The translations under genes were made by a program, and so were the position numbers. Below, piece by piece: positions 1 to 64,000 of a stretch of DNA of 64,000 nt. The DNA is from Streptomyces umbrinus (lineage in GTDB: Bacteria; Actinomycetota; Actinomycetes; Streptomycetales; Streptomycetaceae), in NCBI RefSeq assembly GCF_030817415.1, contig NZ_JAUSZI010000002.1:1054001-1118000 (forward strand). The letters run 5' to 3'. Positions within the stretch are counted from its first letter, which is position 1; the number at the start of each line of letters is the position of its first letter. The notes under the pieces were generated by a model. It did no database searches. It was not told the DNA's origin and was given only the letters and a program-made list of their open reading frames with translations.

Positions 1-1
1 C

Positions 2-1270
2 AAGTCCGAGACCGCGACACCCGATCGCCTTCGCTACGACGTGACCCTGCGCGGCAACGCCGACGGCTCCCACTGGACGGGCCACCAGCGGGTGACGTTC
101 CGCAACGCCTCCGAACGGCCCCTGCACGAGGTGTACGTACGCTTGTGGGGCAACGGAGACGACAAGTGCGGCACGCCCGGCAAGCCGTCCCCCGTCAGGC
201 TGACCAAGGTGCGCGGCGGCACCGCCGGACAACTCACCGTGAACTGCACGGCGTTGCGCATCACCCTGCCGAAGCCGCTCGCGCGCGGTGAGCGGACGGC
301 CATCGCCTTCGACGTGTCCATCACCGTGCCCGAGCGCAACGCCCGCTTCGGCCGTGAGGGCGCGTTCCGCTTCCTGGGCAACGCCCTGCCGGTACTCGCC
401 GTGAACGACGCGAAAGGCTGGCACCTCGATCCGTACGTGGCGACCGGCGAGAGCTTCTACGCCCTGGCGAGCGACTTCCGGGCACGCATCGACCACCCCG
501 CGGCCCTCAAGGTCCCGGCGACCGGCCGCACTTGGACGAGCCCCGGCACGCGCGGGCGCACGGTCACGCACAGCGTCGCGCACCGGGTCCGGGACTTCGC
601 GTGGGCGGCGGGCCCGTTCCGCACGGCGAGCGAGACCTCGCCCGGGGGCGTGCGCGTGAAGTCGTACTGGGCGCCGAACACACCCGCCGCGGGTGTACGC
701 CTCAACCGCCAGGACGGCGTCGCCGCCGTCGACCGGTTCGGTAAGGAGTTCGGCCGCTATCCGTACGGCGAGCTCGACCTCGTGATGACCAAGGAGTTCG
801 GCGGCGGCATGGAGTACCCCGGCCTGGTCCTCCTCGGCACCACCGAAGAGGGCGGCGCCGTCGTCCACGAGGTGGCCCACCAGTGGTGGTACGGCATCGT
901 GGGCAACGACGAATACGGCGCACCCTGGCTCGACGAGAGCTTCGCCCAGTACGCCAACGCACGCTTCTACGGCTGGGACACCAGCGACTGCTGGTCCGAC
1001 GACTGGCCGAGCGAGAGCACCGCGCTCACCAACTCGATGGTCTACTGGGCCGAGCACCGAAACGAATACCACCTGATCTACACGGCCGGCCCCTGCGCCC
1101 TGGCGCGCTTGGAGGACACCCTCGGAGCCGACACCATGGCACGCCTCCTCAAGCGGTACGCCCGCGACCACTGGTACGGCCTCTCCACCACCGCCGACTT
1201 CAAGAAGGCCGCGCAGTCCGTGACGAACAAGGATCTGGGCTCCTTCTGGGAGAAGTACCGCATTCGCTGA
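2..1270 (+). CDS. M1-family zinc metallopeptidase (5' end outside window)
   Basis: The reading frame is open from base 2, so the gene starts upstream of the window. A GTG at 41 is internal, because the residues before it (DRLRYDVTLRG) already match the M1 N-terminal beta domain. The peptidase domain has an exopeptidase-type motif (GGGMEYPG, about 796-819), the zinc site HEVAH at 866-880, and a third zinc ligand in WLDES about 60 bases later. Such enzymes remove N-terminal residues from peptides. The C-terminal part is short and ends soon after a helical segment, as in compact actinobacterial M1 members. A signal peptide cannot be judged because the N-terminus is missing. Family is certain; substrate unknown. 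Confidence 0.9.
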   Translation, partial: KSETATPDRLRYDVTLRGNADGSHWTGHQRVTFRNASERPLHEVYVRLWGNGDDKCGTPGKPSPVRLTKVRGGTAGQLTVNCTALRITLPKPLARGERTAIAFDVSITVPERNARFGREGAFRFLGNALPVLAVNDAKGWHLDPYVATGESFYALASDFRARIDHPAALKVPATGRTWTSPGTRGRTVTHSVAHRVRDFAWAAGPFRTASETSPGGVRVKSYWAPNTPAAGVRLNRQDGVAAVDRFGKEFGRYPYGELDLVMTKEFGGGMEYPGLVLLGTTEEGGAVVHEVAHQWWYGIVGNDEYGAPWLDESFAQYANARFYGWDTSDCWSDDWPSESTALTNSMVYWAEHRNEYHLIYTAGPCALARLEDTLGADTMARLLKRYARDHWYGLSTTADFKKAAQSVTNKDLGSFWEKYRIR

Positions 1271-1307
1271 GATCGCGTGACGCGTACGACGGGATGACGG
1301 CCCGGGA

Positions 1308-3041
1308 TCATCCGTCGGCGGCCATCACCTTGGTCACCTTGCCGTGGATGTCGGCCTCCAGATAGCCGCTCTCGTTGTACTCGTTGCTGAGGTACACAGC
1401 CATGTCGGCGGGGGTGCCGCGCAGTTCGTTCGGCCCTTCGACCAGCAGGTAGCGGCTCGTGGGACTGTCGACGTTCAGCTTCTTCCTGGCCTCGGCGAGC
1501 AGCGAGGGGACCGTGTCCCAGTCGAATTCGTCCGGGTTGAACACCTGGGCTCCGCCGGACAGCGAGCCCTTGATGATTCCCTTCTCCAGACCCCGGTCGA
1601 CACGGTAGGTGTACGTGTCGTACCGGGTCCGGCTGCCCTTGACCATCACGTAGGCGGAGATGTGCTCGGGGTACACCTTGAAATCGCCGAACAGGTCGCT
1701 GCCCGTCTCCTTCTTGAACGCCTTGATCGCGGTGCGGATGCCGTCGGGCGTCAGCAGATCAGTGGTGTTTCCCTTTGCCGTCTGCCTGGGCGTGGGCATC
1801 GAGGCGTCGGCGGACGATTCGGTCGTCGAGGTACTGCTGCTCGACGGCGTCGCTCTCGCCCCGCTCCCCGCACCCCCGGAGGACGAGGAGTCGGACTTCT
1901 CCCCGTCCGGCACCAGGGCCCACACTAGGACGCCGACGAGCGCTGTCGCTGCGGCGGACAGGACGACCCTGGACCAGTGCCTGTGCCGGGACGGTCGGCC
2001 GGGCGACGGCGCACCGGCAGGGGCCACCGGGTACGGCGTAGGAGTGGCGGGCAGTCCGGGAACCGCGTCCTGCGGTGTCGGGTACCCGGTCAGTGGGCCG
2101 AACTCGCCCGATCCGGAAGGAAACGGCGGGGCCGGTGGGGCGGCCGACGGGGGCATCAGCCGGTAGGAAGTGGTGCCCTCGGCCGCGGCGGCGGCCACTC
2201 CGCCCTCGACCACGGAAGCCAGCATCCGGTCGAGGGTCTCGGCATCGGGCCGCGCTGCCGGATCCCGCACCAGCACACGCATCAGTACGTCCGCCAGAGG
2301 CCCTGCCTTCACCGGTGGCGGGACCTCCTCGTAGAGGACGGCCGCGAGGGTGGCCAGCGTCGTGCCCCGCCGCAGGGGGTGCCGGCCCTCGACGGCGGCG
2401 TACAACATCATCGCCAACGACCAGAGGTCCGATGCCGCTCCGCCGTCGTTGCCCGAGACTCGCTCCGGCGCCATGTAGTCGGCCGTGCCGATGATCGAAC
2501 CGGTGGCGGTCAGTGCGGTCGATTCGCGGATCGCCGCGATCCCGAAGTCCGTGAGCACGGGGCGGCCGTCGGGGCGCAGCAGCACATTGGCGGGCTTGAC
2601 GTCCCGGTGCTGGATGCCCGCGTCGTGCGCGGCGCGCAGTGCGGCCAGCACCTCGCGTCCGAGCCGGGCCGTCTCGGTCGTGTCCATGGGTCCACGGACC
2701 AGGCGGTCGGCCAGCGATCCGCCGCCGACCAGTTCCATGACGATCCATGGATAGGTGCCCTCGCCGCCGTCGACGATGTGATGGATCGTCACGACGTTCG
2801 GGTGGTCGATCCTGGCCAGCGCCCTGGCCTCGCGGAGCACCCGCTCCCGGAGCATCCGCGCGCCGTCCGGGTCGTACTCGGCCAGCCCCGCGTCCGGCGG
2901 CCGCACCTCTTTGACGGCCACATTCCGGTGCAGCACGAGGTCCGTGGCCCGCCAGACCGTTCCCATCCCACCGCCGCCGAGCCGCGACTCCAGTCGGAAC
3001 CGGCCGTCGATGACGCGTCTGTCGCTGTCCCCCTCGCTCAT
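1308..3041 (-). CDS. Membrane-anchored Ser/Thr protein kinase (PknB-like)
   Basis: A eukaryotic-type kinase domain fills the first 270 residues: glycine loop LGGGGMG, catalytic Lys in VAVKEV (about 44), HRDVKPAN with the catalytic Asp near 147, DFG near 165 and MAPE near 192. A Pro-rich linker follows, then one membrane helix (about 358-378, VVLSAAATALVGVLVWALV), a Ser-rich stretch and an extracellular domain of about 180 residues. No PASTA repeats are present, so the sensed signal is not the usual muropeptide. I chose ATG at 3041 over GTG at 3062 because MSEGDSDRRVIDGRF begins like other Streptomyces kinases; neither start has a strong ribosome site. Target unknown. Confidence 0.9.
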   Translation of the reverse strand: MSEGDSDRRVIDGRFRLESRLGGGGMGTVWRATDLVLHRNVAVKEVRPPDAGLAEYDPDGARMLRERVLREARALARIDHPNVVTIHHIVDGGEGTYPWIVMELVGGGSLADRLVRGPMDTTETARLGREVLAALRAAHDAGIQHRDVKPANVLLRPDGRPVLTDFGIAAIRESTALTATGSIIGTADYMAPERVSGNDGGAASDLWSLAMMLYAAVEGRHPLRRGTTLATLAAVLYEEVPPPVKAGPLADVLMRVLVRDPAARPDAETLDRMLASVVEGGVAAAAAEGTTSYRLMPPSAAPPAPPFPSGSGEFGPLTGYPTPQDAVPGLPATPTPYPVAPAGAPSPGRPSRHRHWSRVVLSAAATALVGVLVWALVPDGEKSDSSSSGGAGSGARATPSSSSTSTTESSADASMPTPRQTAKGNTTDLLTPDGIRTAIKAFKKETGSDLFGDFKVYPEHISAYVMVKGSRTRYDTYTYRVDRGLEKGIIKGSLSGGAQVFNPDEFDWDTVPSLLAEARKKLNVDSPTSRYLLVEGPNELRGTPADMAVYLSNEYNESGYLEADIHGKVTKVMAADG

Positions 3042-3211
3042 GCGCGGGAGCTTAGAGGACACGTCCGACAGTGCTTTCCCCGGGCGGAGCAGTAGACGGG
3101 ACGGACAGGTACTGATCCCGTGCGCGGGGCCCGTCAGGCGCTTACTTCCCGATGACGGGGTATACAGGGCGTGCAGGCATCAGTGTCACCGGCCTCGCCC
3201 TAGGAGGAGTT

Positions 3212-3358
3212 GTGCCCGGGATGATCGAGAAGATCAAACGGTTCGCCAGGAGCCCTCAGGGGCGGCGCACCATCGAACAGGTACGCCGCGCCTCCGCCGA
3301 TCCGCGGCGACGGGCCCAGGCCAAGGGGTTCCTGAGCAAGCTGCGTCGGCGGGGCTGA
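3212..3358 (+). CDS. Small basic protein, 48 aa, unknown function
   Basis: A 48-residue protein rich in Arg and Lys (MIEKIKRFARSP... ending KLRRRG). The start is set by AGGAGG at 3202-3207, which fits GTG 3212 best; ATG 3221 is the alternative. It has no Cys, no membrane helix and no recognisable domain. Basic helical character suggests nucleic acid or membrane-surface binding, but that is only inference. It stands alone, divergent from the kinase gene and ending at a strong bidirectional terminator shared with the snapalysin gene. Confidence 0.6.
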   Translation: MPGMIEKIKRFARSPQGRRTIEQVRRASADPRRRAQAKGFLSKLRRRG

Positions 3359-3391
3359 CGCCGGAGAGGTCTCAGAGGTCGCTCGGACGGT

Positions 3392-3455
3392 CGCCGTGTG
3401 CGGGTGTGGGCGGACGCCACGATGTCCCGGCCTCCGCCCACACCCGCACACGGCG
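3392..3455. terminator. Bidirectional terminator, 23-bp perfect stem
   Basis: Bases 3392-3414 and 3433-3455 are perfect inverted repeats (arm begins CGCCGTGTGCGGG), with an 18-base loop. It lies between the stop codons of two convergent genes (3358 and 3463), as expected for a two-way rho-independent terminator. Streptomyces terminators often lack the U tract. Confidence 0.8.
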
Positions 3456-3462
3456 CCGTGCG

Positions 3463-4044
3463 TCAGTCCACGATCACGACACCGCTGCGCGCCGCTCCGC
3501 CCGTCCGGGCCAGCGCGCTGCTGAAGTTGTCCTCGACCTCCGCCTTCTCCACCGTGTCCGGGTAGGGATTCGTGCACGCGATTCCGGCAGTGGAGCCGGA
3601 CATCAGGCTTGAGCACGGGCCGGGCTTGCGGTCCGGCAGGCCGAGGATGTGGCCCAGTTCGTGGGACGAGATGCGGACCGTGTTGTAGCCCTGGTCAACG
3701 GCCTGGCGTCCGATGTAGACGGTTCCGTTGCCCAGTGTGGTGGGCAGGGCCCTGGGCCAGCCGTTGTCCGCCAGGACCCGGATGTTGGCGCGTTGCCCGG
3801 TCGCGACCGGGCGCAGTTCGACGGCGTCGACACTCTCGTTCCAGATCGCCGCACCGCGGTCGACGGCGGACTTGAACTCCGCGGAACCGCTCGCGTCGTA
3901 GGTGACGACACGGGCGGCGACGGCGCTGTCCGCGACCTCGGAGGGAGCGGTCGTGGACGGGGTGGCCACGGCCTGGCCGCCCATCAGCGAAAAGGTCACC
4001 GTCAGGACGGCAGCGAGTCCGATCGTCGGCTTACGGACGTGCAT
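3463..4044 (-). CDS. snpA: Snapalysin-type secreted small neutral protease (M7)
   Basis: A 193-residue extracellular zinc endopeptidase. Start ATG 4044 is fixed by AAGGAGGT at 4050-4057; a longer frame upstream has no ribosome site. Signal peptide about 1-28 (basic MHVRK, hydrophobic core, VATPS cleavage region), then a short propeptide. The mature part carries the snapalysin zinc motif HELGHILGLPD with H128, E129, H132 and the unusual third ligand D138, plus a Met-turn in CSSLMSGS. M7 enzymes cleave milk and other proteins outside the cell. Classical snpA genes have a divergent LysR activator; none is adjacent here, so regulation is probably different. Confidence 0.88.
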   Translation of the reverse strand: MHVRKPTIGLAAVLTVTFSLMGGQAVATPSTTAPSEVADSAVAARVVTYDASGSAEFKSAVDRGAAIWNESVDAVELRPVATGQRANIRVLADNGWPRALPTTLGNGTVYIGRQAVDQGYNTVRISSHELGHILGLPDRKPGPCSSLMSGSTAGIACTNPYPDTVEKAEVEDNFSSALARTGGAARSGVVIVD

Positions 4045-4299
4045 GGTCGACCTCCTTGTGGGGGAAAGGTAGTCGTGCTCATGACATTCCATGGCTCCCT
4101 GCCCAGCGAGGCCGGACGCCAATCCGTCAATCCGGCCCCGGAGTAGCGCCCTTCCGATTCAGAAACGGCACCGCTCAATCCCATGGCGGGGAGCTGTTGG
4201 ACTTCGGGATCAGGCGGGGGCAGTGTGGGCAGGTGGATCCCCGCGATCCCGATGGGTCCGATGGGTCCGTCCCGTACCGCACCACCCGGAGATCACTCG

Positions 4300-5340
4300 A
4301 TGAGCCATGTCATGAATCCTGACCGCTACGACGGCACCATGGGCTACCGGCGCACCGGGCGTTCGGGGCTCGACCTGCCCCTCCTGTCCCTGGGCTACTG
4401 GCACAACTTCGGGGACGACCGGTCCTTCGAGAGCCAGCGCGCGATCGCTCTGCGCGCCTTCGACCTCGGCATCACCCATCACGACCTCGCGAACAACTAC
4501 GGTCCGCCGTACGGCGCCGCGGAGACCAACTTCGGGCGGCTGATGAAGCAGGACCTCGCGCCGTACCGGGACGAGCTGGTGATCTCCACCAAGGCCGGCT
4601 GGGACATGTGGCCCGGCCCCTACGGCCAGGGCGGCGGCTCCCGCAAGTACATGCTGGCCTCGCTGGACCAGTCGCTGCGTCGTACGGGGCTGGAGTACGT
4701 GGACATCTTCTACTCCCACCGGCTCGACGCCGACACTCCCCTCGAGGAGACGATGGGGGCGCTCGACACCGCCGTCCGCCAGGGCAAGGCCCTGTATGTC
4801 GGCATCTCCTCCTACGACGCCGAGCGCAGCCGCGAGGCGGCCGCCATCCTCCGGGATCTGGGCACGCCCCTCCTCATTCACCAGCCGTCGTACAGCATGC
4901 TCAACCGCTGGGTCGAGACCGACGGCCTGCTCGACACCGCGCAGGAGGAGGGCTTCGGGGTCATCGGCTTCACGGCCCTCGCCCAGGGGCTGCTGACCGG
5001 GCGCTACCTCGACGGGGTCCCGCAGGACTCGCGAGCGGCGCAGGGGACCTCTTTCGACACCACGTGGCTGTCGGACGACATGCTGCGCAGGCTGCGCGCC
5101 CTCAACGACATCGCGGCCCGTCGCGGTCAGAGCCTGGCCCAGATGGCCCTCGCCTGGGCCCTGCGGGACGAACGCGTCACCTCGCTCGTCATCGGCGCGT
5201 CACGCCCCGAGCAGTTGGAGCAGAACGTCGCCGCACTGGAGAACCCCGACTTCAGCAGCGAGGAACTGGCCGAGATCGACAAGTACGCCACCGACGGCGG
5301 CGTCGACCTGTGGCGGGACGCCCGCCTGGGCAACCTGTGA
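4300..5340 (+). CDS. Aldo/keto reductase, YghZ/MgrA type
   Basis: A 346-residue NADPH-dependent AKR. GGAG at 4288-4291 supports ATG 4300. Catalytic elements are visible: Asp in HHDLANNYG with Tyr just after, Lys in ISTKAGW, His in FYSHRLD. The sequence around GPPYGAAETNFGR and GWDMWPGPYG resembles the E. coli L-glyceraldehyde 3-phosphate reductase subgroup, which also detoxifies methylglyoxal. The C-terminal VIGASRPEQLEQN is the cofactor-phosphate site. It is monocistronic, ending at a strong hairpin. Family is sure; the exact aldehyde is inferred. Confidence 0.88.
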   Translation: MSHVMNPDRYDGTMGYRRTGRSGLDLPLLSLGYWHNFGDDRSFESQRAIALRAFDLGITHHDLANNYGPPYGAAETNFGRLMKQDLAPYRDELVISTKAGWDMWPGPYGQGGGSRKYMLASLDQSLRRTGLEYVDIFYSHRLDADTPLEETMGALDTAVRQGKALYVGISSYDAERSREAAAILRDLGTPLLIHQPSYSMLNRWVETDGLLDTAQEEGFGVIGFTALAQGLLTGRYLDGVPQDSRAAQGTSFDTTWLSDDMLRRLRALNDIAARRGQSLAQMALAWALRDERVTSLVIGASRPEQLEQNVAALENPDFSSEELAEIDKYATDGGVDLWRDARLGNL

Positions 5341-5366
5341 TGACCGGTACTCCCCCCGCACAGCAG

Positions 5367-5405
5367 GCCGGGCCCGGCTTCCCCTCAGGGGAAGCCGGGC
5401 CCGGC
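5367..5405 (+). terminator. Rho-independent-like terminator after aldo/keto reductase
   Basis: Perfect 18-bp stem, 5367-5384 pairing with 5388-5405, and a 3-base loop (TCA). It is placed 26 bases after the stop codon of the reductase and before the convergent L36 gene, so it may serve both directions. Confidence 0.8.
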
Positions 5406-5439
5406 GGCCCACACGCTGTACGCGCCTACTCGCTGTACG

Positions 5440-5562
5440 TCAGCCCTGGCGGGCCTTGAAGCGCGGGTTCTTCTTGTTGATCACGAACACCGTGCCCCGT
5501 CGGCGCACGACCTGCGCCCCGGGCATGGACTTCAGCGAGCGCAACGACTTGCGCACCTTCAT
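5440..5562 (-). CDS. rpmJ: 50S ribosomal protein L36, zinc-independent (C-) form
   Basis: A 40-residue protein ([17 protein letters not shown]... NPRFKARQG) that matches L36 of the large ribosomal subunit. It lacks the Cys and His zinc ligands of the primary L36, so it is the alternative paralogue used when zinc is scarce. It is downstream of the alternative L31 gene, probably co-transcribed (start at 5562, L31 stop at 5600). In Streptomyces such paralogue pairs are usually repressed by Zur. Confidence 0.92.
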
Positions 5563-5599
5563 GGCTCTGCTCTCCTCCTGCTCGGATGCCGGCCGCGCG

Positions 5600-5860
5600 T
5601 CATCGGGTCAGTGACGCCGCACGTCCGTAGCGCCGCTCGAACCGCTCCACACGGCCCGCGCTGTCCATGACCCGCGAGTTCCCCGTGTAGAACGGGTGGC
5701 TGGCCGACGACACCTCCACATCGATCACCGGGTAGGTGTTGCCGTCCTCCCATTCGATCGTCCTCGTCGAGTCCGCGGTCGAACGGGTGAGGAACGCGAC
5801 GTCCGCGGCACGGTCCCGGTAGACGACCGGGCGGGAAACGGGGTGAATGCCGACCCTCAT
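5600..5860 (-). CDS. rpmE: 50S ribosomal protein L31 type B (zinc-independent)
   Basis: An 86-residue L31 of type B: starts [20 protein letters not shown], contains [21 protein letters not shown], and has no CxxC zinc site. ATG 5860 is preceded by a GGAAGG ribosome site; the longer frame upstream is not needed. Type B proteins replace the zinc-binding L31 in zinc-poor conditions and release its zinc. First gene of a two-gene unit with L36. I could not see a clean Zur palindrome upstream. Confidence 0.93.
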
Positions 5861-5979
5861 GGGCTTTCCTTCCTCACAGCCGTCCACCGAAAGGCGACGG
5901 CACCTCTGCCTCCTCGATTTGACGGAGGCATGTCATTCTGTGCTGTACAACAGGGGACCCCGCAGCGGTATTCCCAACA

Positions 5980-6411
5980 TCAGCGGGGGACCCCCGAGCC
6001 CCCGGCCTGGTCGCCGAGTTCCGTGAAGAGCGTCAGCTGGAGATCGCCCGGTGCCTCCAGCCGGGAGTTCAGCGAGTTCCAGGGGGTACGCGTCGGCTCG
6101 GCGAGCACCTGGGCCCCGGCGGCGGCCAGCTTCGACGTGGTGGCCACGGAGTCGTCGACCTCGAAGGCGACCCGCATGTGGCCGGCCACGCGCCGGCCGA
6201 CCTCGACCTCGTCGATGAAGGCGGCGTGGTTGGGATCGGCGATCTCCAAGGTGGCGCGACCGGCATCGAGGATGGTGACCCGTCCGTCGGCGGAGGCGAA
6301 CGCGCCTTGCTCGGGCAGACCGAGGACATCGCGGTAGAAGTGCAGCGCCGCGTCGTAGTCGGCCGCCGTGACCACCAGGCGGAGTCCGCGGACGACGGGT
6401 TCATCGGACAT
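5980..6411 (-). CDS. VOC (glyoxalase/bleomycin-resistance fold) protein
   Basis: 143 residues, ATG 6411 with AAGGAG at 6417-6422. One vicinal-oxygen-chelate module pair: N-terminal LRLVVTAADYDAALHFYRDVLGLP and C-terminal HMRVAFEVDDSVATTSKLAAAGAQVL. A metal site is possible (H near 93, E residues in TLEIAD and the C-terminal strand), but the ligand set is not certain. Such single-domain proteins can be lyases, isomerases or drug-binding proteins. It stands upstream of the L31/L36 pair in the same direction with a 119-base gap. Substrate unknown. Confidence 0.8.
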   Translation of the reverse strand: MSDEPVVRGLRLVVTAADYDAALHFYRDVLGLPEQGAFASADGRVTILDAGRATLEIADPNHAAFIDEVEVGRRVAGHMRVAFEVDDSVATTSKLAAAGAQVLAEPTRTPWNSLNSRLEAPGDLQLTLFTELGDQAGGSGVPR

Positions 6412-6516
6412 GTCGGCTCCTTGAAGATCTCGGCTACTGACACGTCAACTCGGTGATCGGCCGGACGATTCCCTGTCCCGTACGGGCCCGGCGCTGGCGC
6501 GACTGACAGCGGGCGG

Positions 6517-9367
6517 TCAGCCGCATCGGCCCGTCGCGCGGGTGCGGGTCACCACGTCGGTGACGCCGGTCGCCGCGTCCAGCCACACCACCTGGCTGCC
6601 CGCCACCGCGGCGGCCGACGACTGCTCGCCGCGGTTGCAGGAGACGCGGCCCTTGCGAGTGCCGGGCTCCTCGGGCGAGCCGCCCGCCGCGAACTGGTGG
6701 AGCTTGGGAACCGACTCGTTGCGGATCTCGGTGTCGGGAAGGTAGGTGCCGACCGTCACCGCGTCCTCGGACACCGTCACGTCGTACGCGTTGAGGGCGT
6801 CGGACCCGGTCTGCGGGCTGAGGTCCACCACGCCGGAACCGTCCAGCGCGGCGCGGCGCAGGGCCGTCCTGCCCTCGGCCGTGCCCTCGTCGAGAAGCCA
6901 GAAGACGTACGAGCCGTTGATGGCCGTCGGACCGAGGCTCGTGCCGCCGGGGGCCGTCTGGATCTCCTTCTTCTCGCCGGTCGCGACATCGACGACGACC
7001 GTGTTCAGCGCGTACTCGGCGCGCACCCGTCGCCGCTCCTGATAGGCGACCTTGCCATTGCTCGCCGACGAGGAGTACGCCCGGTGGTAGGTCCCCCCGC
7101 CGGTCGTCACCTTGTTCGTCGGGTCCTTCAGACTCAGATACGCCACGCCCTGACGCCCGCCGTAGTTCTGGTAGTCGAAGGCCACGACATCACCGTCGAC
7201 GTCCACCGAACTGCCCACGGCCCTGCCGTGCCAGAGCACCTTCACCGGCCCGCCCGCGAGTGGTCTGGCCAGGATGTCGACGCCGTCGGAGCCGTGTGCC
7301 TGCCACACCACCGTCCTGCCGTCGGTCGCCGGATTGACGTGGTAGCGGCCGTCGTTGGGGCTCATCAGCTTGAGCTGTCCCTCGCCGTCGGCGCGTCCGG
7401 CCCATACGGAGTACGGTTCCGAGCCCTCCTCGTCGGACTTGGACGCCGCCCACCAGCCGCCGCCCGCACCCAGGTTCGTACGGGTGGTGTTGACCCGGTC
7501 GAGCAGCGGGTCGGAGTCCACTCCGAGGGCCGGCTCCCAGCCGGGCACGATTCCGTGGGCGGTGAAGGCGCGTTGCAGCGCCTTCTGGCCGGCCGCCGGG
7601 ATGCCCAGGTCCTGGGCGGCCGCGAGCACGGCGGCCCGTCCCTCGGTGAAGCCGTCGAGCGGTGTGAGGTACTCGGTCAGGGCCTTGTAGGCGATCCGGT
7701 CGGTGACCTCGGCGCCCAGGTCCTCGCGGGCGTCCCAGAGCGCCCCGCCGAAGATGGTCGAGTTCAGGTGGACACCGCCGTTGTCGGTGGCGAAGCCGAC
7801 GCCGAGGAACGACTTGGCCGCGTTCCGCCCGTCGTTGAGATCGCGCAGCGCACACTCCCGGGGAGTCTTCGTGCGGCAGAGCCGCTCACCGAGGAGACCC
7901 GCGTCGGGGTCCGTCACCGGGATGTCGTACGCGTCGGTCTCGATCGCGTTGCCGAAGTAGTCCGCGATCGCCTCGTTCATGGCGCCGGACTGGCCCGCGT
8001 AGACGAGGTTCGCGGAGTGCTCGATCACGCCGTGGGTCATCTCGTGGCCGACGACGTCCATGCTCGCGGAGAGCGGGCGGTACTCGGCGTCACCGGTGCC
8101 GTACACCATCTTCTGGCCGTCCCAGAAGGCGTTGACGTACGACTGCCCGGAATCGGTGATACCCACCAGGGAGTTGATGGTCATGCCACGGCCGTCGAGG
8201 CTGTTCCGGCCGTGCTTGTTCTTGAAGTAGTCGTAGACCTGCCCGGCCGCCCAGTGCGCGTCGACGGCTCCGGATTCGGTGGCCTCGGTGCCGAACGCGG
8301 GGGTCGGCGAGCCGAACTCCTGGATTCCGTCGGGCCATTGCCCGCCCACGTCACTGGCCCACTTGCCGCGCGCGTCCCAGGTGGACAGGACGTTGTCGAT
8401 GGAGTCGTCGCCGGGTATTCGGGTGCGGTCGCGCAGTACGTATTCGCCGCGCGCCTCGTCGAGTTCCACGTCGAGGGCGACGGTCGTGCCGTCGAGCCGG
8501 ACGCCGGAACCCCTTCTCCGCGGCGCGCGCCCGCTTCGGCGCGGTGCCCGCCGCCGGCTTCCCGGCCGCCGGGCCAAGGGCGCCGAACGTCTTGATACCG
8601 CTGTACTGGAGAACCGGATATCCGGCGCGGGCGTCGATGTAGACCTCGCGCTGTACGGGTTCACCGCTCGCCGGGTCGATGCCGCGCACGGTGACCCGCT
8701 GGGTGAGGACGCCTGCTCCGGTGGGCAGGACGACGAGCCCGCGGGCGGTACCGGTGAGCGGGCACTCGTCCTCGTCGCCCTCGCGCGGCAGCTTCGCGGC
8801 AAAGTGCTTTTCGTCGAGCTCGGCGAGGACTGCGTCGACGGCACGCTCGACGGCGAGTTCCTCGCCGACCTCGGGCGTCGTGCCGGTGCGCAGTGCGGTG
8901 AAGTACTTTCCCGAGGTGCCGGTGACGACCCGCTCCCCGTCCTTCTTCTCCATGCGGACGACGTACTGACCGCCCAGGACGGGCACGCCTCGGTGCTCCT
9001 GCTGGAGCCGAACAGTCTCCCGGCCGTTGGCGGTGACAGTCCCGGCGGGTACGAGATCGCGCTGCGCATCCGCGATGCGGAACCGGCTCTGCTTGTCGTC
9101 CAGGTAGGTGCGGGCCGCGCCCGCCGCGCTGCCCGTCGGCGGCGCCTGCTCCCGGATGTCCCGCACGAGCGCCGGTGTCCGCGTCTCCTGGCCCGGTATC
9201 ACCTCCCCCGGGCTCGGCGGCTGCGGTGCCCCCGCTGTCGCCGCGTCGGCAGGAACCGCCGAGACGACGAGCGCGGCGACACCGAACAGCGCCGCCGCAC
9301 CTGACAACCCGCTCAACTGCGCTCTGGAACCGCCTCTGCGGCCTCTGACCCTTCTGGAGTGCTGCAC
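6517..9367 (-). pseudogene. Thermolysin-like M4 metalloprotease, broken by one frameshift
   Basis: Two frames together encode one secreted protease. The first (9367 to about 8509, GTG start with GGGGAG upstream) has a signal peptide (VAALVVSAVPADA) and an FTP/PepSY-type propeptide ending ...PKRARAAEKG. The second (about 8513 to 6517) carries the catalytic domain: HEMTH with the third ligand in NEAIADYFGN, and HLNSTIFGGALWDA as in thermolysins. About 300 further residues follow, with repeated beta-propeller-like blades (GSYVFWLLDEG, GSQVVWLDA). One extra A on the plus strand near 8508-8513 (GGAACCCC) breaks the frame; removing it restores AEKGSGVRLDG. All catalytic residues remain, so either the break is recent or it is a sequencing error. 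Confidence 0.85.
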
Positions 9368-9479
9368 GCTCCCCAACCCCCTCGCCAGCCATGCCGGTGG
9401 CCGAGCGCCGCCCGGCAAACGGCCACAGAGGCCGCGATACGCCACCCCATCAATGGGGCAGGCGTGTTCACAGGTGACT

Positions 9480-9860
9480 TCCGGCCGGGGGGTGCGGATC
9501 GGGGGACGGGTTCGGGGCCGCGTCGGCGGCGGTGTCCGCGTGGACCGGGGTGCGACAGTGGTTGATCCGCACCCGCGTCGAGCAGGCGACGGCCGTCACG
9601 TAACCGATGCCGCGTGCCTCCTCCAGCGCGGCGGCGATCATTTCCCAAGCCAGGCGGGCTGGGGTCGTGCCAGGCCGGCCTGTCCGGCCGGCTGCCGGCA
9701 GTTCTTCCGCTCGACAGCCGACAGCAACCCGAGCAGGTGGGCGCGAGCACTCGCCCGGGGGTCAACTCGGCCGAACCGTCCCGCGATCCGGACCATGGCC
9801 CGGTCGGACATCGCCCGCCGGCGGACATGGTCCACGCCATGGCCCGCGGCCACCGCACGA
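9480..9860 (-). pseudogene. IS701-type transposase remnant, internally deleted
   Basis: Minus-strand frames retain two typical pieces of an IS701-family DDE transposase. The first, about 9853-9638, includes ARAHLLGLLSAVERKN and resembles the N-terminal GLLAPVERKNGWQLAE segment. The second, about 9640-9520 in another frame, reads RGIGYVTAVACSTRVRINH followed by CRTPVHADTAAD and resembles the later AVACSTRVRINRGRTPVRAD segment. The catalytic core between them is missing and the frames are shifted, so it is dead. No terminal repeats were identified. The rest of the gap 9368-10018 shows no other gene. Confidence 0.7.
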
Positions 9861-10018
9861 TCTTCGGGAGTCCAACCAACCTCCGATGGTCACGCGGTGG
9901 CCGTACCCGTTCCCAGCCGGGTCCGCGACAAGGTTGCGAAGTCAGGCTGGAGTACCAACAAGCCGGTAGGGCGGCGGACAGGTACTGGGTTTCTCCTGTT
10001 TCACCGGTGACGTCACTT

Positions 10019-11116
10019 TCAGAGGCCGGCAGCGAAACGGTGCACGCTCTCCACGGTCGCGTCGTACATCTCCGGGATGGCGGACCGGAGCATCAGATCG
10101 CCTGCGTGGCACGTCCCGGCCACGGTTCGTGACACGGCCTCGACCCCGGCCTCGACGAGACGGCGGTGGTGGACCAGCCCCTCGTCACGCAGCGGGTCGA
10201 GTTCGTTGACGGAGATGGCATGCGGCGGCAGTCCGGACAGGTCCTCGACCGACGCATGGTAGGGCCAGCAGAGGGGATCGGTGGCGTGCTCAGCACCGGG
10301 GTCGTAGACCTCGGCGAAGACCGCGATCCCGTCGCACGCCATGAAATACCCGTCGTTCTCGACGAGCGACGGCAACGCCGCTTCACGATCCCCGGCGCTG
10401 CTGCCGTAGAGACCCGATATGGACGGCGCCATGGCATAGACACCGTCCACGGCCGCGAGCCTGCCCTCGCGCTTGGCACGGATGGCGGTCGCGAGCGCAA
10501 GGTTTCCCCCACCCGACTCACCCGCGACGGTGAGTGTGGAGATCCCCAGCTCCGCGCGGTGTTCGTGCACCCAGTCGAGCGCTGCCGCGCAGTCGTCGAG
10601 GCCGGCCGGGAACGGGTGCGGACCGAGTACGCCGCCACCGTTGCGGAACTCGACGCCGATGACGACGAGACCGGTGGCGGCCAGCTCGTCCTGGAACCGT
10701 GCGTAGATCGGACCCGAGCCCTTCAGCATCACCATGCCGCCACCGTGCAGGTACAGGATCCCGGGCAACGGGGCAGAGGATTCCGCGGGCCGTGTCACGT
10801 ACAGCTGGATGTCGTTGCCGGCCGGGCCGGTGATCGTCTCGGTGTGGTGGTCAAGCCCTGCTATCGGCTCCAGGCCGTCGACGAGCGCGGCAAGGAGTTC
10901 CTCGGTCCCGGTCTCGGCGGCCGTGACGAACTCGAGTAACTGCTCCCGCGGGGCGTCGGGACGGAGCGGGGCGAGTGCGACGTTGTCGTCCAGGCCGAAC
11001 GGTGCCAGTGCTTCGACGACCCGTGGATCGGTGCGTGGGTCGGTGCGCAGGCTTTGGGTGTGGTCTCCCAAACGTCCGGGTCGTGCGATCGCCGTTGTGC
11101 CGTCCGAATTCATCAT
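10019..11116 (-). CDS. Alpha/beta hydrolase, hormone-sensitive-lipase (family IV) type
   Basis: 365 residues. Start ATG 11116 is preceded by a short AAGG. The oxyanion motif LHGGG and nucleophile elbow GESGGGN identify a family IV carboxylesterase. The Asp (NELDPLRDEG) and His (TCHAGD) of the triad are in place near the C-terminus. No signal peptide; a cytoplasmic esterase for short acyl esters or small aromatic esters. Divergent from a TetR gene across a 274-base region with three operator-like sites, so TetR very probably controls it. Substrate unknown. Confidence 0.88.
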   Translation of the reverse strand: MMNSDGTTAIARPGRLGDHTQSLRTDPRTDPRVVEALAPFGLDDNVALAPLRPDAPREQLLEFVTAAETGTEELLAALVDGLEPIAGLDHHTETITGPAGNDIQLYVTRPAESSAPLPGILYLHGGGMVMLKGSGPIYARFQDELAATGLVVIGVEFRNGGGVLGPHPFPAGLDDCAAALDWVHEHRAELGISTLTVAGESGGGNLALATAIRAKREGRLAAVDGVYAMAPSISGLYGSSAGDREAALPSLVENDGYFMACDGIAVFAEVYDPGAEHATDPLCWPYHASVEDLSGLPPHAISVNELDPLRDEGLVHHRRLVEAGVEAVSRTVAGTCHAGDLMLRSAIPEMYDATVESVHRFAAGL

Positions 11117-11304
11117 CACACCTTGCTCTCTCGCCGTCTGTTTTCCCGAGGGTCTCTGTGGATGGGGGCAGGCAATAGCAGGCAGCACGCCGCCGGCCCG
11201 CCGATGCAGCCGTCCTTGCCGACGAGTTGCAGATCCAAGGTGCGTCACTCCTGTGTGGCGCGTAGGAACGTGCCGGTTGAGCTGCCCGGTTCCTCGCACT
11301 CGCA

Positions 11305-11374
11305 TGACGTTGTCACATGAATGACCGTAAGAGGTTTCATGTGACAACGTCAAGCCAATGATGTGACACTGTCA
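11305..11374. promoter_or_regulatory. Three TetR-type operator copies in esterase/tetR promoter region
   Basis: Three 11-bp sites share TGACRNYGTCA-like symmetry: TGACGTTGTCA (11305-11315), TGACAACGTCA (11342-11352) and the perfect TGACACTGTCA (11364-11374). The first two are the outer parts of a perfect 17-bp inverted repeat (11305-11321 with 11336-11352). The third sits just before a -10-like TAATAT (11379-11384) of the tetR gene, consistent with autorepression. Confidence 0.75.
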
Positions 11375-11390
11375 TCTGTAATATGTGGGC

Positions 11391-11966
11391 ATGGTCAGTC
11401 GCGCAGAGTCCGCCGCCGCCACGCGCCGCGCCCTTCTCGACGCGGCCGCCGAACTGCTCGACGAGGGCGGCCCTGAAGCGGTGACCCTGCGGAATGTGGG
11501 CGCACGGGCCGGTGTGAGCCGCGGCGCCCCCTACGGACACTTCGCCGACAAGGAGAGCCTGCTCGTCGCCGTCGCCGCAGAGGACTGGGAGCGTTTCGGT
11601 GACGAGATCGCAGCCCTGCGCGGGACCCCGTCCGGCAGGCTTCGGGGCGCCCTCACCGCGCTCGTCTCCATCGGCCGCCGCCACCCTCACCACTACCGGC
11701 AGATGTTCGGCCCCCCGGGCGGCGACGACCCCGCCACGATGATCCGCGCCTCCTGCCGCGCTCAGGACGAATTCCTGGCCATCGCCTCCGAACTCGTCGA
11801 CGAACAGGACCTGCACCGGTACGGCGCTCTGCTCCTCACAGGCGTCAGCGGCATCATCAGCGCAGAACTGAGCGGCCACTTCAGCACCGGGAATTGGCGC
11901 ACGTCCGCCGATGAACTTGTCGACACCCTCGTCACGATCATCGCCGATGGACGGCCCCGCACCTGA
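11391..11966 (+). CDS. TetR-family transcriptional regulator
   Basis: 191 residues. The N-terminal helix-turn-helix is clear: LDAAAELLDEGGPEAVTLRNVGARAGVSRGAPYGHFADKESLL. The ligand domain that follows is typical in length. I chose ATG 11391; GTG 11385 is in frame two codons earlier. No ribosome site is visible, but TAATAT at 11379-11384 would put the transcript start at about 11391, so a leaderless mRNA is likely. Divergent partner is the esterase gene; three operator copies lie between them. Ligand is probably an ester or an alcohol/acid product (inference). Confidence 0.9.
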   Translation: MVSRAESAAATRRALLDAAAELLDEGGPEAVTLRNVGARAGVSRGAPYGHFADKESLLVAVAAEDWERFGDEIAALRGTPSGRLRGALTALVSIGRRHPHHYRQMFGPPGGDDPATMIRASCRAQDEFLAIASELVDEQDLHRYGALLLTGVSGIISAELSGHFSTGNWRTSADELVDTLVTIIADGRPRT

Positions 11967-12176
11967 GCTCGTTCTTGAGGATCCGACCTGGTACCGGCTG
12001 CCCGTCCGGCGGACACGGGATGCCAAGTGGTGCTGACGGCCAGGACGGACGCGCCGACATCGTCGCCCGCCCGCGGCCGCGACCGGATCAGGCGGCCCGT
12101 CCCGGAGACCCGCCACCTGCTCGAAGCGCCCTCAACCCACCAGCCCAGTCAGCAACCTGGCTGCCGCACTGGAGCA

Positions 12177-12935
12177 CTAGAGGTTGAAGCCGCCGGACAC
12201 CTCGATGTTCTGCGCGGTGATCCAACGGCTCTCCTCGGAGAGCAGGGAGGCGATCACCGGGCCGATGTCGTCGGGTTCGCCGACCCTCCCGAATGCCGTC
12301 TTCGCCGCGAGGGCCGGGATCACCTCGGGGAACCGCTCGAAGGCGTCGTCGGAGATCCGAGTGCGGGTGGAACCCGGTGCGACCGCGTTGACGCGGATGC
12401 CCCGCACGCTGAACTCCTTGGCCATGTAGCGGGTCAGGACGATCAGGCCGCCCTTCATCGACGCGTACGCCGAGTAGCCGGGCTCCAGACCGGACGTCAT
12501 CGCGGAGTTGCTGGTCGTGTTGACGACGGCTCCGCCGTCGGCCATCAACGGCAGCAGCGTCTGGGTCAGGAAGTACGGACCCTTCAGCAGGACCCGCATG
12601 AACCGGTCGAACAGTTCCTCGGTGGTGTCCTCGAACATCGCCATCTGCCCGAAGCCGGCGTTGTTGACGAGGTAGTCGAAGCTGTCGCGCCCCCAGGTGT
12701 CGCGCAGCACGTCGACCACGGACGTGCGGAAGGCCGGGAAGCTGCCGCTCTCACCGACGTCCAGCGGCAGCGCGACAGCCGTACCGCCCTCCTTCTCGAT
12801 CGCCGCCACGGTGTCCAGGCCCCCTTGCCGGTTGCCGCTGAAGGTCAGAATCACTCCGACCCCCCGCTTGGCGATCTGTATTGCCGCGCTCCGACCAATA
12901 CCGGAACTGGCACCGGTGACAATGGCGACCTTCAT
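12177..12935 (-). CDS. Short-chain dehydrogenase/reductase
   Basis: 252 residues with all classical SDR elements: TGASSGIG cofactor loop at 7-14, NNAG near 93, catalytic Ser in TTSNSAMTSG, and YSAYASMKGG holding the Tyr-Lys pair. Ribosome site GGAGGC precedes ATG 12935. The stretch TFSGNRQGG after beta 2 favours NADP(H). The gene lies downstream of an AraC regulator in the same direction, with a candidate AraC site in between. Function probably oxidation or reduction of a small alcohol or ketone; substrate unknown. The 210 bases between this stop and the TetR gene show no gene. Confidence 0.9.
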   Translation of the reverse strand: MKVAIVTGASSGIGRSAAIQIAKRGVGVILTFSGNRQGGLDTVAAIEKEGGTAVALPLDVGESGSFPAFRTSVVDVLRDTWGRDSFDYLVNNAGFGQMAMFEDTTEELFDRFMRVLLKGPYFLTQTLLPLMADGGAVVNTTSNSAMTSGLEPGYSAYASMKGGLIVLTRYMAKEFSVRGIRVNAVAPGSTRTRISDDAFERFPEVIPALAAKTAFGRVGEPDDIGPVIASLLSEESRWITAQNIEVSGGFNL

Positions 12936-13052
12936 GTCGTGCCTCCTGCACTTGAGTGGATCTGCAATTCCTCACCGGGGAATCCGATAGGGAATCCCAT
13001 GGGGAAATCCGACTCATTCATGGAAGCACTCTGAAACGGGAGGAAAGAAGAA

Positions 13053-13087
13053 CAATTCTCCCGCCTCCTTGCACAATCCTCTTCTGT
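13053..13087 (-). promoter_or_regulatory. AraC-type operator upstream of the SDR gene
   Basis: On the minus strand this reads GAGGATTG (13081-13074) and GAGAATTG (13060-13053), direct half-sites 21 bases apart, the classical two-turn spacing of AraC-family targets. It contains the 17-mer GAAGAGGATTGTGCAAG (13084-13068), which recurs identically at 14050-14066 before the araC gene. Confidence 0.65.
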
Positions 13088-13101
13088 TGGGCTGCAACCT
13101 G

Positions 13102-14007
13102 TCAGGGCAGGGCGGCCGCGGGGGTACGTACGGAGCGGCGCAGGTCGGCGGCGTCCTGGCTGGGTGGTGCGCCGAACTGGCGGCGGTACTCCCGGCTGAA
13201 CTGCGACGGGTTGTCGTAGCCGACGCGCTGGCCGACCCCGGTGATGTCGTTGGGGTGAGTGGCCAGCAGCAGTCGGGCCTCCTGCAGCCGGATCTGCTTC
13301 TGGAACTGGATCGGGCTCATCGCGGTCACCGTCTGGAAGTTGCGGTAGAACGCGGAGACGCTCATGCCGGACAGCTGAGCCACGTCCTCGACCCTGAACG
13401 GCTGCGCGTAGTGCTCACGGATCCATCGCACCGCCCGCGCGATGTGGCTGAGGCTGCTGTCGGCCAGGCCCAACTGGCGCACGATGCCGCCCTGTTCGCC
13501 GGCAATCAGGCGCCACAGGATCTCGCGTTTGACCAGCGGCGCGAGCACCGCCCGGTCGCGTGGCTCGTCGAGCAGGCGCAACAGCCTGACCACGGCGTCG
13601 AGCAGCGCATGGGGAGCGTCGCTGACAGCGATGCCCGGCGGCGCGCTGCCGCCCGAGCGGGGAATGTCTCCCGCCCCCGCCTGCAACAGCAGCTCGGCGA
13701 CGGCGGACGGCTCCAGCATGAGCCCGAACCCCAACGCCGGGTGCTCCGGAGTGGCCTCGGTGAAATGCCCGGTGACCGGCAGATCCACCGAGGTGACGAG
13801 GTACTGCCCGGCCCCGTACTCGTACACCCGCTCCCCCAGCGCGAGGCGTTTCGCGCCCTGGGCGATGACTGCCAGCACCGTGCCGGACATCGACAGCGAC
13901 GGCGGATCCGAGCGGTCGACCTTCGAGATCAGTACGCCGTCGATGGCAGTGGTCCAGTCCGGCCGCGCGTGCCGGACGAGCAGGTCGCGGAGCTCGTCGA
14001 GGTACAT
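13102..14007 (-). CDS. AraC-family regulator (AraC_N plus HTH_18)
   Basis: 301 residues. The first about 180 form an AraC_N-type cupin sensor domain (GTVLAVIAQGAKRLALGERVYEYGAGQYLVTSVDLPV). The C-terminal about 100 hold the two helix-turn-helix units: VEDVAQLSGMSVSAFYRNFQ and DITGVGQRVGYDNPSQFSREYRRQFG. This subtype commonly controls adjacent SDR or aldo/keto reductase genes, which agrees with the SDR gene just downstream. Matching operator copies lie before both genes, indicating activation of the SDR and self-control. Inducer unknown, possibly a reactive carbonyl (inference). Confidence 0.9.
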   Translation of the reverse strand: MYLDELRDLLVRHARPDWTTAIDGVLISKVDRSDPPSLSMSGTVLAVIAQGAKRLALGERVYEYGAGQYLVTSVDLPVTGHFTEATPEHPALGFGLMLEPSAVAELLLQAGAGDIPRSGGSAPPGIAVSDAPHALLDAVVRLLRLLDEPRDRAVLAPLVKREILWRLIAGEQGGIVRQLGLADSSLSHIARAVRWIREHYAQPFRVEDVAQLSGMSVSAFYRNFQTVTAMSPIQFQKQIRLQEARLLLATHPNDITGVGQRVGYDNPSQFSREYRRQFGAPPSQDAADLRRSVRTPAAALP

Positions 14008-14049
14008 ACCTCAATTGCAGCACACGGCCGGTCCTCCTGCTCCCAGACG

Positions 14050-14081
14050 GAAGAGGATTGTGCAAGCGGTCGCGAGGATCG
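14050..14081 (+). promoter_or_regulatory. AraC-type operator upstream of araC-family gene
   Basis: GAGGATTG (14053-14060) and GAGGATCG (14074-14081) are direct half-sites spaced 21 bases, inside the araC promoter region (start codon at 14007). The 17-mer GAAGAGGATTGTGCAAG at 14050-14066 is identical to the minus-strand copy at 13068-13084. Confidence 0.65.
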
Positions 14082-14141
14082 CTCTATCGTTTTCTCGGGT
14101 CACGACGATTGAATGGAATTAACGGATCTCGTGGCACACGA

Positions 14142-14840
14142 TCAGCCGAGGATGAACGGGAGTTTCGCGGCCAGTTCGCCCAGTTCGGTGTTCTCCGCGT
14201 CGGTCGGGGCACGCCGTCCGGTGCCGACCAGCAGCGCGTCCTTGTCGGAGAACGAAGCGGGGAACGCGGACCCGGCGATCTTCTCCAGCATCTCCCGGGA
14301 CCGGGCGAGCCCCTCTGCGGGCGGTTCTGCCGCGTCCTGGAGGTGTGCGACCAGGTCGAGGTGGTGCAGCGTCCACTCAAGGACGTACGCGGAGAGGTAG
14401 TCGCCCGTGGTGAGGACCTGGTCGCGGGTGCCTACCCGGAGCCCCGGGTCAGCGAGTTCGGCGGAGCGACCGGCGGCGGAGCCGACGTCGTCCAGGTGGA
14501 ACTTGAGCAGCCATGGCTCCCCGTACGCGGCGGCCAGCCGGACGGTCAGCGCGTCGAGCGGGTCGTCGCCGGTCGGTGGCGTTTCGGCGATGTCCCAGTA
14601 GGTCACCGCGTCGCGGGTCGGTTCCCCTTCGGCGGGAGTCACGAGGGTGATCAGGACGTCCTGAGCGTCGATGACCAGGTGGCACACCAGGTCCCGCACA
14701 AGCCACCCGGTACAGCCGGACGGCCGGGCGAAGTCCTCGTCCGACAGCTCGGCGACCGCCGCGCGCAACGCCGTCCAGGAGCGTGAGAAGAGATCCACCT
14801 CGGCAAGGTAGTGCGCTGCCGCGACGACGGACAAGCGCAT
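14142..14840 (-). CDS. Maleylpyruvate isomerase-like mycothiol-dependent (DinB-fold) protein
   Basis: 232 residues from ATG 14840. The sequence has the actinobacterial TIGR03083/DinB_2 layout: an N-terminal four-helix bundle with a first metal His in WLVRDLVCHLVIDAQD and further His residues in VLEWTLHHLDLVAHL, then a small C-terminal domain. Members use mycothiol and zinc for transfer or isomerisation, but most are uncharacterised. It overlaps no other gene; the next gene, 14919, is divergent with a short shared promoter region of 78 bases. Specific reaction unknown. Confidence 0.8.
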   Translation of the reverse strand: MRLSVVAAAHYLAEVDLFSRSWTALRAAVAELSDEDFARPSGCTGWLVRDLVCHLVIDAQDVLITLVTPAEGEPTRDAVTYWDIAETPPTGDDPLDALTVRLAAAYGEPWLLKFHLDDVGSAAGRSAELADPGLRVGTRDQVLTTGDYLSAYVLEWTLHHLDLVAHLQDAAEPPAEGLARSREMLEKIAGSAFPASFSDKDALLVGTGRRAPTDAENTELGELAAKLPFILG

Positions 14841-14918
14841 TTGGACGGTCGGCCGGCTCGCACTCCGAGCGGAGACGTGTTGCCGGGGAGCGAAGGCGAT
14901 ATCGGTAGGGTGCCCCCG

Positions 14919-15461
14919 ATGACGGGGGTCTCCTCCCCCACGCAACTGGTGGTGCTGCGCGGCAACAGCGCGAGCGGCAAGAGTTCGGTGGCCGCCGGGT
15001 TGCGCGAGCGGTATGGGCGGGGTCTCGCCGTGGTGAGCCAGGACACCCTCCGGCGCGATGTGCTGCGCGAGCGCGACATCCCCGGCGGCGCGAACATCGG
15101 CCTGATCGATCTGACCGTCCGGCACGCCCTCGAACACGGCTTCCACACCGTGCTGGAAGGCATCCTGTACGTCGCGCGCTACGGCGAGATGCCGGCCCGG
15201 CTCCTGGCCGACCACCCGAACCGCGCCCACTGCTTCTACCTGGACGTCCCCTTCGAGGAGACCCTCGCCCGACACGCCACCAAACCGATCGCCCACACGG
15301 TCGGCGAGAATCAACTGCGCGACTGGTACCGGCCGCTGGACCTCCTGCCGGGCGACATCGAGACCGTGATTCCCGCAGGCAACTCGCTCATCGAAACCGT
15401 GGATCAGGTCATGCACCGGTCCGGACTGGTCGCAGTGGCGAGAGCGCAGGGCACGCCCTGA
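14919..15461 (+). CDS. P-loop kinase-like ATPase (AAA_33 type)
   Basis: 180 residues. The Walker A motif GNSASGKSS lies near residue 15, followed by VVSQDTLRRDVLRE and EGILYVARY, the pattern of small zeta-toxin or gluconate-kinase-like phosphotransferases. ATG 14919 was chosen; an in-frame GTG at 14910 is three codons earlier. No second domain and no antitoxin neighbour is visible, so a toxin role is not supported. Probably phosphorylates a small molecule or a nucleotide-like substrate. Divergent from the mycothiol-dependent gene. Confidence 0.8.
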   Translation: MTGVSSPTQLVVLRGNSASGKSSVAAGLRERYGRGLAVVSQDTLRRDVLRERDIPGGANIGLIDLTVRHALEHGFHTVLEGILYVARYGEMPARLLADHPNRAHCFYLDVPFEETLARHATKPIAHTVGENQLRDWYRPLDLLPGDIETVIPAGNSLIETVDQVMHRSGLVAVARAQGTP

Positions 15462-15488
15462 GCGCCCGGGCGGACGCGCCGTCGGTGA

Positions 15489-15512
15489 GGCGCGCGCCGA
15501 TGCCGGCGCGCC
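15489..15512 (+). terminator. Hairpin after the P-loop kinase gene
   Basis: GGCGCGC at 15489-15495 pairs with GCGCGCC at 15506-15512 around a 10-base loop, 27 bases after the stop codon at 15461. Short but perfect GC stem. Confidence 0.5.
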
Positions 15513-15879
15513 CTTGAGTGCCCCAACTCACAAGGTGCCCGGCCCCCCTCACGGAACAAGCGGGGACGGCCGGCCGTTCATCTGTATGTGGCTGCGGAGG
15601 GGACAGTGTCCCCGGGCCTCACCTCAAGCCCATGGGGACGATCGTTCGGCTGAAGCCCCATGGAGCACCCCGCCGAGAGGCGACCGCCCTCCGCACGCCA
15701 CGGCCTACGGCCCCGGCTGGTCTCCCCCGTCCAGTCGGGGCTTTCCCCTGTGCACGGGCTCCTACCGCACGGCACGGACGCAGCGACTCCGGCGGCCCTG
15801 TCCACGGCCGCTGGCGGCGGAGCGGCTGCCGTGACAGGGTCGGCGTGATCGTGAACAGGTCGTTGGTAAGGGGAAGTTC
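15513..15879. other. Gap without a supported gene
   Basis: The open frames here have no ribosome site, no family likeness and differ in all frames, so I do not call a gene. It contains a perfect 15-base palindrome GGGGACAGTGTCCCC (15599-15613) and two CCATGG-centred stretches near 15630 and 15660. The last 35 bases form the leader of the next gene. Confidence 0.5.
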
Positions 15880-16455
15880 GTGGACACGCAGATCTGGGAC
15901 ACGCTGGTCGAGTCGATGAAGAACGCGTACACCGCGGGTCTCTGCGAAGGGGCGGTGCCCCGCCCGGTCATCATGCCGCTGGTGCGCGGCGAACTCGTCG
16001 GTCTGATCCGGGTACGCCCCACCAGCGCCGGCCGGGACGCGCAGACCGGTATCGCCCAGCTCTCGAACATCGCCGCGGCGGCCGGAGCCGACGAAGTCGT
16101 CCTCGTCTGGGAGACCCACGACGTCGCGACCGCCTGTCAGCTGCCCGTCACCGGCCCGGCGCCCTGCCTGAACATGGTGCACGCCACGAAGGACGGCGGC
16201 CACGTGCTCCACCAGCTCCCGTACACCGAACAGGCTTCGCCCCACTCCCCCGAGGGCGAGGCGTCGGCCGCGCCCCACTGGCTTCCCGCGCCCGAGCCGC
16301 AGCCGGGCGGCGAACTGGTCCCGCCGATCCGGGCCGCCGTCGACTTCTCGTTCACTCCGCTGGAGATGGACCACCCCTCGCCCTTCGGGGTCACCGTCGT
16401 CCTGATGGAAGAGGACGGCTACAACATCCGCCTCACGGACACGTTCACCCCCTGA
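15880..16455 (+). CDS. Conserved-looking hypothetical protein, 191 aa
   Basis: GTG start at 15880 with AAGGGGA about 10 bases upstream. The protein is soluble, acidic, without signal peptide or membrane helix. The first 110 residues look like a compact alpha/beta domain (VIMPLVRGELVGLIRVRP, LSNIAAAAGADEVVLVWETHDVATACQ). The last 60 form a second beta-rich segment (VDFSFTPLEMDHPSPFGVTVVLMEEDGYNIRL) after a Pro-rich linker. I do not recognise the family. It lies alone before argG, same direction, without evidence of shared function. Confidence 0.7.
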   Translation: MDTQIWDTLVESMKNAYTAGLCEGAVPRPVIMPLVRGELVGLIRVRPTSAGRDAQTGIAQLSNIAAAAGADEVVLVWETHDVATACQLPVTGPAPCLNMVHATKDGGHVLHQLPYTEQASPHSPEGEASAAPHWLPAPEPQPGGELVPPIRAAVDFSFTPLEMDHPSPFGVTVVLMEEDGYNIRLTDTFTP

Positions 16456-16563
16456 CCTCAGCGCGGCCGCTCTGACATCACCGCGGGCCCCCGACAGCAT
16501 CCGCGGTCCACGGGCCGTCCTGGGCTTTCCCGACCAGCGACAGAGGGCTGCGCCACACCGGCT

Positions 16564-18053
<1,490 letters not shown>

Positions 18054-18080
18054 CCGTCCATGGAGGTGCACCGCACCACC

Positions 18081-18125
18081 GGAAAGGGCCGGCCCGACGC
18101 CAACAGCGTCGGGCCGGCCCTTTCC
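18081..18125 (+). terminator. argG terminator, 20-bp perfect stem
   Basis: 18081-18100 (GGAAAGGGCCGGCCCGACGC) pairs perfectly with 18106-18125 around the 5-base loop CAACA, 27 bases after the argG stop codon. Strong rho-independent-type hairpin. The remaining 260 bases to the next gene contain no gene and probably its promoter. Confidence 0.88.
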
Positions 18126-18386
18126 GTTCCACACACATGACAGACCGACTCGGCACGAGTGTCAGGCGACTTCGCATTCACCTTGAAGGTTGAAATTGAG
18201 ACAGCACGTGAGGGAGGTGCTGACGCCACCTGAGTGCACTCTTCCCCAGGCATATGCAGCCCAAGGCAGTTGTGTCCGGGTCATGAATCCGCCGGACAAG
18301 CCTGGTCAGAGTGAGGATCATGGCGTGGATGATGCGAGTACCATCCGGCGTCAGCACCACACAATGCAGGAGGAGAGGTAGCTGCC

Positions 18387-19010
18387 ATGTCCGAAGTCGA
18401 GTCAGCGACCACGGAACTCAAGACGCAGTACGCCGCTCAGGTGGCTGCGGACCTTGAGCGCAACACCAAGGAACAGGAACGTATCGGCGCCGAAGTGGCC
18501 GCGCTTCAGGAGCAGTTGAGTGCCCTGCAGCACGACCAGTCCCTGCTGGTGAACCTGCAGCGGACGCTGGGCGCGGAGAGCCTCGAAGCCGGTTCGAGCG
18601 AGGGGGAGGGTGTCACGGCAGCCAAGCCTTCGCTGCCGCGACAGGCCTCGACCGAGACCAAGTCGGGCAGGCGCAAGAAGGCGACTGCCGCCAAGCCGAA
18701 GAAGGCAGCAGCCAAAACCGCCGAGCCGAAGGCGTCCGCACCTGCGGCGAAGCTGCCCACCCTCGTGGAGCTGATCCACAACCACCTCGGCCGGCAGTCC
18801 GAACCGCGGTCCTCCGCGGAGATCAGCACCGCACTCGCCCAGGCCCACCCCGACCGCGACATCAAGCCCAAGGTCGTGCGCACCACGGTGGAGGGGCTCG
18901 TCGCCAAGGGCCATGTCCAGCGCACCAAGCAGGGCTCGTCCGTCTTCTACACGGCGGCCGAGACGCCTGCTGCTGACAACTCCGCGGAGCAGGAGCCGGT
19001 CACTGCCTGA
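18387..19010 (+). CDS. Coiled-coil, Lys/Ala-linker, winged-helix-like protein
   Basis: 207 residues; a GGAGGAGAGG ribosome site lies upstream of ATG 18387. Three parts are visible: an N-terminal coiled coil (about 15-62, VAADLERNTKEQERIGAEVAAL...), a very basic low-complexity linker (about 85-120, KSGRRKKATAAKPKKAAAK) like histone-H1 tails, and a C-terminal winged-helix-like region (about 122-190) with SAEISTALAQAHPDRDIKPKVVRTTVEGLVAKGHVQRTKQGSSVFY. This arrangement suggests a multimeric DNA-binding or nucleoid-associated protein. Family name not known to me; function is inference. Confidence 0.75.
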   Translation: MSEVESATTELKTQYAAQVAADLERNTKEQERIGAEVAALQEQLSALQHDQSLLVNLQRTLGAESLEAGSSEGEGVTAAKPSLPRQASTETKSGRRKKATAAKPKKAAAKTAEPKASAPAAKLPTLVELIHNHLGRQSEPRSSAEISTALAQAHPDRDIKPKVVRTTVEGLVAKGHVQRTKQGSSVFYTAAETPAADNSAEQEPVTA

Positions 19011-19497
19011 CCACTGCCTCGTCGGGGTGACACGTCTCACCCCACCGTGGGGTGCAGGCAGGTGGCACAGCGGCGGCCGGACGCGGCCGCCGCCCGGCGG
19101 ACAACACAACACCGCCGGCCACCACACCGTTGCGGACAACAGGCTGACCCGCGATGCCATGTTGACAGCGCCCGGCGGAACTCACACACTCATCCGTATG
19201 ACCGGACACTGGTTCGACACGACGGGGCCGCTGCGCGTCCCGGATCGGACCGGGTGCGAGCGCTCAGGCCGCTAGCGGGGCAGTTGCCGAGCCGTCGCTC
19301 GCCGCGCCCCCGCCCTGACAGTGCCGGTCTTCCTTCCTCACGGTCCGGATCGACTCCCACTTCCTCATGGCCCGGACGACTCCCGGTGCATGGTCGCACC
19401 GCGTCGCTGAACTCCTCCGTTCGCGGCAGGCGAGGGCACGTCTCCTGAGCAACCTGCCGTCTGCCACCGGAAGTACACGCATGAGGAGTTGGAAGCC
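19011..19497. other. Gap of 487 bases without a supported gene
   Basis: Open frames on both strands lack ribosome sites and family likeness. No riboswitch, tRNA or strong hairpin was recognised. The last part is the leader of the dioxygenase gene, with GAGGAG at 19483-19488. Confidence 0.5.
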
Positions 19498-20439
19498 ATG
19501 ACTGTCATGAGCGCCGGACCACAGATCACACTGCGCGAGGCCCGCGTACCCGAGGGCGGGATGTACGAGGGCGCGCGTGTCCTGCGCCGCCTGCCCGAGG
19601 GGCGGGAGGAGCGCCCGTACGAACACTTCGAGGTGGTGCCCCAAGGGCGCACGATCGGGGCGGAGATACGGGGCCTCAGTCTCGCGCGGCCGTTGGGAGA
19701 CGCGCTGCGCGAGGAGGTGAACCGGGCGCTGCTGGAGTGGAAGGTGCTGTTCTTCCGTGGCCAGCGGCTGACATCCGTGCAGCAGCGTGACTTCGCCCGG
19801 CAGTGGGGCGAGCTGGAGACCAATCCGCTGCTCGCCCAGGGTTCCAGCGAGGATGTCGTCCGCTTCGACAAGGGCAGTGGATCCGCGCCCACCTTCGAGA
19901 ACGTCTGGCACGCCGATGTGACCTTCCGCGAGCGGCCCGCGCTCGGTGCCGTGCTTCAGCTGCACGAGGTTCCGCCGCTCGGCGGGGACACCATGTGGGC
20001 CGACATGGCCGCCGCCTACGACAATCTGCCGCAGGAGGTGAAGGACCGCGTCGACGGGGCCACCGCCGTGCACGACTTCATCCCCGGCTTCGCCCGCTTC
20101 TACCCGCCCGAGCGGCTCGTACCGCTCCAGGACGTCTTTCCGCCCGTGGAGCATCCGGTGGTGCGCACCCACCCGGAGACCGGGCGGCGACTGCTCTTCG
20201 TCAACACCTCGTTCACCACCCGGATCACCGGCATGGACCGCGAGGAGAGCGACCGGCTGCTGCGCTACCTCACGCAGCAGGCCCATGTGCCGGAGTACCA
20301 GGTGCGGTTCCAGTGGCAGCCGGGCGATGTCGCCTTCTGGGACAACCGCGCGACCCAGCATTACGCGGTGAACGACTACGCACCGCACCCTCGGGTGGCG
20401 GAACGGGTCGCCATCGCGGGCGACCGGCCGTACGCATAG
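19498..20439 (+). CDS. TauD/TfdA-family Fe(II)/2-oxoglutarate dioxygenase
   Basis: 313 residues from ATG 19498 (GAGGAG at 19483-19488; TTG 19489 less likely). The facial triad is visible: H and D in WHADVTF and the distal His in QHYAVNDY, plus the 2-oxoglutarate-binding Arg in RVAERVAI. Members hydroxylate taurine, alkyl sulfates or 2,4-D and release sulfite or glyoxylate; the WHADVTF and NRATQHYAV stretches resemble taurine/alkylsulfatase-type enzymes. No sulfonate transporter is adjacent, so the substrate is open. It converges with the isochorismatase-fold gene. Confidence 0.9.
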   Translation: MTVMSAGPQITLREARVPEGGMYEGARVLRRLPEGREERPYEHFEVVPQGRTIGAEIRGLSLARPLGDALREEVNRALLEWKVLFFRGQRLTSVQQRDFARQWGELETNPLLAQGSSEDVVRFDKGSGSAPTFENVWHADVTFRERPALGAVLQLHEVPPLGGDTMWADMAAAYDNLPQEVKDRVDGATAVHDFIPGFARFYPPERLVPLQDVFPPVEHPVVRTHPETGRRLLFVNTSFTTRITGMDREESDRLLRYLTQQAHVPEYQVRFQWQPGDVAFWDNRATQHYAVNDYAPHPRVAERVAIAGDRPYA

Positions 20440-20470
20440 CCTCGCCACCCGGCAACAACGGGCTCGCCCC

Positions 20471-21055
20471 TCACCCCTCGGACACAGGTTCCTGTCCCGG
20501 TGCGAGAGCCTTGAGCCAGTCCTCGACGGCGACGACATCCGCCCACTGCGGGAACAGCTTGTCGGTGAGGAACCTGTGCACCTCGGGGTCGGTGTCCAGG
20601 CAGACGTCCGACAGGACGGTCAGCCCGAAGTCCAGGTCGTTGGCCTGGCACAGGGTGTACAGCACGACACCGCTGGTGGCGATGCCGGCGAGAACAAGGC
20701 TGTCGATGCCACGCGCCCTGAGCACCAGGTCGAGGTCGCTGCCCGAGAACGCGCTCCCCCGCCGCTTGGTGACCACGATGTCGCCCTTCTGAGGAGCGAC
20801 ATCGTGGTGGATCTCGGTGCCGGGGTCTCCCTCGGCGAAGAGGCCGGCCTCCACGGCAGCGGTGAGCGCCCTGTTGTGCGGGCTGACTTCGGGCTGCCCC
20901 GGCCGTAACCCGATGACCACGTAGATCACGGGAATGCCCGCCGCATGGGCGCCGTCGATCGCCTGCCGCAGGCGCGTCAGATATCCGGAGCCGTCGTCGG
21001 CGATGTCGACGATGACCTGTTGGACGTCCATCACGAGGAGAGCGGTGTCGGCCAT
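20471..21055 (-). CDS. Isochorismatase-fold hydrolase lacking the nucleophile Cys
   Basis: 194 residues. The fold is clear from ALLVMDVQQVIV (catalytic Asp), TKRRGSAFSGSDLDLVLRARGIDSLVLAGIATSGVVLYT and DVCLDTDPEVH. In cysteine hydrolases of this superfamily (nicotinamidase, ureidoacrylate hydrolase) a Cys stands where GIATSGVV has Gly; here no Cys is present, as in true isochorismatases, which need none. The Lys of the triad is in VVTKRRGS. Follows nadE on the same strand (gap 132 bases), so a nicotinamide/NAD link was tempting, but the missing Cys argues against nicotinamidase. Confidence 0.8.
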   Translation of the reverse strand: MADTALLVMDVQQVIVDIADDGSGYLTRLRQAIDGAHAAGIPVIYVVIGLRPGQPEVSPHNRALTAAVEAGLFAEGDPGTEIHHDVAPQKGDIVVTKRRGSAFSGSDLDLVLRARGIDSLVLAGIATSGVVLYTLCQANDLDFGLTVLSDVCLDTDPEVHRFLTDKLFPQWADVVAVEDWLKALAPGQEPVSEG

Positions 21056-21150
21056 GCGCGCGGTCCCTTCTGCTCTTCAGTGGAATCAGGAGCAAGTCTG
21101 GGCAATCGGCCGGGCCATGGTGGGCGATTCCGGGGCTCTGTCCGCGGTTC

Positions 21151-21193
21151 CGAGGTTCGCCTACTCTCCCTTGGACCCGAGGTTCGCCTACTC
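21151..21193. repeat. 16-bp direct repeat at the nadE 3' end
   Basis: CGAGGTTCGCCTACTC occurs at 21151-21166 and again at 21178-21193, 27 bases apart. The second copy includes the nadE stop codon (21188-21190). It looks like a small tandem duplication of the gene's tail. No function assigned. Confidence 0.7.
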
Positions 21194-23239
21194 CCCTTCC
21201 GGCTTCTGTGGAGCGTCCCAGCGGGCGAGGTCCCTGAGCCAGACCGCCGCCGTGCTGTCCGACGGGGCGCGCCAGTCGCCGCGAGGTGACAGGGAACCAC
21301 CGGCCAGGACCTTCGGCCCGTTCGGCATGGCTGAGCGCTTGAACTGCGCGAACCCGAAGAAGCGGCGGCAGAAGGTCTCCAGCCAGTGCCGGATCTCCTG
21401 CAGGTCGTACGCCGTCCGCTTGGCCTCGGGGAATCCCGGCGGCCATACACCGGCGCCCTGGTCGTGCCATGCGTGCCAGGCCAGGAAGCCGATCTTCGAC
21501 GGCCGGAAGCCGTGGCGCAGGATGTGGAACAGGGTGAAGTCGTGCAGCGCGTACGGGCCGATCTTGGACTCCGTGGACTGCAGTTCCTCTCCCGGCACGA
21601 GCTCCGGGCTGATCTCCGTGTCGAGGATCGCGGCCAGCGTCTCGTTGGTCTCCTCCTCGAACTGACCGCTGCTGATGACCCATCGGATCAGGTGCTGGAT
21701 CAATGTCTTCGGGACACCGGAGTTGACGTTGTAGTGACTCATCTGGTCACCGACGCCATAGGTGCACCAGCCGAGCGCCAGCTCGGACAGGTCACCGGTG
21801 CCGAGCACGATGCCCCCGCGCTGGTTGGCCAGCCGGAACAGATAGTCGGTGCGCAACCCGGCCTGCACGTTCTCGAAGGTCACGTCGTACACCGGCTCAC
21901 CGGCGGAGAACGGGTGCTCGATCTCCTGGAGCATGAGCCGGGCCGTCGGCGTGATGTCCAGTTCGGCGGCGGTGACTCCGAGCGAACGCATCAGCTTGTG
22001 CGCGTTGCTCTTGGTGCCCTCGCTGGTCGCGAAACCGGGCAGGGTGAAGGCCAGGATGTCGCTGCGCGGGCGGCCCGCGCGGTCCATGGCCCGGGCGGCG
22101 ACGATCAGCGCGTGCGTGGAGTCGAGGCCGCCAGACACACCGATGACGACCTTCGGGCCGCCGATCGCCGCCAGTCGCTGCTGCAGGCCGGTGACCTGGA
22201 TATTGTACGCCTCGTAGCAGTCCTGGGCGAGGCGGCTGGGGTCGGCCGGTACGAACGGGAATCGCTCGACCCTGCGACGCAGTCCGAGGTCGGTCGCGGG
22301 CGGGTCGAGCCGGAACGACACGGACCGGAAGCCGCTGGTGCGCGCGGCGTGGGTGCGGCGGTTGTCGTCGAACGTGCCCATCCGGGCGCGGGCCTGCCGC
22401 AACAGGTCGAGGTCGACATCCGCCACCGCGTACTGGTCGTCGAGCGGGAACCGGTCGGTCTCGGCCAGCAGTTCACCGTTCTCGTAGATCATGGTCTGGC
22501 CGTCCCAGGACAGGTCGGTGGACGACTCTCCCAGTCCGGCCGCCGCGTAGACGTAGGCGGCGAGGCAGCGGGCGGACGCGGCGCGGCACAACAGCCGCCG
22601 GTCCTCGGCCCGGCCGACCGTGATCGGGCTGCCCGAGAGGTTGAGGAGGACGGTCGCTCCGGCCAGCGCCGCCTCCGCACTCGGGGGCACCGGCACCCAC
22701 ATGTCCTCGCAGATCTCCGCGTGCAGTACCAGGCCGGGGACGTCCTCGGCCGCGAAGAGCAGGTCCGTGCCGAACGGCACGGTCGCTCCGCCGACCTGGA
22801 TCGTTCCGCCCCGCTCGTCGTCGCCCGCGGCGATCTGCCGCCGCTCGTAGAACTCGCGGTAGTTCGGCAGGTAGGACTTGGGCGCGACACCGAGGATCCG
22901 CCCGCGGTGCACCATCACCGCACAGTTGTAGATGCGGTGGCGATGCCGCAGCGGGGCACCTACGACGAGCACCGTCAGCAGATCCGCCGACCCGGCGACC
23001 ACGGTCTGGAGCGCCTCCTCGACCTCGTCGAGCAGCGCGTCCTGCAGCAGCAGGTCCTCGATCGAGTAGCCGGACAGGCAGAGTTCGGGGAACACGGCGA
23101 CGGCGACCCCGTCCTGCGCACATCGGCGGCCCTGTCGCAGGACCGCCTCCGCGTTGGCGGGCGGGTCGGCGATGGCCGCATGGCCGGTGCACGCGGCGAT
23201 CCGCGCGAAGCCGTGCTGGTAGATCGACCAAAGATTCAC
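21188..23239 (-). CDS. nadE: Glutamine-dependent NAD+ synthetase
   Basis: 683 residues. The N-terminal nitrilase-type glutaminase has its triad at E52 ([10 protein letters not shown]), K121 ([13 protein letters not shown]) and C177 (HAEICEDMW), the same positions as in the mycobacterial enzyme. The C-terminal synthetase has the PP-loop [11 protein letters not shown] and [16 protein letters not shown]. It amidates deamido-NAD with ammonia channelled from glutamine. I chose GTG 23239 ([19 protein letters not shown]) because homologues begin there; GTG 23293 would add 18 unrelated residues. Downstream of an Lrp-type regulator, 78 bases apart, likely co-transcribed. Confidence 0.95.
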
Positions 23240-23317
23240 GATTTCGAAGTGCCCTTTCCAGCAATCAGTTTCACGATGGGTGCCTCCCGGCACCCGACAA
23301 GCATCGGCCCGGCACCG

Positions 23318-23776
23318 TCAGTCGGCACCGACCGGCCGTTCGAAGAATGTCTCCAGCACGACCGTCGCATGCGTCCCACTCACGCCCTCGATCTCGTAGA
23401 GCCGCCGCAGGACGTCCTGCAACTGCTCCGTGGTGGCCGTGCGCACCTTCACGAGGACGGACGCCGTGCCCGCGATGACGTGGGCTTCCTGGATCTCGGG
23501 GATGGCGGCGAACGATTCGGACGCCTCCCCCATCCAGGCCGACGAGTCGACCATGACGAAGGCGAGCACGCCCCGCCCGAGGGCGGCCGGGTCGACGTCC
23601 ACGGTCGTACGGCGGATCACGCCGCGTTCACGGAGCTTACGTACACGATCGTGAGCGGCACCGGCCGACAGGCCGACCGCCCTGCCGAGCAGCGCGTAGG
23701 CCTGCCCGGCGTCGCGCTGCAGCTCCGCGATCAGCGCCCTGTCGACGTCGTCCACGATCCCGTTGACCATCCCCAT
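23318..23776 (-). CDS. Lrp/AsnC-family transcriptional regulator
   Basis: 152 residues: N-terminal helix-turn-helix (VDRALIAELQRDAGQAYALLGRAVGLSAGAAHDRVRKLRERGVI) and C-terminal RAM ligand domain (FVMVDSSAWMGEASESFAAIPEIQEAHVIAGTASVLVKVRT). ATG 23776; ATG 23770 is also possible. The first gene of a unit with nadE and divergent from the SMP-30-like gene. A dyad with ATAT ends covers the promoter. Lrp proteins usually bind an amino acid and control neighbouring genes; a role in NAD synthesis control is inference. Confidence 0.9.
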   Translation of the reverse strand: MGMVNGIVDDVDRALIAELQRDAGQAYALLGRAVGLSAGAAHDRVRKLRERGVIRRTTVDVDPAALGRGVLAFVMVDSSAWMGEASESFAAIPEIQEAHVIAGTASVLVKVRTATTEQLQDVLRRLYEIEGVSGTHATVVLETFFERPVGAD

Positions 23777-23784
23777 ACCCCAAC

Positions 23785-23804
23785 CATATCCCGTTCGGTC
23801 ATAT
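23785..23804. promoter_or_regulatory. Possible Lrp-type operator dyad
   Basis: CATATCCCGTTCGGTCATAT, an imperfect dyad with AT-rich ends in very GC-rich DNA, lies nine bases before the Lrp start codon, between the divergent lrp and SMP-30-like genes. Candidate autoregulatory site only. Confidence 0.4.
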
Positions 23805-23869
23805 TAGGATCACGGCGAATGACGTTCAGATCCGCATGACGCTCAGCTCCGCACGGAGAGAGGTTGGCC

Positions 23870-24787
23870 ATGTCCGGCGAGATTCTCAACAACCTGTACG
23901 AGGTCCTGGATGAGCGCTTTCGCACCGGTCGGTGCGCGAACGGCGACGCGCGTCTGGAGCAGTTGTACTCCGACTGCCGCTGGGCCGAGGGGCCGCTCTA
24001 TCTGCCCGCCTGGCGGCAGCTGATCTGGAGCGACATTCCCAACGACCGCCTGCTGCGCTGTGACGAGACGACGGGCGCGATCGGGGTCTTCCGTTCCCCG
24101 GCCGGACACGTCAACGGCAACACTCTCGACCGCGAGGGCCGGCTGGTGAGCTGCGAGCAGGGCAACCGCCGAGTCACCCGCACCGAGCACGACGGCCGCG
24201 TCACCGTGCTCGCCGACCGCTTCGAGGGCAAGCGGTTCAACAGCCCGAACGACGCGGTCGTACGCTCCGACGGCTCCGTCTGGTTCACGGACCCGGACTT
24301 CGGGATCACCAGCGACTACGAGGGGTTCCGCGCCGAGAGCGAGATCGGCAGCTGCGACGTCTATCGGATCGACCCCGTGACCGGCGGGATCCACCGGGTC
24401 GCGGACGGCTTCGGCGGACCGAACGGCCTGGTCTTCTCGGGGGACGAAAGGCAGTTGTACGTCGCCGACACGAAGGCCGGACAGATCCGCGTCTTCGACG
24501 TGCACGAGGATCGCACCCTCTCGGACGGCAAGGTGTTCGCCCAGCACACCGAGGGCGGCTTCGACAACATCCGCTTCGACGACGAAGGGCGACTGTGGGC
24601 CGCCGCGTTCGACGAGGGCGTGCACTGCTACGACCCCGACGGCACCCTCATCGGACGACTGCGCGTGCCCGAGCCGGTCTCCAACATCGCCTTCGGCGGC
24701 CCGAAGAACAACCGTCTCTTCATCACGGCCACGACCTCGCTCTACTCACTCATGATGTCCGTGACGGGCCTGCCCCGGGGGCGGTGA
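23870..24787 (+). CDS. SMP-30/gluconolactonase-family hydrolase
   Basis: 305 residues; ATG 23870 follows GAGAGAGG. Six-bladed propeller hallmarks: AEGPLYLPAWRQLIWSDIPNDRLLR with a metal Glu, FNSPNDAVVRSDGSVWFTDPDFGI with the Asn and Asp ligands, GGPNGLVFSGDERQLYVADT, and DNIRFDDEGRLWAA. These enzymes hydrolyse sugar lactones (for example gluconolactone) using a divalent ion. The gene is divergent from lrp-nadE and has no other sugar genes beside it. Substrate inferred from family. Confidence 0.9.
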   Translation: MSGEILNNLYEVLDERFRTGRCANGDARLEQLYSDCRWAEGPLYLPAWRQLIWSDIPNDRLLRCDETTGAIGVFRSPAGHVNGNTLDREGRLVSCEQGNRRVTRTEHDGRVTVLADRFEGKRFNSPNDAVVRSDGSVWFTDPDFGITSDYEGFRAESEIGSCDVYRIDPVTGGIHRVADGFGGPNGLVFSGDERQLYVADTKAGQIRVFDVHEDRTLSDGKVFAQHTEGGFDNIRFDDEGRLWAAAFDEGVHCYDPDGTLIGRLRVPEPVSNIAFGGPKNNRLFITATTSLYSLMMSVTGLPRGR

Positions 24788-24946
24788 GGGCCGTACGACT
24801 TCCCGGCACACCCACTCCAAGGCGTCGGCCGGGGTGTTTCGGCCGATTCCCGACGGGCCGCGAGATGCTCACCTCCGTGCATTGACCTCTTCGGCGTACT
24901 GCCCAACGGTGGATCCTCCCTACTCGGCACAGGAAGGGAAGTTCCC

Positions 24947-26068
24947 GTGCGAAGACGGCACTTCGTCAGTGGATTGATCGGCACCGCGGCAGGATTCGGG
25001 CTGACCACGGCGGCCGGGCCGTTCGCGGCCGCCCGCAGCGCTGCCGCCGCCGCGTTTCCCCCGGGCTGGCAGCCCGTGCCCGTGCCGAACGGGCAGGAGG
25101 CCGCGCAGTTCGTCGACGTGGCGGCCGCCGGGCCGGAGCTCGCGTGGGCCGTGGGCGAGGAGGGCCGGAACGGCTCCACACGGGGCAGGCCGCTGGCGAT
25201 GGGCTGGGACGGTACGGCGTGGACACGGACCGGCCTGGACCATCTGGACTTCGCCGGACAACTGCGTTCCGTCGCGGGCAGCTCCCCCGACGCGGCGTGG
25301 GCCGTCGGCACCGACACCTCCGGGCACGGGCACCTGCTGGCCTGGGACGGCGTCACCTGGCAGGAGGTGGCCTACCCGGGGCAGGAGGACACCGGGACCG
25401 AACTCACCGGCGTGGCGGTCGCCCCCGACGGGCGGGCCTGGGTCTCCGGCCGCAACAGTGACGGGCAGGGGCTGCTGCACTGGAACAAGCGGGAGTGGCG
25501 CTGGTGCGCGCTGCTGCCGAGCACGGTGACCGAGGCGCCGTCGGGCGTCCACCGCACACCGGGTGGCGAGATATGGGTGTACGGAACCGGTGTCGTCGCT
25601 CGCTGGGACGGAGCCTGGACCGAACTGCCGCCGCCCACAGGGCTCCGCTTCGGCGTCACCGGGCTTCTCCCCTGCGCCGACAACGACGTCTGGCTCACCG
25701 GCTACGACTACGGGGTCGGCGGGCCGCCCGGAAAGCCCCCGAGCTGCGTGCTGCGGCACTGGGACGGCACCACGTGGAGCTACGTCACCCCGCCGTTCAC
25801 CGTCGGCCTGCTCAGCGGCATCACCGGCGACGACCAGGGGCGGCCGGACCGTATCGCCGGCTGGGACTTCTGGGACCAGACACGGGCGCACTATCTGCGC
25901 TGGGACGGCACGGCCTGGGTGAGCGAACGAGGTCCGCTCGCGACGACACCGGTCGTGCTCAACGCACTTGCCCGGATACCCGCAACCGGCGAGTACTGGT
26001 CCGTCGGCACGACCTCGTCCTCCCCCTACCCACCCGCGCAAGCGCGCGTGGAGCACTTCGGCCCCTGA
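24947..26068 (+). CDS. Secreted (Tat-like) beta-propeller-like protein, unknown function
   Basis: 373 residues from GTG 24947, with AGGAAGGGA upstream. N-terminus MRRRHFVSGLIGTAAGF... ends in AAARSAAAAAF, a twin-arginine-type signal with a weak consensus. The mature part is built of repeated blades: LAMGWDGTAWTRTG, LLAWDGVTWQEVAYP, LLHWNKREWRW, VLRHWDGTTWSYV and YLRWDGTAWVSE, each with a W-DG-x-W pattern, so a seven- or eight-bladed propeller is likely. No catalytic motif seen. It converges with a methyltransferase gene and shares a terminator with it. Confidence 0.8.
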   Translation: MRRRHFVSGLIGTAAGFGLTTAAGPFAAARSAAAAAFPPGWQPVPVPNGQEAAQFVDVAAAGPELAWAVGEEGRNGSTRGRPLAMGWDGTAWTRTGLDHLDFAGQLRSVAGSSPDAAWAVGTDTSGHGHLLAWDGVTWQEVAYPGQEDTGTELTGVAVAPDGRAWVSGRNSDGQGLLHWNKREWRWCALLPSTVTEAPSGVHRTPGGEIWVYGTGVVARWDGAWTELPPPTGLRFGVTGLLPCADNDVWLTGYDYGVGGPPGKPPSCVLRHWDGTTWSYVTPPFTVGLLSGITGDDQGRPDRIAGWDFWDQTRAHYLRWDGTAWVSERGPLATTPVVLNALARIPATGEYWSVGTTSSSPYPPAQARVEHFGP

Positions 26069-26072
26069 GGCA

Positions 26073-26105
26073 CGCCCGTACAGCCGACGGTCACGGCTTA
26101 CGGGC
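26073..26105. terminator. Bidirectional terminator between convergent genes
   Basis: CGCCCGTA (26073-26080) plus AGCCG (26082-26086) pair with CGGCT (26094-26098) plus TACGGGCG (26098-26105 region), a roughly 13-bp stem with one bulged C and a 7-base loop. It spans the stop codon of the methyltransferase gene (26091-26093). Confidence 0.6.
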
Positions 26106-26906
26106 GAGGCCGCCGTGCTCGCCGACGGGTTCGGGGGTGGCAGAGGTGGGTTCCGGGCGCCAGAGGGGGACCGAGACGACCCCGGGCTCGATGAGTTCCA
26201 GACCGTCGAAGTACGCCGTGATCTCGTCGACGGTACGCAGGTTGTACGGGACGGCGCCGCTTTCGTTGTAGGCGTCCTGGGCCTGCTCGAAGACCGGATC
26301 GATGCCCCGTGAACCGTCGTTGATGGAGAGGTGGCTGCCGGAAGGTAGCGCGTCCATCAGGCGGGTGACGATGGAGCACGCCCGGTCGTGGTCGGCGACG
26401 TGGCCCAGGATGTTACTCAGGACGAGGGCGGTGGGACGGGTGAGGTCCAGCGTCTCGGCTGCGGCCGCCAGGATGCGCTCCGGGTCCAGCACGTCGGCGT
26501 CGACGAAGGCGGTCGCCCCCTCCCGGGTGGAGTGGAGCAGGTCGCGGGCGTGTGCCACCACCAGCGGGTCGTTGTCGACGTAGACGATCCTGGACTCCGG
26601 CGCGATGCGCTGGGCGACCTCATGGGTGTTGTCAGCGGTCGGCAGACCGGTTCCGACGTCCAGGAACTGCCGGATGCCCGCCTCGGCGACCAGGTACGTG
26701 ATGTTGCGGCGCAGGAAGGCGCGGCTGCTGCGGGCGATGGTCACGATGCCGGGGAAGACGGCGGTGTACGCGTCGCCGGCCTCCTGGTCCACGGGGTAGT
26801 TGTCCTTGCCGCCCAGCCAGTAGTTCCAGATCCGCGCAGAGTGCGGCACCGAAGTGTCGATCTTCTGATGCGCCTCGGGTCCGGGCGTCGTCGCGTGGTC
26901 GGTCAT
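26091..26906 (-). CDS. SAM-dependent methyltransferase, PF04672 (Methyltransf_19) type
   Basis: 271 residues. The signature KIDTSVPHSARIWNYWLGGKDNYPVD at the N-terminus is diagnostic of this large actinomycete family. SAM motif I is QFLDVGTGLPT (about 83) and an acidic residue in VYVDNDPLVV binds the ribose. Then ALVLSNILGHV and a C-terminal GLELIEPGVVSVPLWRP. Streptomycetes have tens of copies, mostly without known substrates. ATG 26906. It converges with the secreted propeller gene; no link is evident. Confidence 0.92.
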   Translation of the reverse strand: MTDHATTPGPEAHQKIDTSVPHSARIWNYWLGGKDNYPVDQEAGDAYTAVFPGIVTIARSSRAFLRRNITYLVAEAGIRQFLDVGTGLPTADNTHEVAQRIAPESRIVYVDNDPLVVAHARDLLHSTREGATAFVDADVLDPERILAAAAETLDLTRPTALVLSNILGHVADHDRACSIVTRLMDALPSGSHLSINDGSRGIDPVFEQAQDAYNESGAVPYNLRTVDEITAYFDGLELIEPGVVSVPLWRPEPTSATPEPVGEHGGLARKP

Positions 26907-27065
26907 GAGTGCAGCCCGTCTCTCGGCCGAGGCGTGGATGGTTCACCGGACAACGTACGTCCCAACTGGCCTGGTGCGTAGACCAGTTCACGTATCCCAC
27001 AGGTTCGGGCTGTGGCTTTCGTGGAGTGGCTGGGCGGGGCTGGGTTGGGCAGGGCGGGACGCGGA

Positions 27066-28319
<1,254 letters not shown>

Positions 28320-28345
28320 GAAGGACTCCTCACGATCTTCACGCT

Positions 28346-28361
28346 ATACCCCCGTAGGTAT
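28346..28361. promoter_or_regulatory. CsoR/CstR-like operator before the SQR-like gene
   Basis: ATACCCCCGTAGGTAT, a near-palindrome with ATACC/GGTAT arms and a C-run centre, is the shape of operators bound by CsoR, CstR and related DUF156 repressors (copper or persulfide sensors). It starts 27 bases before the start codon of the flavoprotein, a repressor position. No CsoR-family gene is encoded in this window. Confidence 0.6.
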
Positions 28362-28492
28362 TTTCGAGAGTAGGCGACACCGGCCGCCAGAGCCAATACC
28401 GGACCGCCAAATCACCTGACAGGCAAGGCAGTTGACGAATCTGAGCGCCCTCGGTTACGACCCCGCCGCAGGGTCTGTGCTGTAATGCTTGA

Positions 28493-29017
28493 GTGCAGTT
28501 TGAGCATGACAACATGGTCGGTGTCCATCTGGCCGTGGCCCTGGTGAATCTCGAATCGAGCGGCCCGTGGACGCCCGAGGCGCTGGAGCGGGCGCTGCGG
28601 GAGCATCAGATCCGTCGTCCGCGGGTGACTGCTGCCGCCGGTGAGGAGATCCGGGCGTGGTCGCGGCGGTTGAGGCCGGTCTTCGAGGCGTCCTCGCAGA
28701 CCGGGCTGTGCCGGACCATCAACGCGCTGCTCGCGGACGGAGCCGGAAGTGTGTATCTGACCACGCACGACGAATTGCGGCCACATCTCCACTTCGCTCC
28801 GGACGGCCAGGACCTCCAGAGCCGTGTGAAGGCCGTGACCGCGGGAGGCCTGGCCATCTTCACCATGGAGGCCGAGGGGGAACGGCTGGGCGCATGCGCA
28901 CTCGACTCCTGCCGGACCGTCTTCGTGGACACCAGCCGCAACGGCCGCCGCGCCTACTGTCGCGCGCGCTGCGCCAACACGGACGCGGTGCGGCGCCACC
29001 GTATGAAGCAGGCCTAA
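28493..29017 (+). CDS. CGNR zinc-finger (ABATE) family protein
   Basis: 174 residues. The N-terminal ABATE domain of about 120 residues is followed by a zinc finger, ACALDSCRTVFVDTSRNGRRAYCRARCANTDAVRRHR, with four Cys. The usual CGNR tetrad reads CANT here. Such proteins are thought to be stress-related transcription factors in actinobacteria. GTG 28493 was chosen; the TAATGC about ten bases upstream could be a -10 for a leaderless message. Stands alone, convergent with the AEC transporter. Confidence 0.87.
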   Translation: MQFEHDNMVGVHLAVALVNLESSGPWTPEALERALREHQIRRPRVTAAAGEEIRAWSRRLRPVFEASSQTGLCRTINALLADGAGSVYLTTHDELRPHLHFAPDGQDLQSRVKAVTAGGLAIFTMEAEGERLGACALDSCRTVFVDTSRNGRRAYCRARCANTDAVRRHRMKQA

Positions 29018-29108
29018 TCCGGTCGGCGGGCCCGGATTGCCTTCCCAGAAGGGCAGGAGCGGCGTTCGGCAGCCCCCTGTCCGCCTCTCCCCAGCCGCCG
29101 GGGCGGCC

Positions 29109-30026
29109 CTACGCCGGGACCAGTGCCACGACGAGCGGGACGGCGGCGATGCCCAGGAGCGTCTGCGTCGCGGTGATCCCGGCCATCAGCGGTGCGTCGC
29201 CGCCCAGTTGCCTGGCCATGATGTACGACGACGATGCCGTGGGCAGGGCCTGGAAGAGTACGGCGATGATCAGCGCGTGGGAGCCCAGGCCTACCACTTG
29301 AGCCGCCAGGAAGGTCGCGGCCGGCATGAGCGCGAACTTGGCGGACGAGGACGCGAGGATGGGTGCCGTCCACGACCGTGCGGCGCCGAAGCGCAGGGCG
29401 GCACCGATGCACAGCAGACCCAGCGGCATCGCGGCCGCACCCAGTGCCTGGATCGCCGGTGCGATGCCCGGCGGCAGGCTCAGGTCGAGGGCCTGGAGGA
29501 GGATGCCTCCCGCGCAGGCGAGGATGAGCGGGTTGGTCACCAGCTGTTTGACGACGCCCGAGAGGCTCGGGCGGGCGCTGCCGAACCGTGCGAAGACCAG
29601 CACGCACAGCACGTTGACCGTCGGCACGATCGCCGCGTTGCAGACCGCGGCGAAGGCGATGCCTTTGGTGCCGAACAGGCCGCCCGCGATCGTCACGCCG
29701 ATGTAGTTGTTGAACCGGATGCTGCCCTGGAAGACCGACGTGAACGCATCGTCCCTCAGCCGCAGCATGGGCCTGCACGCGACGACCAGCACGGCCACGG
29801 CCACCGTGGAGGCGATCAGAACGGCGGCCAGGGCACGCACAGGCAGATCGTCGGTGTCGGCGGTCGCCAGACTGTGCAGGAACAGCGCGGGCAGCAGAAC
29901 GCGATAGCTCAGCCGCTCGGCTTCCGGCCAGAAACTCTCGGCTGTGATCACCGTTCGCTTGAGCGCGTAGCCCAGCGCGATGAGCAGGACGACCGGAACG
30001 AGCGCCTTGATGGTCAGTGCGATCAC
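29109..30026 (-). CDS. AEC-family (auxin efflux carrier-like) transporter
   Basis: 305 residues with about ten membrane helices in two inverted halves, beginning IALTIKALVPVVLLIALGYAL and ending MAGITATQTLLGIAAVPLVVALVPA. NNYIGVTIAG in the first half and ALPTASSSYIMARQLGG in the second are the crossover motifs of the family. Bacterial members export or exchange small organic acids such as malate or malonate. GTG start at 30026. No enzyme neighbour to indicate the substrate. Confidence 0.88.
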   Translation of the reverse strand: MIALTIKALVPVVLLIALGYALKRTVITAESFWPEAERLSYRVLLPALFLHSLATADTDDLPVRALAAVLIASTVAVAVLVVACRPMLRLRDDAFTSVFQGSIRFNNYIGVTIAGGLFGTKGIAFAAVCNAAIVPTVNVLCVLVFARFGSARPSLSGVVKQLVTNPLILACAGGILLQALDLSLPPGIAPAIQALGAAAMPLGLLCIGAALRFGAARSWTAPILASSSAKFALMPAATFLAAQVVGLGSHALIIAVLFQALPTASSSYIMARQLGGDAPLMAGITATQTLLGIAAVPLVVALVPA

Positions 30027-30165
30027 GCCGGCGCCCCGTCCGGAGTGGCGACGTCGGCAGAGAAGTCAGTGGCCTGGGTACTGGGAGTCGTACGGCGCAT
30101 ACCGACAGGCTGATGTAACACCGCGAGGCATGACAACCATTACAGAACGCGCGCAAACCCCCTTG

Positions 30166-30546
30166 TCAGCCGTCGAAGCTGCGGCGAGAGGCCTCGATGT
30201 GACCGAAGTACCGGTGGGTCCAGTCACACATTCCGTCCACCGTCGCCCGTAGGCCCTGGCCCGGCTCGGTGAGGGTGTATTCGACCCGGGGCGGCACGGT
30301 GGGGTGCACCTTCCGGTCGACCAGGCCGTTGCGCTCCAGCATGCGCAGGTTCTGCGTGAGCATCTTGTGGCTGATGCCCTCGACCTCGTCCCTCAGCTCG
30401 CTGAAGCGCAGGGTGCGCTCACCGAGGGACTCGATGATCAGGAGCGCCCACTTGTTGGCGACGTCCGAGAAGATCTCCCGCGCCAAAGAGTCCGCGCGCG
30501 TCAGGTCCGCTTCGTCCGGCGAGTCGCTGAACTGCTTGGTCACCAT
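30166..30546 (-). CDS. HxlR-family winged-helix regulator
   Basis: 126 residues. The HxlR core is plain: FSDVANKWALLIIESLGERTLRFSELRDEVEGISHKMLTQNLRMLERNGLVDRKVHPTVPPRVEYTLTEPG. One Cys (MCDW) lies in the C-terminal helix, not at the usual N-terminal redox position. Divergent from a RidA gene across 143 bases; such pairs are common, with HxlR repressing the neighbour. A small palindrome CACTGAAAAGTG lies in the gap but is too short to be sure. Confidence 0.92.
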   Translation of the reverse strand: MVTKQFSDSPDEADLTRADSLAREIFSDVANKWALLIIESLGERTLRFSELRDEVEGISHKMLTQNLRMLERNGLVDRKVHPTVPPRVEYTLTEPGQGLRATVDGMCDWTHRYFGHIEASRRSFDG

Positions 30547-30689
30547 CAGGTTCCCCAGTCACTGAAAAGTGCGTTCTTCCATGTCAGCGCTCACTCTCCT
30601 ACGGTTTCCCAGTAACCACAAGAGACCACGGGAATCATGGAACGACGGAAACGAGCCCTCATCGCAAGGGCTCTGAACAAGGAGTCGGC

Positions 30690-31097
30690 ATGGCCATCAC
30701 TCTGGTGAACCCCGAAGGACTGACGAAGGTCGACCTCTACCGACAGGTATCGGTCGCCACCGGGTCGAAGCTGATCTACCTCGCCGGGCAGGTCGCCTGG
30801 GACGCCGACGGGGTCACGGTCGGCGAAGGTGACTTCGCCGCACAGGTCGAGCAGTCCTACCTCAATGTCGGCACGGCTCTGGCCGAGGTCGGCGCCTCGT
30901 TCGACAACGTGGTGAAACTGACCGTCTACCTCGTCGACTGGACCCCCGACAAGATGCCCCTGTTCGCGGAAGGGGTCGCACGCGCCGCCGCGAAGCTGGG
31001 GGTCACCCCGGCCGCACCGCTCACCGGGGTGGGTGTCGCCGCTCTGGCCGCGCCCGACCTCCTGGTCGAGGTCGAGGCCACCGCGATCATCGACTGA
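30690..31097 (+). CDS. RidA-family (YjgF/YER057c/UK114) protein
   Basis: 135 residues; AAGGAG precedes ATG 30690. YRQVSVATGSKLIYLAGQVAWDADG, SYLNVGTALAEVGASFDNVVKLTVYLVDW and the C-terminal VEVEATAIID mark the family. True RidA hydrolyses reactive enamine/imine intermediates made by PLP enzymes and uses an Arg near residue 105; at that position here is APLTGVGVAAL, lacking the Arg, so this is probably a Rid subfamily member without the canonical imine deaminase activity. Likely controlled by the divergent HxlR protein. Confidence 0.9.
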   Translation: MAITLVNPEGLTKVDLYRQVSVATGSKLIYLAGQVAWDADGVTVGEGDFAAQVEQSYLNVGTALAEVGASFDNVVKLTVYLVDWTPDKMPLFAEGVARAAAKLGVTPAAPLTGVGVAALAAPDLLVEVEATAIID

Positions 31098-31178
31098 ACA
31101 GGCGTCTCCGCCTGGAGCTTGTTCTCGACCCGTGGCGCTTGTTCATGGCCGCGGGCCCCGAACCGCGTGCTCCGAAGG

Positions 31179-31254
31179 GGCGGGGCGGCCGGATTCGAAC
31201 CGACGTCCTCCGAGATGATGTCGCGGCGCACTACCTCTGTGCTACGACCCCGCC
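31179..31254 (-). tRNA. tRNA-like sequence, probably a pseudo-tRNA
   Basis: The minus strand has a T arm (GTCGG, TTCGAAT, CCGGC), a D arm (GCAC, AGAGGTA, GTGC) with correct spacing, and an acceptor formed by GGCGGGG-T-CG with CGCCCCGCC, two pairs longer than normal with a bulged T. The anticodon arm is faulty: stem CCGCG/CTCGG has one mismatch and the loop ACATCAT lacks U33, giving a nominal ATC anticodon. It resembles sequences that tRNA finders label undetermined or pseudo. It may be a decayed tRNA or a tRNA-like element. Confidence 0.5.
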
Positions 31255-31364
31255 TTGGTCATGATCGTAGGCCCCAACTGCAAGGGACTGCCACCCTGTT
31301 TCGGCTCCACGGACGGCTGGTCGTACAGGAGGTGGTGCGGGAGGTGGTGCGGGATACTGCGGCA

Positions 31365-32936
31365 ATGTTCGGGATACGGGACCGTCGGCGCGCGGTCGTC
31401 GTCCGGTGCGTGGTGGCCATTGTCCTGACCTTGATGACCGCTCTTACGGGCGTTGGCCGGGCCACGGCGGCGGAGAGGGGTCCGCGCGACATCACACAGG
31501 ACTATTTCTACGTACCGCTGCATTCGCAGGAGCCGTACACCTCCGATGTGCTCGGCCTCGAGTTCGCGTACGACGGGCCGCCACGGAATGCCGAACTCAC
31601 CGTGGACGCGGCGGGGATCGACGGCGTCGCGGTCGTCGCCTCGGGGGCCGACGGCTGCAGGCCGAGGATGCCGTCCTTCACCTGTTCCAAGCAGCTGCAC
31701 CCCGACTCCCAGGGCTGGAACATGCAGGAGCTGAAGCTCCGCCCCGCAGCCGGGGTCCATGCCGGGGACTCCGGCACCCTGAGCTACACCCTCAAGCCGG
31801 AAGGCCTGCCCGCCGTCCGAGGCAGCCTGAAGGTGATCGCCGGGCGGCCCGAACTGCGAGTGAACGAGAGTCCCGCCCTCAAGACGATCGCCGTCGGTGA
31901 GACCTTCAGCGTGCCCATCGTCATCCGCAACACCGGCGATGTCCCTGCCCGCGGTGTCGTCCTGCTCATCGAAGGCAACGCAGATCTGTCCGCGGCCACC
32001 CGGCACAGCAACTGCCGCTACGCCAAGGACGCAGACACCGTCCAATGCCTCCTTCCCGACGCCGTCATAGCTCCCGGCGTGACGATGCGGGTGAAGCCGG
32101 TGCTGCGGGTCAAACCGAGCCGAGCCGCGCTGGCCGAGCGACTGTCCTACGGGGCGTGGTCCTTCCACTCCTCCGGACGGCACCCGGGCCCGCCATGCTG
32201 CGTGGGCGACCCCGCCCCCGGCCTCACGCCGGGGCAAGGCACACCCCTTTCCCTCACTCCGGACCCGACCGGCGGCAAAGGGACGACGTTCACCACCACC
32301 CCTGAGCCGGCGGAGGTGAAGGTGCCGGTGCGGAACACCGCCGACATCGAGGCGATCGGCGCAGCGCTGCGCGGCAAGGTCGGCACGACCCACCGCATCC
32401 GCGTCGGCTACCGCAACAACGGCCCCGCCGAGACGGGCGAGATCCGGACCGTGTTCATCGCACCGCCCGGCACGGAGGTGATCCGGGCGCCTTACGACCC
32501 CGAAGCCGAGGAGGAGATGGCCGACCAGGTCTGCCGGACGAAGAATCGCGGCCGCAGCTACACCTGCAGCCAGTACAGCGAGGTCGGCCAGAAGGTCTTC
32601 TACGAGTTCACCTTGCGCACCACCAGCGACGACACCCGTTCCGGCTGCGTGTCCGTCTCTGCCCGGACCGGCGAATCAGGGCCGGGCGGCAGCCGGGTCA
32701 AGGACACCGAACGCAGCAACGACACGGCACCCGTCCAGGTGGCCGAGAACGGCACGGTCTCCTGCGCTCTGCCCAAGGAGGGCGGCAGCGGAGTTGGCAG
32801 CTGGGCCGTCGGCACCGGGATCGCGGCCCTCGCCGGCTCGGCATTGCTCGTCGCCGGACACCGACGCAGGAAGGCGTCGCGATCGCGTCCGACACCAACA
32901 CGCTGGTGGCTGACGCGCTTTGAACGTGAGATGTGA
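31365..32936 (+). CDS. Secreted, membrane-anchored surface protein, unknown function
   Basis: About 523 residues. An N-terminal signal segment (VVVRCVVAIVLTLMTALTGVGRATA) and a C-terminal membrane helix (GSWAVGTGIAALAGSALLVAGHRRRK) with a basic tail frame a large extracellular part. That part has beta-sandwich-like repeats (VPIVIRNTGDVPARGVVLLIEG and HRIRVGYRNNGPAETGEIRTVF), similar in style to DUF11/CARDB-type domains, and several Cys. No LPXTG sorting signal. ATG 31365 chosen; in-frame GTGs at 31335 and 31347 follow AGGAGG (31327-31332) and are possible. Role at the cell surface unknown. Confidence 0.72.
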   Translation: MFGIRDRRRAVVVRCVVAIVLTLMTALTGVGRATAAERGPRDITQDYFYVPLHSQEPYTSDVLGLEFAYDGPPRNAELTVDAAGIDGVAVVASGADGCRPRMPSFTCSKQLHPDSQGWNMQELKLRPAAGVHAGDSGTLSYTLKPEGLPAVRGSLKVIAGRPELRVNESPALKTIAVGETFSVPIVIRNTGDVPARGVVLLIEGNADLSAATRHSNCRYAKDADTVQCLLPDAVIAPGVTMRVKPVLRVKPSRAALAERLSYGAWSFHSSGRHPGPPCCVGDPAPGLTPGQGTPLSLTPDPTGGKGTTFTTTPEPAEVKVPVRNTADIEAIGAALRGKVGTTHRIRVGYRNNGPAETGEIRTVFIAPPGTEVIRAPYDPEAEEEMADQVCRTKNRGRSYTCSQYSEVGQKVFYEFTLRTTSDDTRSGCVSVSARTGESGPGGSRVKDTERSNDTAPVQVAENGTVSCALPKEGGSGVGSWAVGTGIAALAGSALLVAGHRRRKASRSRPTPTRWWLTRFEREM

Positions 32937-32955
32937 GCGGACGGAGGGGCTGCGC

Positions 32956-33567
32956 TCACCCTGGCCGCGCGGCCATGAGCTTGCGGGTGAACCTGTGCAT
33001 GTGCGGGTCGAGGGTGTCCCCGGGCTCGGCGAGGACCCGTGACAGCGAGAGCCACTTGATCGCCGAGAATTCGTCCTCGTCGAAGGCGACGACACTGCCG
33101 ACATCCGCCCCCAGGACGTACCAGAGCGACACGTCAGTGTGCCGTCCCTGCCCGCGCGTCTGCGTGATGGTCAGAAAAAACGGCTGCCTGCCGGCGACCA
33201 CCGACGGAACGGCGTCGATGAACACTTCCTCGCGGCACTCACGCACCACCGTGTCCCACGGGTCCTCCATCGGCTCGACATGACCGCCACTGGGAAGCCA
33301 CAGACCGGCCTTCCGGTGGGCGACCAGCAGGAGTTCGCCGCGCTTCTCGTCCAGGACCACGAAGTAGCTGACGAGATGGACCGGCGGCACATCGGGTTTC
33401 CGTACCCGATGGAGCGGAGCTCCGCCGGCAACCCACTCCACCGCCTCGGCGAGATGGGCACGCTCCTGTTCGTCCCAGGGACGAACACCCTCCAGCAGAC
33501 TCGTCAGCCGCGCACGGAGAAGCTGGTCACGTTCGTCTGAAGCACCGGTCGCATTCACTGAGTTCAT
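32956..33567 (-). CDS. Nudix hydrolase
   Basis: 203 residues. The Nudix box is complete: GGHVEPMEDPWDTVVRECREEVF (G-x5-E-x7-REU-x-EE pattern), preceded by LLLVAHRKAGLWLPSGGH. These enzymes cleave nucleoside diphosphates linked to another group using Mg2+. An N-terminal helical region of about 65 residues precedes the domain, as in several actinobacterial house-cleaning or MutT-like proteins. ATG 33567. It converges with the surface-protein gene (gap 19 bases). Substrate unknown. Confidence 0.9.
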   Translation of the reverse strand: MNSVNATGASDERDQLLRARLTSLLEGVRPWDEQERAHLAEAVEWVAGGAPLHRVRKPDVPPVHLVSYFVVLDEKRGELLLVAHRKAGLWLPSGGHVEPMEDPWDTVVRECREEVFIDAVPSVVAGRQPFFLTITQTRGQGRHTDVSLWYVLGADVGSVVAFDEDEFSAIKWLSLSRVLAEPGDTLDPHMHRFTRKLMAARPG

Positions 33568-33615
33568 GATGCCAAGAAGCGGTGTTGCCGCGAGGGCGGC
33601 ATGGACCGCAGAGGC

Positions 33616-33661
33616 TTCTTCGCAAAGAAGTCTTTGCGAAGAACCCTTTGCGGTCTAGGGT
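33616..33661 (+). promoter_or_regulatory. ArsR-type operator overlapping a leaderless promoter
   Basis: TTCTTCGCAAA (33616-33626) and TTTGCGAAGAA (33633-33643) are perfect 11-bp inverted repeats with a 6-base spacer. The right arm gives a -35-like TTTGCG (33633-33638), 17 bases before TAGGGT (33656-33661). Transcription would start near 33668-33670, the ATG of the ArsR gene. A third TTTGCG follows at 33647. Confidence 0.65.
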
Positions 33662-33669
33662 CACTCGGT

Positions 33670-34344
33670 ATGACTGAACGGAGCGAGCGGCCACAGGACT
33701 TGACTCCCCATCCGGACTCGGTCGTTCTGGATGCCAAGGGGCTGCGTGCCCTCGCGCACCCGGTGCGGGTGCAGTTGGTGGGACTGCTGCGGAAGCATGG
33801 TCCGTCGACGGCCACCCGGCTTGCGGAGCGGCTGGGCGTCAATTCCGGCACGGCCAGCTACCATCTGCGCCAGCTCGGTGCGGCCGGTCTCGTCGAGGAG
33901 GACACGGAACGCGGCAACGCGCGGGAGCGCTGGTGGCGTTCGGTGCACCAGCGGACGTGGTTCAACGATCAAGAGCTGGTCGAGCGGGAACCCGAGGCCG
34001 CACTGGCCTACCTGCAGTCCGTCGCCGCCACGTACACCTCGCGCACCCAGCAGGCGCTCAACGAGCTTCAGACCATGCCTCGTGTCTGGCGGGACACCTT
34101 CGACATGAGCGACTGGCCCCTGCGGATCACTCCCGAGGAGGCTTCCGCGCTCTACGAGGAGTTGCGGGCAGTCATCTCCCGCTATCGGCAGGACACACCG
34201 GGGGCGGCGGCGCAGGCACCCGAGGGCGCCGAGCGGTTCTCCGTGATCACCCACCTCCTGCCCGAGCCCGACGCTCCCGCCACCTCGACGGGCACAGGCG
34301 CAGACGCCGATGCAGGCGCGGACGCGGGCACGGAGAGGCCATGA
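33670..34344 (+). CDS. ArsR-type (HTH_20) regulator of the following MFS gene
   Basis: 224 residues. Winged helix at 20-90: LRALAHPVRVQLVGLLRKHGPSTATRLAERLGVNSGTASYHLRQLGAAGLVEEDTERGNARERWW. No metal-binding Cys pair, so not an arsenic/metal sensor. The Ala/Gly/Asp tail (TGTGADADAGADAG) is low complexity. ATG 33670; no ribosome site, and a -10-like TAGGGT places the transcript start at the ATG. Its stop overlaps the MFS start (ATGA), so the two are translationally coupled. An inverted repeat upstream suggests self-repression. Confidence 0.9.
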   Translation: MTERSERPQDLTPHPDSVVLDAKGLRALAHPVRVQLVGLLRKHGPSTATRLAERLGVNSGTASYHLRQLGAAGLVEEDTERGNARERWWRSVHQRTWFNDQELVEREPEAALAYLQSVAATYTSRTQQALNELQTMPRVWRDTFDMSDWPLRITPEEASALYEELRAVISRYRQDTPGAAAQAPEGAERFSVITHLLPEPDAPATSTGTGADADAGADAGTERP

Positions 34345-35666
34345 CGAAGAAGGCCTCCGGTACGGACGACTTAGCCGACGCGCGCACCTTGCGTCCGCTG
34401 GGCGGGGTGCTCTCGGCGATGGCGGTGTCGCTGACGGGCACTCGGATCTCCGGCATCGCGCTGCCCTGGTTCGTACTCGTCACGACCGGCAGCGCAACCC
34501 GGACCGGACTCGTCGCCTTCTGCGAGATGGCCCCGTACGTGGTGGTCAAGGCGCTCACCGGACCGCTGGTGGACCGGGTGGGGCCGCGCGTCGTCTCCTG
34601 GGTCACCGACCTGGCCAGCGCGACGGCCGCCGCTGTCGTTCCCCTCCTCCACGGCCTGGGCCTGCTCTCCTTTCCCCTGCTGCTGGCCCTGGTCGCGCTG
34701 ATCGGGGCGGCCCGTGGTCCGGGCGACCTCGCCAAGGAAGTCATGGTGCCGGAGGCGGCCGACCGCAGCCGGGTGCCGCTGGAGCGGGCCGCGGGCCTGT
34801 CCGGCGTGATCGAGCGGCTCGCCTCCACGGTCGGCCCCGCGGCCGCGGGATCCCTGGTGGCGCTGCTCGGCCCCCTGACGGGTCTTGTGGTCAACGCGGC
34901 CTGTTTCGCCGCCGGATCGGTGATCGTCGCGGTGGCACTGCCCCAGGACGTGGGACGCGCAACCGCGGCGCCCCCGTCGCCGGGCGGGGAGCCTGAGCCG
35001 GGCTACTGGCGGCGGTTCGGCGAAGGCTTCACCTTCCTGCGCGGCGATCCGCTGCTCCTCACCCTCATCGTCATGGTCGGGATCACCAACCTGCTGGATG
35101 CGGCCTTCAGCGCGGTGCTCATCCCTGTCTGGGCCAGGGAATCCGGCAACGGACCGACAGCGATCGGCCTGATGAGCGGCATGGCGGGAGCCGCGGCGAT
35201 CGGCGGGAGCCTGCTGGCCACAGCGGTCGCACACCGGCTGCGGCGCCGGGCGGTGTTCTTCACCGGGTTCCTGGTCGCCGGGGCGCCGCGCTTCCTGGTC
35301 CTCGCCGCCGACGCACCGATGGGCGTCGTACTGGCCGTGTTCGCCGCCAGCGGGCTCGGCGCGGGCTTCCTCAACCCGATCATCGGGGCCGTCCTCTTCG
35401 AGCGGGTGCCCCGTCCCGTACTGGGCCGTGTCAACGCGCTCGGTGATTCGCTGGCCTGGTCCGGCATCCCCCTCGGCGGGCTGATCGCCGGGGCGGCGGT
35501 GGCCGTCGTCGGGCTCGTGCCGGTGCTGGTCACCTGCGGAGTCGCGTACTTCCTCGCCACGAACCTGACCGGGCTGCGGCCGGAATGGCGGGAGATGGAC
35601 CTCGGACGCGGGGGCAGATCCTCGAAGCAGTCGTCCGAGGCACGCCCACTGGAAGCAAACCCGTAA
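34341..35666 (+). CDS. Major facilitator superfamily exporter
   Basis: 441 residues from ATG 34341, overlapping the arsR-type stop by four bases. About 12 membrane helices; MFS loop 2-3 motif GPLVDRVGPRVVSWVTD and the second half's AVLFERVPRPVLGRVNAL. The architecture matches MFS_3 (enterobactin-exporter/macrolide-efflux-like) pumps. An upstream ArsR-type repressor typically responds to the exported compound. Substrate unknown. The ORF extends further upstream in the same frame, but only as a shadow of the regulator gene. Confidence 0.9.
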   Translation: MTKKASGTDDLADARTLRPLGGVLSAMAVSLTGTRISGIALPWFVLVTTGSATRTGLVAFCEMAPYVVVKALTGPLVDRVGPRVVSWVTDLASATAAAVVPLLHGLGLLSFPLLLALVALIGAARGPGDLAKEVMVPEAADRSRVPLERAAGLSGVIERLASTVGPAAAGSLVALLGPLTGLVVNAACFAAGSVIVAVALPQDVGRATAAPPSPGGEPEPGYWRRFGEGFTFLRGDPLLLTLIVMVGITNLLDAAFSAVLIPVWARESGNGPTAIGLMSGMAGAAAIGGSLLATAVAHRLRRRAVFFTGFLVAGAPRFLVLAADAPMGVVLAVFAASGLGAGFLNPIIGAVLFERVPRPVLGRVNALGDSLAWSGIPLGGLIAGAAVAVVGLVPVLVTCGVAYFLATNLTGLRPEWREMDLGRGGRSSKQSSEARPLEANP

Positions 35667-35681
35667 CTAAGGGGTTACGCT
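35662..35681 (+). promoter_or_regulatory. ArsR operator and -10 of the arsR-SRPBCC pair
   Basis: CGTAAC (35662-35667) and GTTACG (35674-35679) are perfect inverted repeats with a 6-base spacer, overlapping the preceding stop codon. TACGCT (35676-35681) is a -10-like element that would start transcription at about ATG 35689. So the operator covers a leaderless promoter. Confidence 0.65.
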
Positions 35682-35688
35682 TTTCGTC

Positions 35689-36057
35689 ATGGACGAAGTG
35701 GCCCACGCGATAGCGGATCCCGTACGCAGGGAAATCCTTCTCATGCTGCGTGGGGCCACGCTCACGGTGGGGGAGATCGCGCGTCGCTTCACCATCAGCC
35801 GGCCGGCGATCAGTCGTCATCTGCGGGTGCTGCGGGAGTGCGGGCTGGTCCGCGACGAGCTCGTGGGGCGGCAGCGGATGTACAGACTCGATGCGGCGCC
35901 GTTGGCGGAAGTCGCCGAGTGGATCGCCGTGATCCGCGCGCCGGGCGGCTGGGATCAGCGCCTGGACGCCCTTGAGACAGAGGTTCGTCGCACCCGCCGT
36001 GAGAGGTCCATGCGTCGCACGGCACCACATGGAGAACGTACGGAGGACACCGCATGA
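35689..36057 (+). CDS. ArsR-family regulator paired with SRPBCC protein
   Basis: 122 residues. Compact winged helix: AIADPVRREILLMLRGATLTVGEIARRFTISRPAISRHLRVLRECGLVRDELVGRQRMYRLDAAPLAEVAEWI, the subtype regularly fused or coupled to AHSA1/SRPBCC proteins. No Cys metal site. ATG 35689, no ribosome site, likely leaderless. Its stop overlaps the next start (ATGA at 36054-36057). It probably represses this two-gene operon through the GTAAC-type palindrome. Confidence 0.93.
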   Translation: MDEVAHAIADPVRREILLMLRGATLTVGEIARRFTISRPAISRHLRVLRECGLVRDELVGRQRMYRLDAAPLAEVAEWIAVIRAPGGWDQRLDALETEVRRTRRERSMRRTAPHGERTEDTA

Positions 36058-36560
36058 AACCAGTACCCAGCGGCCGGCTCGTGCCCACCGCCGACGGCAA
36101 CGACCTGATCCTGACCCGTACGTTCCGGGCGCCCATCGATGACGTGTGGGCGAGCGTCACCGAATCGGAGCGCACGGCACGGTGGTTCGGTCCCTGGGAA
36201 GGGGACGCGGCGCCGGGTCGTACCATCCGGGTCCGGATGGCGTTCGAGGAGGGCGAGGCGTGGACCGAGGTGCGTATCGACGCGTGCGAGCCGCCGCGGC
36301 ACCTCGCCGTCTCCACGTCCGACGAAGCGGGCGACTGGCGCATGGAACTGCGGCTGTCCGAGTCGGCCGGGACGACGGAGCTCCAGTTCGTCCATCACCT
36401 CACGACCACGAAGGGACTCGGCGAGATCGGACCGGGCTGGGAGTACTACCTGGACATGCTTGTCGCCTCACGCGACGGCACTCCGGCGCCGAGCTTCGAC
36501 GACTACTACCCCTCGCAGCAGGCCTACTTCGAGGCCCTGGCGGACCAGCGGTCTTCATGA
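36054..36560 (+). CDS. SRPBCC (AHSA1/START-like) ligand-binding protein
   Basis: 168 residues: LILTRTFRAPIDDVWASVTESERTARWFGPWEGDAAPGRTIRVRMAFEEGEAWTEVRID is the usual N-terminal half, and the long C-terminal helix follows GEIGPGWEYYLDMLVASRDG. These proteins bind hydrophobic ligands in a deep cavity, or act as stress co-factors; function with an ArsR partner is widespread but undefined. Translationally coupled to the regulator. It converges with the SDR gene. Confidence 0.9.
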   Translation: MKPVPSGRLVPTADGNDLILTRTFRAPIDDVWASVTESERTARWFGPWEGDAAPGRTIRVRMAFEEGEAWTEVRIDACEPPRHLAVSTSDEAGDWRMELRLSESAGTTELQFVHHLTTTKGLGEIGPGWEYYLDMLVASRDGTPAPSFDDYYPSQQAYFEALADQRSS

Positions 36561-36581
36561 GGGCTCGGAGGGTCCCGGCAG

Positions 36582-37262
36582 TCAGTAGGTCGCCCTTCCG
36601 CCGCTGATGTCGTAGACGGCTCCGGTGGAGAAACTGACCCGGTCGGAGGACAGGAACGCGACGAGTTCGACCACCTCCTCGGGGCGGCCGATCCGCCGCA
36701 TCGGGATCAGACCGGCGATGCGGGCGAGCACGTCGGGAGCCGTGCTGTCGTTCATGGGTGTCGCTATGACGGCGGGAGCTATGACGTTGACCAGGACGCC
36801 GCTGGTGGCCAGTTCCTTGCCCGCGGACTTGGTCAAAGCGATCACGGCCGCCTTGGACGCGGAGTAGACCGACAGGTCGGCGTTCCCGTCCTTGCCTGCC
36901 ATGCTGGCGAAGTTGACCACACGGCCCCAGCCGCGGTCGCGCATGCCGGGGACGAACGTCCGCATGGTGTTCACGGTGCCCAGGACATTGACGTCGAGGA
37001 CGTGGCGCCACTCCTCGGGGGTCGTCTCGGTGAGCGGCTTGTTCGGTCCTACGATGCCTGCCGAGTTGACCAGTACGTCCACCGGCCCGATCTCCTCGGC
37101 GATCCGGCGCAGCATCCCTTCCTCCGTCACGTCCGCGCAGATGTCGGCACCGTCGAGGTCGAGTGTCGTGACCTTCAGCCCATCGGCCCTGAGACGTTCA
37201 GCCGCTGCCGCGCCCAGTCCCCTGGCCCCTCCGGTGACGAGGGCCGCTCTGGTGGTCGTCAT
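36582..37262 (-). CDS. SDR-family dehydrogenase in sugar-acid locus
   Basis: 226 residues: TGGARGLG at 10-17, NSAG (variant of NNAG) near 67, Ser in NFASMAG, Tyr-Lys in YSASKAAV and an NAD-preferring Asp in TLDLDGAD. GGAGAG precedes ATG 37262. It follows the IlvD/Edd dehydratase on the same strand (47-base gap), so the two are co-transcribed. By analogy with non-phosphorylative deoxy-sugar pathways it could oxidise a 2-keto-3-deoxy sugar acid to the diketo acid that an FAH hydrolase splits. That assignment is inference. Confidence 0.9.
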   Translation of the reverse strand: MTTTRAALVTGGARGLGAAAAERLRADGLKVTTLDLDGADICADVTEEGMLRRIAEEIGPVDVLVNSAGIVGPNKPLTETTPEEWRHVLDVNVLGTVNTMRTFVPGMRDRGWGRVVNFASMAGKDGNADLSVYSASKAAVIALTKSAGKELATSGVLVNVIAPAVIATPMNDSTAPDVLARIAGLIPMRRIGRPEEVVELVAFLSSDRVSFSTGAVYDISGGRATY

Positions 37263-37309
37263 GTCTCTCCGCGAGGTCGGGGGCGTCGGTCCGGTGCGGC
37301 GCGCGTGAG

Positions 37310-39025
37310 TCAGTGCGATTCACGGCTCACCTCCGAGCCGCTGGAGCCGACGAGGAAGTCCAGGTCGGCGCCCGTGTCGGCTTGGAGGACGTGGTCGACG
37401 TAGAGACGCTCCCAGCCACGCCGAGGGCTCGCGAAACCCGTGACGGTGGCCTTCGTGGGGGTCCTGCGGGCCAGTTCGTCGGCCGATACGTCGAGGTCGA
37501 TGCGGCGGGCCGGGACGTCGAGGCCGATGTGGTCCCCCGTACGAGCGAGGGCGAGCGGGCCGCCGGCCGCGGCCTCCGGGGCCACGTGCAGGACGACGGT
37601 GCCGTACGCGGTGCCGCTCATGCGGCCGTCGCAGACGCGGACCATGTCGCGGACGCCCTGTTCCAGGAGCTTCTTCGGGAGCGGCATGTTGGCCACCTCG
37701 GGCATGCCCGGGTAGCCCTTGGGGCCGCAGCCGCGCAGCACGAGGACCGAGTCGGCGTCGACGTCGAGATCGGGGTCGTCGATGCGGGCGTGGAAGTCCT
37801 CGATCGAGTCGAAGACGACCGCGCGGCCGCTGTGGCGCAGCAGGTGGGCGGAGGCCGCGGCGGGTTTGATGAGCGCGCCGTCCGGGGCGAGGTTGCCGCG
37901 GAGCACGGCGATGCCGCCCTCCGCGACGAGCGGTTCGGCACGGGTGCGGATGACCTCGCCGTCCCAGATCGGCGCGTCGTCGAGATGGTTCACGAGCGGT
38001 TCGCCGGTGACCGTGAGGGCGTCCGGGTCCAGCAGGTCGCGTACCTCGCGCAGGACGGCGGACAGGCCTCCGGCGCGGTGGAAGTCCTCCATGAGGAAGC
38101 GTCCGGCCGGCTGGAGGTCGACCAGGACCGGCACCCGGGAACCGATGCGGTCGAAGTCGTCGAGCGACAGGTCGATCCCCAACCGCCCCGCGATCGCCAG
38201 GAGATGGACGACCGCGTTGGTCGAGCCGCCGATCGCGGCCAGCGCGACGATCGCGTTGTGGAAGGACGCCTTGGTCAGGAAGGTGCCCGGCCGTCGGTCG
38301 AGGGCGACCATGTCCACCGCCAGCCGGCCGGTGCCGTGCGCGGCCTCCAGCAGTCGGCTGTCGGGGGCGGGGGTGCCGGCCACTCCTGGCACGACCGTGC
38401 CGAGGGCCTCGGCCACCAGCGCCATCGTGGAGGCGGTTCCCATGGTGTTGCAGTGCCCGCGGCTGCGGATCATCGCCGACTCGGAGCGGGTGAACTGCTC
38501 CTGGGAGAGCATGCCGGCCCGTACCTCCTCCGACAGCCGCCACACGTCGGTGCCGCACCCCAGCGGCGTACCGCGGAAGGTGCCGGTGAGCATCGGGCCG
38601 CCGGGCACGACGACGGCGGGCAGGTCCACCGAGGCGGCGGCCATCAGCAGCGACGGGATCGTCTTGTCGCAGCCTCCCAACAGGACGACGCCGTCGATGG
38701 GGTTGGCCCGCAGCATCTCCTCCGTGGCCATCGCCGCCATGTTGCGCCAGAGCATCGCCGTGGGCCGCACCTGTGTCTCGCCCAGCGACACCACGGGCAG
38801 GTCCAGCGGAATGCCGCCCGCCTCGTAGACGCCGTTGCGGACCGAGGCCGCCACCTCGTTCAGATGCGCGTTGCAGGGAGTCAGGTCCGAGGCGGTGTTG
38901 GCGATGGCGATCTGCGGGCGGCCGTCGAAGGCATCACCGGGCACGCCACGTCGCATCCACGCCCGGTGGATGTAGGCGTTGCGGTCCTGACCCGCGTACC
39001 ACTGGGCGCTGCGGAGCGTCACCAT
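37310..39025 (-). CDS. IlvD/Edd-family sugar-acid dehydratase
   Basis: 571 residues from ATG 39025 (AAGGAG upstream; eight further in-frame codons not used). Three Fe-S Cys are visible: TPCNAHL, GGCDKTIP and GHCNTMGTAS. IGGSTNAVVHLLAIAGRLGI, VFDSIEDFHARIDDP, LRGCGPKGYPGMPEVANMPLP and DGRMSGTAYGTVVLHVAPEAAAGGP are typical of the sugar-acid branch (arabonate, xylonate or gluconate dehydratases) rather than of the valine-pathway enzyme. It would remove water from an aldonate to a 2-keto-3-deoxy acid. Divergent from an IclR gene; operon with the SDR. Confidence 0.9.
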   Translation of the reverse strand: MVTLRSAQWYAGQDRNAYIHRAWMRRGVPGDAFDGRPQIAIANTASDLTPCNAHLNEVAASVRNGVYEAGGIPLDLPVVSLGETQVRPTAMLWRNMAAMATEEMLRANPIDGVVLLGGCDKTIPSLLMAAASVDLPAVVVPGGPMLTGTFRGTPLGCGTDVWRLSEEVRAGMLSQEQFTRSESAMIRSRGHCNTMGTASTMALVAEALGTVVPGVAGTPAPDSRLLEAAHGTGRLAVDMVALDRRPGTFLTKASFHNAIVALAAIGGSTNAVVHLLAIAGRLGIDLSLDDFDRIGSRVPVLVDLQPAGRFLMEDFHRAGGLSAVLREVRDLLDPDALTVTGEPLVNHLDDAPIWDGEVIRTRAEPLVAEGGIAVLRGNLAPDGALIKPAAASAHLLRHSGRAVVFDSIEDFHARIDDPDLDVDADSVLVLRGCGPKGYPGMPEVANMPLPKKLLEQGVRDMVRVCDGRMSGTAYGTVVLHVAPEAAAGGPLALARTGDHIGLDVPARRIDLDVSADELARRTPTKATVTGFASPRRGWERLYVDHVLQADTGADLDFLVGSSGSEVSRESH

Positions 39026-39033
39026 TGAACTCC

Positions 39034-39068
39034 TTCCAATAATCGACACAGGGGTCTAATCTTTGGAA
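39034..39068. promoter_or_regulatory. Possible IclR operator between dehydratase and iclR genes
   Basis: TTCCAA (39034-39039) and TTGGAA (39063-39068) are inverted hexamers 23 bases apart in the 47-base intergenic region. IclR-family targets often carry TGGAA/TTCCA-type halves. TTCCAA also lies next to the dehydratase ribosome site. Candidate only. Confidence 0.45.
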
Positions 39069-39072
39069 CGCC

Positions 39073-39897
39073 ATGAAGCATACGCAGACGTTCGAAGGAT
39101 CGACAGACCCCGACGCGGACGGCTCAACAGGCGCCGACAGCAGCCGACTTGTGGGCTCGGACCGGGTGCTCGCCGTCCTCAAGGAACTCGCCCGGTATCC
39201 CGATGGGGTGGGTCTTGAGGAGCTGACACGGGTGATCGGCAGCCCCAAGCCGACCGTGCACCGGGCGCTCGGTGCCCTGCGCCGGGCCGGTCTGGCCGAC
39301 CAGGACGTCCGCGGCCGGTATGTGCTCGGCGACGAGTTCCTGCGGATGGCCTTCGCCCACCACGAGGCCCGCCCCGAGCACGTACGTATCCGTCCCGCGC
39401 TGGAGGCACTGGCCCACCGGTTCGGCGAGACCTCGCACTACGCGGTCCTGGACGGCCGCGAGGTCGTCTACCGCGCCAAGGTCGACCCGCCGACCGGGGC
39501 CGTCCGGCTGACCTCCACGGTGGGCGGCCGCAATCCCGCGCACACCACCGGCGTCGGAAAGCTGCTGCTCGCCCAGCAGTTGGACACGCTCGACGACGTC
39601 GAGGCCTGGATCGGCTCGACGCCCCTGGTACGCCGCACTCCGCGGACCCTGTACACGGCCGCCGCCCTGCACGGCGAACTGCGGATCACGCGCGAACGCG
39701 GCTACGGCCTCGACGACCAGGAGAACGAGACCGGTGTCAACTGCCTCTCCCTGCCCGTGTACGCGACCTCGCCGACGACCGCCTCCGGCGCTCTGAGCAT
39801 CAGCGCGCTGGCGTACCGGACTCCCCTGGAGACCCTGGTCGGCGCCCTCGACGAGATCCGTGCCGTACTCGGGCCTCTGGGAGAGCCGCACCGGTGA
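39073..39897 (+). CDS. IclR-family regulator of the sugar-acid locus
   Basis: 274 residues. N-terminal winged helix (SDRVLAVLKELARYPDGVGLEELTRVIGSPKPTVHRALGALRRAGLADQD), then the effector domain with FGETSHYAVLDGREVVYRAKVD, TTGVGKLLLAQQL, GYGLDDQENETGVNCLSLPVYA. ATG 39073. It sits between the divergent dehydratase-SDR unit and the FAH-dehydrogenase genes, and probably controls both in response to the sugar acid or its keto-deoxy product. Confidence 0.93.
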   Translation: MKHTQTFEGSTDPDADGSTGADSSRLVGSDRVLAVLKELARYPDGVGLEELTRVIGSPKPTVHRALGALRRAGLADQDVRGRYVLGDEFLRMAFAHHEARPEHVRIRPALEALAHRFGETSHYAVLDGREVVYRAKVDPPTGAVRLTSTVGGRNPAHTTGVGKLLLAQQLDTLDDVEAWIGSTPLVRRTPRTLYTAAALHGELRITRERGYGLDDQENETGVNCLSLPVYATSPTTASGALSISALAYRTPLETLVGALDEIRAVLGPLGEPHR

Positions 39898-39994
39898 CCG
39901 ACCCACCGTCGGGGTCGACTGTCCGGGCCAGGACCCGGTCATCCCTCATCTCCCCCTCCCCCGCCTCGCCGTCCCACCATTGGAGACTGACCTC

Positions 39995-40855
39995 GTGCAC
40001 CTCATGCGTATCGGCGCCGTCGGCGCCGAGAAGCCCGTCGCCCGTATCGACGACGAGACATACGTCGATCTCTCCGATGTCGTCACGGACTTCGACGAGG
40101 CGTTCTTCGGCTCGGGCGGCATCGACCGCATACGCCCCGTCGTGGCCGAGCGGGTGGCCGCGGGTCAGATGGCGCGGTTCGCCGGGGAACGTGTCGGCGC
40201 CCCGATCGCGCGCCCGCACCAGATCCTGTGCATCGGCCTCAACTACCGCGACCACGCGACCGAGACCGGCATGCCTGTTCCCGACGAGCCGATCCTCTTC
40301 ACCAAGTCGCCCAACACGCTCGTCGGCCCGAACGACGACGTGCGTATCCCGCGCGGCTCCACCAAGACCGACTGGGAGGTGGAGCTCGGCATCGTGATCG
40401 GCCGCCGCACCAGCTATCTGGACTCGGTGGACGAGGCACGCGACGCCATCGCCGGTTACGTGGTCGTCAACGACGTCAGCGAGCGGGCCTTCCAGTTGGA
40501 ACGCGGCGGGCAATGGGCCAAGGGCAAGTCCGCCGAGACCTTCAACCCCGCCGGTCCCTGGCTGGCCACCCCGGACGAGATCGGCGACGTACTGGCGCTG
40601 GACATGTGGCTGGACGTCAACGGGGTGCGCCGACAGAGCGGCAGCACCAAGACGATGGTCTTCGACCCGTACTTCATCGTGCACTACCTGAGTCAGTTCC
40701 TCGTCCTGGAACCCGGTGACCTCATCAACACGGGCACCCCGCCCGGCGTCGGCATGGGGTTCAGCCCGCCGGTGTGGCTGCAGCCCGGTGATGTCATGGA
40801 GCTGGGCATCAAGGACCTCGGCGCCCAGCGCCAGCACGTGCTCGGGCCGCGGTGA
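39995..40855 (+). CDS. Fumarylacetoacetate hydrolase-family enzyme
   Basis: 286 residues from GTG 39995 (GGAGA at 39982-39986); ATG 40004 is the other choice. The metal site is clear: HxxE in HATETGM region, then DWEVELGIVIG (E-x-E) and VNDVSERAFQ with Asp; GTPPGVGMGFSPPVWLQPGDVMELGI is the family's C-terminal signature. Members cleave C-C bonds of diketo acids or dehydrate keto-deoxy sugars. With the IlvD dehydratase and SDR it fits a 2,4-diketo-3-deoxy-sugar-acid hydrolase producing pyruvate and an aldonic/hydroxy acid. Stop overlaps the start of the dehydrogenase gene (GTGA). Confidence 0.9.
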   Translation: MHLMRIGAVGAEKPVARIDDETYVDLSDVVTDFDEAFFGSGGIDRIRPVVAERVAAGQMARFAGERVGAPIARPHQILCIGLNYRDHATETGMPVPDEPILFTKSPNTLVGPNDDVRIPRGSTKTDWEVELGIVIGRRTSYLDSVDEARDAIAGYVVVNDVSERAFQLERGGQWAKGKSAETFNPAGPWLATPDEIGDVLALDMWLDVNGVRRQSGSTKTMVFDPYFIVHYLSQFLVLEPGDLINTGTPPGVGMGFSPPVWLQPGDVMELGIKDLGAQRQHVLGPR

Positions 40856-41884
40856 GCTCCCGCCTGATGCGTGCCTTCGTACTGACCGGTCCCGGGAAGT
40901 ACGCGGTGCAGGAGGTTCCGGTGCCGGTGGCCGTTCCCGGCGAGGTCGTCGTCGATGTCGAGCGGGTCGGCGTGTGCGGCACCGACGTCGAATTCTTCAC
41001 GCGGTGCGATGGCCTACCTCCACCAGGGCCACTCCACCTACCCGACGCGGATCGGCCACGAGTGGGCCGGTCGCGTGGCCGCGGTCGGCGACGGCGTCGA
41101 TCCCGCCTGGATCGGCAGGCGGGTCATGGGCGACACCATGCTCGGCTGCGGCCTCTGCCGGCGTTGCCGCCGGGGTCACCAGCATGTGTGCGAGAAGCGG
41201 CAGGAGGTCGGCATACGCGGGCAGCGGCCGGGCGCTCTGGCGGAGCAACTCGCGGTACCGGCCTCCTCGTTGCACGCTCTGCCCGACTCCGTCGGTCCCG
41301 TACTCGGCGCGCTGGTGGAGCCGGGCGGCAACGCCCTGCGCGCCGCACAGGCCGCCGAACTACGGTCCGGCGACCGGGCGTTGGTGCTGGGCCCGGGGAC
41401 CATAGGGCTGTTGGTCGCGATGTTCGCCCGCGCCGCCGGTGCGGAGGTGCATCTGATGGGCCGCACCGAAGAGTCGCTCGCCTTCGCCCGCACGCTGGAC
41501 TTCGCACACGTATGGACGGAGGGCTCCGTCCCGGGCCTGCCGTTCGACGCCGTGATCGACGCCTCCAACGCCGTCCATCTGCCCGGCCGGGCGCTGGAGT
41601 CGGTCGAACCGGCCGGCCGCGTCGTGTACGTGGGACTGGCCGGTGAGCCGAGCCGGATCGACACCCGCACCCTCGCCCTCAAGGACGTCACGGCGGTCGG
41701 CATCCTGTCCGCCTCACCCGGCCTCGACGCCACGATCCGCGCCTACGCCGACGGATCCGTCGACCCCGGCCCTCTCGTCGCCGCGACCGTCGGCCTGGAT
41801 CAGGTCGGTGACGTCCTGGCCGGCATCCGCCCGCCCCACGCCGGGCCTGGCCCCAAGATCCATGTCGATCCTCGACTGACCTGA
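40852..41884 (+). pseudogene. Zinc-dependent medium-chain dehydrogenase, frameshifted
   Basis: GTG 40852 overlaps the hydrolase stop. The first frame gives MRAFVLTGPGKYAVQEVPVP..VERVGVCGTDVEFFTR, and a +1 frame continues MAYLHQGHSTYPTRIGHEWAGRVAAVG... to 41884. The join lies at about 41001-41010 (GCGGTGCGAT); dropping one base would restore FFTRAMAYLHQG. Catalytic zinc ligands (Cys in VCGTD, His in IGHEW) and the structural zinc Cys set in CGLCRRCRRGHQHVCEK are all kept, as is GPGTIGLL for NAD. It would oxidise the sugar or polyol at the start of the pathway. Recent mutation or sequencing error. Confidence 0.85.
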
Positions 41885-41989
41885 GCAGGACCTGGCCCAC
41901 AGCAACGAGGCCGAGGCCCACCGTGACGCGGAGCGTCTGCAGGGGCTTCGAGGCGTTCGTGCGCCCTCCGCGCCGGGGCGAATTCGAGG

Positions 41990-42003
41990 GGTCGTTGCAA
42001 CAC
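41990..42003 (+). repeat. Left terminal inverted repeat of the IS30 element
   Basis: GGTCGTTGCAACAC; pairs with the right end with a single mismatch. Confidence 0.75.
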
Positions 42004-42015
42004 GTGGTCGGTTGT

Positions 42016-43236
42016 TCAGGCCGCGAGTAGTTTAGACAGGCGCTCGGCTGGGGTTTCCCAGCCGAGCGTTTTGCGTGGGCGGCTGTTGAGTTCGGCGGCG
42101 GCTGCGTCCAGGTGCTTGCGGGTGTGGACGGACAGGTCGGTGCCCTTGGGGAAGTACTGCCGCAGCAGGCCGTTGGTGTTCTCGTTCGAGCCGCGCTGCC
42201 AGGGACTGGCCGGGTTGCAGAAGTAGACCGGGATGTCGGTGGCGATGGTGAATGCCTGGTGGGCGGCCATCTCCGAGCCCTGGTCCCAGGTGAGGGAACG
42301 CCGCAGGTGGGGCGGCAGGGTTTGGACGGTTTCCACGAGAGCGTCGCGGGTGCTGGCCGCGCTGTGGTCGATGGGCAGGTGGACCAGCATCACGTAACGG
42401 GTGGTGCGTTCGACGAGTGTGCCGATCGCCGATTTGTGGTCCTTGCCGATGATGAGGTCGCCTTCCCAGTGTCCTGGGACGGCCCGGTCGTCGGCTTCTG
42501 CCGGGCGGTCGCTGACCATGACCATGTTCGGGATCGATCGGGGCTGGCGCTTGTATGCCTGCCGGTGAGGACGTCGGCGGGCGCGTCCGCTGCGCAGGGC
42601 GCGGGCCAGTTCCCGGCGCAGTTCGCCCCGTCCCTGGACGTAGAGGGCCTGGTAGATCGTCTCGTGGGTCACGTGCATCTCCGGCCGGCTGGGGAACCGT
42701 ATGCGCAGAGCGTGGCAGATCTGTTCCGGGCTCCACCGCAGGGTCAGGTGGTCCTGGACGAAGTCCCGCAGTTCGGCGCTCTGGCCGATCTTCCCCGGCT
42801 TGGGGCGGGGCCGGCGGGCGTCGGCGCGGGCCTGGGCGGCGTGGGGCCGGTACTGGCCGTTGGTGGGATGCCGGTTGCGGCGGATCTCCCTGCTGATGGT
42901 CGAGGGGCTGCGGCCCAGCTCGGCGGCGATCGCGCGGATGGTGGTTCTCTCGCGGAGCCGGTCGGCTATGTGGATGCGGTCAGCCTCGCGCAGGTAGCGG
43001 GAAGGGCCAGAAGGAGGCGGCGCCTCCTGGTAGATCGGAGGCGCCGCCTTCTTCCGGCCGACGTTCGCGTGTGAACCGTTACGCCATCTTTTGCCGGTCC
43101 GCAGGTTGATGCCGACGATTCGGCAGGCTTCCTGACTGCTCACGCCTTGCTGCATGAGCTGGAAGTATGCGGCCCGTTCCCGGTCCAGCTTCTTCGGCCC
43201 CTGCCGCTGGCGTTCCTTGCGTACTTCGAAGTCCAT
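42016..43236 (-). CDS. IS30-family transposase
   Basis: 406 residues, full length. N-terminal helix-turn-helix units (QQGVSSQEACRIVGINLRTGKRW and RTTIRAIAAELGRSPSTISREIRRN, the IS30 signature), then the DDE core: D260 in GHWEGDLIIGKDHKSAIGTLVERTTRY, D318 in WDQGSEMA, E352 in PWQRGSNENTNGLLRQYFPKGTDL. All three catalytic residues are intact, so the element may still move. ATG 43236. Cut-and-paste or circle-forming transposition as known for IS30. Confidence 0.95.
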   Translation of the reverse strand: MDFEVRKERQRQGPKKLDRERAAYFQLMQQGVSSQEACRIVGINLRTGKRWRNGSHANVGRKKAAPPIYQEAPPPSGPSRYLREADRIHIADRLRERTTIRAIAAELGRSPSTISREIRRNRHPTNGQYRPHAAQARADARRPRPKPGKIGQSAELRDFVQDHLTLRWSPEQICHALRIRFPSRPEMHVTHETIYQALYVQGRGELRRELARALRSGRARRRPHRQAYKRQPRSIPNMVMVSDRPAEADDRAVPGHWEGDLIIGKDHKSAIGTLVERTTRYVMLVHLPIDHSAASTRDALVETVQTLPPHLRRSLTWDQGSEMAAHQAFTIATDIPVYFCNPASPWQRGSNENTNGLLRQYFPKGTDLSVHTRKHLDAAAAELNSRPRKTLGWETPAERLSKLLAA

Positions 43237-43254
43237 CGCATCCCCTGACTGGGG

Positions 43255-43268
43255 GTGTTGCGACGACC
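43255..43268 (-). repeat. Right terminal inverted repeat of the IS30 element
   Basis: GTGTTGCGACGACC; complement of the left end with one mismatch (T/C). Bases 43269-43617 beyond it hold no gene; a lone TTGACA at 43418-43423 has no good -10 partner. Confidence 0.75.
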
Positions 43269-43617
43269 ACTAGAACTCAAGCGGTGGGAGGGGGCACTTC
43301 ACCGGCGTGGGAGTGCGCGCTCGTCGGGGGGCTGCTTCGGGCCGTGGGGTGGCGTCGTCGGGGCGTGAACACGCCCCTTTCGCGCGGTTCCCGAGTGGCG
43401 GTCGAGGCTGTTTGGCTTTGACATGCAGCGCGTGCTGCCAAGTTGCCCGGACCATAACGAGGGTGCCGTCCGGGCGTTCCCCCCACCCCGGCCTCCCTGA
43501 CAGCGGGTCAGGTCCGAGCCGCCCGCACCCTTCCTGAGTCCCGAAGCCCCCGACACCACCCTGTTCAGCCATGTTCGTGCGCGTCCCCTCACGTCCGCTC
43601 ATGCCTTGGGAGGAAAT

Positions 43618-45045
43618 GTGTCTGCCCCGGAAAGCTCGCCCGAAAGCGCCGCCGGGCCCACCGACGAACAACGCTTCACCAGCCTCAGCACCCAGGCGGC
43701 GCGTCAGCTCGCCACCACCACCAAGTCCGAACCGCAGATGCAGGCCATCACCTCGCGATGGCTGCTCAAGATGCTGCCGTGGGTGGACATCAAGGGCGGC
43801 ACCTACCGGGTGAACCGGCGACTCCAGCTCCGCGTCGGCCGGGGCCGGGTGCAGTTCGAGCAGAACGGCGCGGACGACATCAAGGTCATCCCCCAGACAC
43901 TGACCGAACTGCCCGCCCTGCGCGGCTACTCCGACACCGCGGCCCTCAAGGAGATCTCCTCCCGCTTCCGGGTGCGGGAGGTACGCGCCGGCCAGATCAT
44001 CTTCGACGCCGGACAGCCCGTCACGGAGGCCTACCTCGTCGTCCACGGCCGGTTCACCCGCTACACCATCGGAAAGTACGGCGAGGAGGAGGTCACCGGC
44101 GTCATCACGGACGGCGACGGAATGGGGGACGAGGCGATCGGCCAGGCCGACCCCCTGTGGCTCAACTCGGTGCGGGCCGAGACCACGGGCGTGGTCCTCG
44201 CCCTCAACTGGGACACCCTGAGGCAGTTCGTCGACCGCACCCCGTCCCTCGCCGCCCAGTTGGACGCGTTCGCACAGCAGCAGAGCAAACCGATGAACCG
44301 CAAGGGCGAGGCCGATGTCCCCGTACAGGCCGGCCATGTGGGCGAGCCGGTCCTCGCCGGCGGCTTCGTCGACTACGACCTCGTCCCGCGCGAGTACGAG
44401 CTGTCCCTCACCCAGACCGTGCTGCGCGTCCACACCAGGGTCGCCGACCTCTACAACCATCCGATGGACCAGACCGAGCAGCAACTGCGCCTGACCGTCG
44501 AGGAGATCCGCGAGCGCCAGGAGTGGGAGCTGGTCAACAACCGCGAGTTCGGTCTGCTGCACAACGTCGACCACGGCCAGCGCGTCAGCACGTACTCGGG
44601 TGCGCCCACGCCCGACGACCTCGACGAGCTGCTGTCGATGCGCCGCAAGACCCGGCTGTTCCTGGCCCATCCGAAGGCGATCTCCGCCTTCTTCCGGCAC
44701 TGCAACCGGCGCGGCCTGGTGCCCGGAACGGTGAACGTCGAGGGCCACGAGGTGCCCTCCTGGCGGGGTGTTCCGTTCTTTCCCTGCGGCAAGATCCCGA
44801 TCAGTCCGCAGCACACCAGCAGCATCATCGCGTTGCGCACCGGAGAGAAGGACCAGGGGGTCGTCGGGCTCCACCAGACCGGCATCCCCGAGGAGTTCGA
44901 GCCCGGTCTGAACGTGCGGTTCATGGGCATCGACACCACCGCGATCATGAGCTACCTCGTCACCGCCTACTACTCGATGGCCATCCTCGTGCCCGACGCC
45001 GCGGGGATCCTGGAGAACGTCCAGGTCGGGCGGACCGCGGAATGA
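43618..45045 (+). CDS. eshA: Family 2B encapsulin shell protein with cNMP-binding domain (EshA)
   Basis: 475 residues. The start GTG 43618 follows GGGAGG closely; TTG 43606 is in frame upstream. The chain is an HK97-type shell protein interrupted by a cyclic-nucleotide-binding-like domain (about 108-220: [33 protein letters not shown], then GDEAIGQ and SVRAET as the phosphate cassette). After it the capsid fold resumes ([28 protein letters not shown]..., [36 protein letters not shown]). In Streptomyces this protein (EshA) is linked to 2-MIB genes, and family 2B shells enclose terpene synthases. Stop overlaps the next start (ATGA). It is a compartment protein, not a Crp-type regulator: no helix-turn-helix. 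Confidence 0.92.
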
Positions 45046-46094
45046 GCACACCGTCGGCCTCCGGTTCGCGGTCGCGGCTGCCCGGTCCGCCGAGCCTCGC
45101 CCGCCCGCCCCGGCGGGGCGGGGCCATCCCCGGGCTGCGGTACCGGCCCGTCGCCCCCGCCGACCCGGCCAAGGCCGCCGAGGTCGACCGCAGGCTGGAG
45201 GAGTGGGCGCACGGGCTGGACCTGTTCCCGGCGGCATGGAAGGGGGACTTCTCCGGCTTCCAGTTCGGCCGGGCCGTCGTCCTGCAGCACCCCGGCGCGG
45301 CCGACCTCGAACGCCTCACCTCGGCAGGCAAGTTGCTCCTCGCCGAGAACCTCGTCGACAACCTCTACTGCGAAGAGGACGAGGGCAAGGGCGGCTCACC
45401 ACGCGGGCTGGGCGGCCGGCTGATCATGGCCCAGGCGGCACTCGATCCCTACCACGGCACTCCCGAGCTGGAGGAGGAGTGGCGCCGCGGCGTACGGGCC
45501 GACGGGCCGCTTCGCTCGTACCACTTCGCGCTGCGGGACTACGCCGTCTTCGCCACTCCCAGTCAGACCGACAGGTTCGTGCACGACATCGCCCGGCTGC
45601 ATCTGGGCTACCTCGGCGAGGCCGCCTGGTCGGAGATCCGGTACGTGCCGCAGGTGTGGGAGTACCTGGTGATGCGGCAGTTCAACAACTTCCGGCCCTG
45701 TCTGTCGATCGTCGACGCCGTGGACGGATACGAACTGCCCGAGGCCGTGTACGCCCGGCCGGAGATCCAGCGGATCACCGCCCTCGCGTGCAACGCCACC
45801 ACGATCGTCAACGACCTGTACTCCTTCACCAAGGAGCTGGCCAGCGATCCGACACATCGGAATCTGCCCCAGGTCATCGCCGCGAACGAGAAGCGCGGTC
45901 TGAAGGCCGCGTATCTCAAGGCGGTCGAGATCCACAACAGGATCATGGCGGCGTTCAAGGAGGAGTCGGCACTCCTGTCCGCCACCTCACCCCTGGTCGA
46001 GCGCTATGCACAGGGACTGTCCGACTGGGTGGCCGGCAACCACGAGTGGCACGCCACCAACACCCACCGCTACCACTTGCCCAACTACTGGTGA
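45042..46094 (+). CDS. 2-methylisoborneol synthase (type I terpene cyclase)
   Basis: 350 residues. It cyclises 2-methyl-GPP to 2-methylisoborneol. A disordered Pro/Arg/Gly-rich N-terminus (1-32, [20 protein letters not shown]) precedes the alpha-helical cyclase and is the probable encapsulin-loading segment. Metal motif 1 is D106-N-L-Y-C-E-E-D113, with Asn where many relatives have a second Asp. Motif 2, N257-D-L-Y-S261-F-T-K-E265, is complete. The end HRYHLPNYW carries the Arg-Tyr pair that senses diphosphate. Translationally coupled to eshA, 50 bases before the methyltransferase gene. Confidence 0.93.
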
Positions 46095-46144
46095 AGCGCG
46101 CGCAACTGACACACTGTCACACGCACCATCACGAGGAGTCACCG

Positions 46145-47023
46145 TTGGCCACCGCCCCCCACGCACGCACCACGACAGCCCCGGTGCCGACCCAGTCCAC
46201 GTACCAGACCCGCGTCGCGGACTACTGGAACGCCGAGGAGAACCCGGTCAACCTCGAACTCGGCAGGATCGACGACCTCTACCACCATCACTACGGCATC
46301 GGAGCAGCCGACCGGTCCGTGCTCGACGAGACCGATCCCGACCTGCGCCGGGAGCGACTCACCGCCGAACTGCACCGTCTGGAGCAGGAACAGGCCGTGC
46401 TCCTCTCCAGCCACCTCGGCCCCCTCTCCCGCGACGACCGCGTCTTCGACGCCGGCTGCGGACGCGGCGGCGGCAGTGTCGTGGCCAACCTGCGGTACGA
46501 CTGCCACGCCGACGGAGTCACCATCTCCGCCAAGCAGGCCGAGTTCGCCAACGCGCAGGCCCGCAAGCGGGGCATCGACGACAAGGTCGCCTATCACCAC
46601 CGGAACATGCTGGACACCGGCTTCCGGTCGGGCGCGTACGCGGCATCCTGGAACAACGAGTCCACCATGTACGTGGAACTGGACCTGCTGTTCGCCGAGC
46701 ATGCCCGGCTGCTGCGCCGCGGCGGACGTTACGTGACGATCACCGGCTGCTACAACGACGCGTACGGGCGGGCCTCCCGCGAGGTGTCCCTGATCAACGC
46801 CCACTACATCTGCGACATCCACCCACGGTCGGAGTACTTCCGCGCGATGGCCCGGAACCGGCTGGTGCCCGTCCACGTGCAGGACCTGACCGCCGACGCC
46901 CTCCCCTACTGGGAACTCCGCAAGCAGGCCGACCACCTGGTCACGGGCATCGAGGACACGTTCCTCACCGCGTACAAGAACGGCAGCTTCCAGTACCTGC
47001 TGATCGCGGCCGACCGCGTCTGA
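46145..47023 (+). CDS. Geranyl diphosphate 2-C-methyltransferase
   Basis: 292 residues from TTG 46145, chosen because GAGGAG (46132-46137) is seven bases upstream and no ATG or GTG fits. SAM motif FDAGCGRGGGSVV at 101-113; YWNAEENPVNLELGRIDDLYHHHYGIG near the N-terminus and NNESTMYVELDLLFAEHARLLRRGGRYVTITGCYND in the core are diagnostic. It methylates C2 of GPP with SAM, giving 2-methyl-GPP, substrate of the adjacent cyclase. Last gene of the eshA-synthase-methyltransferase operon, closed by a strong terminator. Confidence 0.94.
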   Translation: MATAPHARTTTAPVPTQSTYQTRVADYWNAEENPVNLELGRIDDLYHHHYGIGAADRSVLDETDPDLRRERLTAELHRLEQEQAVLLSSHLGPLSRDDRVFDAGCGRGGGSVVANLRYDCHADGVTISAKQAEFANAQARKRGIDDKVAYHHRNMLDTGFRSGAYAASWNNESTMYVELDLLFAEHARLLRRGGRYVTITGCYNDAYGRASREVSLINAHYICDIHPRSEYFRAMARNRLVPVHVQDLTADALPYWELRKQADHLVTGIEDTFLTAYKNGSFQYLLIAADRV

Positions 47024-47052
47024 CGTACCACCGACGTACCACCGGGGAAGTC

Positions 47053-47085
47053 GGCGCAGACCGGTCGCGAGGACCGGTCTGCGCC
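47053..47085 (+). terminator. Terminator of the 2-MIB operon
   Basis: GGCGCAGACCGGTC (47053-47066) pairs perfectly with GACCGGTCTGCGCC (47072-47085), 14 bp, loop GCGAG, 30 bases after the methyltransferase stop codon. Confidence 0.85.
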
Positions 47086-47166
47086 GGGCCGTTGCCTGTG
47101 TCGGAGCAGTTGGGCCGTGGGGTCCGGCCTTCTCCGTCGGCGGGTTCTACACGCGAACAGCCTTGA

Positions 47167-47733
47167 TGGGGAGGGGCGGCGACAGGTACGGCCATCCCCA
47201 AGCGGCCCCTGTCGCTCGGCGTTGTCGTCGGGCACAACGCCGCGCCGGTCTCCGACGAGTTCGGCGAGGTAGAGAACGAGGACACCGCGTCCTTCACCGC
47301 CCGCTTCGAGTCGGGACTGGTGGGCACCTTCTCGGTGACGCGCACCGGCTTCGGCCTGCCCAACGGGCTCGCCTTCGACGTCCTGGGCCTCGGCGGCCGG
47401 GCCGCGTTCGACCAGCACCGGCCGGCCGAGTACCTCTTCGACGACGCCCAGCCCGAGGCCCGTACGCGTGGCGCCCGGCAGATCATCGCCGGTCCGCAGA
47501 TGCCGTACTTCGCGGGCGGAGTTCCGATGGAGGCGCCGGGTGTGGGCGCCAGCAACGCCGACAACTTCACCTACCAGGCCCGTGCCTTCCTCGAACAGGT
47601 CGCGGGAGTCGCCGAGCCGCTGCCGGCCTGCGCCACCTTCGCCGACGCGCTGCGGACCATGGAGATCATCCGGGCCGTCGTCGGGTCCTCCCGGGCCGGC
47701 GGTGCCGCCGTCACGGTCCCGCCCGCCGCCTGA
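47167..47733 (+). pseudogene. Gfo/Idh/MocA oxidoreductase, N-terminal half missing
   Basis: In the frame opened by the stop at 47164-47166, the translation gives ...GTAIPKRPLSLGVVVG, then FGEVENEDTASFTARFESGLVGTFSVTR, VLGLGGRAAFDQHRPAEYLF and ANADNFTYQARAFLEQVAG-like sequence, ending ALRTMEIIRAVVGSS. This is the C-terminal substrate domain of a Gfo/Idh/MocA sugar dehydrogenase. The Rossmann half (GxGxxG and EKP motif) is absent and the junction lies just after the 2-MIB terminator. It is therefore a truncated remnant, probably once co-transcribed with the isomerase gene 35 bases downstream. A short product from ATG/GTG near 47320 could still be made. Confidence 0.8.
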
Positions 47734-47768
47734 CCCCCTCGTAGAGCCTGTGGAGAAGGAAGAGACAC

Positions 47769-48767
47769 ATGGCCCTCAAGCTCGGCGCCTACACCGCCTG
47801 TCTGCACGACCGCACCCTCACCGAAGCGCTTGACATCCTCAAGGAGAACGGGCTGACCTCGGTGGAGGTCAGCACCGGTGGCTTCATCCCCTCCCCGCAC
47901 TGCCCTGTCGACCTGCTGCTGTCCTCGGCCAAGGCGCGCGAGGAGTACCTGGCGACCTTCGCCGAGCGTGGGCTGGAACTGACCGGGCTCAACTGCAACG
48001 GCAACCCCCTCAACCCGCTCCCGGGCGTCGGGCCCAAGCACGCCGACGACCTGCGCCGCACCATCCGGCTGGCGGGTCTGCTGGGTGTGAAGCACGTCGT
48101 CACGATGTCCGGCACCCCGGGCTCCGACCCCGACGCCAAGTACCCGTCCTGGGTCGTGAACCCGTGGGACGGCGTCTACATGGACGTCCTGGACTACCAG
48201 TGGGACGTGGCCGTCGAGTTCTGGAAGGAGATCGACGCGCTGGCCCGGGAGAACGACGTCCGGGTCGCCATCGAGATGCACCGGCACAACGTGGTGTTCT
48301 CCCCCGTCACCCTCAAGCGGCTGGTCGACGCGGGCGGCCTGACGAACGTCGGCGCGGAGATGGACCCCTCCCACCTGATGTGGCAGGGCATGGACATCGT
48401 CGCCTCCATCAAGTGGCTGGGCCCGCTGGTGTTCCACGCCGCCGCGAAGGACGCGACGCTCTGTGCCGGCGCCGACATCCGTGGCGTACTGGACACGTCG
48501 TTCACCCGCGTGCCCGCCGACGCGCCCGGCAAGGTGCCCACCGGCTACGGCTTCTGGTGCAACGCCTGGCCGGAGAACCCGGCGTGGAAGTTCGTCGCCG
48601 TCGGCAACGGCAACGACGTCCCCTACTGGACCGAGTTCCTGCGCGCCCTCGCGGAGATCGACCCGGACATGGCCGTGAACATCGAGCACGAGGACGCGGC
48701 CTACTCCCAGACCGAGGGACTCGCGCTGGCGGCCAAGAACCTGCACAGCGCAGCCGCCGCGCTCTGA
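47769..48767 (+). CDS. Sugar phosphate isomerase/epimerase (xylose isomerase-like TIM barrel)
   Basis: 332 residues; GGAGAAGGAAGAG precedes ATG 47769. The AP_endonuc_2 barrel is clear: LKLGAYTACLHDRTLTEALDILKENGLTSVEVSTGG, GLNCNGNPLNP, LGVKHVVTMSG, VAIEMHRHNVVFSP (metal Glu), VGAEMDPSHLMWQGMD (metal Asp/His), VFHAAAKDA and NIEHEDA. Members act in inositol or sugar catabolism with Gfo/Idh dehydrogenases; the upstream partner is a broken one here. It may now be without its pathway. Substrate unknown. Confidence 0.9.
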   Translation: MALKLGAYTACLHDRTLTEALDILKENGLTSVEVSTGGFIPSPHCPVDLLLSSAKAREEYLATFAERGLELTGLNCNGNPLNPLPGVGPKHADDLRRTIRLAGLLGVKHVVTMSGTPGSDPDAKYPSWVVNPWDGVYMDVLDYQWDVAVEFWKEIDALARENDVRVAIEMHRHNVVFSPVTLKRLVDAGGLTNVGAEMDPSHLMWQGMDIVASIKWLGPLVFHAAAKDATLCAGADIRGVLDTSFTRVPADAPGKVPTGYGFWCNAWPENPAWKFVAVGNGNDVPYWTEFLRALAEIDPDMAVNIEHEDAAYSQTEGLALAAKNLHSAAAAL

Positions 48768-48801
48768 CCCGCTCGCGGGCCGCGGCTCCGGCCCACCCGC
48801 G

Positions 48802-49821
48802 TCACCTGGCCCCGCGCCCACCCACCGGGCGCGGGGCACTGTCCTGTCCCGGGGTGGCCGAGCCGCCCGGGATCGGTGTGCGTGCCGGGCCTCCGGCGAG
48901 TACGTCCTGGATGTTGTCCACGGCGAGATCCACCATCGCGGCCCGCGTGGCCTCGGTGGCGGAACCGATGTGCGGAAGCGTGACCGCGTGGGGCTCGGCG
49001 ACCAGCGGGGAGAGTTCCCTCCCCATGGGTTCGCGCTCGAAGACGTCGAGACCCGCCGAGTGGATGACGCCGTCGCGCAGGGCCCGCAGCAGGGCGTCCT
49101 CGTCCACGACACCACCGCGCGAGGTGCTGACGAGGGTGGCGGTGGGCTTCATGGCCGCCAGTTTGGCGGCGCCGATGAGGTGTCGCGTCTGCGGGGTGAG
49201 CGGGACGTGCAGCGAGACGACGTCGGCCTCGGCGAGCAGCGTTGGCAGGTCCACCGATGTGGAGAGGGCGTCGTCGGGCGCGTACGGGTCGTGGTGCAGG
49301 ACCCGCATCCCGAAGCCCTGGGACCGGCGCGCCACGGCTCGGCCGATCTGGCCGTAGCCGATCAGGCCGAGCGTGGCGCCGTGCACGTCCAGGCCCAGGT
49401 AGTCGTCCATCCGGAACAGGCCCCATTGGCCGGCGGCCAGTGAGTCGCGGGCGGCGCCGAGTCGCCTGCGGGCCATGAGGATGAGCGAGACGGTGAGGTC
49501 GGCGGTGGTCTCGGCGAGAACGCCGGGGGTGTGGGTGACCACGACGCCGCGTTCGGCCGCCGCCTCCCGGTCGACCGCGTCGTAGCCCATGCTCGCCAGC
49601 GCGACCAGCTGCAACGTGGGCCCCGCCGCGTCCAGCAGTGCGGCGTCCACCCGGTCGTTGCCCAGGGCCAGGATCGCGCTCGCGCCCTTCGCCAGTTCCG
49701 CAAGATCCCGCGGTTCGGGCTTGCTCGTCCCCGGCCATGCCACGACCTCGGCGTGGGACTCCAGGCGGGCTATGCCGCCGCCGGGGAGGGCGGCCCGGGT
49801 GGTGAGCACACGCTGCTTCAT
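48802..49821 (-). CDS. D-isomer-specific 2-hydroxyacid dehydrogenase (glyoxylate reductase-like)
   Basis: 339 residues, ATG 49821 with GGGAG. The NAD loop is LGLIGYGQIGRAVARR, the catalytic Arg is in STSRGGVVDEDAL, the Glu in DVFEREP and the His in LPHIGSATEATR. The family reduces glyoxylate, hydroxypyruvate or other 2-oxo acids. It is convergent with the isomerase gene and lies on the same strand as the LysR gene upstream (140-base gap holding a dyad). Neighbouring aldolase and transaminase genes make a 2-oxo acid or glyoxylate product plausible, but this is inference. Confidence 0.92.
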   Translation of the reverse strand: MKQRVLTTRAALPGGGIARLESHAEVVAWPGTSKPEPRDLAELAKGASAILALGNDRVDAALLDAAGPTLQLVALASMGYDAVDREAAAERGVVVTHTPGVLAETTADLTVSLILMARRRLGAARDSLAAGQWGLFRMDDYLGLDVHGATLGLIGYGQIGRAVARRSQGFGMRVLHHDPYAPDDALSTSVDLPTLLAEADVVSLHVPLTPQTRHLIGAAKLAAMKPTATLVSTSRGGVVDEDALLRALRDGVIHSAGLDVFEREPMGRELSPLVAEPHAVTLPHIGSATEATRAAMVDLAVDNIQDVLAGGPARTPIPGGSATPGQDSAPRPVGGRGAR

Positions 49822-49847
49822 CGGTTTCTCCCGTGCTTGATCCGCGT

Positions 49848-49864
49848 TTCACGAAATCAGTGAA
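49848..49864. promoter_or_regulatory. Small dyad upstream of the hydroxyacid dehydrogenase
   Basis: TTCAC-GAAATCA-GTGAA, a 5-bp inverted repeat with 7-base spacer, 27 bases before the start codon, in an AT-richer stretch that also has tandem GATTC/GATTCG units. Possible operator. Confidence 0.35.
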
Positions 49865-49961
49865 GTCGATTTGGTTCGATTCGATTCGTGAAGACGCTAG
49901 TCAGCACATTCCGGAGCAACAAATAGCCAATTTGTGTGACGTCATCGAAAATCGGGATGCA

Positions 49962-50912
49962 TTAATCCGACGCCTTCGAGGACTCCATCGACGCGTCCCC
50001 GAAGGCGGCGTCCTCATCGAATTCCGTGATCAATTCATGGAAGAGGTCGTGCACGGCGTGCGCGGGTTCCGACAGCGGCTGATGGTCGGAGGTACACAGC
50101 GACAGTTTCACCGTGATCGCCGGATTGACGATCCGGCGTACCACCAGATTCCGTACGTCGAGGGTCGCGCGCGCCGCGGACCAGGGCAGGACCGTCGCCC
50201 CGACGTCGGCGCCCACCGCGCTGATCAGGGTCAGGACCGACTCGATCTCGCCGACCACCCTGGGTTCGAGCGAGGCGTGCTGGAACGCGGCGTCGACGAC
50301 CTGTCTGATGGTGTGGATGCGGCTGGGCAGCAGCAGCGGGACGCCGGCCAGCTCTTCGAGGGAGACGTCGCCGTCCCCGGAGGGCACCGACCCGCCCGGC
50401 GCGGCGATCAGGAACAGGTCCTCGGTGCGCAGCGGCTCGAACTGCACGCCCCGCAGCGGCCCGGCCCCGTAGATGAACGCCATGTCCATCCGGCCGGTCA
50501 TGATCGCCTCGCTGATCACACCGCCGAAGTTCTCGTTGATGTGCAGCAGGATGTCGGGGTAGCGCTCGCGCACGCTCCTGAGCAGGGGCAGCGCGAGCGC
50601 CGCGCCCATGCTGTAGGGGGCGAGGCCCACCGAGACGCTGCCCGCGGGCGCCCGCCCGGAGATGTCGACCGCCGCGTGGGCGAGGTCGATCTGGCGCAGG
50701 ATGAGCTGCGCGTGCCGGTACAGCGCGCGGCCCGCCTCGGTCGGGGCCACACCTCGTTTGCTGCGGATCAGCAGCTGCTGCTTGAACTGGGCCTCCAGCG
50801 CCGAGAGCTGCTGGCTGAGCGCGGGCTGCGCGATGTGCAGGATGTCCGCCGCGCGCGTGATGCTCCCGGCATCCACGATCTTTACGAACGAGTAGAGACG
50901 CCTGGTGTCCAT
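49962..50912 (-). CDS. LysR-family regulator, probable controller of the pxp operon
   Basis: 316 residues: N-terminal helix-turn-helix RLYSFVKIVDAGSITRAADILHIAQPALSQQLSALEAQFKQQLLIRSKRGVAPTEAGRALY, the subtype resembling nitrogen-assimilation LysR proteins (Nac/Cbl branch), then a substrate-binding domain of about 200 residues with VSVGLAPYSMGAALALPLL and LPSRIHTIRQVVDAAF. ATG 50912. Divergent from pxpA across 309 bases, the classical LysR arrangement; effector likely a 5-oxoproline-related compound. Confidence 0.93.
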   Translation of the reverse strand: MDTRRLYSFVKIVDAGSITRAADILHIAQPALSQQLSALEAQFKQQLLIRSKRGVAPTEAGRALYRHAQLILRQIDLAHAAVDISGRAPAGSVSVGLAPYSMGAALALPLLRSVRERYPDILLHINENFGGVISEAIMTGRMDMAFIYGAGPLRGVQFEPLRTEDLFLIAAPGGSVPSGDGDVSLEELAGVPLLLPSRIHTIRQVVDAAFQHASLEPRVVGEIESVLTLISAVGADVGATVLPWSAARATLDVRNLVVRRIVNPAITVKLSLCTSDHQPLSEPAHAVHDLFHELITEFDEDAAFGDASMESSKASD

Positions 50913-51221
50913 GTGCGGCCTTCCAGCGGGGGCGGAGCCTCATGGTAGGCGCGGGTCCGCCGCACGGCCCTTGGCGCGTGTGCTCCACGTCATATCCAAC
51001 GGTGATTACGTCACGCACAACATGTATTTGCCGCCTCCTCGCGTTCGGACTACGTTCACCGAAACGCGATTCCGAGGTCGCCCGACCGAACGGCTCGCGT
51101 ATCTCGCAGGAAATGTATCGGCCCCGTTAATTCCTCTTTTCGGGCGGCGTCCAGACCCGCCCGCAGAGCACTGGAACGACAATGCGGCGCCCCCGTTTTC
51201 TTCTTCTGTCCGGAGGATGTC
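50913..51221. promoter_or_regulatory. LysR/pxpA intergenic promoter region
   Basis: 309 bases without a gene. It is AT-richer than its surroundings (ATATCCAACGGTGATTACG near 50992, ACATGTATTTGCCG near 51020), as expected for divergent promoters. I could not fix a unique LysR T-N11-A site. GGAGGATG just before 51222 is the pxpA ribosome site. Confidence 0.5.
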
Positions 51222-52004
51222 ATGACGCACAGGGTTGATCTCGTGGCCGACCTCGGCGAGGGGTTCGGCGCCTACACGATGGGTGACGACGAGGCTCTCC
51301 TCGATGTGCTGACATCGGCGAACATCGCCTGCGGGTTCCACGCGGGCGATCCGCGGATCATGGACGCCACGGTCCGTCACTGTGTGCGGCGCGGCGTGGC
51401 CGTGGGCGCGCATCCCAGCTTTCCCGATCTCGTCGGGTTCGGCCGCCGCGCGATGGACGTGACACCGGACGAGGTCCGCACCGACGTGCTCTATCAGGTC
51501 GGCGCGCTCCAGGCGTTCGCCGTGTCGAACGGCACCGGGCTTCGCCATGTGGCGCCGCACGGCCGGCTGGGCAACCTGGTCGCGACCCGGCCCGACTACG
51601 CGGCGGCCGTCGCGGACGCGGTCGCCTCCCTCGACCCGTCGTTGATCGTCCTGGCCCAGGACGGCGAGCTCGCCGACGCCGCACGCGCCCGCGGCCTGCG
51701 GGTGGGCATCGTCGGGATCGCCGACCGGGCCTATCGCGACGACGGCACGCTGGTGCCGCGGAGCGAGCCAGGGGCGGTCATCCACGAGGAGAAGGAGATC
51801 GCCGAGCGGACGATCCGCATGGTGACCGAGGGCGTCATACGCAGCGTCGGCGGGCGTGACATCCCCGTCGACTGCGACACCGTGCTGCTGCACGGAGACA
51901 CCCCGGGCGCGATCTCCCTGGCCCACCGTGTGCGCCAGGACCTGCTCGCCGCAGACGTCGAGATCACGGCCCTGGCCGACGTGCTCGACGGAAAGGCCGC
52001 CTGA
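51222..52004 (+). CDS. pxpA: 5-oxoprolinase subunit A (LamB/YcsF family)
   Basis: 260 residues. VDLVADLGEGFGAYTMGDDEALLDVLTSANIACGFHAGDP is the LamB/YcsF signature. AVGAHPSFPDLVGFGRR, HVAPHGRLGN and VLLHGDTPGAISLAHRVR follow. In the PxpABC complex this subunit helps open the lactam ring of 5-oxoproline with ATP, giving glutamate. Where homologues have KPHGALYN, this one reads APHGRLGN, so the conserved Lys and Tyr of that loop are changed; this may mean a different substrate. First gene of the operon, one base before pxpB. Confidence 0.92.
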   Translation: MTHRVDLVADLGEGFGAYTMGDDEALLDVLTSANIACGFHAGDPRIMDATVRHCVRRGVAVGAHPSFPDLVGFGRRAMDVTPDEVRTDVLYQVGALQAFAVSNGTGLRHVAPHGRLGNLVATRPDYAAAVADAVASLDPSLIVLAQDGELADAARARGLRVGIVGIADRAYRDDGTLVPRSEPGAVIHEEKEIAERTIRMVTEGVIRSVGGRDIPVDCDTVLLHGDTPGAISLAHRVRQDLLAADVEITALADVLDGKAA

Positions 52005-52005
52005 C

Positions 52006-52761
52006 ATGGACAGCAGCACGGGCGTCGTGGACGGCGCCGACACCGCGCGCGGCAGTGTCCTGATCGTGGACTGCGGCGATTCGGGCGTCGTGGCCAAGGC
52101 CGTCGGCATGGACGCCGAGCGCGCCTGGCAGACCGTGCACGGCCTCGCCGATGCCTTCGACGCGGTGCGGCTGGCCGGGGTGCACGGCATCGTGCCCACC
52201 TACGACTCGCTGCTCGTCGAGTTCGACTGCGCCGACACCGATCACGACACGGTACGGCGCGTGCTGCGGCACGAGGCTGACCGGCTCGGCGAGGGCCCGG
52301 TGACGCCGCCCGCGGCACGGTGTTTCGTCGTCCCGGTGGTCTACGGCGGCGAGTTCGGACCCGATCTTCCCGTCGTCGCCGAGCAGTTGGGGCTGAGTGA
52401 GCGCGAGGTGGTGGAGCTGCACTCCGCCGCGGACCTCACGGTCCGCTGTCTCGGCGCACCGGCCGGCGCACCGATGATGGACGGCCCTGCGTTCCCCCGG
52501 CCCGTACCCAGACTGTCCTCGCCCCGCACACGGGTGCTGCCCGGCTCGGTCGCGGTGGCCGGGCGTCAGGCCGTGATCTGCCCGATGCCGTCGCCCGGCG
52601 GCTGGCCGCTGCTCGGCCGCACTCCCCTGCGCGTCCTGGAGGACCTCGACGCCGACCCGCTGACCGCGTACCGGCCCGGCGACACCTTCCGCTTCGTACC
52701 CATCACGCCCGAGCGGTGGGACGACCACGCTGGCCGCTCCCTGGCGGTGTCGCATGGCTGA
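52006..52761 (+). CDS. pxpB: 5-oxoprolinase subunit B (KipI family)
   Basis: 251 residues. An N-terminal domain (LIVDCGDSGVVAKAVGMDAERAWQTVHGLADAFDAVRLAGVHGIVPTYDSLLVEFD) and a cyclophilin-like domain (VPVVYGGEFGPDLPVVAEQLGLSEREVVELHSAADLTVRCLG...) are the KipI/PxpB pattern; GGWPLLGRTPL is the usual late motif. With PxpC it forms the ATP-dependent part. In Bacillus the KipI/KipA pair also affects a sporulation kinase, a side role not implied here. It overlaps pxpC by eight bases. Confidence 0.92.
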   Translation: MDSSTGVVDGADTARGSVLIVDCGDSGVVAKAVGMDAERAWQTVHGLADAFDAVRLAGVHGIVPTYDSLLVEFDCADTDHDTVRRVLRHEADRLGEGPVTPPAARCFVVPVVYGGEFGPDLPVVAEQLGLSEREVVELHSAADLTVRCLGAPAGAPMMDGPAFPRPVPRLSSPRTRVLPGSVAVAGRQAVICPMPSPGGWPLLGRTPLRVLEDLDADPLTAYRPGDTFRFVPITPERWDDHAGRSLAVSHG

Positions 52762-53773
52762 CACCCTGAACGTCCTCCGGGCCGGCATGGCGACCGTGCA
52801 GGATCTGGGCCGGTTCGGGCGCTCCCGCTACGGCCTGCCGGTGAACGGCGCGCTCGACCAGCACTCCGCCCGCGTCGCCAACGTGCTCTGCGGCAACGAC
52901 GAGGGCGCGCCGCTGCTGGAGATCACCGCCCTGGACTTCAGCTGCACGCCGTCGACCGACGTACTCGTCGCGGTGACCGGCGCGCCGGCCGACCTGACCG
53001 TCGACGGCGTCGTACGGCCGCAGTGGGAACCCCTCTCCGTGCGGTCCGGCGAGACGATCCGTATCAGCGGCATCCGGAGCGGCATCCGGGTCTACCTCGC
53101 CGTGCTGGGTTCGTTCAACACCCCTTATCTGCAAGGCAGTTGCGCCCCCGACACGATCCTCGGCTTCGGCCACTCACTGCGCGACGGGGACGAGCTCGGC
53201 CTCCAGCGGCACTGCCCGCCCGTCGACCACCCGGAGTACCGCATCCCGCTGTTCCGGCTGCGCGCACCCGTGCCCCGCTTCCCCATGACCCTCCTCCCGT
53301 CGCCGTGGACCATCGACGTGACCGACGGCCCCGACCTCGCCGAGTTCGGTGACACGGCGGACCGGCTGTTCGGGTCGGAGTTCACCGTGAGCCCGCAGAG
53401 CAACCACATCGGACTGCGGATGGCCGGTGACGTGCCCCGGCGCGTGGCGACCGGCGAGGTGCTCTCGCGTGGTGTCCCCGTGGGAGCCGTCGAGGTCCCC
53501 GCGGGCGACGAGCTGCTCGTCCTGCACCGCGGCCGCGGCGTCACCGCCGGCTATCCCGTACTGGCCGTCGTGACCGCGACCGGACTGTCCGCGCTCGGCC
53601 AGGTCGGACCGGGCCAGACCGTCCGTTTCCGGCACCGGACCGTCGCCGAGGCGGTGGCCGCCCACCGTTCCCAGCGAAGCGCCGTCCAGGCCCTCCAGAA
53701 CCGGGTGCGCACCGTCTTCGACGCCCTGCGCATCCCCTCAAGCCCCGCACGCACCGTCCCCGTCTCCCCTTAA
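52754..53773 (+). CDS. pxpC: 5-oxoprolinase subunit C (KipA family)
   Basis: 339 residues: LNVLRAGMATVQDLGRFGRSRYGLPVNGALDQHSARVANVLCGN is the KipA signature, then FGHSLRDGDELGL and SPQSNHIGLRMAGDV and a C-terminal VLAVVTATGLSALGQVGPGQTVRF. Often misnamed biotin-dependent carboxyltransferase; no biotin domain is present. Translationally coupled to pxpB. Completes the PxpABC set, 24 bases before the transporter gene. Confidence 0.92.
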   Translation: MADTLNVLRAGMATVQDLGRFGRSRYGLPVNGALDQHSARVANVLCGNDEGAPLLEITALDFSCTPSTDVLVAVTGAPADLTVDGVVRPQWEPLSVRSGETIRISGIRSGIRVYLAVLGSFNTPYLQGSCAPDTILGFGHSLRDGDELGLQRHCPPVDHPEYRIPLFRLRAPVPRFPMTLLPSPWTIDVTDGPDLAEFGDTADRLFGSEFTVSPQSNHIGLRMAGDVPRRVATGEVLSRGVPVGAVEVPAGDELLVLHRGRGVTAGYPVLAVVTATGLSALGQVGPGQTVRFRHRTVAEAVAAHRSQRSAVQALQNRVRTVFDALRIPSSPARTVPVSP

Positions 53774-53797
53774 CCTGCCTGCAGACAGGAGAACGTC

Positions 53798-55114
53798 ATG
53801 AGTACCGTGGCCGCTCAGCCGGTGCCGAACACCGTCGATCCGAAAACCGCGCGAAAAGTCACCCTCGCCGGGTGCGTGGGCATCTTCGCCGAGCTCTACG
53901 ACAACGGAATCTTCGGCTTCATGGCGGGCACCCTGGCCGTCGTGTTCTTCCCGAACGCGGACAACGCGACCGCCGTCCAGTTCGTCTTCCTCGGCTACGC
54001 CGTCTCGTTCTTCTTCCGCCCGCTCGGCGGGATCATCTGCGGCCACCTCGGCGACCGCATCGGCCGCCAGCGGATGCTCGTCTTCGTCATCATGCTGATC
54101 AGCGTCGCGACCGCGGCGATCGGCATTCTGCCGACGTACGCGAGCATCGGCATCGCGGCCCCCGCCCTGCTGATCCTGCTGCGTGTCGCGCAGGGCTTCT
54201 CGGTCGGCGGCGAGGCCTCCGGCGCGATGAGCTTCCTCGCCGAGCACGCTCCCGAGGGCAAGCGCGGCCTCTACACGAGTTACGCCCAGATCGCCTCGTT
54301 CCTCTCCCTGCTCACCGGCACGCTGATCGCCGCCGCCATGACCAGCGGCCTCGGCCAGGACCGTATGGAGTCGTGGGGCTGGCGCATCCCGTTCCTGCTC
54401 GCCGTGCCGCTCGGCATCACCGGCATCTACATCCGCAAGCGGATCAGCGACACCCCCAACTTCAACCGCCTCAAGGAAGAGGGCGGGCTGTCCAAGAACC
54501 CGCTCAAGGAGGCCTTCTCCTCCCCCGAGCACCGCCGGGCGATGCTGCTCGCCCTGTTCATCCCCCTCATGAACGGCTCCGGCTACTACGTCCTGTTCAG
54601 CTACATGCCGACCTTCATGAACACCGAGCTCAACTTCAGCAAGGTGCAGGGCCTGCTCGTCACCGCGACCAGCCTGGTGGCCATCTCGATCGCCATCCCG
54701 TACATGGGCAGCCTCTCCGACCGCATCGGCCGCAAGAAGGTCCTCGCGGGAGCCGCTGTCGCCATGGCCGTCGCCGGCGTTCCCTGTTACCTGCTCATCG
54801 GCACCGGAAGTGTCCCGCTCGCCATCCTGGGCGCCTGCATCATGGCGGTCATCTTCGCCGGTCACACCGGCGTCATCCACGTCCTGCTCGTCGAGCTCTT
54901 CCCCACCCGGGTGCGCTACTCCGCCTACGGGCTCGGCTACAACGTCTCGGCCGCCCTCTTCGGCGGTACCGCTCCCTTGCTGATGACCTACCTCATCGAC
55001 AAGACGGGCAACGTCAACATGCCCGCCTTCTACGCGGTCGTCACCGCACTCGGCACGCTCATCGCCGTGTCCCGGGTCAAGGACAGGGCACACCTGCCGC
55101 TGCGCGACGCGTAG
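53798..55114 (+). CDS. MHS-type MFS transporter (organic acid/amino acid symporter)
   Basis: 438 residues, about 12 helices. FAELYDNGIFGFMAGTLAVVFFP, FRPLGGIICGHLGDRIGRQRMLVFVIM, RVAQGFSVGGEASGAMSFLAEHAPEGKRGLYTSY and GSLSDRIGRKKVL are MHS-family (ProP, KgtP, citrate) motifs; proton symport is usual. Being in the pxp operon, it very likely imports the substrate, a 5-oxoproline-like or dicarboxylate compound. ATG 53798 with AGGAGAAC upstream. Confidence 0.92.
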   Translation: MSTVAAQPVPNTVDPKTARKVTLAGCVGIFAELYDNGIFGFMAGTLAVVFFPNADNATAVQFVFLGYAVSFFFRPLGGIICGHLGDRIGRQRMLVFVIMLISVATAAIGILPTYASIGIAAPALLILLRVAQGFSVGGEASGAMSFLAEHAPEGKRGLYTSYAQIASFLSLLTGTLIAAAMTSGLGQDRMESWGWRIPFLLAVPLGITGIYIRKRISDTPNFNRLKEEGGLSKNPLKEAFSSPEHRRAMLLALFIPLMNGSGYYVLFSYMPTFMNTELNFSKVQGLLVTATSLVAISIAIPYMGSLSDRIGRKKVLAGAAVAMAVAGVPCYLLIGTGSVPLAILGACIMAVIFAGHTGVIHVLLVELFPTRVRYSAYGLGYNVSAALFGGTAPLLMTYLIDKTGNVNMPAFYAVVTALGTLIAVSRVKDRAHLPLRDA

Positions 55115-55190
55115 CCCGGCCGAACGCCCTCACCCCCCGCCCTCTTTTCACCCCCCACCTCTCTCCAGAGACCTCTAGGAGCGCATCCAC

Positions 55191-55934
55191 ATGCCCTTTT
55201 CCGACTACAACACCGCCCTGGTGACAGGAGCCTCCACCGGAATCGGAGCCGTGGTCGTCGAACGGCTGGCCAAGCAGGGGCTCGAAGTCCACGCCGTCGC
55301 CCGTAACGCCGAGCGGCTCGACGACCTCGCCCGGCGTACGGGCTGCACCCCGCACGCCGTCGACATCACCGACACGGCCGCCCTCACCGAGACGCTGCGG
55401 GGCATCGAGGTCGATGTCCTGGTCAACAACGCCGGGGTCTCCCGCACCGGGAACATCCTCTCCGCCGACGAGTTCGCCGTGGACGAGCAGATCGCGGTCA
55501 ACCTCCAGGCCGTACTGCACCTCGTGCGCCTGATCATGCCCGGGATGGTCGAGCGCGACCTCGGGCACATCGTCAACATCAGCTCGATCGCCGGCGTCTA
55601 CAACTTCGGCGGGAACACCGTCTACCACGCCACCAAGGCGGCCGTGCACACCCTCTCCCGGCAGCTGCGCGTCGACGGCTACGGCCGCCGGATCCGGGTG
55701 ACCGAGATCTGCCCCGGCCGGGTGGAGACGGAGATCTTCGGCCGGCTCCTCGGCGACATGGAGGAGGCCCAGAAGCAGTTCTACGACGGCTACGAGTCGC
55801 TCAAGCCGGAGGACATCGCGGACGCCATCGAGTTCGCCGTCGGCTCGCCGCGCCATGTGAACATCGGCCACATCGAGATCCTGCCGACGTTCCAGGTGCC
55901 AGGTGGCCTCAACTTCGAGAGGCGGACCGACTGA
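55191..55934 (+). CDS. SDR-family dehydrogenase of the pxp operon (YdfG-like)
   Basis: 247 residues: TGASTGIG at 13-20, ARNAERLDDL giving an NADP-type Arg, NNAG near 84, Ser in NISSIAG, Tyr-Lys in YHATKAAV and EICPGRVETEIFGR. The YdfG branch oxidises 3-hydroxy acids such as allothreonine, 3-hydroxyisobutyrate or L-serine, releasing keto acids. Here it probably acts on a hydroxy group of the substrate. Ribosome site AGGAGC upstream of ATG 55191; one base from the aminotransferase start. Confidence 0.9.
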   Translation: MPFSDYNTALVTGASTGIGAVVVERLAKQGLEVHAVARNAERLDDLARRTGCTPHAVDITDTAALTETLRGIEVDVLVNNAGVSRTGNILSADEFAVDEQIAVNLQAVLHLVRLIMPGMVERDLGHIVNISSIAGVYNFGGNTVYHATKAAVHTLSRQLRVDGYGRRIRVTEICPGRVETEIFGRLLGDMEEAQKQFYDGYESLKPEDIADAIEFAVGSPRHVNIGHIEILPTFQVPGGLNFERRTD

Positions 55935-55935
55935 C

Positions 55936-57168
55936 ATGGCGACCTCCACAACCGCCTTGACCGCCCTGCGTGTTCAGCGGATCAAGCCCTCGCCGAGCAC
56001 CGCGGCGGCCCAGCGCGTCCGCGAGCTGAAGGCACAGGGACTCGCCATCCTGGACCTGACGGTCGGCGAGCCCGACTTCGACACCCCCGAGCATGTGAAG
56101 GCCGCCGCGGTCGAGGCGATCCGGCGGGGCGACACGAAGTACACCCCGGTCAACGGCACGCCCCAACTGCGGGCCGCCATCGCCCAGAAGCTGGAGCAGC
56201 GGCACGGGCTGCGCTACTCCGCCGACCGGATCGCCGTCGGCGGAGGGGCGAAGCAGGTCATCTTCCTCGCGCTGATGGCCACGCTGGACACGGGCGACGA
56301 GGTGATCGTCCCCGCTCCGTACTGGGTGTCGTATCCGGACATGGTCCTTGCCAACGACGGCACACCGGTCGTCGTGCCCTGCCCTGAGTCGGAGGGCTTC
56401 AAGCTGACTCCGCGGCGGCTGGAGTCGGCGATCACCGACCGGACACGCTGGGTGATCCTCAACGCCCCGGGCAACCCCACGGGAGCCGCGTACACGGCGG
56501 ACGAACTCCGCGCGCTGGCCGACGTGTTGCTGGCCCACCCGCACGTCCAGGTGCTGACCGACGAGATCTACGACGAGATCTGGTTCGAGCCGGGTCAGGT
56601 CCCCAGCCTCGCCGCCGTCGAACCACGCCTGACCGACCGGGTGTTCCTCACCAACGGCGTCTCCAAGGCCTACGCGATGACCGGTTGGCGGATCGGCTAC
56701 GGCGTCGGTTCCGCCTCGCTGGTGGCGGCCGTCAACACCCTGCAGTCGCAGATCTCGTCCTGCCCGTCGTCGATCAGCCAGGCCGCCGCGACCGCCGCCC
56801 TCACCGGCGACCAGGACTTCGTACGCGACTGTGTGGCCGTCTACCGCGGCCGCCGCGACGTGACGGTGAAGCTGGTCGACGACATCCCCGATCTGTCCTG
56901 CACGCCACCGAGCGGCGGCTTCTACGCCTTCGTGAACTGCACGGCCGTACTGGGGAAGCGGACTCCCGCGGGTGAAGTGATCGGCTCGGACGAGGACTTC
57001 GCCCGCCATCTGCTGGAGTCGCAGCAGGTGGCGGTCATCCACGGTGCCGCGTACGGATCACCCGGCTACTTCCGGATCTCCTTCGCGACCTCCACCGACG
57101 TCCTCACCGAGGCCTGCGAGCGGATCGGCCGCGCCTGCGCGGACCTGTCCCCTGCCGACCCCTCCTGA
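55936..57168 (+). CDS. Class I aminotransferase (aspartate-aminotransferase family)
   Basis: 410 residues. PLP Lys in GVSKAYAMTGWRIGYGVGS, Asn-Pro-Thr-Gly in APGNPTGAAY, Asp-Tyr pair in LTDEIYDEIWF and a C-terminal Arg in GYFRISFATS for the alpha-carboxylate. IRRGDTKYTPVNGTPQLRAAIA is typical of subgroup I-gamma (Asp/prephenate type). In this operon it would turn a glutamate analogue from PxpABC into its 2-oxo acid. One base after the SDR stop; followed by the aldolase 38 bases later. Confidence 0.92.
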   Translation: MATSTTALTALRVQRIKPSPSTAAAQRVRELKAQGLAILDLTVGEPDFDTPEHVKAAAVEAIRRGDTKYTPVNGTPQLRAAIAQKLEQRHGLRYSADRIAVGGGAKQVIFLALMATLDTGDEVIVPAPYWVSYPDMVLANDGTPVVVPCPESEGFKLTPRRLESAITDRTRWVILNAPGNPTGAAYTADELRALADVLLAHPHVQVLTDEIYDEIWFEPGQVPSLAAVEPRLTDRVFLTNGVSKAYAMTGWRIGYGVGSASLVAAVNTLQSQISSCPSSISQAAATAALTGDQDFVRDCVAVYRGRRDVTVKLVDDIPDLSCTPPSGGFYAFVNCTAVLGKRTPAGEVIGSDEDFARHLLESQQVAVIHGAAYGSPGYFRISFATSTDVLTEACERIGRACADLSPADPS

Positions 57169-57206
57169 AGACCTGCCCGCCCCTCCTGAAAACCCGAAGG
57201 AGCGTC

Positions 57207-57881
57207 ATGATCCGCGTCAACACGAAGTTCGACCGGCCCGACCCGGACCTGGTCGAGCAGCTGAGCAAGTACTCAGCCGCCACGATCCACGAGGCACAGG
57301 ACCGCCTGGGTGCCCTGGACTCGACCATCAAGCCGGTCGACCCCGCGATGTCGCTGTGCGGCCCCGCGTTCACCGTGCGCTGCGCTCCCCGCGACAACGT
57401 CATGCTGCAGGTCGCCATCGCCCACGCCCGGCCCGGTGACGTCATCGTGGTCTCGGCCGGCGAGTACGCCGAGGCGGGCTCCTTCGGCGACGTACTGGCC
57501 AACGCGTGTGTCGCCAAGGGTCTGGGCGGCCTCGTCACCGACACCGGTGTCCGGGACACGCGGGAACTCCGCGAACTCGGCTTCCCCGTCTTCTCGTACA
57601 GCGTCTGTATGAAGGGCACAGTCAAGGAGACCGTGGGGCCGATGGCCGAGCCGGTGCTGATCGGCGGCGAGATCGTCCGTCCCGGCGACGTCGTGCGCGC
57701 CGACGCCGACGGCGTGGTGATCGTACGGCGCGACGACGTGGCGGACGTCGTGCGCAAGTCCCAGGAACGGGTCGAGGCCGAGGACGCCTACATCGCGGCC
57801 TACCGCTCCGGCAAGAGCGTCATCGAGGTCAGCAACCTCGCCGCCGTACTCGAAGCGAAGGGGCTCGTCATCGACGCGTAG
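57207..57881 (+). CDS. HMG/CHA-type class II pyruvate aldolase (RraA-like fold)
   Basis: 224 residues; GAAGGAG precedes ATG 57207. The active-site pattern is complete: GEYAEAGSFGDVLANACVAKGLGGLVTDTGVRDTREL, that is G-E/D-x-x-x-x-G-x-x-G-D, then the R-D that bind pyruvate and metal. Relatives split 4-hydroxy-4-methyl-2-oxoglutarate or 4-carboxy-4-hydroxy-2-oxoadipate to pyruvate and also decarboxylate oxaloacetate. Last gene of the pxp operon. Regulator-of-RNase-E function is unlikely given the catalytic motif and context. A 16-base palindrome CCGTGCCCGGGCACGG at 57954-57969 may end the operon. Confidence 0.9.
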   Translation: MIRVNTKFDRPDPDLVEQLSKYSAATIHEAQDRLGALDSTIKPVDPAMSLCGPAFTVRCAPRDNVMLQVAIAHARPGDVIVVSAGEYAEAGSFGDVLANACVAKGLGGLVTDTGVRDTRELRELGFPVFSYSVCMKGTVKETVGPMAEPVLIGGEIVRPGDVVRADADGVVIVRRDDVADVVRKSQERVEAEDAYIAAYRSGKSVIEVSNLAAVLEAKGLVIDA

Positions 57882-58102
57882 CCGCCTGCCGGTCGACCGC
57901 TCACGCCTCGCGAGTCGGACGTCGACGCCGAGACCGGCTGTCCGGCTCCACCGCCGTGCCCGGGCACGGTCCGTGAGGTTCGCCGGAGGAGTAGGCTGGG
58001 GTTACCGAGAGTATTTCGCGCACCGGCCTCCATGCTCGTGTCGTTTTCGGCGATTGACTACGCCGGGGCCGGTTTCGACCGCTCCGGAGCAGGGTTCGCA
58101 TC

Positions 58103-58720
58103 ATGACTGCGACCGTTTCGTACGCGCCGACACTCGAAGACCGGCCTTCTCCTCCGTCCCTGCGGATGTCGCTGGCTCCCAGCGGTTCCGCACCGGCTCT
58201 GCTGGACGGCGCCTGGTGGCCCCGCTCCCGCGATCTCGGGGCGGAACTTCCCGCACTGACCGCCGTGCTCGATTCGCTGTGGGGGCGGATCACCAGGGTC
58301 ACGGTGAATCCCGCACACTGGCCGACCGTCCCACGCAAAGTGCCCGTCGCGGGGCATGTCGTGAAGGTGGGCTCGTTCATGGCCCAGCAGGACCCGCACC
58401 AGATGTTGCTGCTCTCCTATCGCGTGGGCCGCTGGGACCTGCTGGTGATCCCTCCGCAGACGAATCCCCACTCTGCCGCCTGGCTGCTGGCCGCCGCGAG
58501 CGATCCACTGCGCACGTCGACCGCGAGCGAGCTGATGGCAGAGGCGGCGCGCCTGGGCACAGTGACGGAGACCGACCGGACCGTCGAGGCGGTCTGGGAC
58601 TCCGAAGGAGGCCATGAGGCCGGTGGCCCCGCGGGTCCGCGGATCCCGGCGGTGACTGCTCCGGGACTCGGCACACCGGCGGTCGCTCTTGCGACGCCGC
58701 ATCCGGCGAAAGAGGTGTGA
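58103..58720 (+). CDS. DUF5994-family protein, longer paralogue
   Basis: 205 residues, ATG 58103. The core motif LLDGAWWPRSRDLGAELPALTAVLDSLWGRITRVTVNPAHWP, later WDLLVIPPQTNPHSAAWLLAAASD, recurs in the paralogue at 59002. The family is actinomycete-specific and of unknown function. The C-terminal 40 residues are low complexity. Start of a probable operon: the stop overlaps the first codon area of the small membrane-protein gene. Its neighbours are GAF-ANTAR and sigma-factor genes. Confidence 0.82.
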   Translation: MTATVSYAPTLEDRPSPPSLRMSLAPSGSAPALLDGAWWPRSRDLGAELPALTAVLDSLWGRITRVTVNPAHWPTVPRKVPVAGHVVKVGSFMAQQDPHQMLLLSYRVGRWDLLVIPPQTNPHSAAWLLAAASDPLRTSTASELMAEAARLGTVTETDRTVEAVWDSEGGHEAGGPAGPRIPAVTAPGLGTPAVALATPHPAKEV

Positions 58721-58725
58721 GGGCC

Positions 58726-58995
58726 ATGGAGACCTTCGTGACCGTAGTGGTGATCCTGGCGATGGTGGCTCTGGGCGCGTTCCTGATCCACCGGCTCAAC
58801 AACCAGCACGACGAGCGCATCGCGGCCTTCCGTTTCAGCCGCTCCCTGCCGGCTGCCCGGGGACCCGCGCCATCGGCCCCGCCGCAGGTTCCCGGTCGCG
58901 CCGCAACGAGCGGTACCGGTGATCGCCGAGCCCAGGGCGACGGCGGCCGTGGGCGACTCCGGTCCTGGGCCTGGGCCCGCACCCAAGGGAAGTGA
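58726..58995 (+). CDS. Small single-pass membrane protein, 89 aa
   Basis: METFVTVVVILAMVALGAFLIHRLNNQHDERIAAF: one N-terminal membrane helix followed by a basic, Pro/Gly-rich cytoplasmic tail. AGAGG before ATG 58726 (GTG 58717 also in frame). Lies between the two DUF5994 genes with only 5-6 bases on either side, so it is surely co-transcribed. Could anchor or recruit DUF5994 proteins; that is inference. Confidence 0.65.
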   Translation: METFVTVVVILAMVALGAFLIHRLNNQHDERIAAFRFSRSLPAARGPAPSAPPQVPGRAATSGTGDRRAQGDGGRGRLRSWAWARTQGK

Positions 58996-59001
58996 GTCAT
59001 C

Positions 59002-59490
59002 ATGCTCCCCGTACAGCTCCTGGCGGACACCAGCAGTGAGCCGGTGCTTCCCGGCACCGCGGTGCTGCGGTTGGAGACGACCTCCAAGCGCACGGGGACG
59101 TTCGACGGCGCGTGGTGGCCAAGGTCCCGCGACATCGGGAGCCAACTGTCCGGCCTGGTCATCGCACTGACGGCCCGGCTCGGCAACATCTCCCGAGTCG
59201 GCCTCGACACGAACGACTGGGACGAGACCCCGGGCCACCTGGTCGTCGCGGGGCATACGGTCCGTATCGACTGGTCCGCCGTCGGGGACAGGACGATGAT
59301 CGTCAGCCGGGGCTCCCAGGACCATTTCCTGTTCCTGGTGATACCTCCGCAGGCTGCCCCCGCACCTGCCCACGCCGCGATGGCCATGGCCGTACGGGAC
59401 GACAACGCCGTCTCGGCCGAGCATGTTCTCGCCGCCGCCGGTGTCATCCCGGCCGACCGGACCGTCGTACCTTCCCGTTCTCCCGGCTGA
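59002..59490 (+). CDS. DUF5994-family protein, short paralogue
   Basis: 162 residues. Shares FDGAWWPRSRDIGSQLSGLVIALTARLGNISRVGLDTNDWD, VAGHTVRIDW and LFLVIPPQAAP with the protein at 58103, so a tandem duplication interrupted by the membrane-protein gene. AAGGGAAG precedes ATG 59002. No catalytic motif seen; function unknown. Confidence 0.82.
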   Translation: MLPVQLLADTSSEPVLPGTAVLRLETTSKRTGTFDGAWWPRSRDIGSQLSGLVIALTARLGNISRVGLDTNDWDETPGHLVVAGHTVRIDWSAVGDRTMIVSRGSQDHFLFLVIPPQAAPAPAHAAMAMAVRDDNAVSAEHVLAAAGVIPADRTVVPSRSPG

Positions 59491-59650
59491 CGGCTTCGGC
59501 AGGAGCCTCAGCGCTCAGCCAGTCGCACCATCCGCAGCCCAGGACCCCGGCCGCCGCACCACGGACAGCAGGCCGGGGTCTTCCCGTGCCGTGTGTCTCC
59601 CGGACCGCTCGGGTCCGGAAGACAGCATCGACGTGAGGAGTGTGAGAACC

Positions 59651-59728
59651 ATGGGCGTTCTGACCACTGTGCAGAAACTGCGCCTGCCGCAGACCTTCGA
59701 ATCCGACTCGTCCCATGCCCTCAGCTGA
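59651..59728 (+). CDS. 25-aa ORF overlapping the GNAT gene start
   Basis: MGVLTTVQKLRLPQTFESDS then SHALS. GAGGAG at 59635-59640 and ATG 59651 are well placed. Its last 14 bases overlap the GNAT start (ATG 59715) in another frame. May be a translational-coupling leader or a real microprotein; no likeness recognised. Confidence 0.4.
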   Translation: MGVLTTVQKLRLPQTFESDSSHALS

Positions 59729-60416
59729 TCCCCGCGCGGCCCCGGGCAGCGGCCGGGTGGGCGCGAACCTCCGAGGCGGCGAGTGGTCCGCCACGAACGC
59801 GGTGCGGTTACGCAGGGCGAATCGCAGGCTGGCGCAGAGCCTGGGCGGGGAACTGGCGGATCTGTACGTGGCCTCCCGCGAGACGTCACCCCGTGATCCG
59901 TACCGCCGGGCCGGCCGAACCGACCGGACCGACCGTCAGAGTTTCCTGAACCGTCTCGCCTCCGACATCCGTCGGCCGGGGTTCGCCATGGTGATCGCGG
60001 AGACGGACGGCCTGGTGGGATGCGCCTTCGGATTCCCGGTGCGCGGCGACGGCTTCTGGTGGCCGGGGTTCGACGGAGCTCTGCCGCGCAGCATCGAGCA
60101 ACTGGCCAAGTCCGGCGGCGTATTCGCGATCATCGACACCCTGGTCCGCCCGCATCCGCAGGACCAGGACGTGGCCCGCCGGTTGCAGGAGCGGCTGCTG
60201 ACCGATCACCGGGCGTCGCTCGGCGCCACCTTGGTGGACCGGGCCGATCACCTCACGCTCACCGCACTCCACTCCTGGGGGTGGCTGGACGCGGGAGTGG
60301 TCTGGAAGTCCACCAGCGCCACGGTGCACCGGGTCCTGGTCCTTCCCCTCGGCGAACGCACCGCGGCGAAACTGGAAGGCCTTGCCGACGATGCCTGGAC
60401 GCGGTGGCCGGGGTGA
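59715..60416 (+). CDS. GNAT-fold-like protein, paralogue of 63115 gene
   Basis: 233 residues. LADLYVASRETSP, RPGFAMVIAETDGLVGCAFGFPV, FAIIDTLVRPHPQDQDVARRLQERLLTDH and RVLVLPLGERT form an acetyltransferase-like core (motif A region VRPHPQDQDVARRLQ, in which the usual R/Q-x-x-G-x-G/A is altered). The gene at 63115 encodes a close paralogue. ATG 59715 lies inside the 25-aa ORF; GTG 59757 is possible. Stop overlaps the next start (GTGA). Substrate unknown. Confidence 0.8.
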   Translation: MPSADPRAAPGSGRVGANLRGGEWSATNAVRLRRANRRLAQSLGGELADLYVASRETSPRDPYRRAGRTDRTDRQSFLNRLASDIRRPGFAMVIAETDGLVGCAFGFPVRGDGFWWPGFDGALPRSIEQLAKSGGVFAIIDTLVRPHPQDQDVARRLQERLLTDHRASLGATLVDRADHLTLTALHSWGWLDAGVVWKSTSATVHRVLVLPLGERTAAKLEGLADDAWTRWPG

Positions 60417-61174
60417 GGCCCGACAGCCGGTCCGCCCGGATCCAGGTGCTGGTCGCCGAGCAGGCGGCCCGGCGCGGCGCCCGGGCCGGTGTGGTGGACG
60501 TGTGCGCCGCGGCCGTGGCAGCGCTGCCGATCGGCGGGGCCGGGCTGTCGGCGATGTCCCGGACCGCGGCGAGCCATCCGCTGTGCAGCACGGACGACAT
60601 CAGCGCACAGCTGGAGGAGCTCCAGCTCACGCTGGGCGAGGGACCGTGCGTGGACGCCTTCGTACGGGGTTCCGCCGTCTTGACGCCCGATCTGCTCACC
60701 GGTGAACTGCAGGAGCACTGGGCCGTGTTCGCCGATGCGGCTCTGGAAGCCGGAGCGCGCGCGGTCTTCGCGCTCCCCCTGCAGATGGGAGCGATCATCC
60801 CGGGAGTTCTGGACCTGTACGCCGACGTGCCGACCGTGCTCGACGCCGAGTTACTGGCCGACGCGCTGGCGTTCGCCGATCTCGCGACACTGCTCCTGCT
60901 CGACACGCAGATCGTCGAGGCGGGCGCACCGGTCGACGGAGCACTGGAAGTCCGGGGCATCGAGGACCTGGGCGCCTACCGGGCGGAGATCGACCAGGCC
61001 AGCGGCATCCTCACCGTCCAACTCGGCGTCGGCATCGAGGAAGCATTCGTCCGGCTCCGCGCCCACGCTTATGTGCAAGGGCTCCGGCTCGCCGACGTGG
61101 CCGCCGATGTGGTGGCCCACCGGCTCCGCTTCTCCCCCGACGCGGAACCCGACCGGACCGACGAGGAAACCTGA
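60413..61174 (+). CDS. GAF-ANTAR protein (RNA-binding antiterminator type)
   Basis: 253 residues from GTG 60413, overlapping the previous stop. A GAF sensor (about 20-165: GGAGLSAMSRTAASHPLCSTDD, LTLGEGPCVDAF, LPLQMGAIIPGVLDLYAD) is followed by an ANTAR helix domain (about 178-240: EIDQASGILTVQLGVGIEEAFVRLRAHAYVQGLRLADVAADVV). ANTAR domains bind RNA hairpins and prevent termination. The sensor may bind a small ligand or redox signal. Target transcript unknown. Confidence 0.85.
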   Translation: MRPDSRSARIQVLVAEQAARRGARAGVVDVCAAAVAALPIGGAGLSAMSRTAASHPLCSTDDISAQLEELQLTLGEGPCVDAFVRGSAVLTPDLLTGELQEHWAVFADAALEAGARAVFALPLQMGAIIPGVLDLYADVPTVLDAELLADALAFADLATLLLLDTQIVEAGAPVDGALEVRGIEDLGAYRAEIDQASGILTVQLGVGIEEAFVRLRAHAYVQGLRLADVAADVVAHRLRFSPDAEPDRTDEET

Positions 61175-61252
61175 CGCATCGGTGCCGACCGACGAACGTG
61201 CCGCACTTCCCGCCCCCTCCCGGCGGGACTAGTCTCAATCAAGGGTGCCACG

Positions 61253-61969
61253 ATGAATCAGCAGCTCCTGGCCAAGACCTTCGTCGAGCTCGCCGACAAC
61301 CTGGTCGCCGACTTCGACCTCATCGACTTCCTGCGCCTGCTCACCGACCGCTGCGTCGGCATGCTCGGCGCGGGCGCCGCCGGGGTGCTGCTCGCCGACC
61401 GGGACGGCAAACTGCGCGTGATGGCCGCCTCCGACGAACAGGTTCGCCTGTTGGAACTCTTCCAGCTCCAGAACGACGAGGGACCCTGCCTGGAGTGCTT
61501 CCGCACCGGGCAACCGGTGATCATCCCCGACCTGACGCGGGAGGTCGACCGCTGGCCGCGCTTCGTCACGGCGGCCCACCGCAGCGGATTCGGCGCCGTC
61601 CAGGCCCTGCCCATGCGTCTGCGGGACGAGGTCGTCGGCGCGCTGAACCTGTTCCGCGCCACCCCCGGTCCCTTCGACCCCGCCGCCACCCTCATCGCCC
61701 AGGCCCTGGCCGACGTCGCCACCATCAGCCTCCTGCAGCAGCGCACCACCCACCGCAGCACCGTCCTCAACGAACAACTCCAGACGGCGTTGAACAGCCG
61801 GGTGCTGATCGAGCAGGCCAAGGGGAAACTCGCCGAACGCCAGAACATCGACATGGAGCAGGCCTTCACCGCACTGCGCGGCTACGCCCGCTCCCACAAC
61901 CGGCGCCTGGTCGATGTGGCGCGCGCGTTCATCAACGGCTCCGAACCCCACGTCGGTCTGGGCGCCTGA
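61253..61969 (+). CDS. GAF-ANTAR protein, second copy
   Basis: 238 residues, ATG 61253. GAF part: FLRLLTDRCVGMLGAGAAGVLLADRDGKLRVMAASDEQVRLLELFQLQNDEGPCLECFRTGQPVIIPDL. ANTAR part at the end: ALNSRVLIEQAKGKLAERQNIDMEQAFTALRGYARSHNRRLVDVARAFING, with the conserved A-K-G and R-x-x-A. It follows the first GAF-ANTAR gene after 78 bases and converges with the sigma-factor gene. Both are likely signal-dependent RNA-level regulators. Confidence 0.92.
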   Translation: MNQQLLAKTFVELADNLVADFDLIDFLRLLTDRCVGMLGAGAAGVLLADRDGKLRVMAASDEQVRLLELFQLQNDEGPCLECFRTGQPVIIPDLTREVDRWPRFVTAAHRSGFGAVQALPMRLRDEVVGALNLFRATPGPFDPAATLIAQALADVATISLLQQRTTHRSTVLNEQLQTALNSRVLIEQAKGKLAERQNIDMEQAFTALRGYARSHNRRLVDVARAFINGSEPHVGLGA

Positions 61970-62015
61970 CCGTCCGGGCCCGCACCCCGGCGTCGCCCGT
62001 GCACCCGAAACGTCG

Positions 62016-62834
62016 TCATGACGCCTTCCTCAGATCATAGGCCTCGGCCCACACCTGATCGCGCAGGCCTGCGCAGATGCGGGTGATCAGACGGGAGACA
62101 TGCATCTGGGAGAGGCCGAGTTGCAGGGCGATGCGCTGCTGGGTCATCTCGCAGAAGAACCTCATGTAGAGGATCTGCCGCTCTCGTTCGGGCAGTGCCT
62201 GCAGGAGCGGCCGGAGCGCCTCGCGGTCGACGACCCGGTCGAAGCCGGGCTCCATGCCTCCAAGGGTGTCGGTCAAGGGGTAGCTGTCCGCGGAGTGGCC
62301 CGGCAGGGCGTCCATGGATACGGCGGTGTATGCCTCCAGGGCTCCCTGGCCCAGTCGTACCTCCGCCTCGGTGAGGCCGGTGTGCGCCGCGATCTCATGG
62401 ACCGAGGGTTCGTGACCGTTGAGCGAAGCGCACTCGTTGCCGGCGGAGCGGACCCGGCTGCGAAGCTCCTGTACGCGCCTCGGCACATGCACGATCCACA
62501 GGTCGTCGCGGAAGTGCCGCTTCACCTCTCCGAGGATCGTCGGTATGGCGAAGCTCGGAAAGGCAGTGCCGAGGGTCGGGTCGAAGCGGGACACCGCCTT
62601 GACCAGGCCCAGTTGGGCGACCTGCTGGAGGTCCTCGAAGGACTCGCCACGATGACGGAAGCGCCGGGCCAGCCGTACGGCCATCGGCGCCCAGGCGCAC
62701 ACCACTTCCTGCTGCAGCGCCGACCTCTCCGGGCCCTTCGGTAAAGCCGCGATACGGCGGAACGCGGCGTCGGTGTCCGGGGCGTCGTCGTAGACACGTC
62801 TGGTCGGCCGGTTCTGCGTGGGTGCGTTCGGCAT
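62016..62834 (-). CDS. SigB/SigF-type RNA polymerase sigma factor
   Basis: 272 residues from ATG 62834. Region 2: GESFEDLQQVAQLGLVKAVSRFDPTLGTAFPSFAIPTILGEVKRHFRDDLWIVHVPRRVQEL; region 3: PSVHEIAAHTGLTEAEVRLG; region 4: LPERERQILYMRFFCEMTQQRIALQLGLSQMHVSRLITRI. This is the general-stress/sporulation branch (SigB, F, G, H, N). Such factors are held by anti-sigma kinases; none lies in the window. No promoter assignment made. It converges with the GAF-ANTAR gene. Confidence 0.95.
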   Translation of the reverse strand: MPNAPTQNRPTRRVYDDAPDTDAAFRRIAALPKGPERSALQQEVVCAWAPMAVRLARRFRHRGESFEDLQQVAQLGLVKAVSRFDPTLGTAFPSFAIPTILGEVKRHFRDDLWIVHVPRRVQELRSRVRSAGNECASLNGHEPSVHEIAAHTGLTEAEVRLGQGALEAYTAVSMDALPGHSADSYPLTDTLGGMEPGFDRVVDREALRPLLQALPERERQILYMRFFCEMTQQRIALQLGLSQMHVSRLITRICAGLRDQVWAEAYDLRKAS

Positions 62835-63114
62835 GGGCACGTGTCTCCCTGGTCGGTGGCATCGCTCACCGTGGGAGCCGTCGGACCGCAGCACACTGGG
62901 GAGCAGCGACAGCTGCTCCCACGGGCGTGCCTCCGGTCTGAAGCACGCCCGACGGGTTCCCTGGCAGCCCGCTCTCAAACTCCCAACGGGCCCCGGCCCA
63001 GAGCCGATCCGGGGCTATGCTGGTCAGTACGCGTCCCAGACCCCGGCGGTGCACTGCCAGTTGGCAACGATGCCTGGCCCACACGTCTCCCAGTGTCTGG
63101 AACCGAGGCGCCCC

Positions 63115-63765
63115 ATGCGCACCCCGCCCCAACCGCACGACCCCGAAGTTTCCGAGCCGTCCACCCTGGACACGGTGCGGCTGCGCCGGCTGAACCGCTG
63201 GCAGGCCGAGGGCCTGCGGGAGGACCTCGCGGATCTGTACGTGGAGTCGTCCGCCGCCTCGCCAGGTGAGGAGTTCCACGACCGGCAGAAGTTCCTGCTC
63301 CGCCTGGCGGACGACGTACAACTGCCGGGATTCGACATGCTGGTCGCCGAGGCCCGGTCCCTGACGGGCTGTGCCTTCGGAGTACCGGTGTCGCGCGACG
63401 GCTCCTGGTGGCAGGGGTTCCACGGTCCGCTGCCGCAGAACCTGGAACAACTCACCGCGTCCGGACATGTCTTCGCGATCCTCGATACCGTCGTGCACCC
63501 CCACCAGCACGCCCACGGGCTCGCCCGTCGGCTGCAGGAACGCCTGCTCGGTGACCACGAGGCTTCGCTCGGCGTCACCTTGGTGGAGCAGTCCGACCGC
63601 TCGGTCCGTGCGGCCTTCACGGCCTGGGGCTGGCAGGAAGCAGGACAGATCCACCGGATGCCCGGCCCAACAGCCTTGCAGGTACTGGTTCTTCCCCTCG
63701 GAGAACGTACGTCTGTGCATCCGGACGGCCTCGCCCACAACGACCGGACCCAACGGCCCGAGTAG
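63115..63765 (+). CDS. GNAT-fold-like protein, paralogue of 59715 gene
   Basis: 216 residues. DLADLYVESSAASPGEEFHDRQKFLLRLADDVQLPGFDMLVAEARSLTGCAFGVPV, FAILDTVVHPHQHAHGLARRLQERLLGDHEASLGVTLVEQ and QVLVLPLGERTSVHPDG align along the whole length with the 59715 protein. The two copies flank the GAF-ANTAR/sigma block. ATG 63115 with a weak GAGG upstream. Divergent from the sigma-factor gene (280 bases between, no gene seen). Function unknown. Confidence 0.82.
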   Translation: MRTPPQPHDPEVSEPSTLDTVRLRRLNRWQAEGLREDLADLYVESSAASPGEEFHDRQKFLLRLADDVQLPGFDMLVAEARSLTGCAFGVPVSRDGSWWQGFHGPLPQNLEQLTASGHVFAILDTVVHPHQHAHGLARRLQERLLGDHEASLGVTLVEQSDRSVRAAFTAWGWQEAGQIHRMPGPTALQVLVLPLGERTSVHPDGLAHNDRTQRPE

Positions 63766-63849
63766 CCGAACGGGCCAGGAATCGTGGGGTGTTTGGGACT
63801 CGTCGTCAGGGCTACTCAGCAGGGGCGTCCGACGGCCGGCCGGGACGAA

Positions 63850-63884
63850 GGCACCGGAGAGTTGAGTTCACAGCTCCCGGTGCC
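63850..63884. terminator. Hairpin after the second GNAT-like gene
   Basis: GGCACCGG (63850-63857) pairs with CCGGTGCC (63877-63884), extended by a GAG/CTC step. It stands between convergent frames (stop 63765 and 63904). Confidence 0.5.
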
Positions 63885-63903
63885 ATCCGTCGAGCACACG
63901 CCG

Positions 63904-64000
63904 TCACCCCCGGTCCGCCGCGTGCAGGCACCGCAGCGCCCGGCTGAGCCCTCGCCGTATCTCTTCCGGGAGCCTCTCGCCCTCCGCAGTGGCCACCAGG
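63904..64000 (-). CDS. Partial C-terminus of a minus-strand gene
   Basis: From the window end the minus strand reads LVATAEGERLPEEIRRGL then SRALRCLHAADRG and a stop at 63906-63904. Composition and codon use are gene-like and it sits beyond a hairpin, so it is probably the last 31 residues of a protein whose body lies outside. Family not recognisable. Confidence 0.35.
   Translation of the reverse strand, partial: LVATAEGERLPEEIRRGLSRALRCLHAADRG

Follow-up and report, generated by a model that had tools for sequence, protein, structure and literature searches.

The window, a stretch of 64,000 nucleotides from Streptomyces umbrinus, harbors one tight operon on the + strand in the order pxpA-pxpB-pxpC-MHS transporter-SDR-aminotransferase-aldolase, with a LysR gene divergent from pxpA, as assigned from open reading frames and profile matches. 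Recomputation of the intergenic gaps from pxpA to the aldolase gene gave 1, -8, 24, 76, 1, and 38 bases, confirming both the arrangement and the spacing given in an earlier sequence-only reading. The first three genes encode a variant PxpA (51222-52004, +; PF03746, 303 bits), PxpB (52006-52761, +; PF02682, 156.4 bits; TIGR00370, 115.9 against a cut-off of 145.55), and PxpC (52754-53773, +; PF02626, 210.5 bits; NF045499, 162.7, far below the cut-off of 500). The three genes are adjacent and their Pfam matches all exceed the gathering cut-offs; PxpA also passes two subfamily cut-offs (NF003814 and NF003816) and falls below three equivalog cut-offs, so that an equivalog-level match is reached by none of the three subunits.

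Downstream lie an MHS-family metabolite:H+ symporter (53798-55114, +; TIGR00883, 354.1 bits, and a ProP model, 328.7, both below cut-off), which is proposed to take up the substrate, and an SDR related to YdfG 3-hydroxy acid dehydrogenases (55191-55934, +; NCBIfam YdfG, 154 bits against a cut-off of 411; closest PDB structure, 3asu), which is proposed to reduce a 3-oxo acid group. The operon continues with an aspartate/glutamate-type class I aminotransferase (AT; 55936-57168, +), which scores 659.2 with the PRK06107 aspartate transaminase model (cut-off 617) and is closest among PDB structures to aspartate aminotransferase A (6f77, E 9.7e-132), and with an RraA-family, HMG/CHA-type class II pyruvate aldolase (57207-57881, +; PRK09262, 220.6, above the cut-off of 179). 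On the opposite strand are the LysR regulator (49962-50912, -; NCBIfam NAC model, 354.6, above the cut-off of 309) and a D-2-hydroxyacid dehydrogenase (DHDH; 48802-49821, -; PF02826/PF00389), a candidate 2-ketoaldonate reductase. The latter had been described as standing beside the operon; it is adjacent, and it sits on the side and strand of the LysR gene, outside the + operon. In the divergent promoter region (50913-51221), an alignment of 21 upstream regions, namely the window and 20 chosen loci, reveals conserved blocks (CTCAT-GTA, GTCATA, GAT-ACG-CA, and TATT) and a GGAGGA before pxpA. The locus is neighbored by a xylose-isomerase-like gene (47769-48767) that, among 71 loci, is shared only with L003, a near relative, and was not counted as part of the gene set for that reason.

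The altered loop of PxpA, also singled out by the sequence-only reading, was confirmed as APHGRLGN in place of KPHGALYN. Comparison with 54 KPHG-type sequences identified 24 clade-specific positions in the variant. The loop alanine is present in 63 of 64 variant sequences and the lysine in 54 of 54 canonical ones, a set defined by the KPHG motif itself and drawn mostly from the family of the window. Both comparison sets contain repeat copies (the window gene, that of G103, and the canonical gene of the window genome) and are limited to sequences that cover at least 225 query residues and show one of the two motifs. Four residues conserved in canonical PxpA, one each of Lys, Tyr, Glu, and Asn, are lost from the variant, and with these gone its lactamase activity is putative. 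The loss of two large residues (K111A and Y117G) would be compatible with a bulkier ligand. The window genome also encodes an ordinary PxpA elsewhere; in the sample of the window's family, each of the two genomes with the variant (G000 and G103) has a canonical PxpA locus as well.

The aldolase retains the hallmarks of its family. Ten of the 11 HMG/CHA active-site residues checked are identical in the window protein, and the equivalents of the metal-binding and catalytic residues Asp102, Arg123, Asp124, and Glu199 are present there and invariant in all 53 aligned aldolases; the position of His75 is Gln in the same 53 copies. A GD-x20-RD motif occurs at all 52 loci that have the aldolase. The protein matches PDB 3noj (E 8.5e-51) and scores 189 with the LigK/PcmE model, below its cut-off of 304.5. 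3NOJ is the HMG/CHA aldolase of Pseudomonas putida F1, which, according to PMC5065237, cleaves HMG to two pyruvates and also decarboxylates oxaloacetate. The window enzyme shares with it the GD-x20-RD motif and the mapped active-site residues, and differs in the His75 to Gln change and in its setting, a lactam operon rather than protocatechuate/gallate degradation.

Conservation of the gene set was examined at 71 loci, collected by means of peptide patterns drawn from the PxpA of the window, an approach that favors close relatives; 61 have the variant loop and 10 do not. Presence was called at an analyst-chosen threshold of 45% identity (38% for DHDH and GntK). The co-occurrence that the sequence-only reading had proposed to look for in actinobacteria was found: AT and aldolase are both present at 52 of the 61 variant loci, in 11 genus-level groups, and both are absent from all 18 control loci with ordinary PxpA, stretches hand-picked among canonical PxpA places and mostly from genomes in few contigs. 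The association is thus not a matter of chance. The core SDR is likewise found at 52 of the 61 loci and LysR at 54, with a LacI-type gene at three; an ABC system adjoins some of them. None of the canonical loci (0/18) matched the core SDR, DHDH, zinc dehydrogenase (ADH), or gluconokinase (GntK) queries, and one of the 18 matched the second SDR (SDR2) at 33%. In a survey across the phylum, whose first look scored six candidates per genome among the rows listed, variant PxpA at E ≤ 1e-74 was detected in one of 396 genomes, that of the window.

A second layer of genes is present at many variant loci and consists of L-idonate-5-dehydrogenase-like (ADH), gluconate-5-dehydrogenase-like (SDR2), and gluconokinase (GntK) genes. 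The sequence-only reading placed the genes of the window correctly and omitted this wider module of some relatives. Together with DHDH, all four are found at seven of the 61 variant loci (three Rhodococcus, three Arthrobacter, and one Nocardia); locus L108 of the relative G103 also carries all four, with GntK adjoining the aldolase gene. Where AT and aldolase are both present (52 loci), 44 have at least one of the four, 27 at least two, and 20 at least three. DHDH is the sole extra gene at 17 of these, including the window, and none is found at eight, five of which (L006, L010, L012, L018, and L037) are full stretches of ∼18.8 kb. GntK occurs at only 10 of the 61, and the core without any of the four is seen in 18.8 kb of an Arthrobacter plasmid (L127). 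Many loci lack the sugar-acid genes or have them on the opposite strand. In Rhodococcus and Nocardia the ADH gene follows the SDR gene and precedes that for AT; in Amycolatopsis it is placed between AT and aldolase, and in Arthrobacter it is downstream. Six DHDH representatives are pairwise 29-40% alike, some over partial lengths, with one pair at 62%; this diversity and the differing gene orders suggest that a needed function was refilled. Of the 28 Streptomyces loci where AT and aldolase both occur, 22 have a close homolog (at least 70%) of the window DHDH, and representatives from other loci are ∼29-39% identical to the window protein.

Family assignments within this layer vary in specificity. 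The top NCBIfam models for DHDH are glyoxylate reductase and GhrB, both below cut-off, and its solved relatives are mostly glyoxylate reductases, which rank first, with a probable 2-ketogluconate reductase (9m0t) fifth. L-idonate 5-dehydrogenase is the top model for ADH and gluconate 5-dehydrogenase the second for SDR2, each below cut-off; both proteins belong to large families. Among solved structures, the Arthrobacter ADH is closest to sorbitol dehydrogenases, with L-idonate 5-dehydrogenase third. GntK exceeds the cut-off of a gluconokinase subfamily. In the window genome, GntK, GntP, a Gno/IdnO-like SDR2, and an IdnD-like ADH are adjacent at a distant gnt/idn-type operon (L106, G000:C2:9.18 Mb), where no match to the lactam-opening, AT, or aldolase queries was found.

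The gene set, common to several actinobacterial genera, looks like an undescribed pathway that opens a modified 5-oxoproline ring and yields pyruvate and what may be a sugar acid; no described pathway with this set was found in the literature searched. Gene content, synteny, the divergence of PxpA, and the aldolase residues are observed, and from them we infer, for each step, the substrate, its place in the sequence of reactions, and which way it runs. The MHS symporter, with the ABC system at some loci, would import a 4-hydroxy-4-(polyhydroxyalkyl)-5-oxoproline, of which the YdfG-like SDR would reduce a 3-oxo group. Variant PxpABC and ATP would open the lactam to a 4-hydroxy-4-substituted glutamate, the Asp/Glu-type AT would convert it to a 4-hydroxy-2-oxo diacid, and the RraA-family aldolase would split this to pyruvate and R-CO-COOH, proposed to be a 2-keto sugar acid rather than glyoxylate, with 2-keto-L-gulonate as the leading candidate. 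DHDH could then reduce 2-keto-L-gulonate to L-idonate, ADH and SDR2 could carry L-idonate through 5-keto-D-gluconate to D-gluconate, and gluconokinase could form 6-phosphogluconate; in the window genome, ADH, SDR2, and GntK would be supplied by the distant gnt/idn-type operon. Inversion at C5 is required only for L-series sugar acids. Catabolism of a 5-oxoproline substituted at C4 by hydroxyl and by polyhydroxyalkyl (or acyl), with release of a 2-keto sugar acid, is our preferred reading, held tentatively and with less than even confidence. In its favor are the 52 loci with both AT and aldolase, the recurrence of the four extra genes in differing orders, the canonical loci that lack this company, the top NCBIfam models and the GntK score, the gnt/idn-type operon elsewhere in the window genome, the established fungal dehydrogenase steps, and the C5 chemistry. 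Counted against it are the loci with DHDH only or none of the four genes, the scarcity of GntK, locus L127, the scores of ADH and SDR2, and the similarity of DHDH to glyoxylate reductases; the PxpB and PxpC scores, the residue losses in PxpA, and the aldolase Gln are also counted against it.

The enzyme families have precedents. The PxpABC of Corynebacterium glutamicum pxpTABC, as given in PMC13274462, has the same subunit families in the order A-B-C, and ATP-dependent lactam opening is presumed to be shared; here, PxpA has the altered loop and clade-specific positions, an MHS transporter and LysR replace the APC/NRAMP-type transporter and GntR regulator, AT, SDR, and aldolase share the operon, and a canonical copy coexists. 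The fungal enzymes GluC/GluD, GluE, and GluF convert 2-keto-L-gulonate via L-idonate and 5-keto-gluconate to gluconate, according to PMC4870679 and PMC5306355. The proposed reaction types are the same, and GluC and DHDH are both D-isomer specific 2-hydroxyacid dehydrogenases; D-glucuronate feeds the fungal route, whereas here the entry compound would be an aldolase product.

In the sequence-only reading, a lactam is opened, the product undergoes transamination, and an HMG/CHA-type aldolase then splits it; the conserved gene set supports this scheme, and the interpretation as a whole is partly supported. Its substrate was 4-hydroxy-5-oxoproline (or a 4-methyl form), processed through 4-hydroxyglutamate and 4-hydroxy-2-oxoglutarate to pyruvate and glyoxylate (or two pyruvates), with DHDH reducing glyoxylate. 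This simpler substrate is unlikely, though still a contender: it employs PxpABC, AT, aldolase, and DHDH, and agrees with the aldolase active site, the published cleavage of HMG to two pyruvates (PMC5065237), the relatives of DHDH, and the 17 and eight loci with DHDH alone or no extra gene, but leaves the conserved SDR and the recurrent IdnD-like, IdnO-like, and GntK genes unaccounted for, and K111A and Y117G would better suit a larger ligand. That the substrate is something other than plain 5-oxoproline, as also claimed, is supported by the separate ordinary PxpA, the remodeled variant, and the different transporter and regulator types.

Degradation of plain 5-oxoproline, with the extra genes handling glutamate and oxaloacetate and the aldolase acting as an oxaloacetate decarboxylase, would agree with the family names and the decarboxylation noted in PMC5065237. 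It is set aside as very improbable because a canonical copy coexists in G000 and G103 and PxpA carries 24 clade-specific substitutions; the transporter and regulator are also unlike those of C. glutamicum (pxpTABC/PxpR; PMC13274462). The locus might instead hold two pathways, one for a lactam (PxpABC, AT, aldolase, and SDR) and one for L-idonate/gluconate (DHDH, ADH, SDR2, and GntK), co-regulated since plant and soil matter offers both. The strand and frequent absence of the sugar-acid genes, and the free-standing gnt/idn-type operon, favor this arrangement; the ADH within the core operon in Rhodococcus, Nocardia carnea, and Amycolatopsis, the GntK beside the aldolase gene in L108, and the absence of ADH, DHDH, and GntK from the canonical loci speak against it, and it appears improbable. 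Lactam opines such as agropinic acid, considered in view of the ABC systems, were rejected since they are not known to need an aldolase or a transaminase, as were sugar lactams and dihydroxy-6-oxopipecolate, for which feeding genes were not seen.

Within the preferred reading, that of a branched 4-hydroxy-5-oxoproline, a doubtful but specific candidate is ascorbalamic acid (C9H13NO8), an ascorbate-alanine C-C adduct, or a close relative. We take it to be a plant compound whose skeleton matches 4-hydroxy-4-(polyhydroxyalkyl)-5-oxoproline, its lactam form presumably being a 4-hydroxy-4-acyl-5-oxoproline. The SDR would reduce the ascorbate C3 ketone before PxpABC opens the lactam, AT and aldolase would give pyruvate and 2-keto-L-gulonate, and the idonate enzymes would invert C5 en route to 6-phosphogluconate. 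We know of no earlier pathway for an ascorbate-amino acid adduct, and this route would be the first. If the pathway reading is true, '5-oxoprolinase' genes in some soil actinobacteria are wrongly annotated and belong to a separate subfamily of lactamases, and a new route joins amino acid and aldolase catabolism, perhaps along with that of sugar acids. This could reveal the way in which vitamin C adducts, or other branched plant 4-hydroxyglutamates, are recycled by bacteria in soil, and it yields a defined, testable set of substrates.

Below-threshold matches among the 10 other loci comprise AT at 34% in L062 and L064, DHDH at 33% in L064, and SDR2 at 38% in L065. The Bacillus locus L064 was considered as an independent parallel and dropped, as an aldolase match is absent from it. 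By eye, the open reading frame after PxpA in L064 resembles NRAMP-type 5-oxoproline transporters.

The operon pxpA-pxpB-pxpC-MHS-SDR-aminotransferase-aldolase occupies window positions 51222-57881 on the forward strand, in a genome of 12.4 Mb, with a divergent LysR gene and a 2-hydroxyacid dehydrogenase gene on the reverse strand, and the genes, strands and gaps described in the sequence-only reading hold when gene positions are checked and gaps recomputed. The LysR gene, the aminotransferase and the aldolase score above the cut-offs of the NAC (NCBIfam), PRK06107 aspartate transaminase and PRK09262 CHA aldolase models, respectively. For PxpB and PxpC, the respective Pfam families are matched, but NCBIfam scores stay under the cut-offs. 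Among the named loci found, the closest is that of Streptomyces phaeochromogenes (PxpA 99% identical).

A PxpA search of a collection with one genome per species yields 71 loci, 61 of which carry the variant loop [A/T/C]PHG[R/K]LG (exactly APHGRLGN in 58 of the 71). Scored at author-set thresholds, the 61 variant loci contain PxpB (59), PxpC (58), MHS (53), SDR (52), aminotransferase (52), aldolase (52) and LysR (54). Co-occurrence of these families, proposed earlier as a check, is seen in several genera, with aminotransferase and aldolase together at 52 of 61 variant loci: Streptomyces (28), Arthrobacter (11), Rhodococcus (3), Nonomuraea (2), Pseudarthrobacter (2), and one each in Amycolatopsis, Leifsonia, Rothia, Microbacterium, Nocardia and an unclassified actinobacterium. 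Seven of the nine variant loci without the pair lie on stretches below 12 kb; L046 (13.7 kb) stops after the transporter gene, and L058 (15.7 kb) has PxpABC-type matches only. The 10 non-variant loci show no member of the set at threshold, with PxpB and PxpC present at lower identity. At one Nocardia amamiensis locus (L041, 3846-8661), a variant-type PxpA (APHGKLGN) is preceded by PxpB and PxpC together with a putative cyclase and an MFS gene of the sugar-transporter type; this locus possibly serves another substrate.

PxpA is found at E ≤ 1e-40 in 139 of 150 genomes of the family, the window's own included. The variant occurs in only two, the window's genome and a relative, G103 (87%), both of which also harbor an ordinary PxpA, and a survey of 396 genomes from the phylum gives no match at E ≤ 1e-74 outside the window's own. 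Given so few carriers and the ordinary PxpA beside the variant, the operon looks like a scattered accessory trait accompanying a housekeeping 5-oxoprolinase. Arthrobacter sp. StoSoilB13 also carries the core set, on a plasmid of 1.35 Mb, where the PxpA, PxpC and LysR matches each fall in two pieces. Part of a variant-like PxpA (70% identity) is encoded on a Pseudonocardia alni plasmid (L126, 9001-9651); the surrounding stretch contains two transposase genes, and the other operon genes have no matches there.

Comparison of variant (n = 64) with KPHG-type (n = 54) PxpA, both sets including some repeat copies, reveals 77 positions conserved and identical and 24 conserved within each set yet different between them, including N8V, K111A, A115R, Y117G, E164V, F166I and C222L. 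Among the best 120 of 7438 proteins below 1e-50, the loop lysine is absent from all and APHGRLGN is present in 117. That two large side chains are lost would suit a bulkier ligand, assuming that these residues line the pocket; alternatively, the variant may conceivably have lost catalysis.

The closest solved relative of the aldolase is 3NOJ. Ten of 11 mapped residues are shared with the window's enzyme and do not vary across the 53 sequences, and His75 is replaced by Gln in all 53; Asp102 is a motif residue. Likeness to 3NOJ and the retained active-site residues lead to our best guess, a predicted cleavage of a 4-hydroxy-2-oxo diacid into pyruvate and R-CO-COOH. According to PMC5065237, R is CH3 in HMG and CH2COO- in CHA, Arg-123 is essential, and Asp-124 and Glu-199 bind the metal.

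The gene set of the sequence-only reading proves incomplete, as it overlooks a layer of sugar-acid genes at relatives' loci. The 61 variant loci encode a D-2-hydroxyacid dehydrogenase (45), a gluconate-5-dehydrogenase-like SDR (27), an L-idonate-5-dehydrogenase-like zinc enzyme (22) and a gluconokinase (10). Among the 52 loci with aminotransferase and aldolase, at least one of the four is present in 44, at least two in 27 and at least three in 20; the 2-hydroxyacid dehydrogenase is the sole extra gene in 17, as in the window, and could act on glyoxylate. All four occur at seven variant loci (L033, L034, L035, L043, L051, L052, L055) and at L108 of G103. Their positions vary between genera, some lying within the core operon, and six dehydrogenase representatives share 29-40% pairwise identity, with one pair at 62%. 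In the control of 18 canonical PxpA loci (19.9-kb stretches, E ≤ 1e-12), there are no matches to the aminotransferase, aldolase, core SDR, 2-hydroxyacid dehydrogenase, zinc enzyme or gluconokinase; the gluconate-5-dehydrogenase-like SDR matches at one (33%) and MHS at seven (27-30%). The zinc enzyme and this SDR score under curated cut-offs, and sorbitol dehydrogenases are nearest to the Arthrobacter zinc enzyme among solved structures. None of the four is present at eight of the 52 loci (L006, L007, L010, L012, L018, L021, L037, L053), five of which are full stretches, nor at the StoSoilB13 plasmid locus. Such loci may rely on genes elsewhere in the genome, as in the window's, the sole genome checked, which groups gluconokinase, GntP, the SDR and the zinc enzyme at C2:9.18 Mb. 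In three Rhodococcus loci (L034, L033, L035; near 3200-5430), a fused E1-type 2-oxoacid dehydrogenase gene adjoins the gluconokinase, SDR and 2-hydroxyacid dehydrogenase genes.

The four activities would convert 2-keto-L-gulonate through L-idonate, 5-keto-D-gluconate and D-gluconate to 6-phosphogluconate. Inversion at C5 is required for L-series sugar acids only. The dehydrogenase steps from 2-keto-L-gulonate to gluconate have fungal precedent (PMC4870679, PMC5306355, PMC5814732). Because an HMG/CHA-type aldolase releases a 2-keto acid, which would feed this route, a single putative substrate, a 4-hydroxy-4-(polyhydroxyalkyl) 5-oxoproline, can explain both core and periphery. The structure and plant occurrence of ascorbalamic acid date to the literature of the 1970s, and its formula equals ascorbate plus dehydroalanine. 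This compound (C9H13NO8) is putatively annotated in a potato extract (PMC9229034). The 11 papers that match its name in a literature search lack it in title and abstract, and the passages covered mention it in three tables, each giving putative annotations, and in a single sentence of a review.

The literature search gave no match for 5-oxoprolinase together with HMG aldolase. No such bacterial pathway was found in titles or abstract openings among the matches listed on 5-oxoprolinase, idonate/2-keto-gulonate, 4-hydroxyglutamate lactams and ascorbate-dehydroalanine adducts, with subscription journals outside its scope; this negative result is not proof of novelty. In Corynebacterium glutamicum, pxpTABC serves 5-oxoproline itself; its transporter is of APC/NRAMP type and its regulator belongs to the GntR family (PMC13274462).

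Several other genes lie near the operon. A xylose-isomerase-like TIM-barrel protein (47769-48767, forward strand), without an NCBIfam match, ends 34 bases from the 2-hydroxyacid dehydrogenase and is common, among the 71 loci, to L003 only. A sugar-acid type cluster at 36582-41884, close to the operon yet separate, comprises an SDR, an IlvD/Edd dehydratase, an FAA hydrolase, a zinc dehydrogenase and an open reading frame (39073-39897) read as a putative IclR regulator. Between this cluster and an encapsulin gene sits a transposase-like frame with an rve integrase core (42016-43236, reverse strand). The encapsulin region (43606-46094, forward strand) encodes a type 2A shell protein (SrpI-like, 43606-45045) with a cyclic-nucleotide-binding domain and, after it, a terpene synthase domain of family 2, an arrangement resembling 2-methylisoborneol encapsulin operons.
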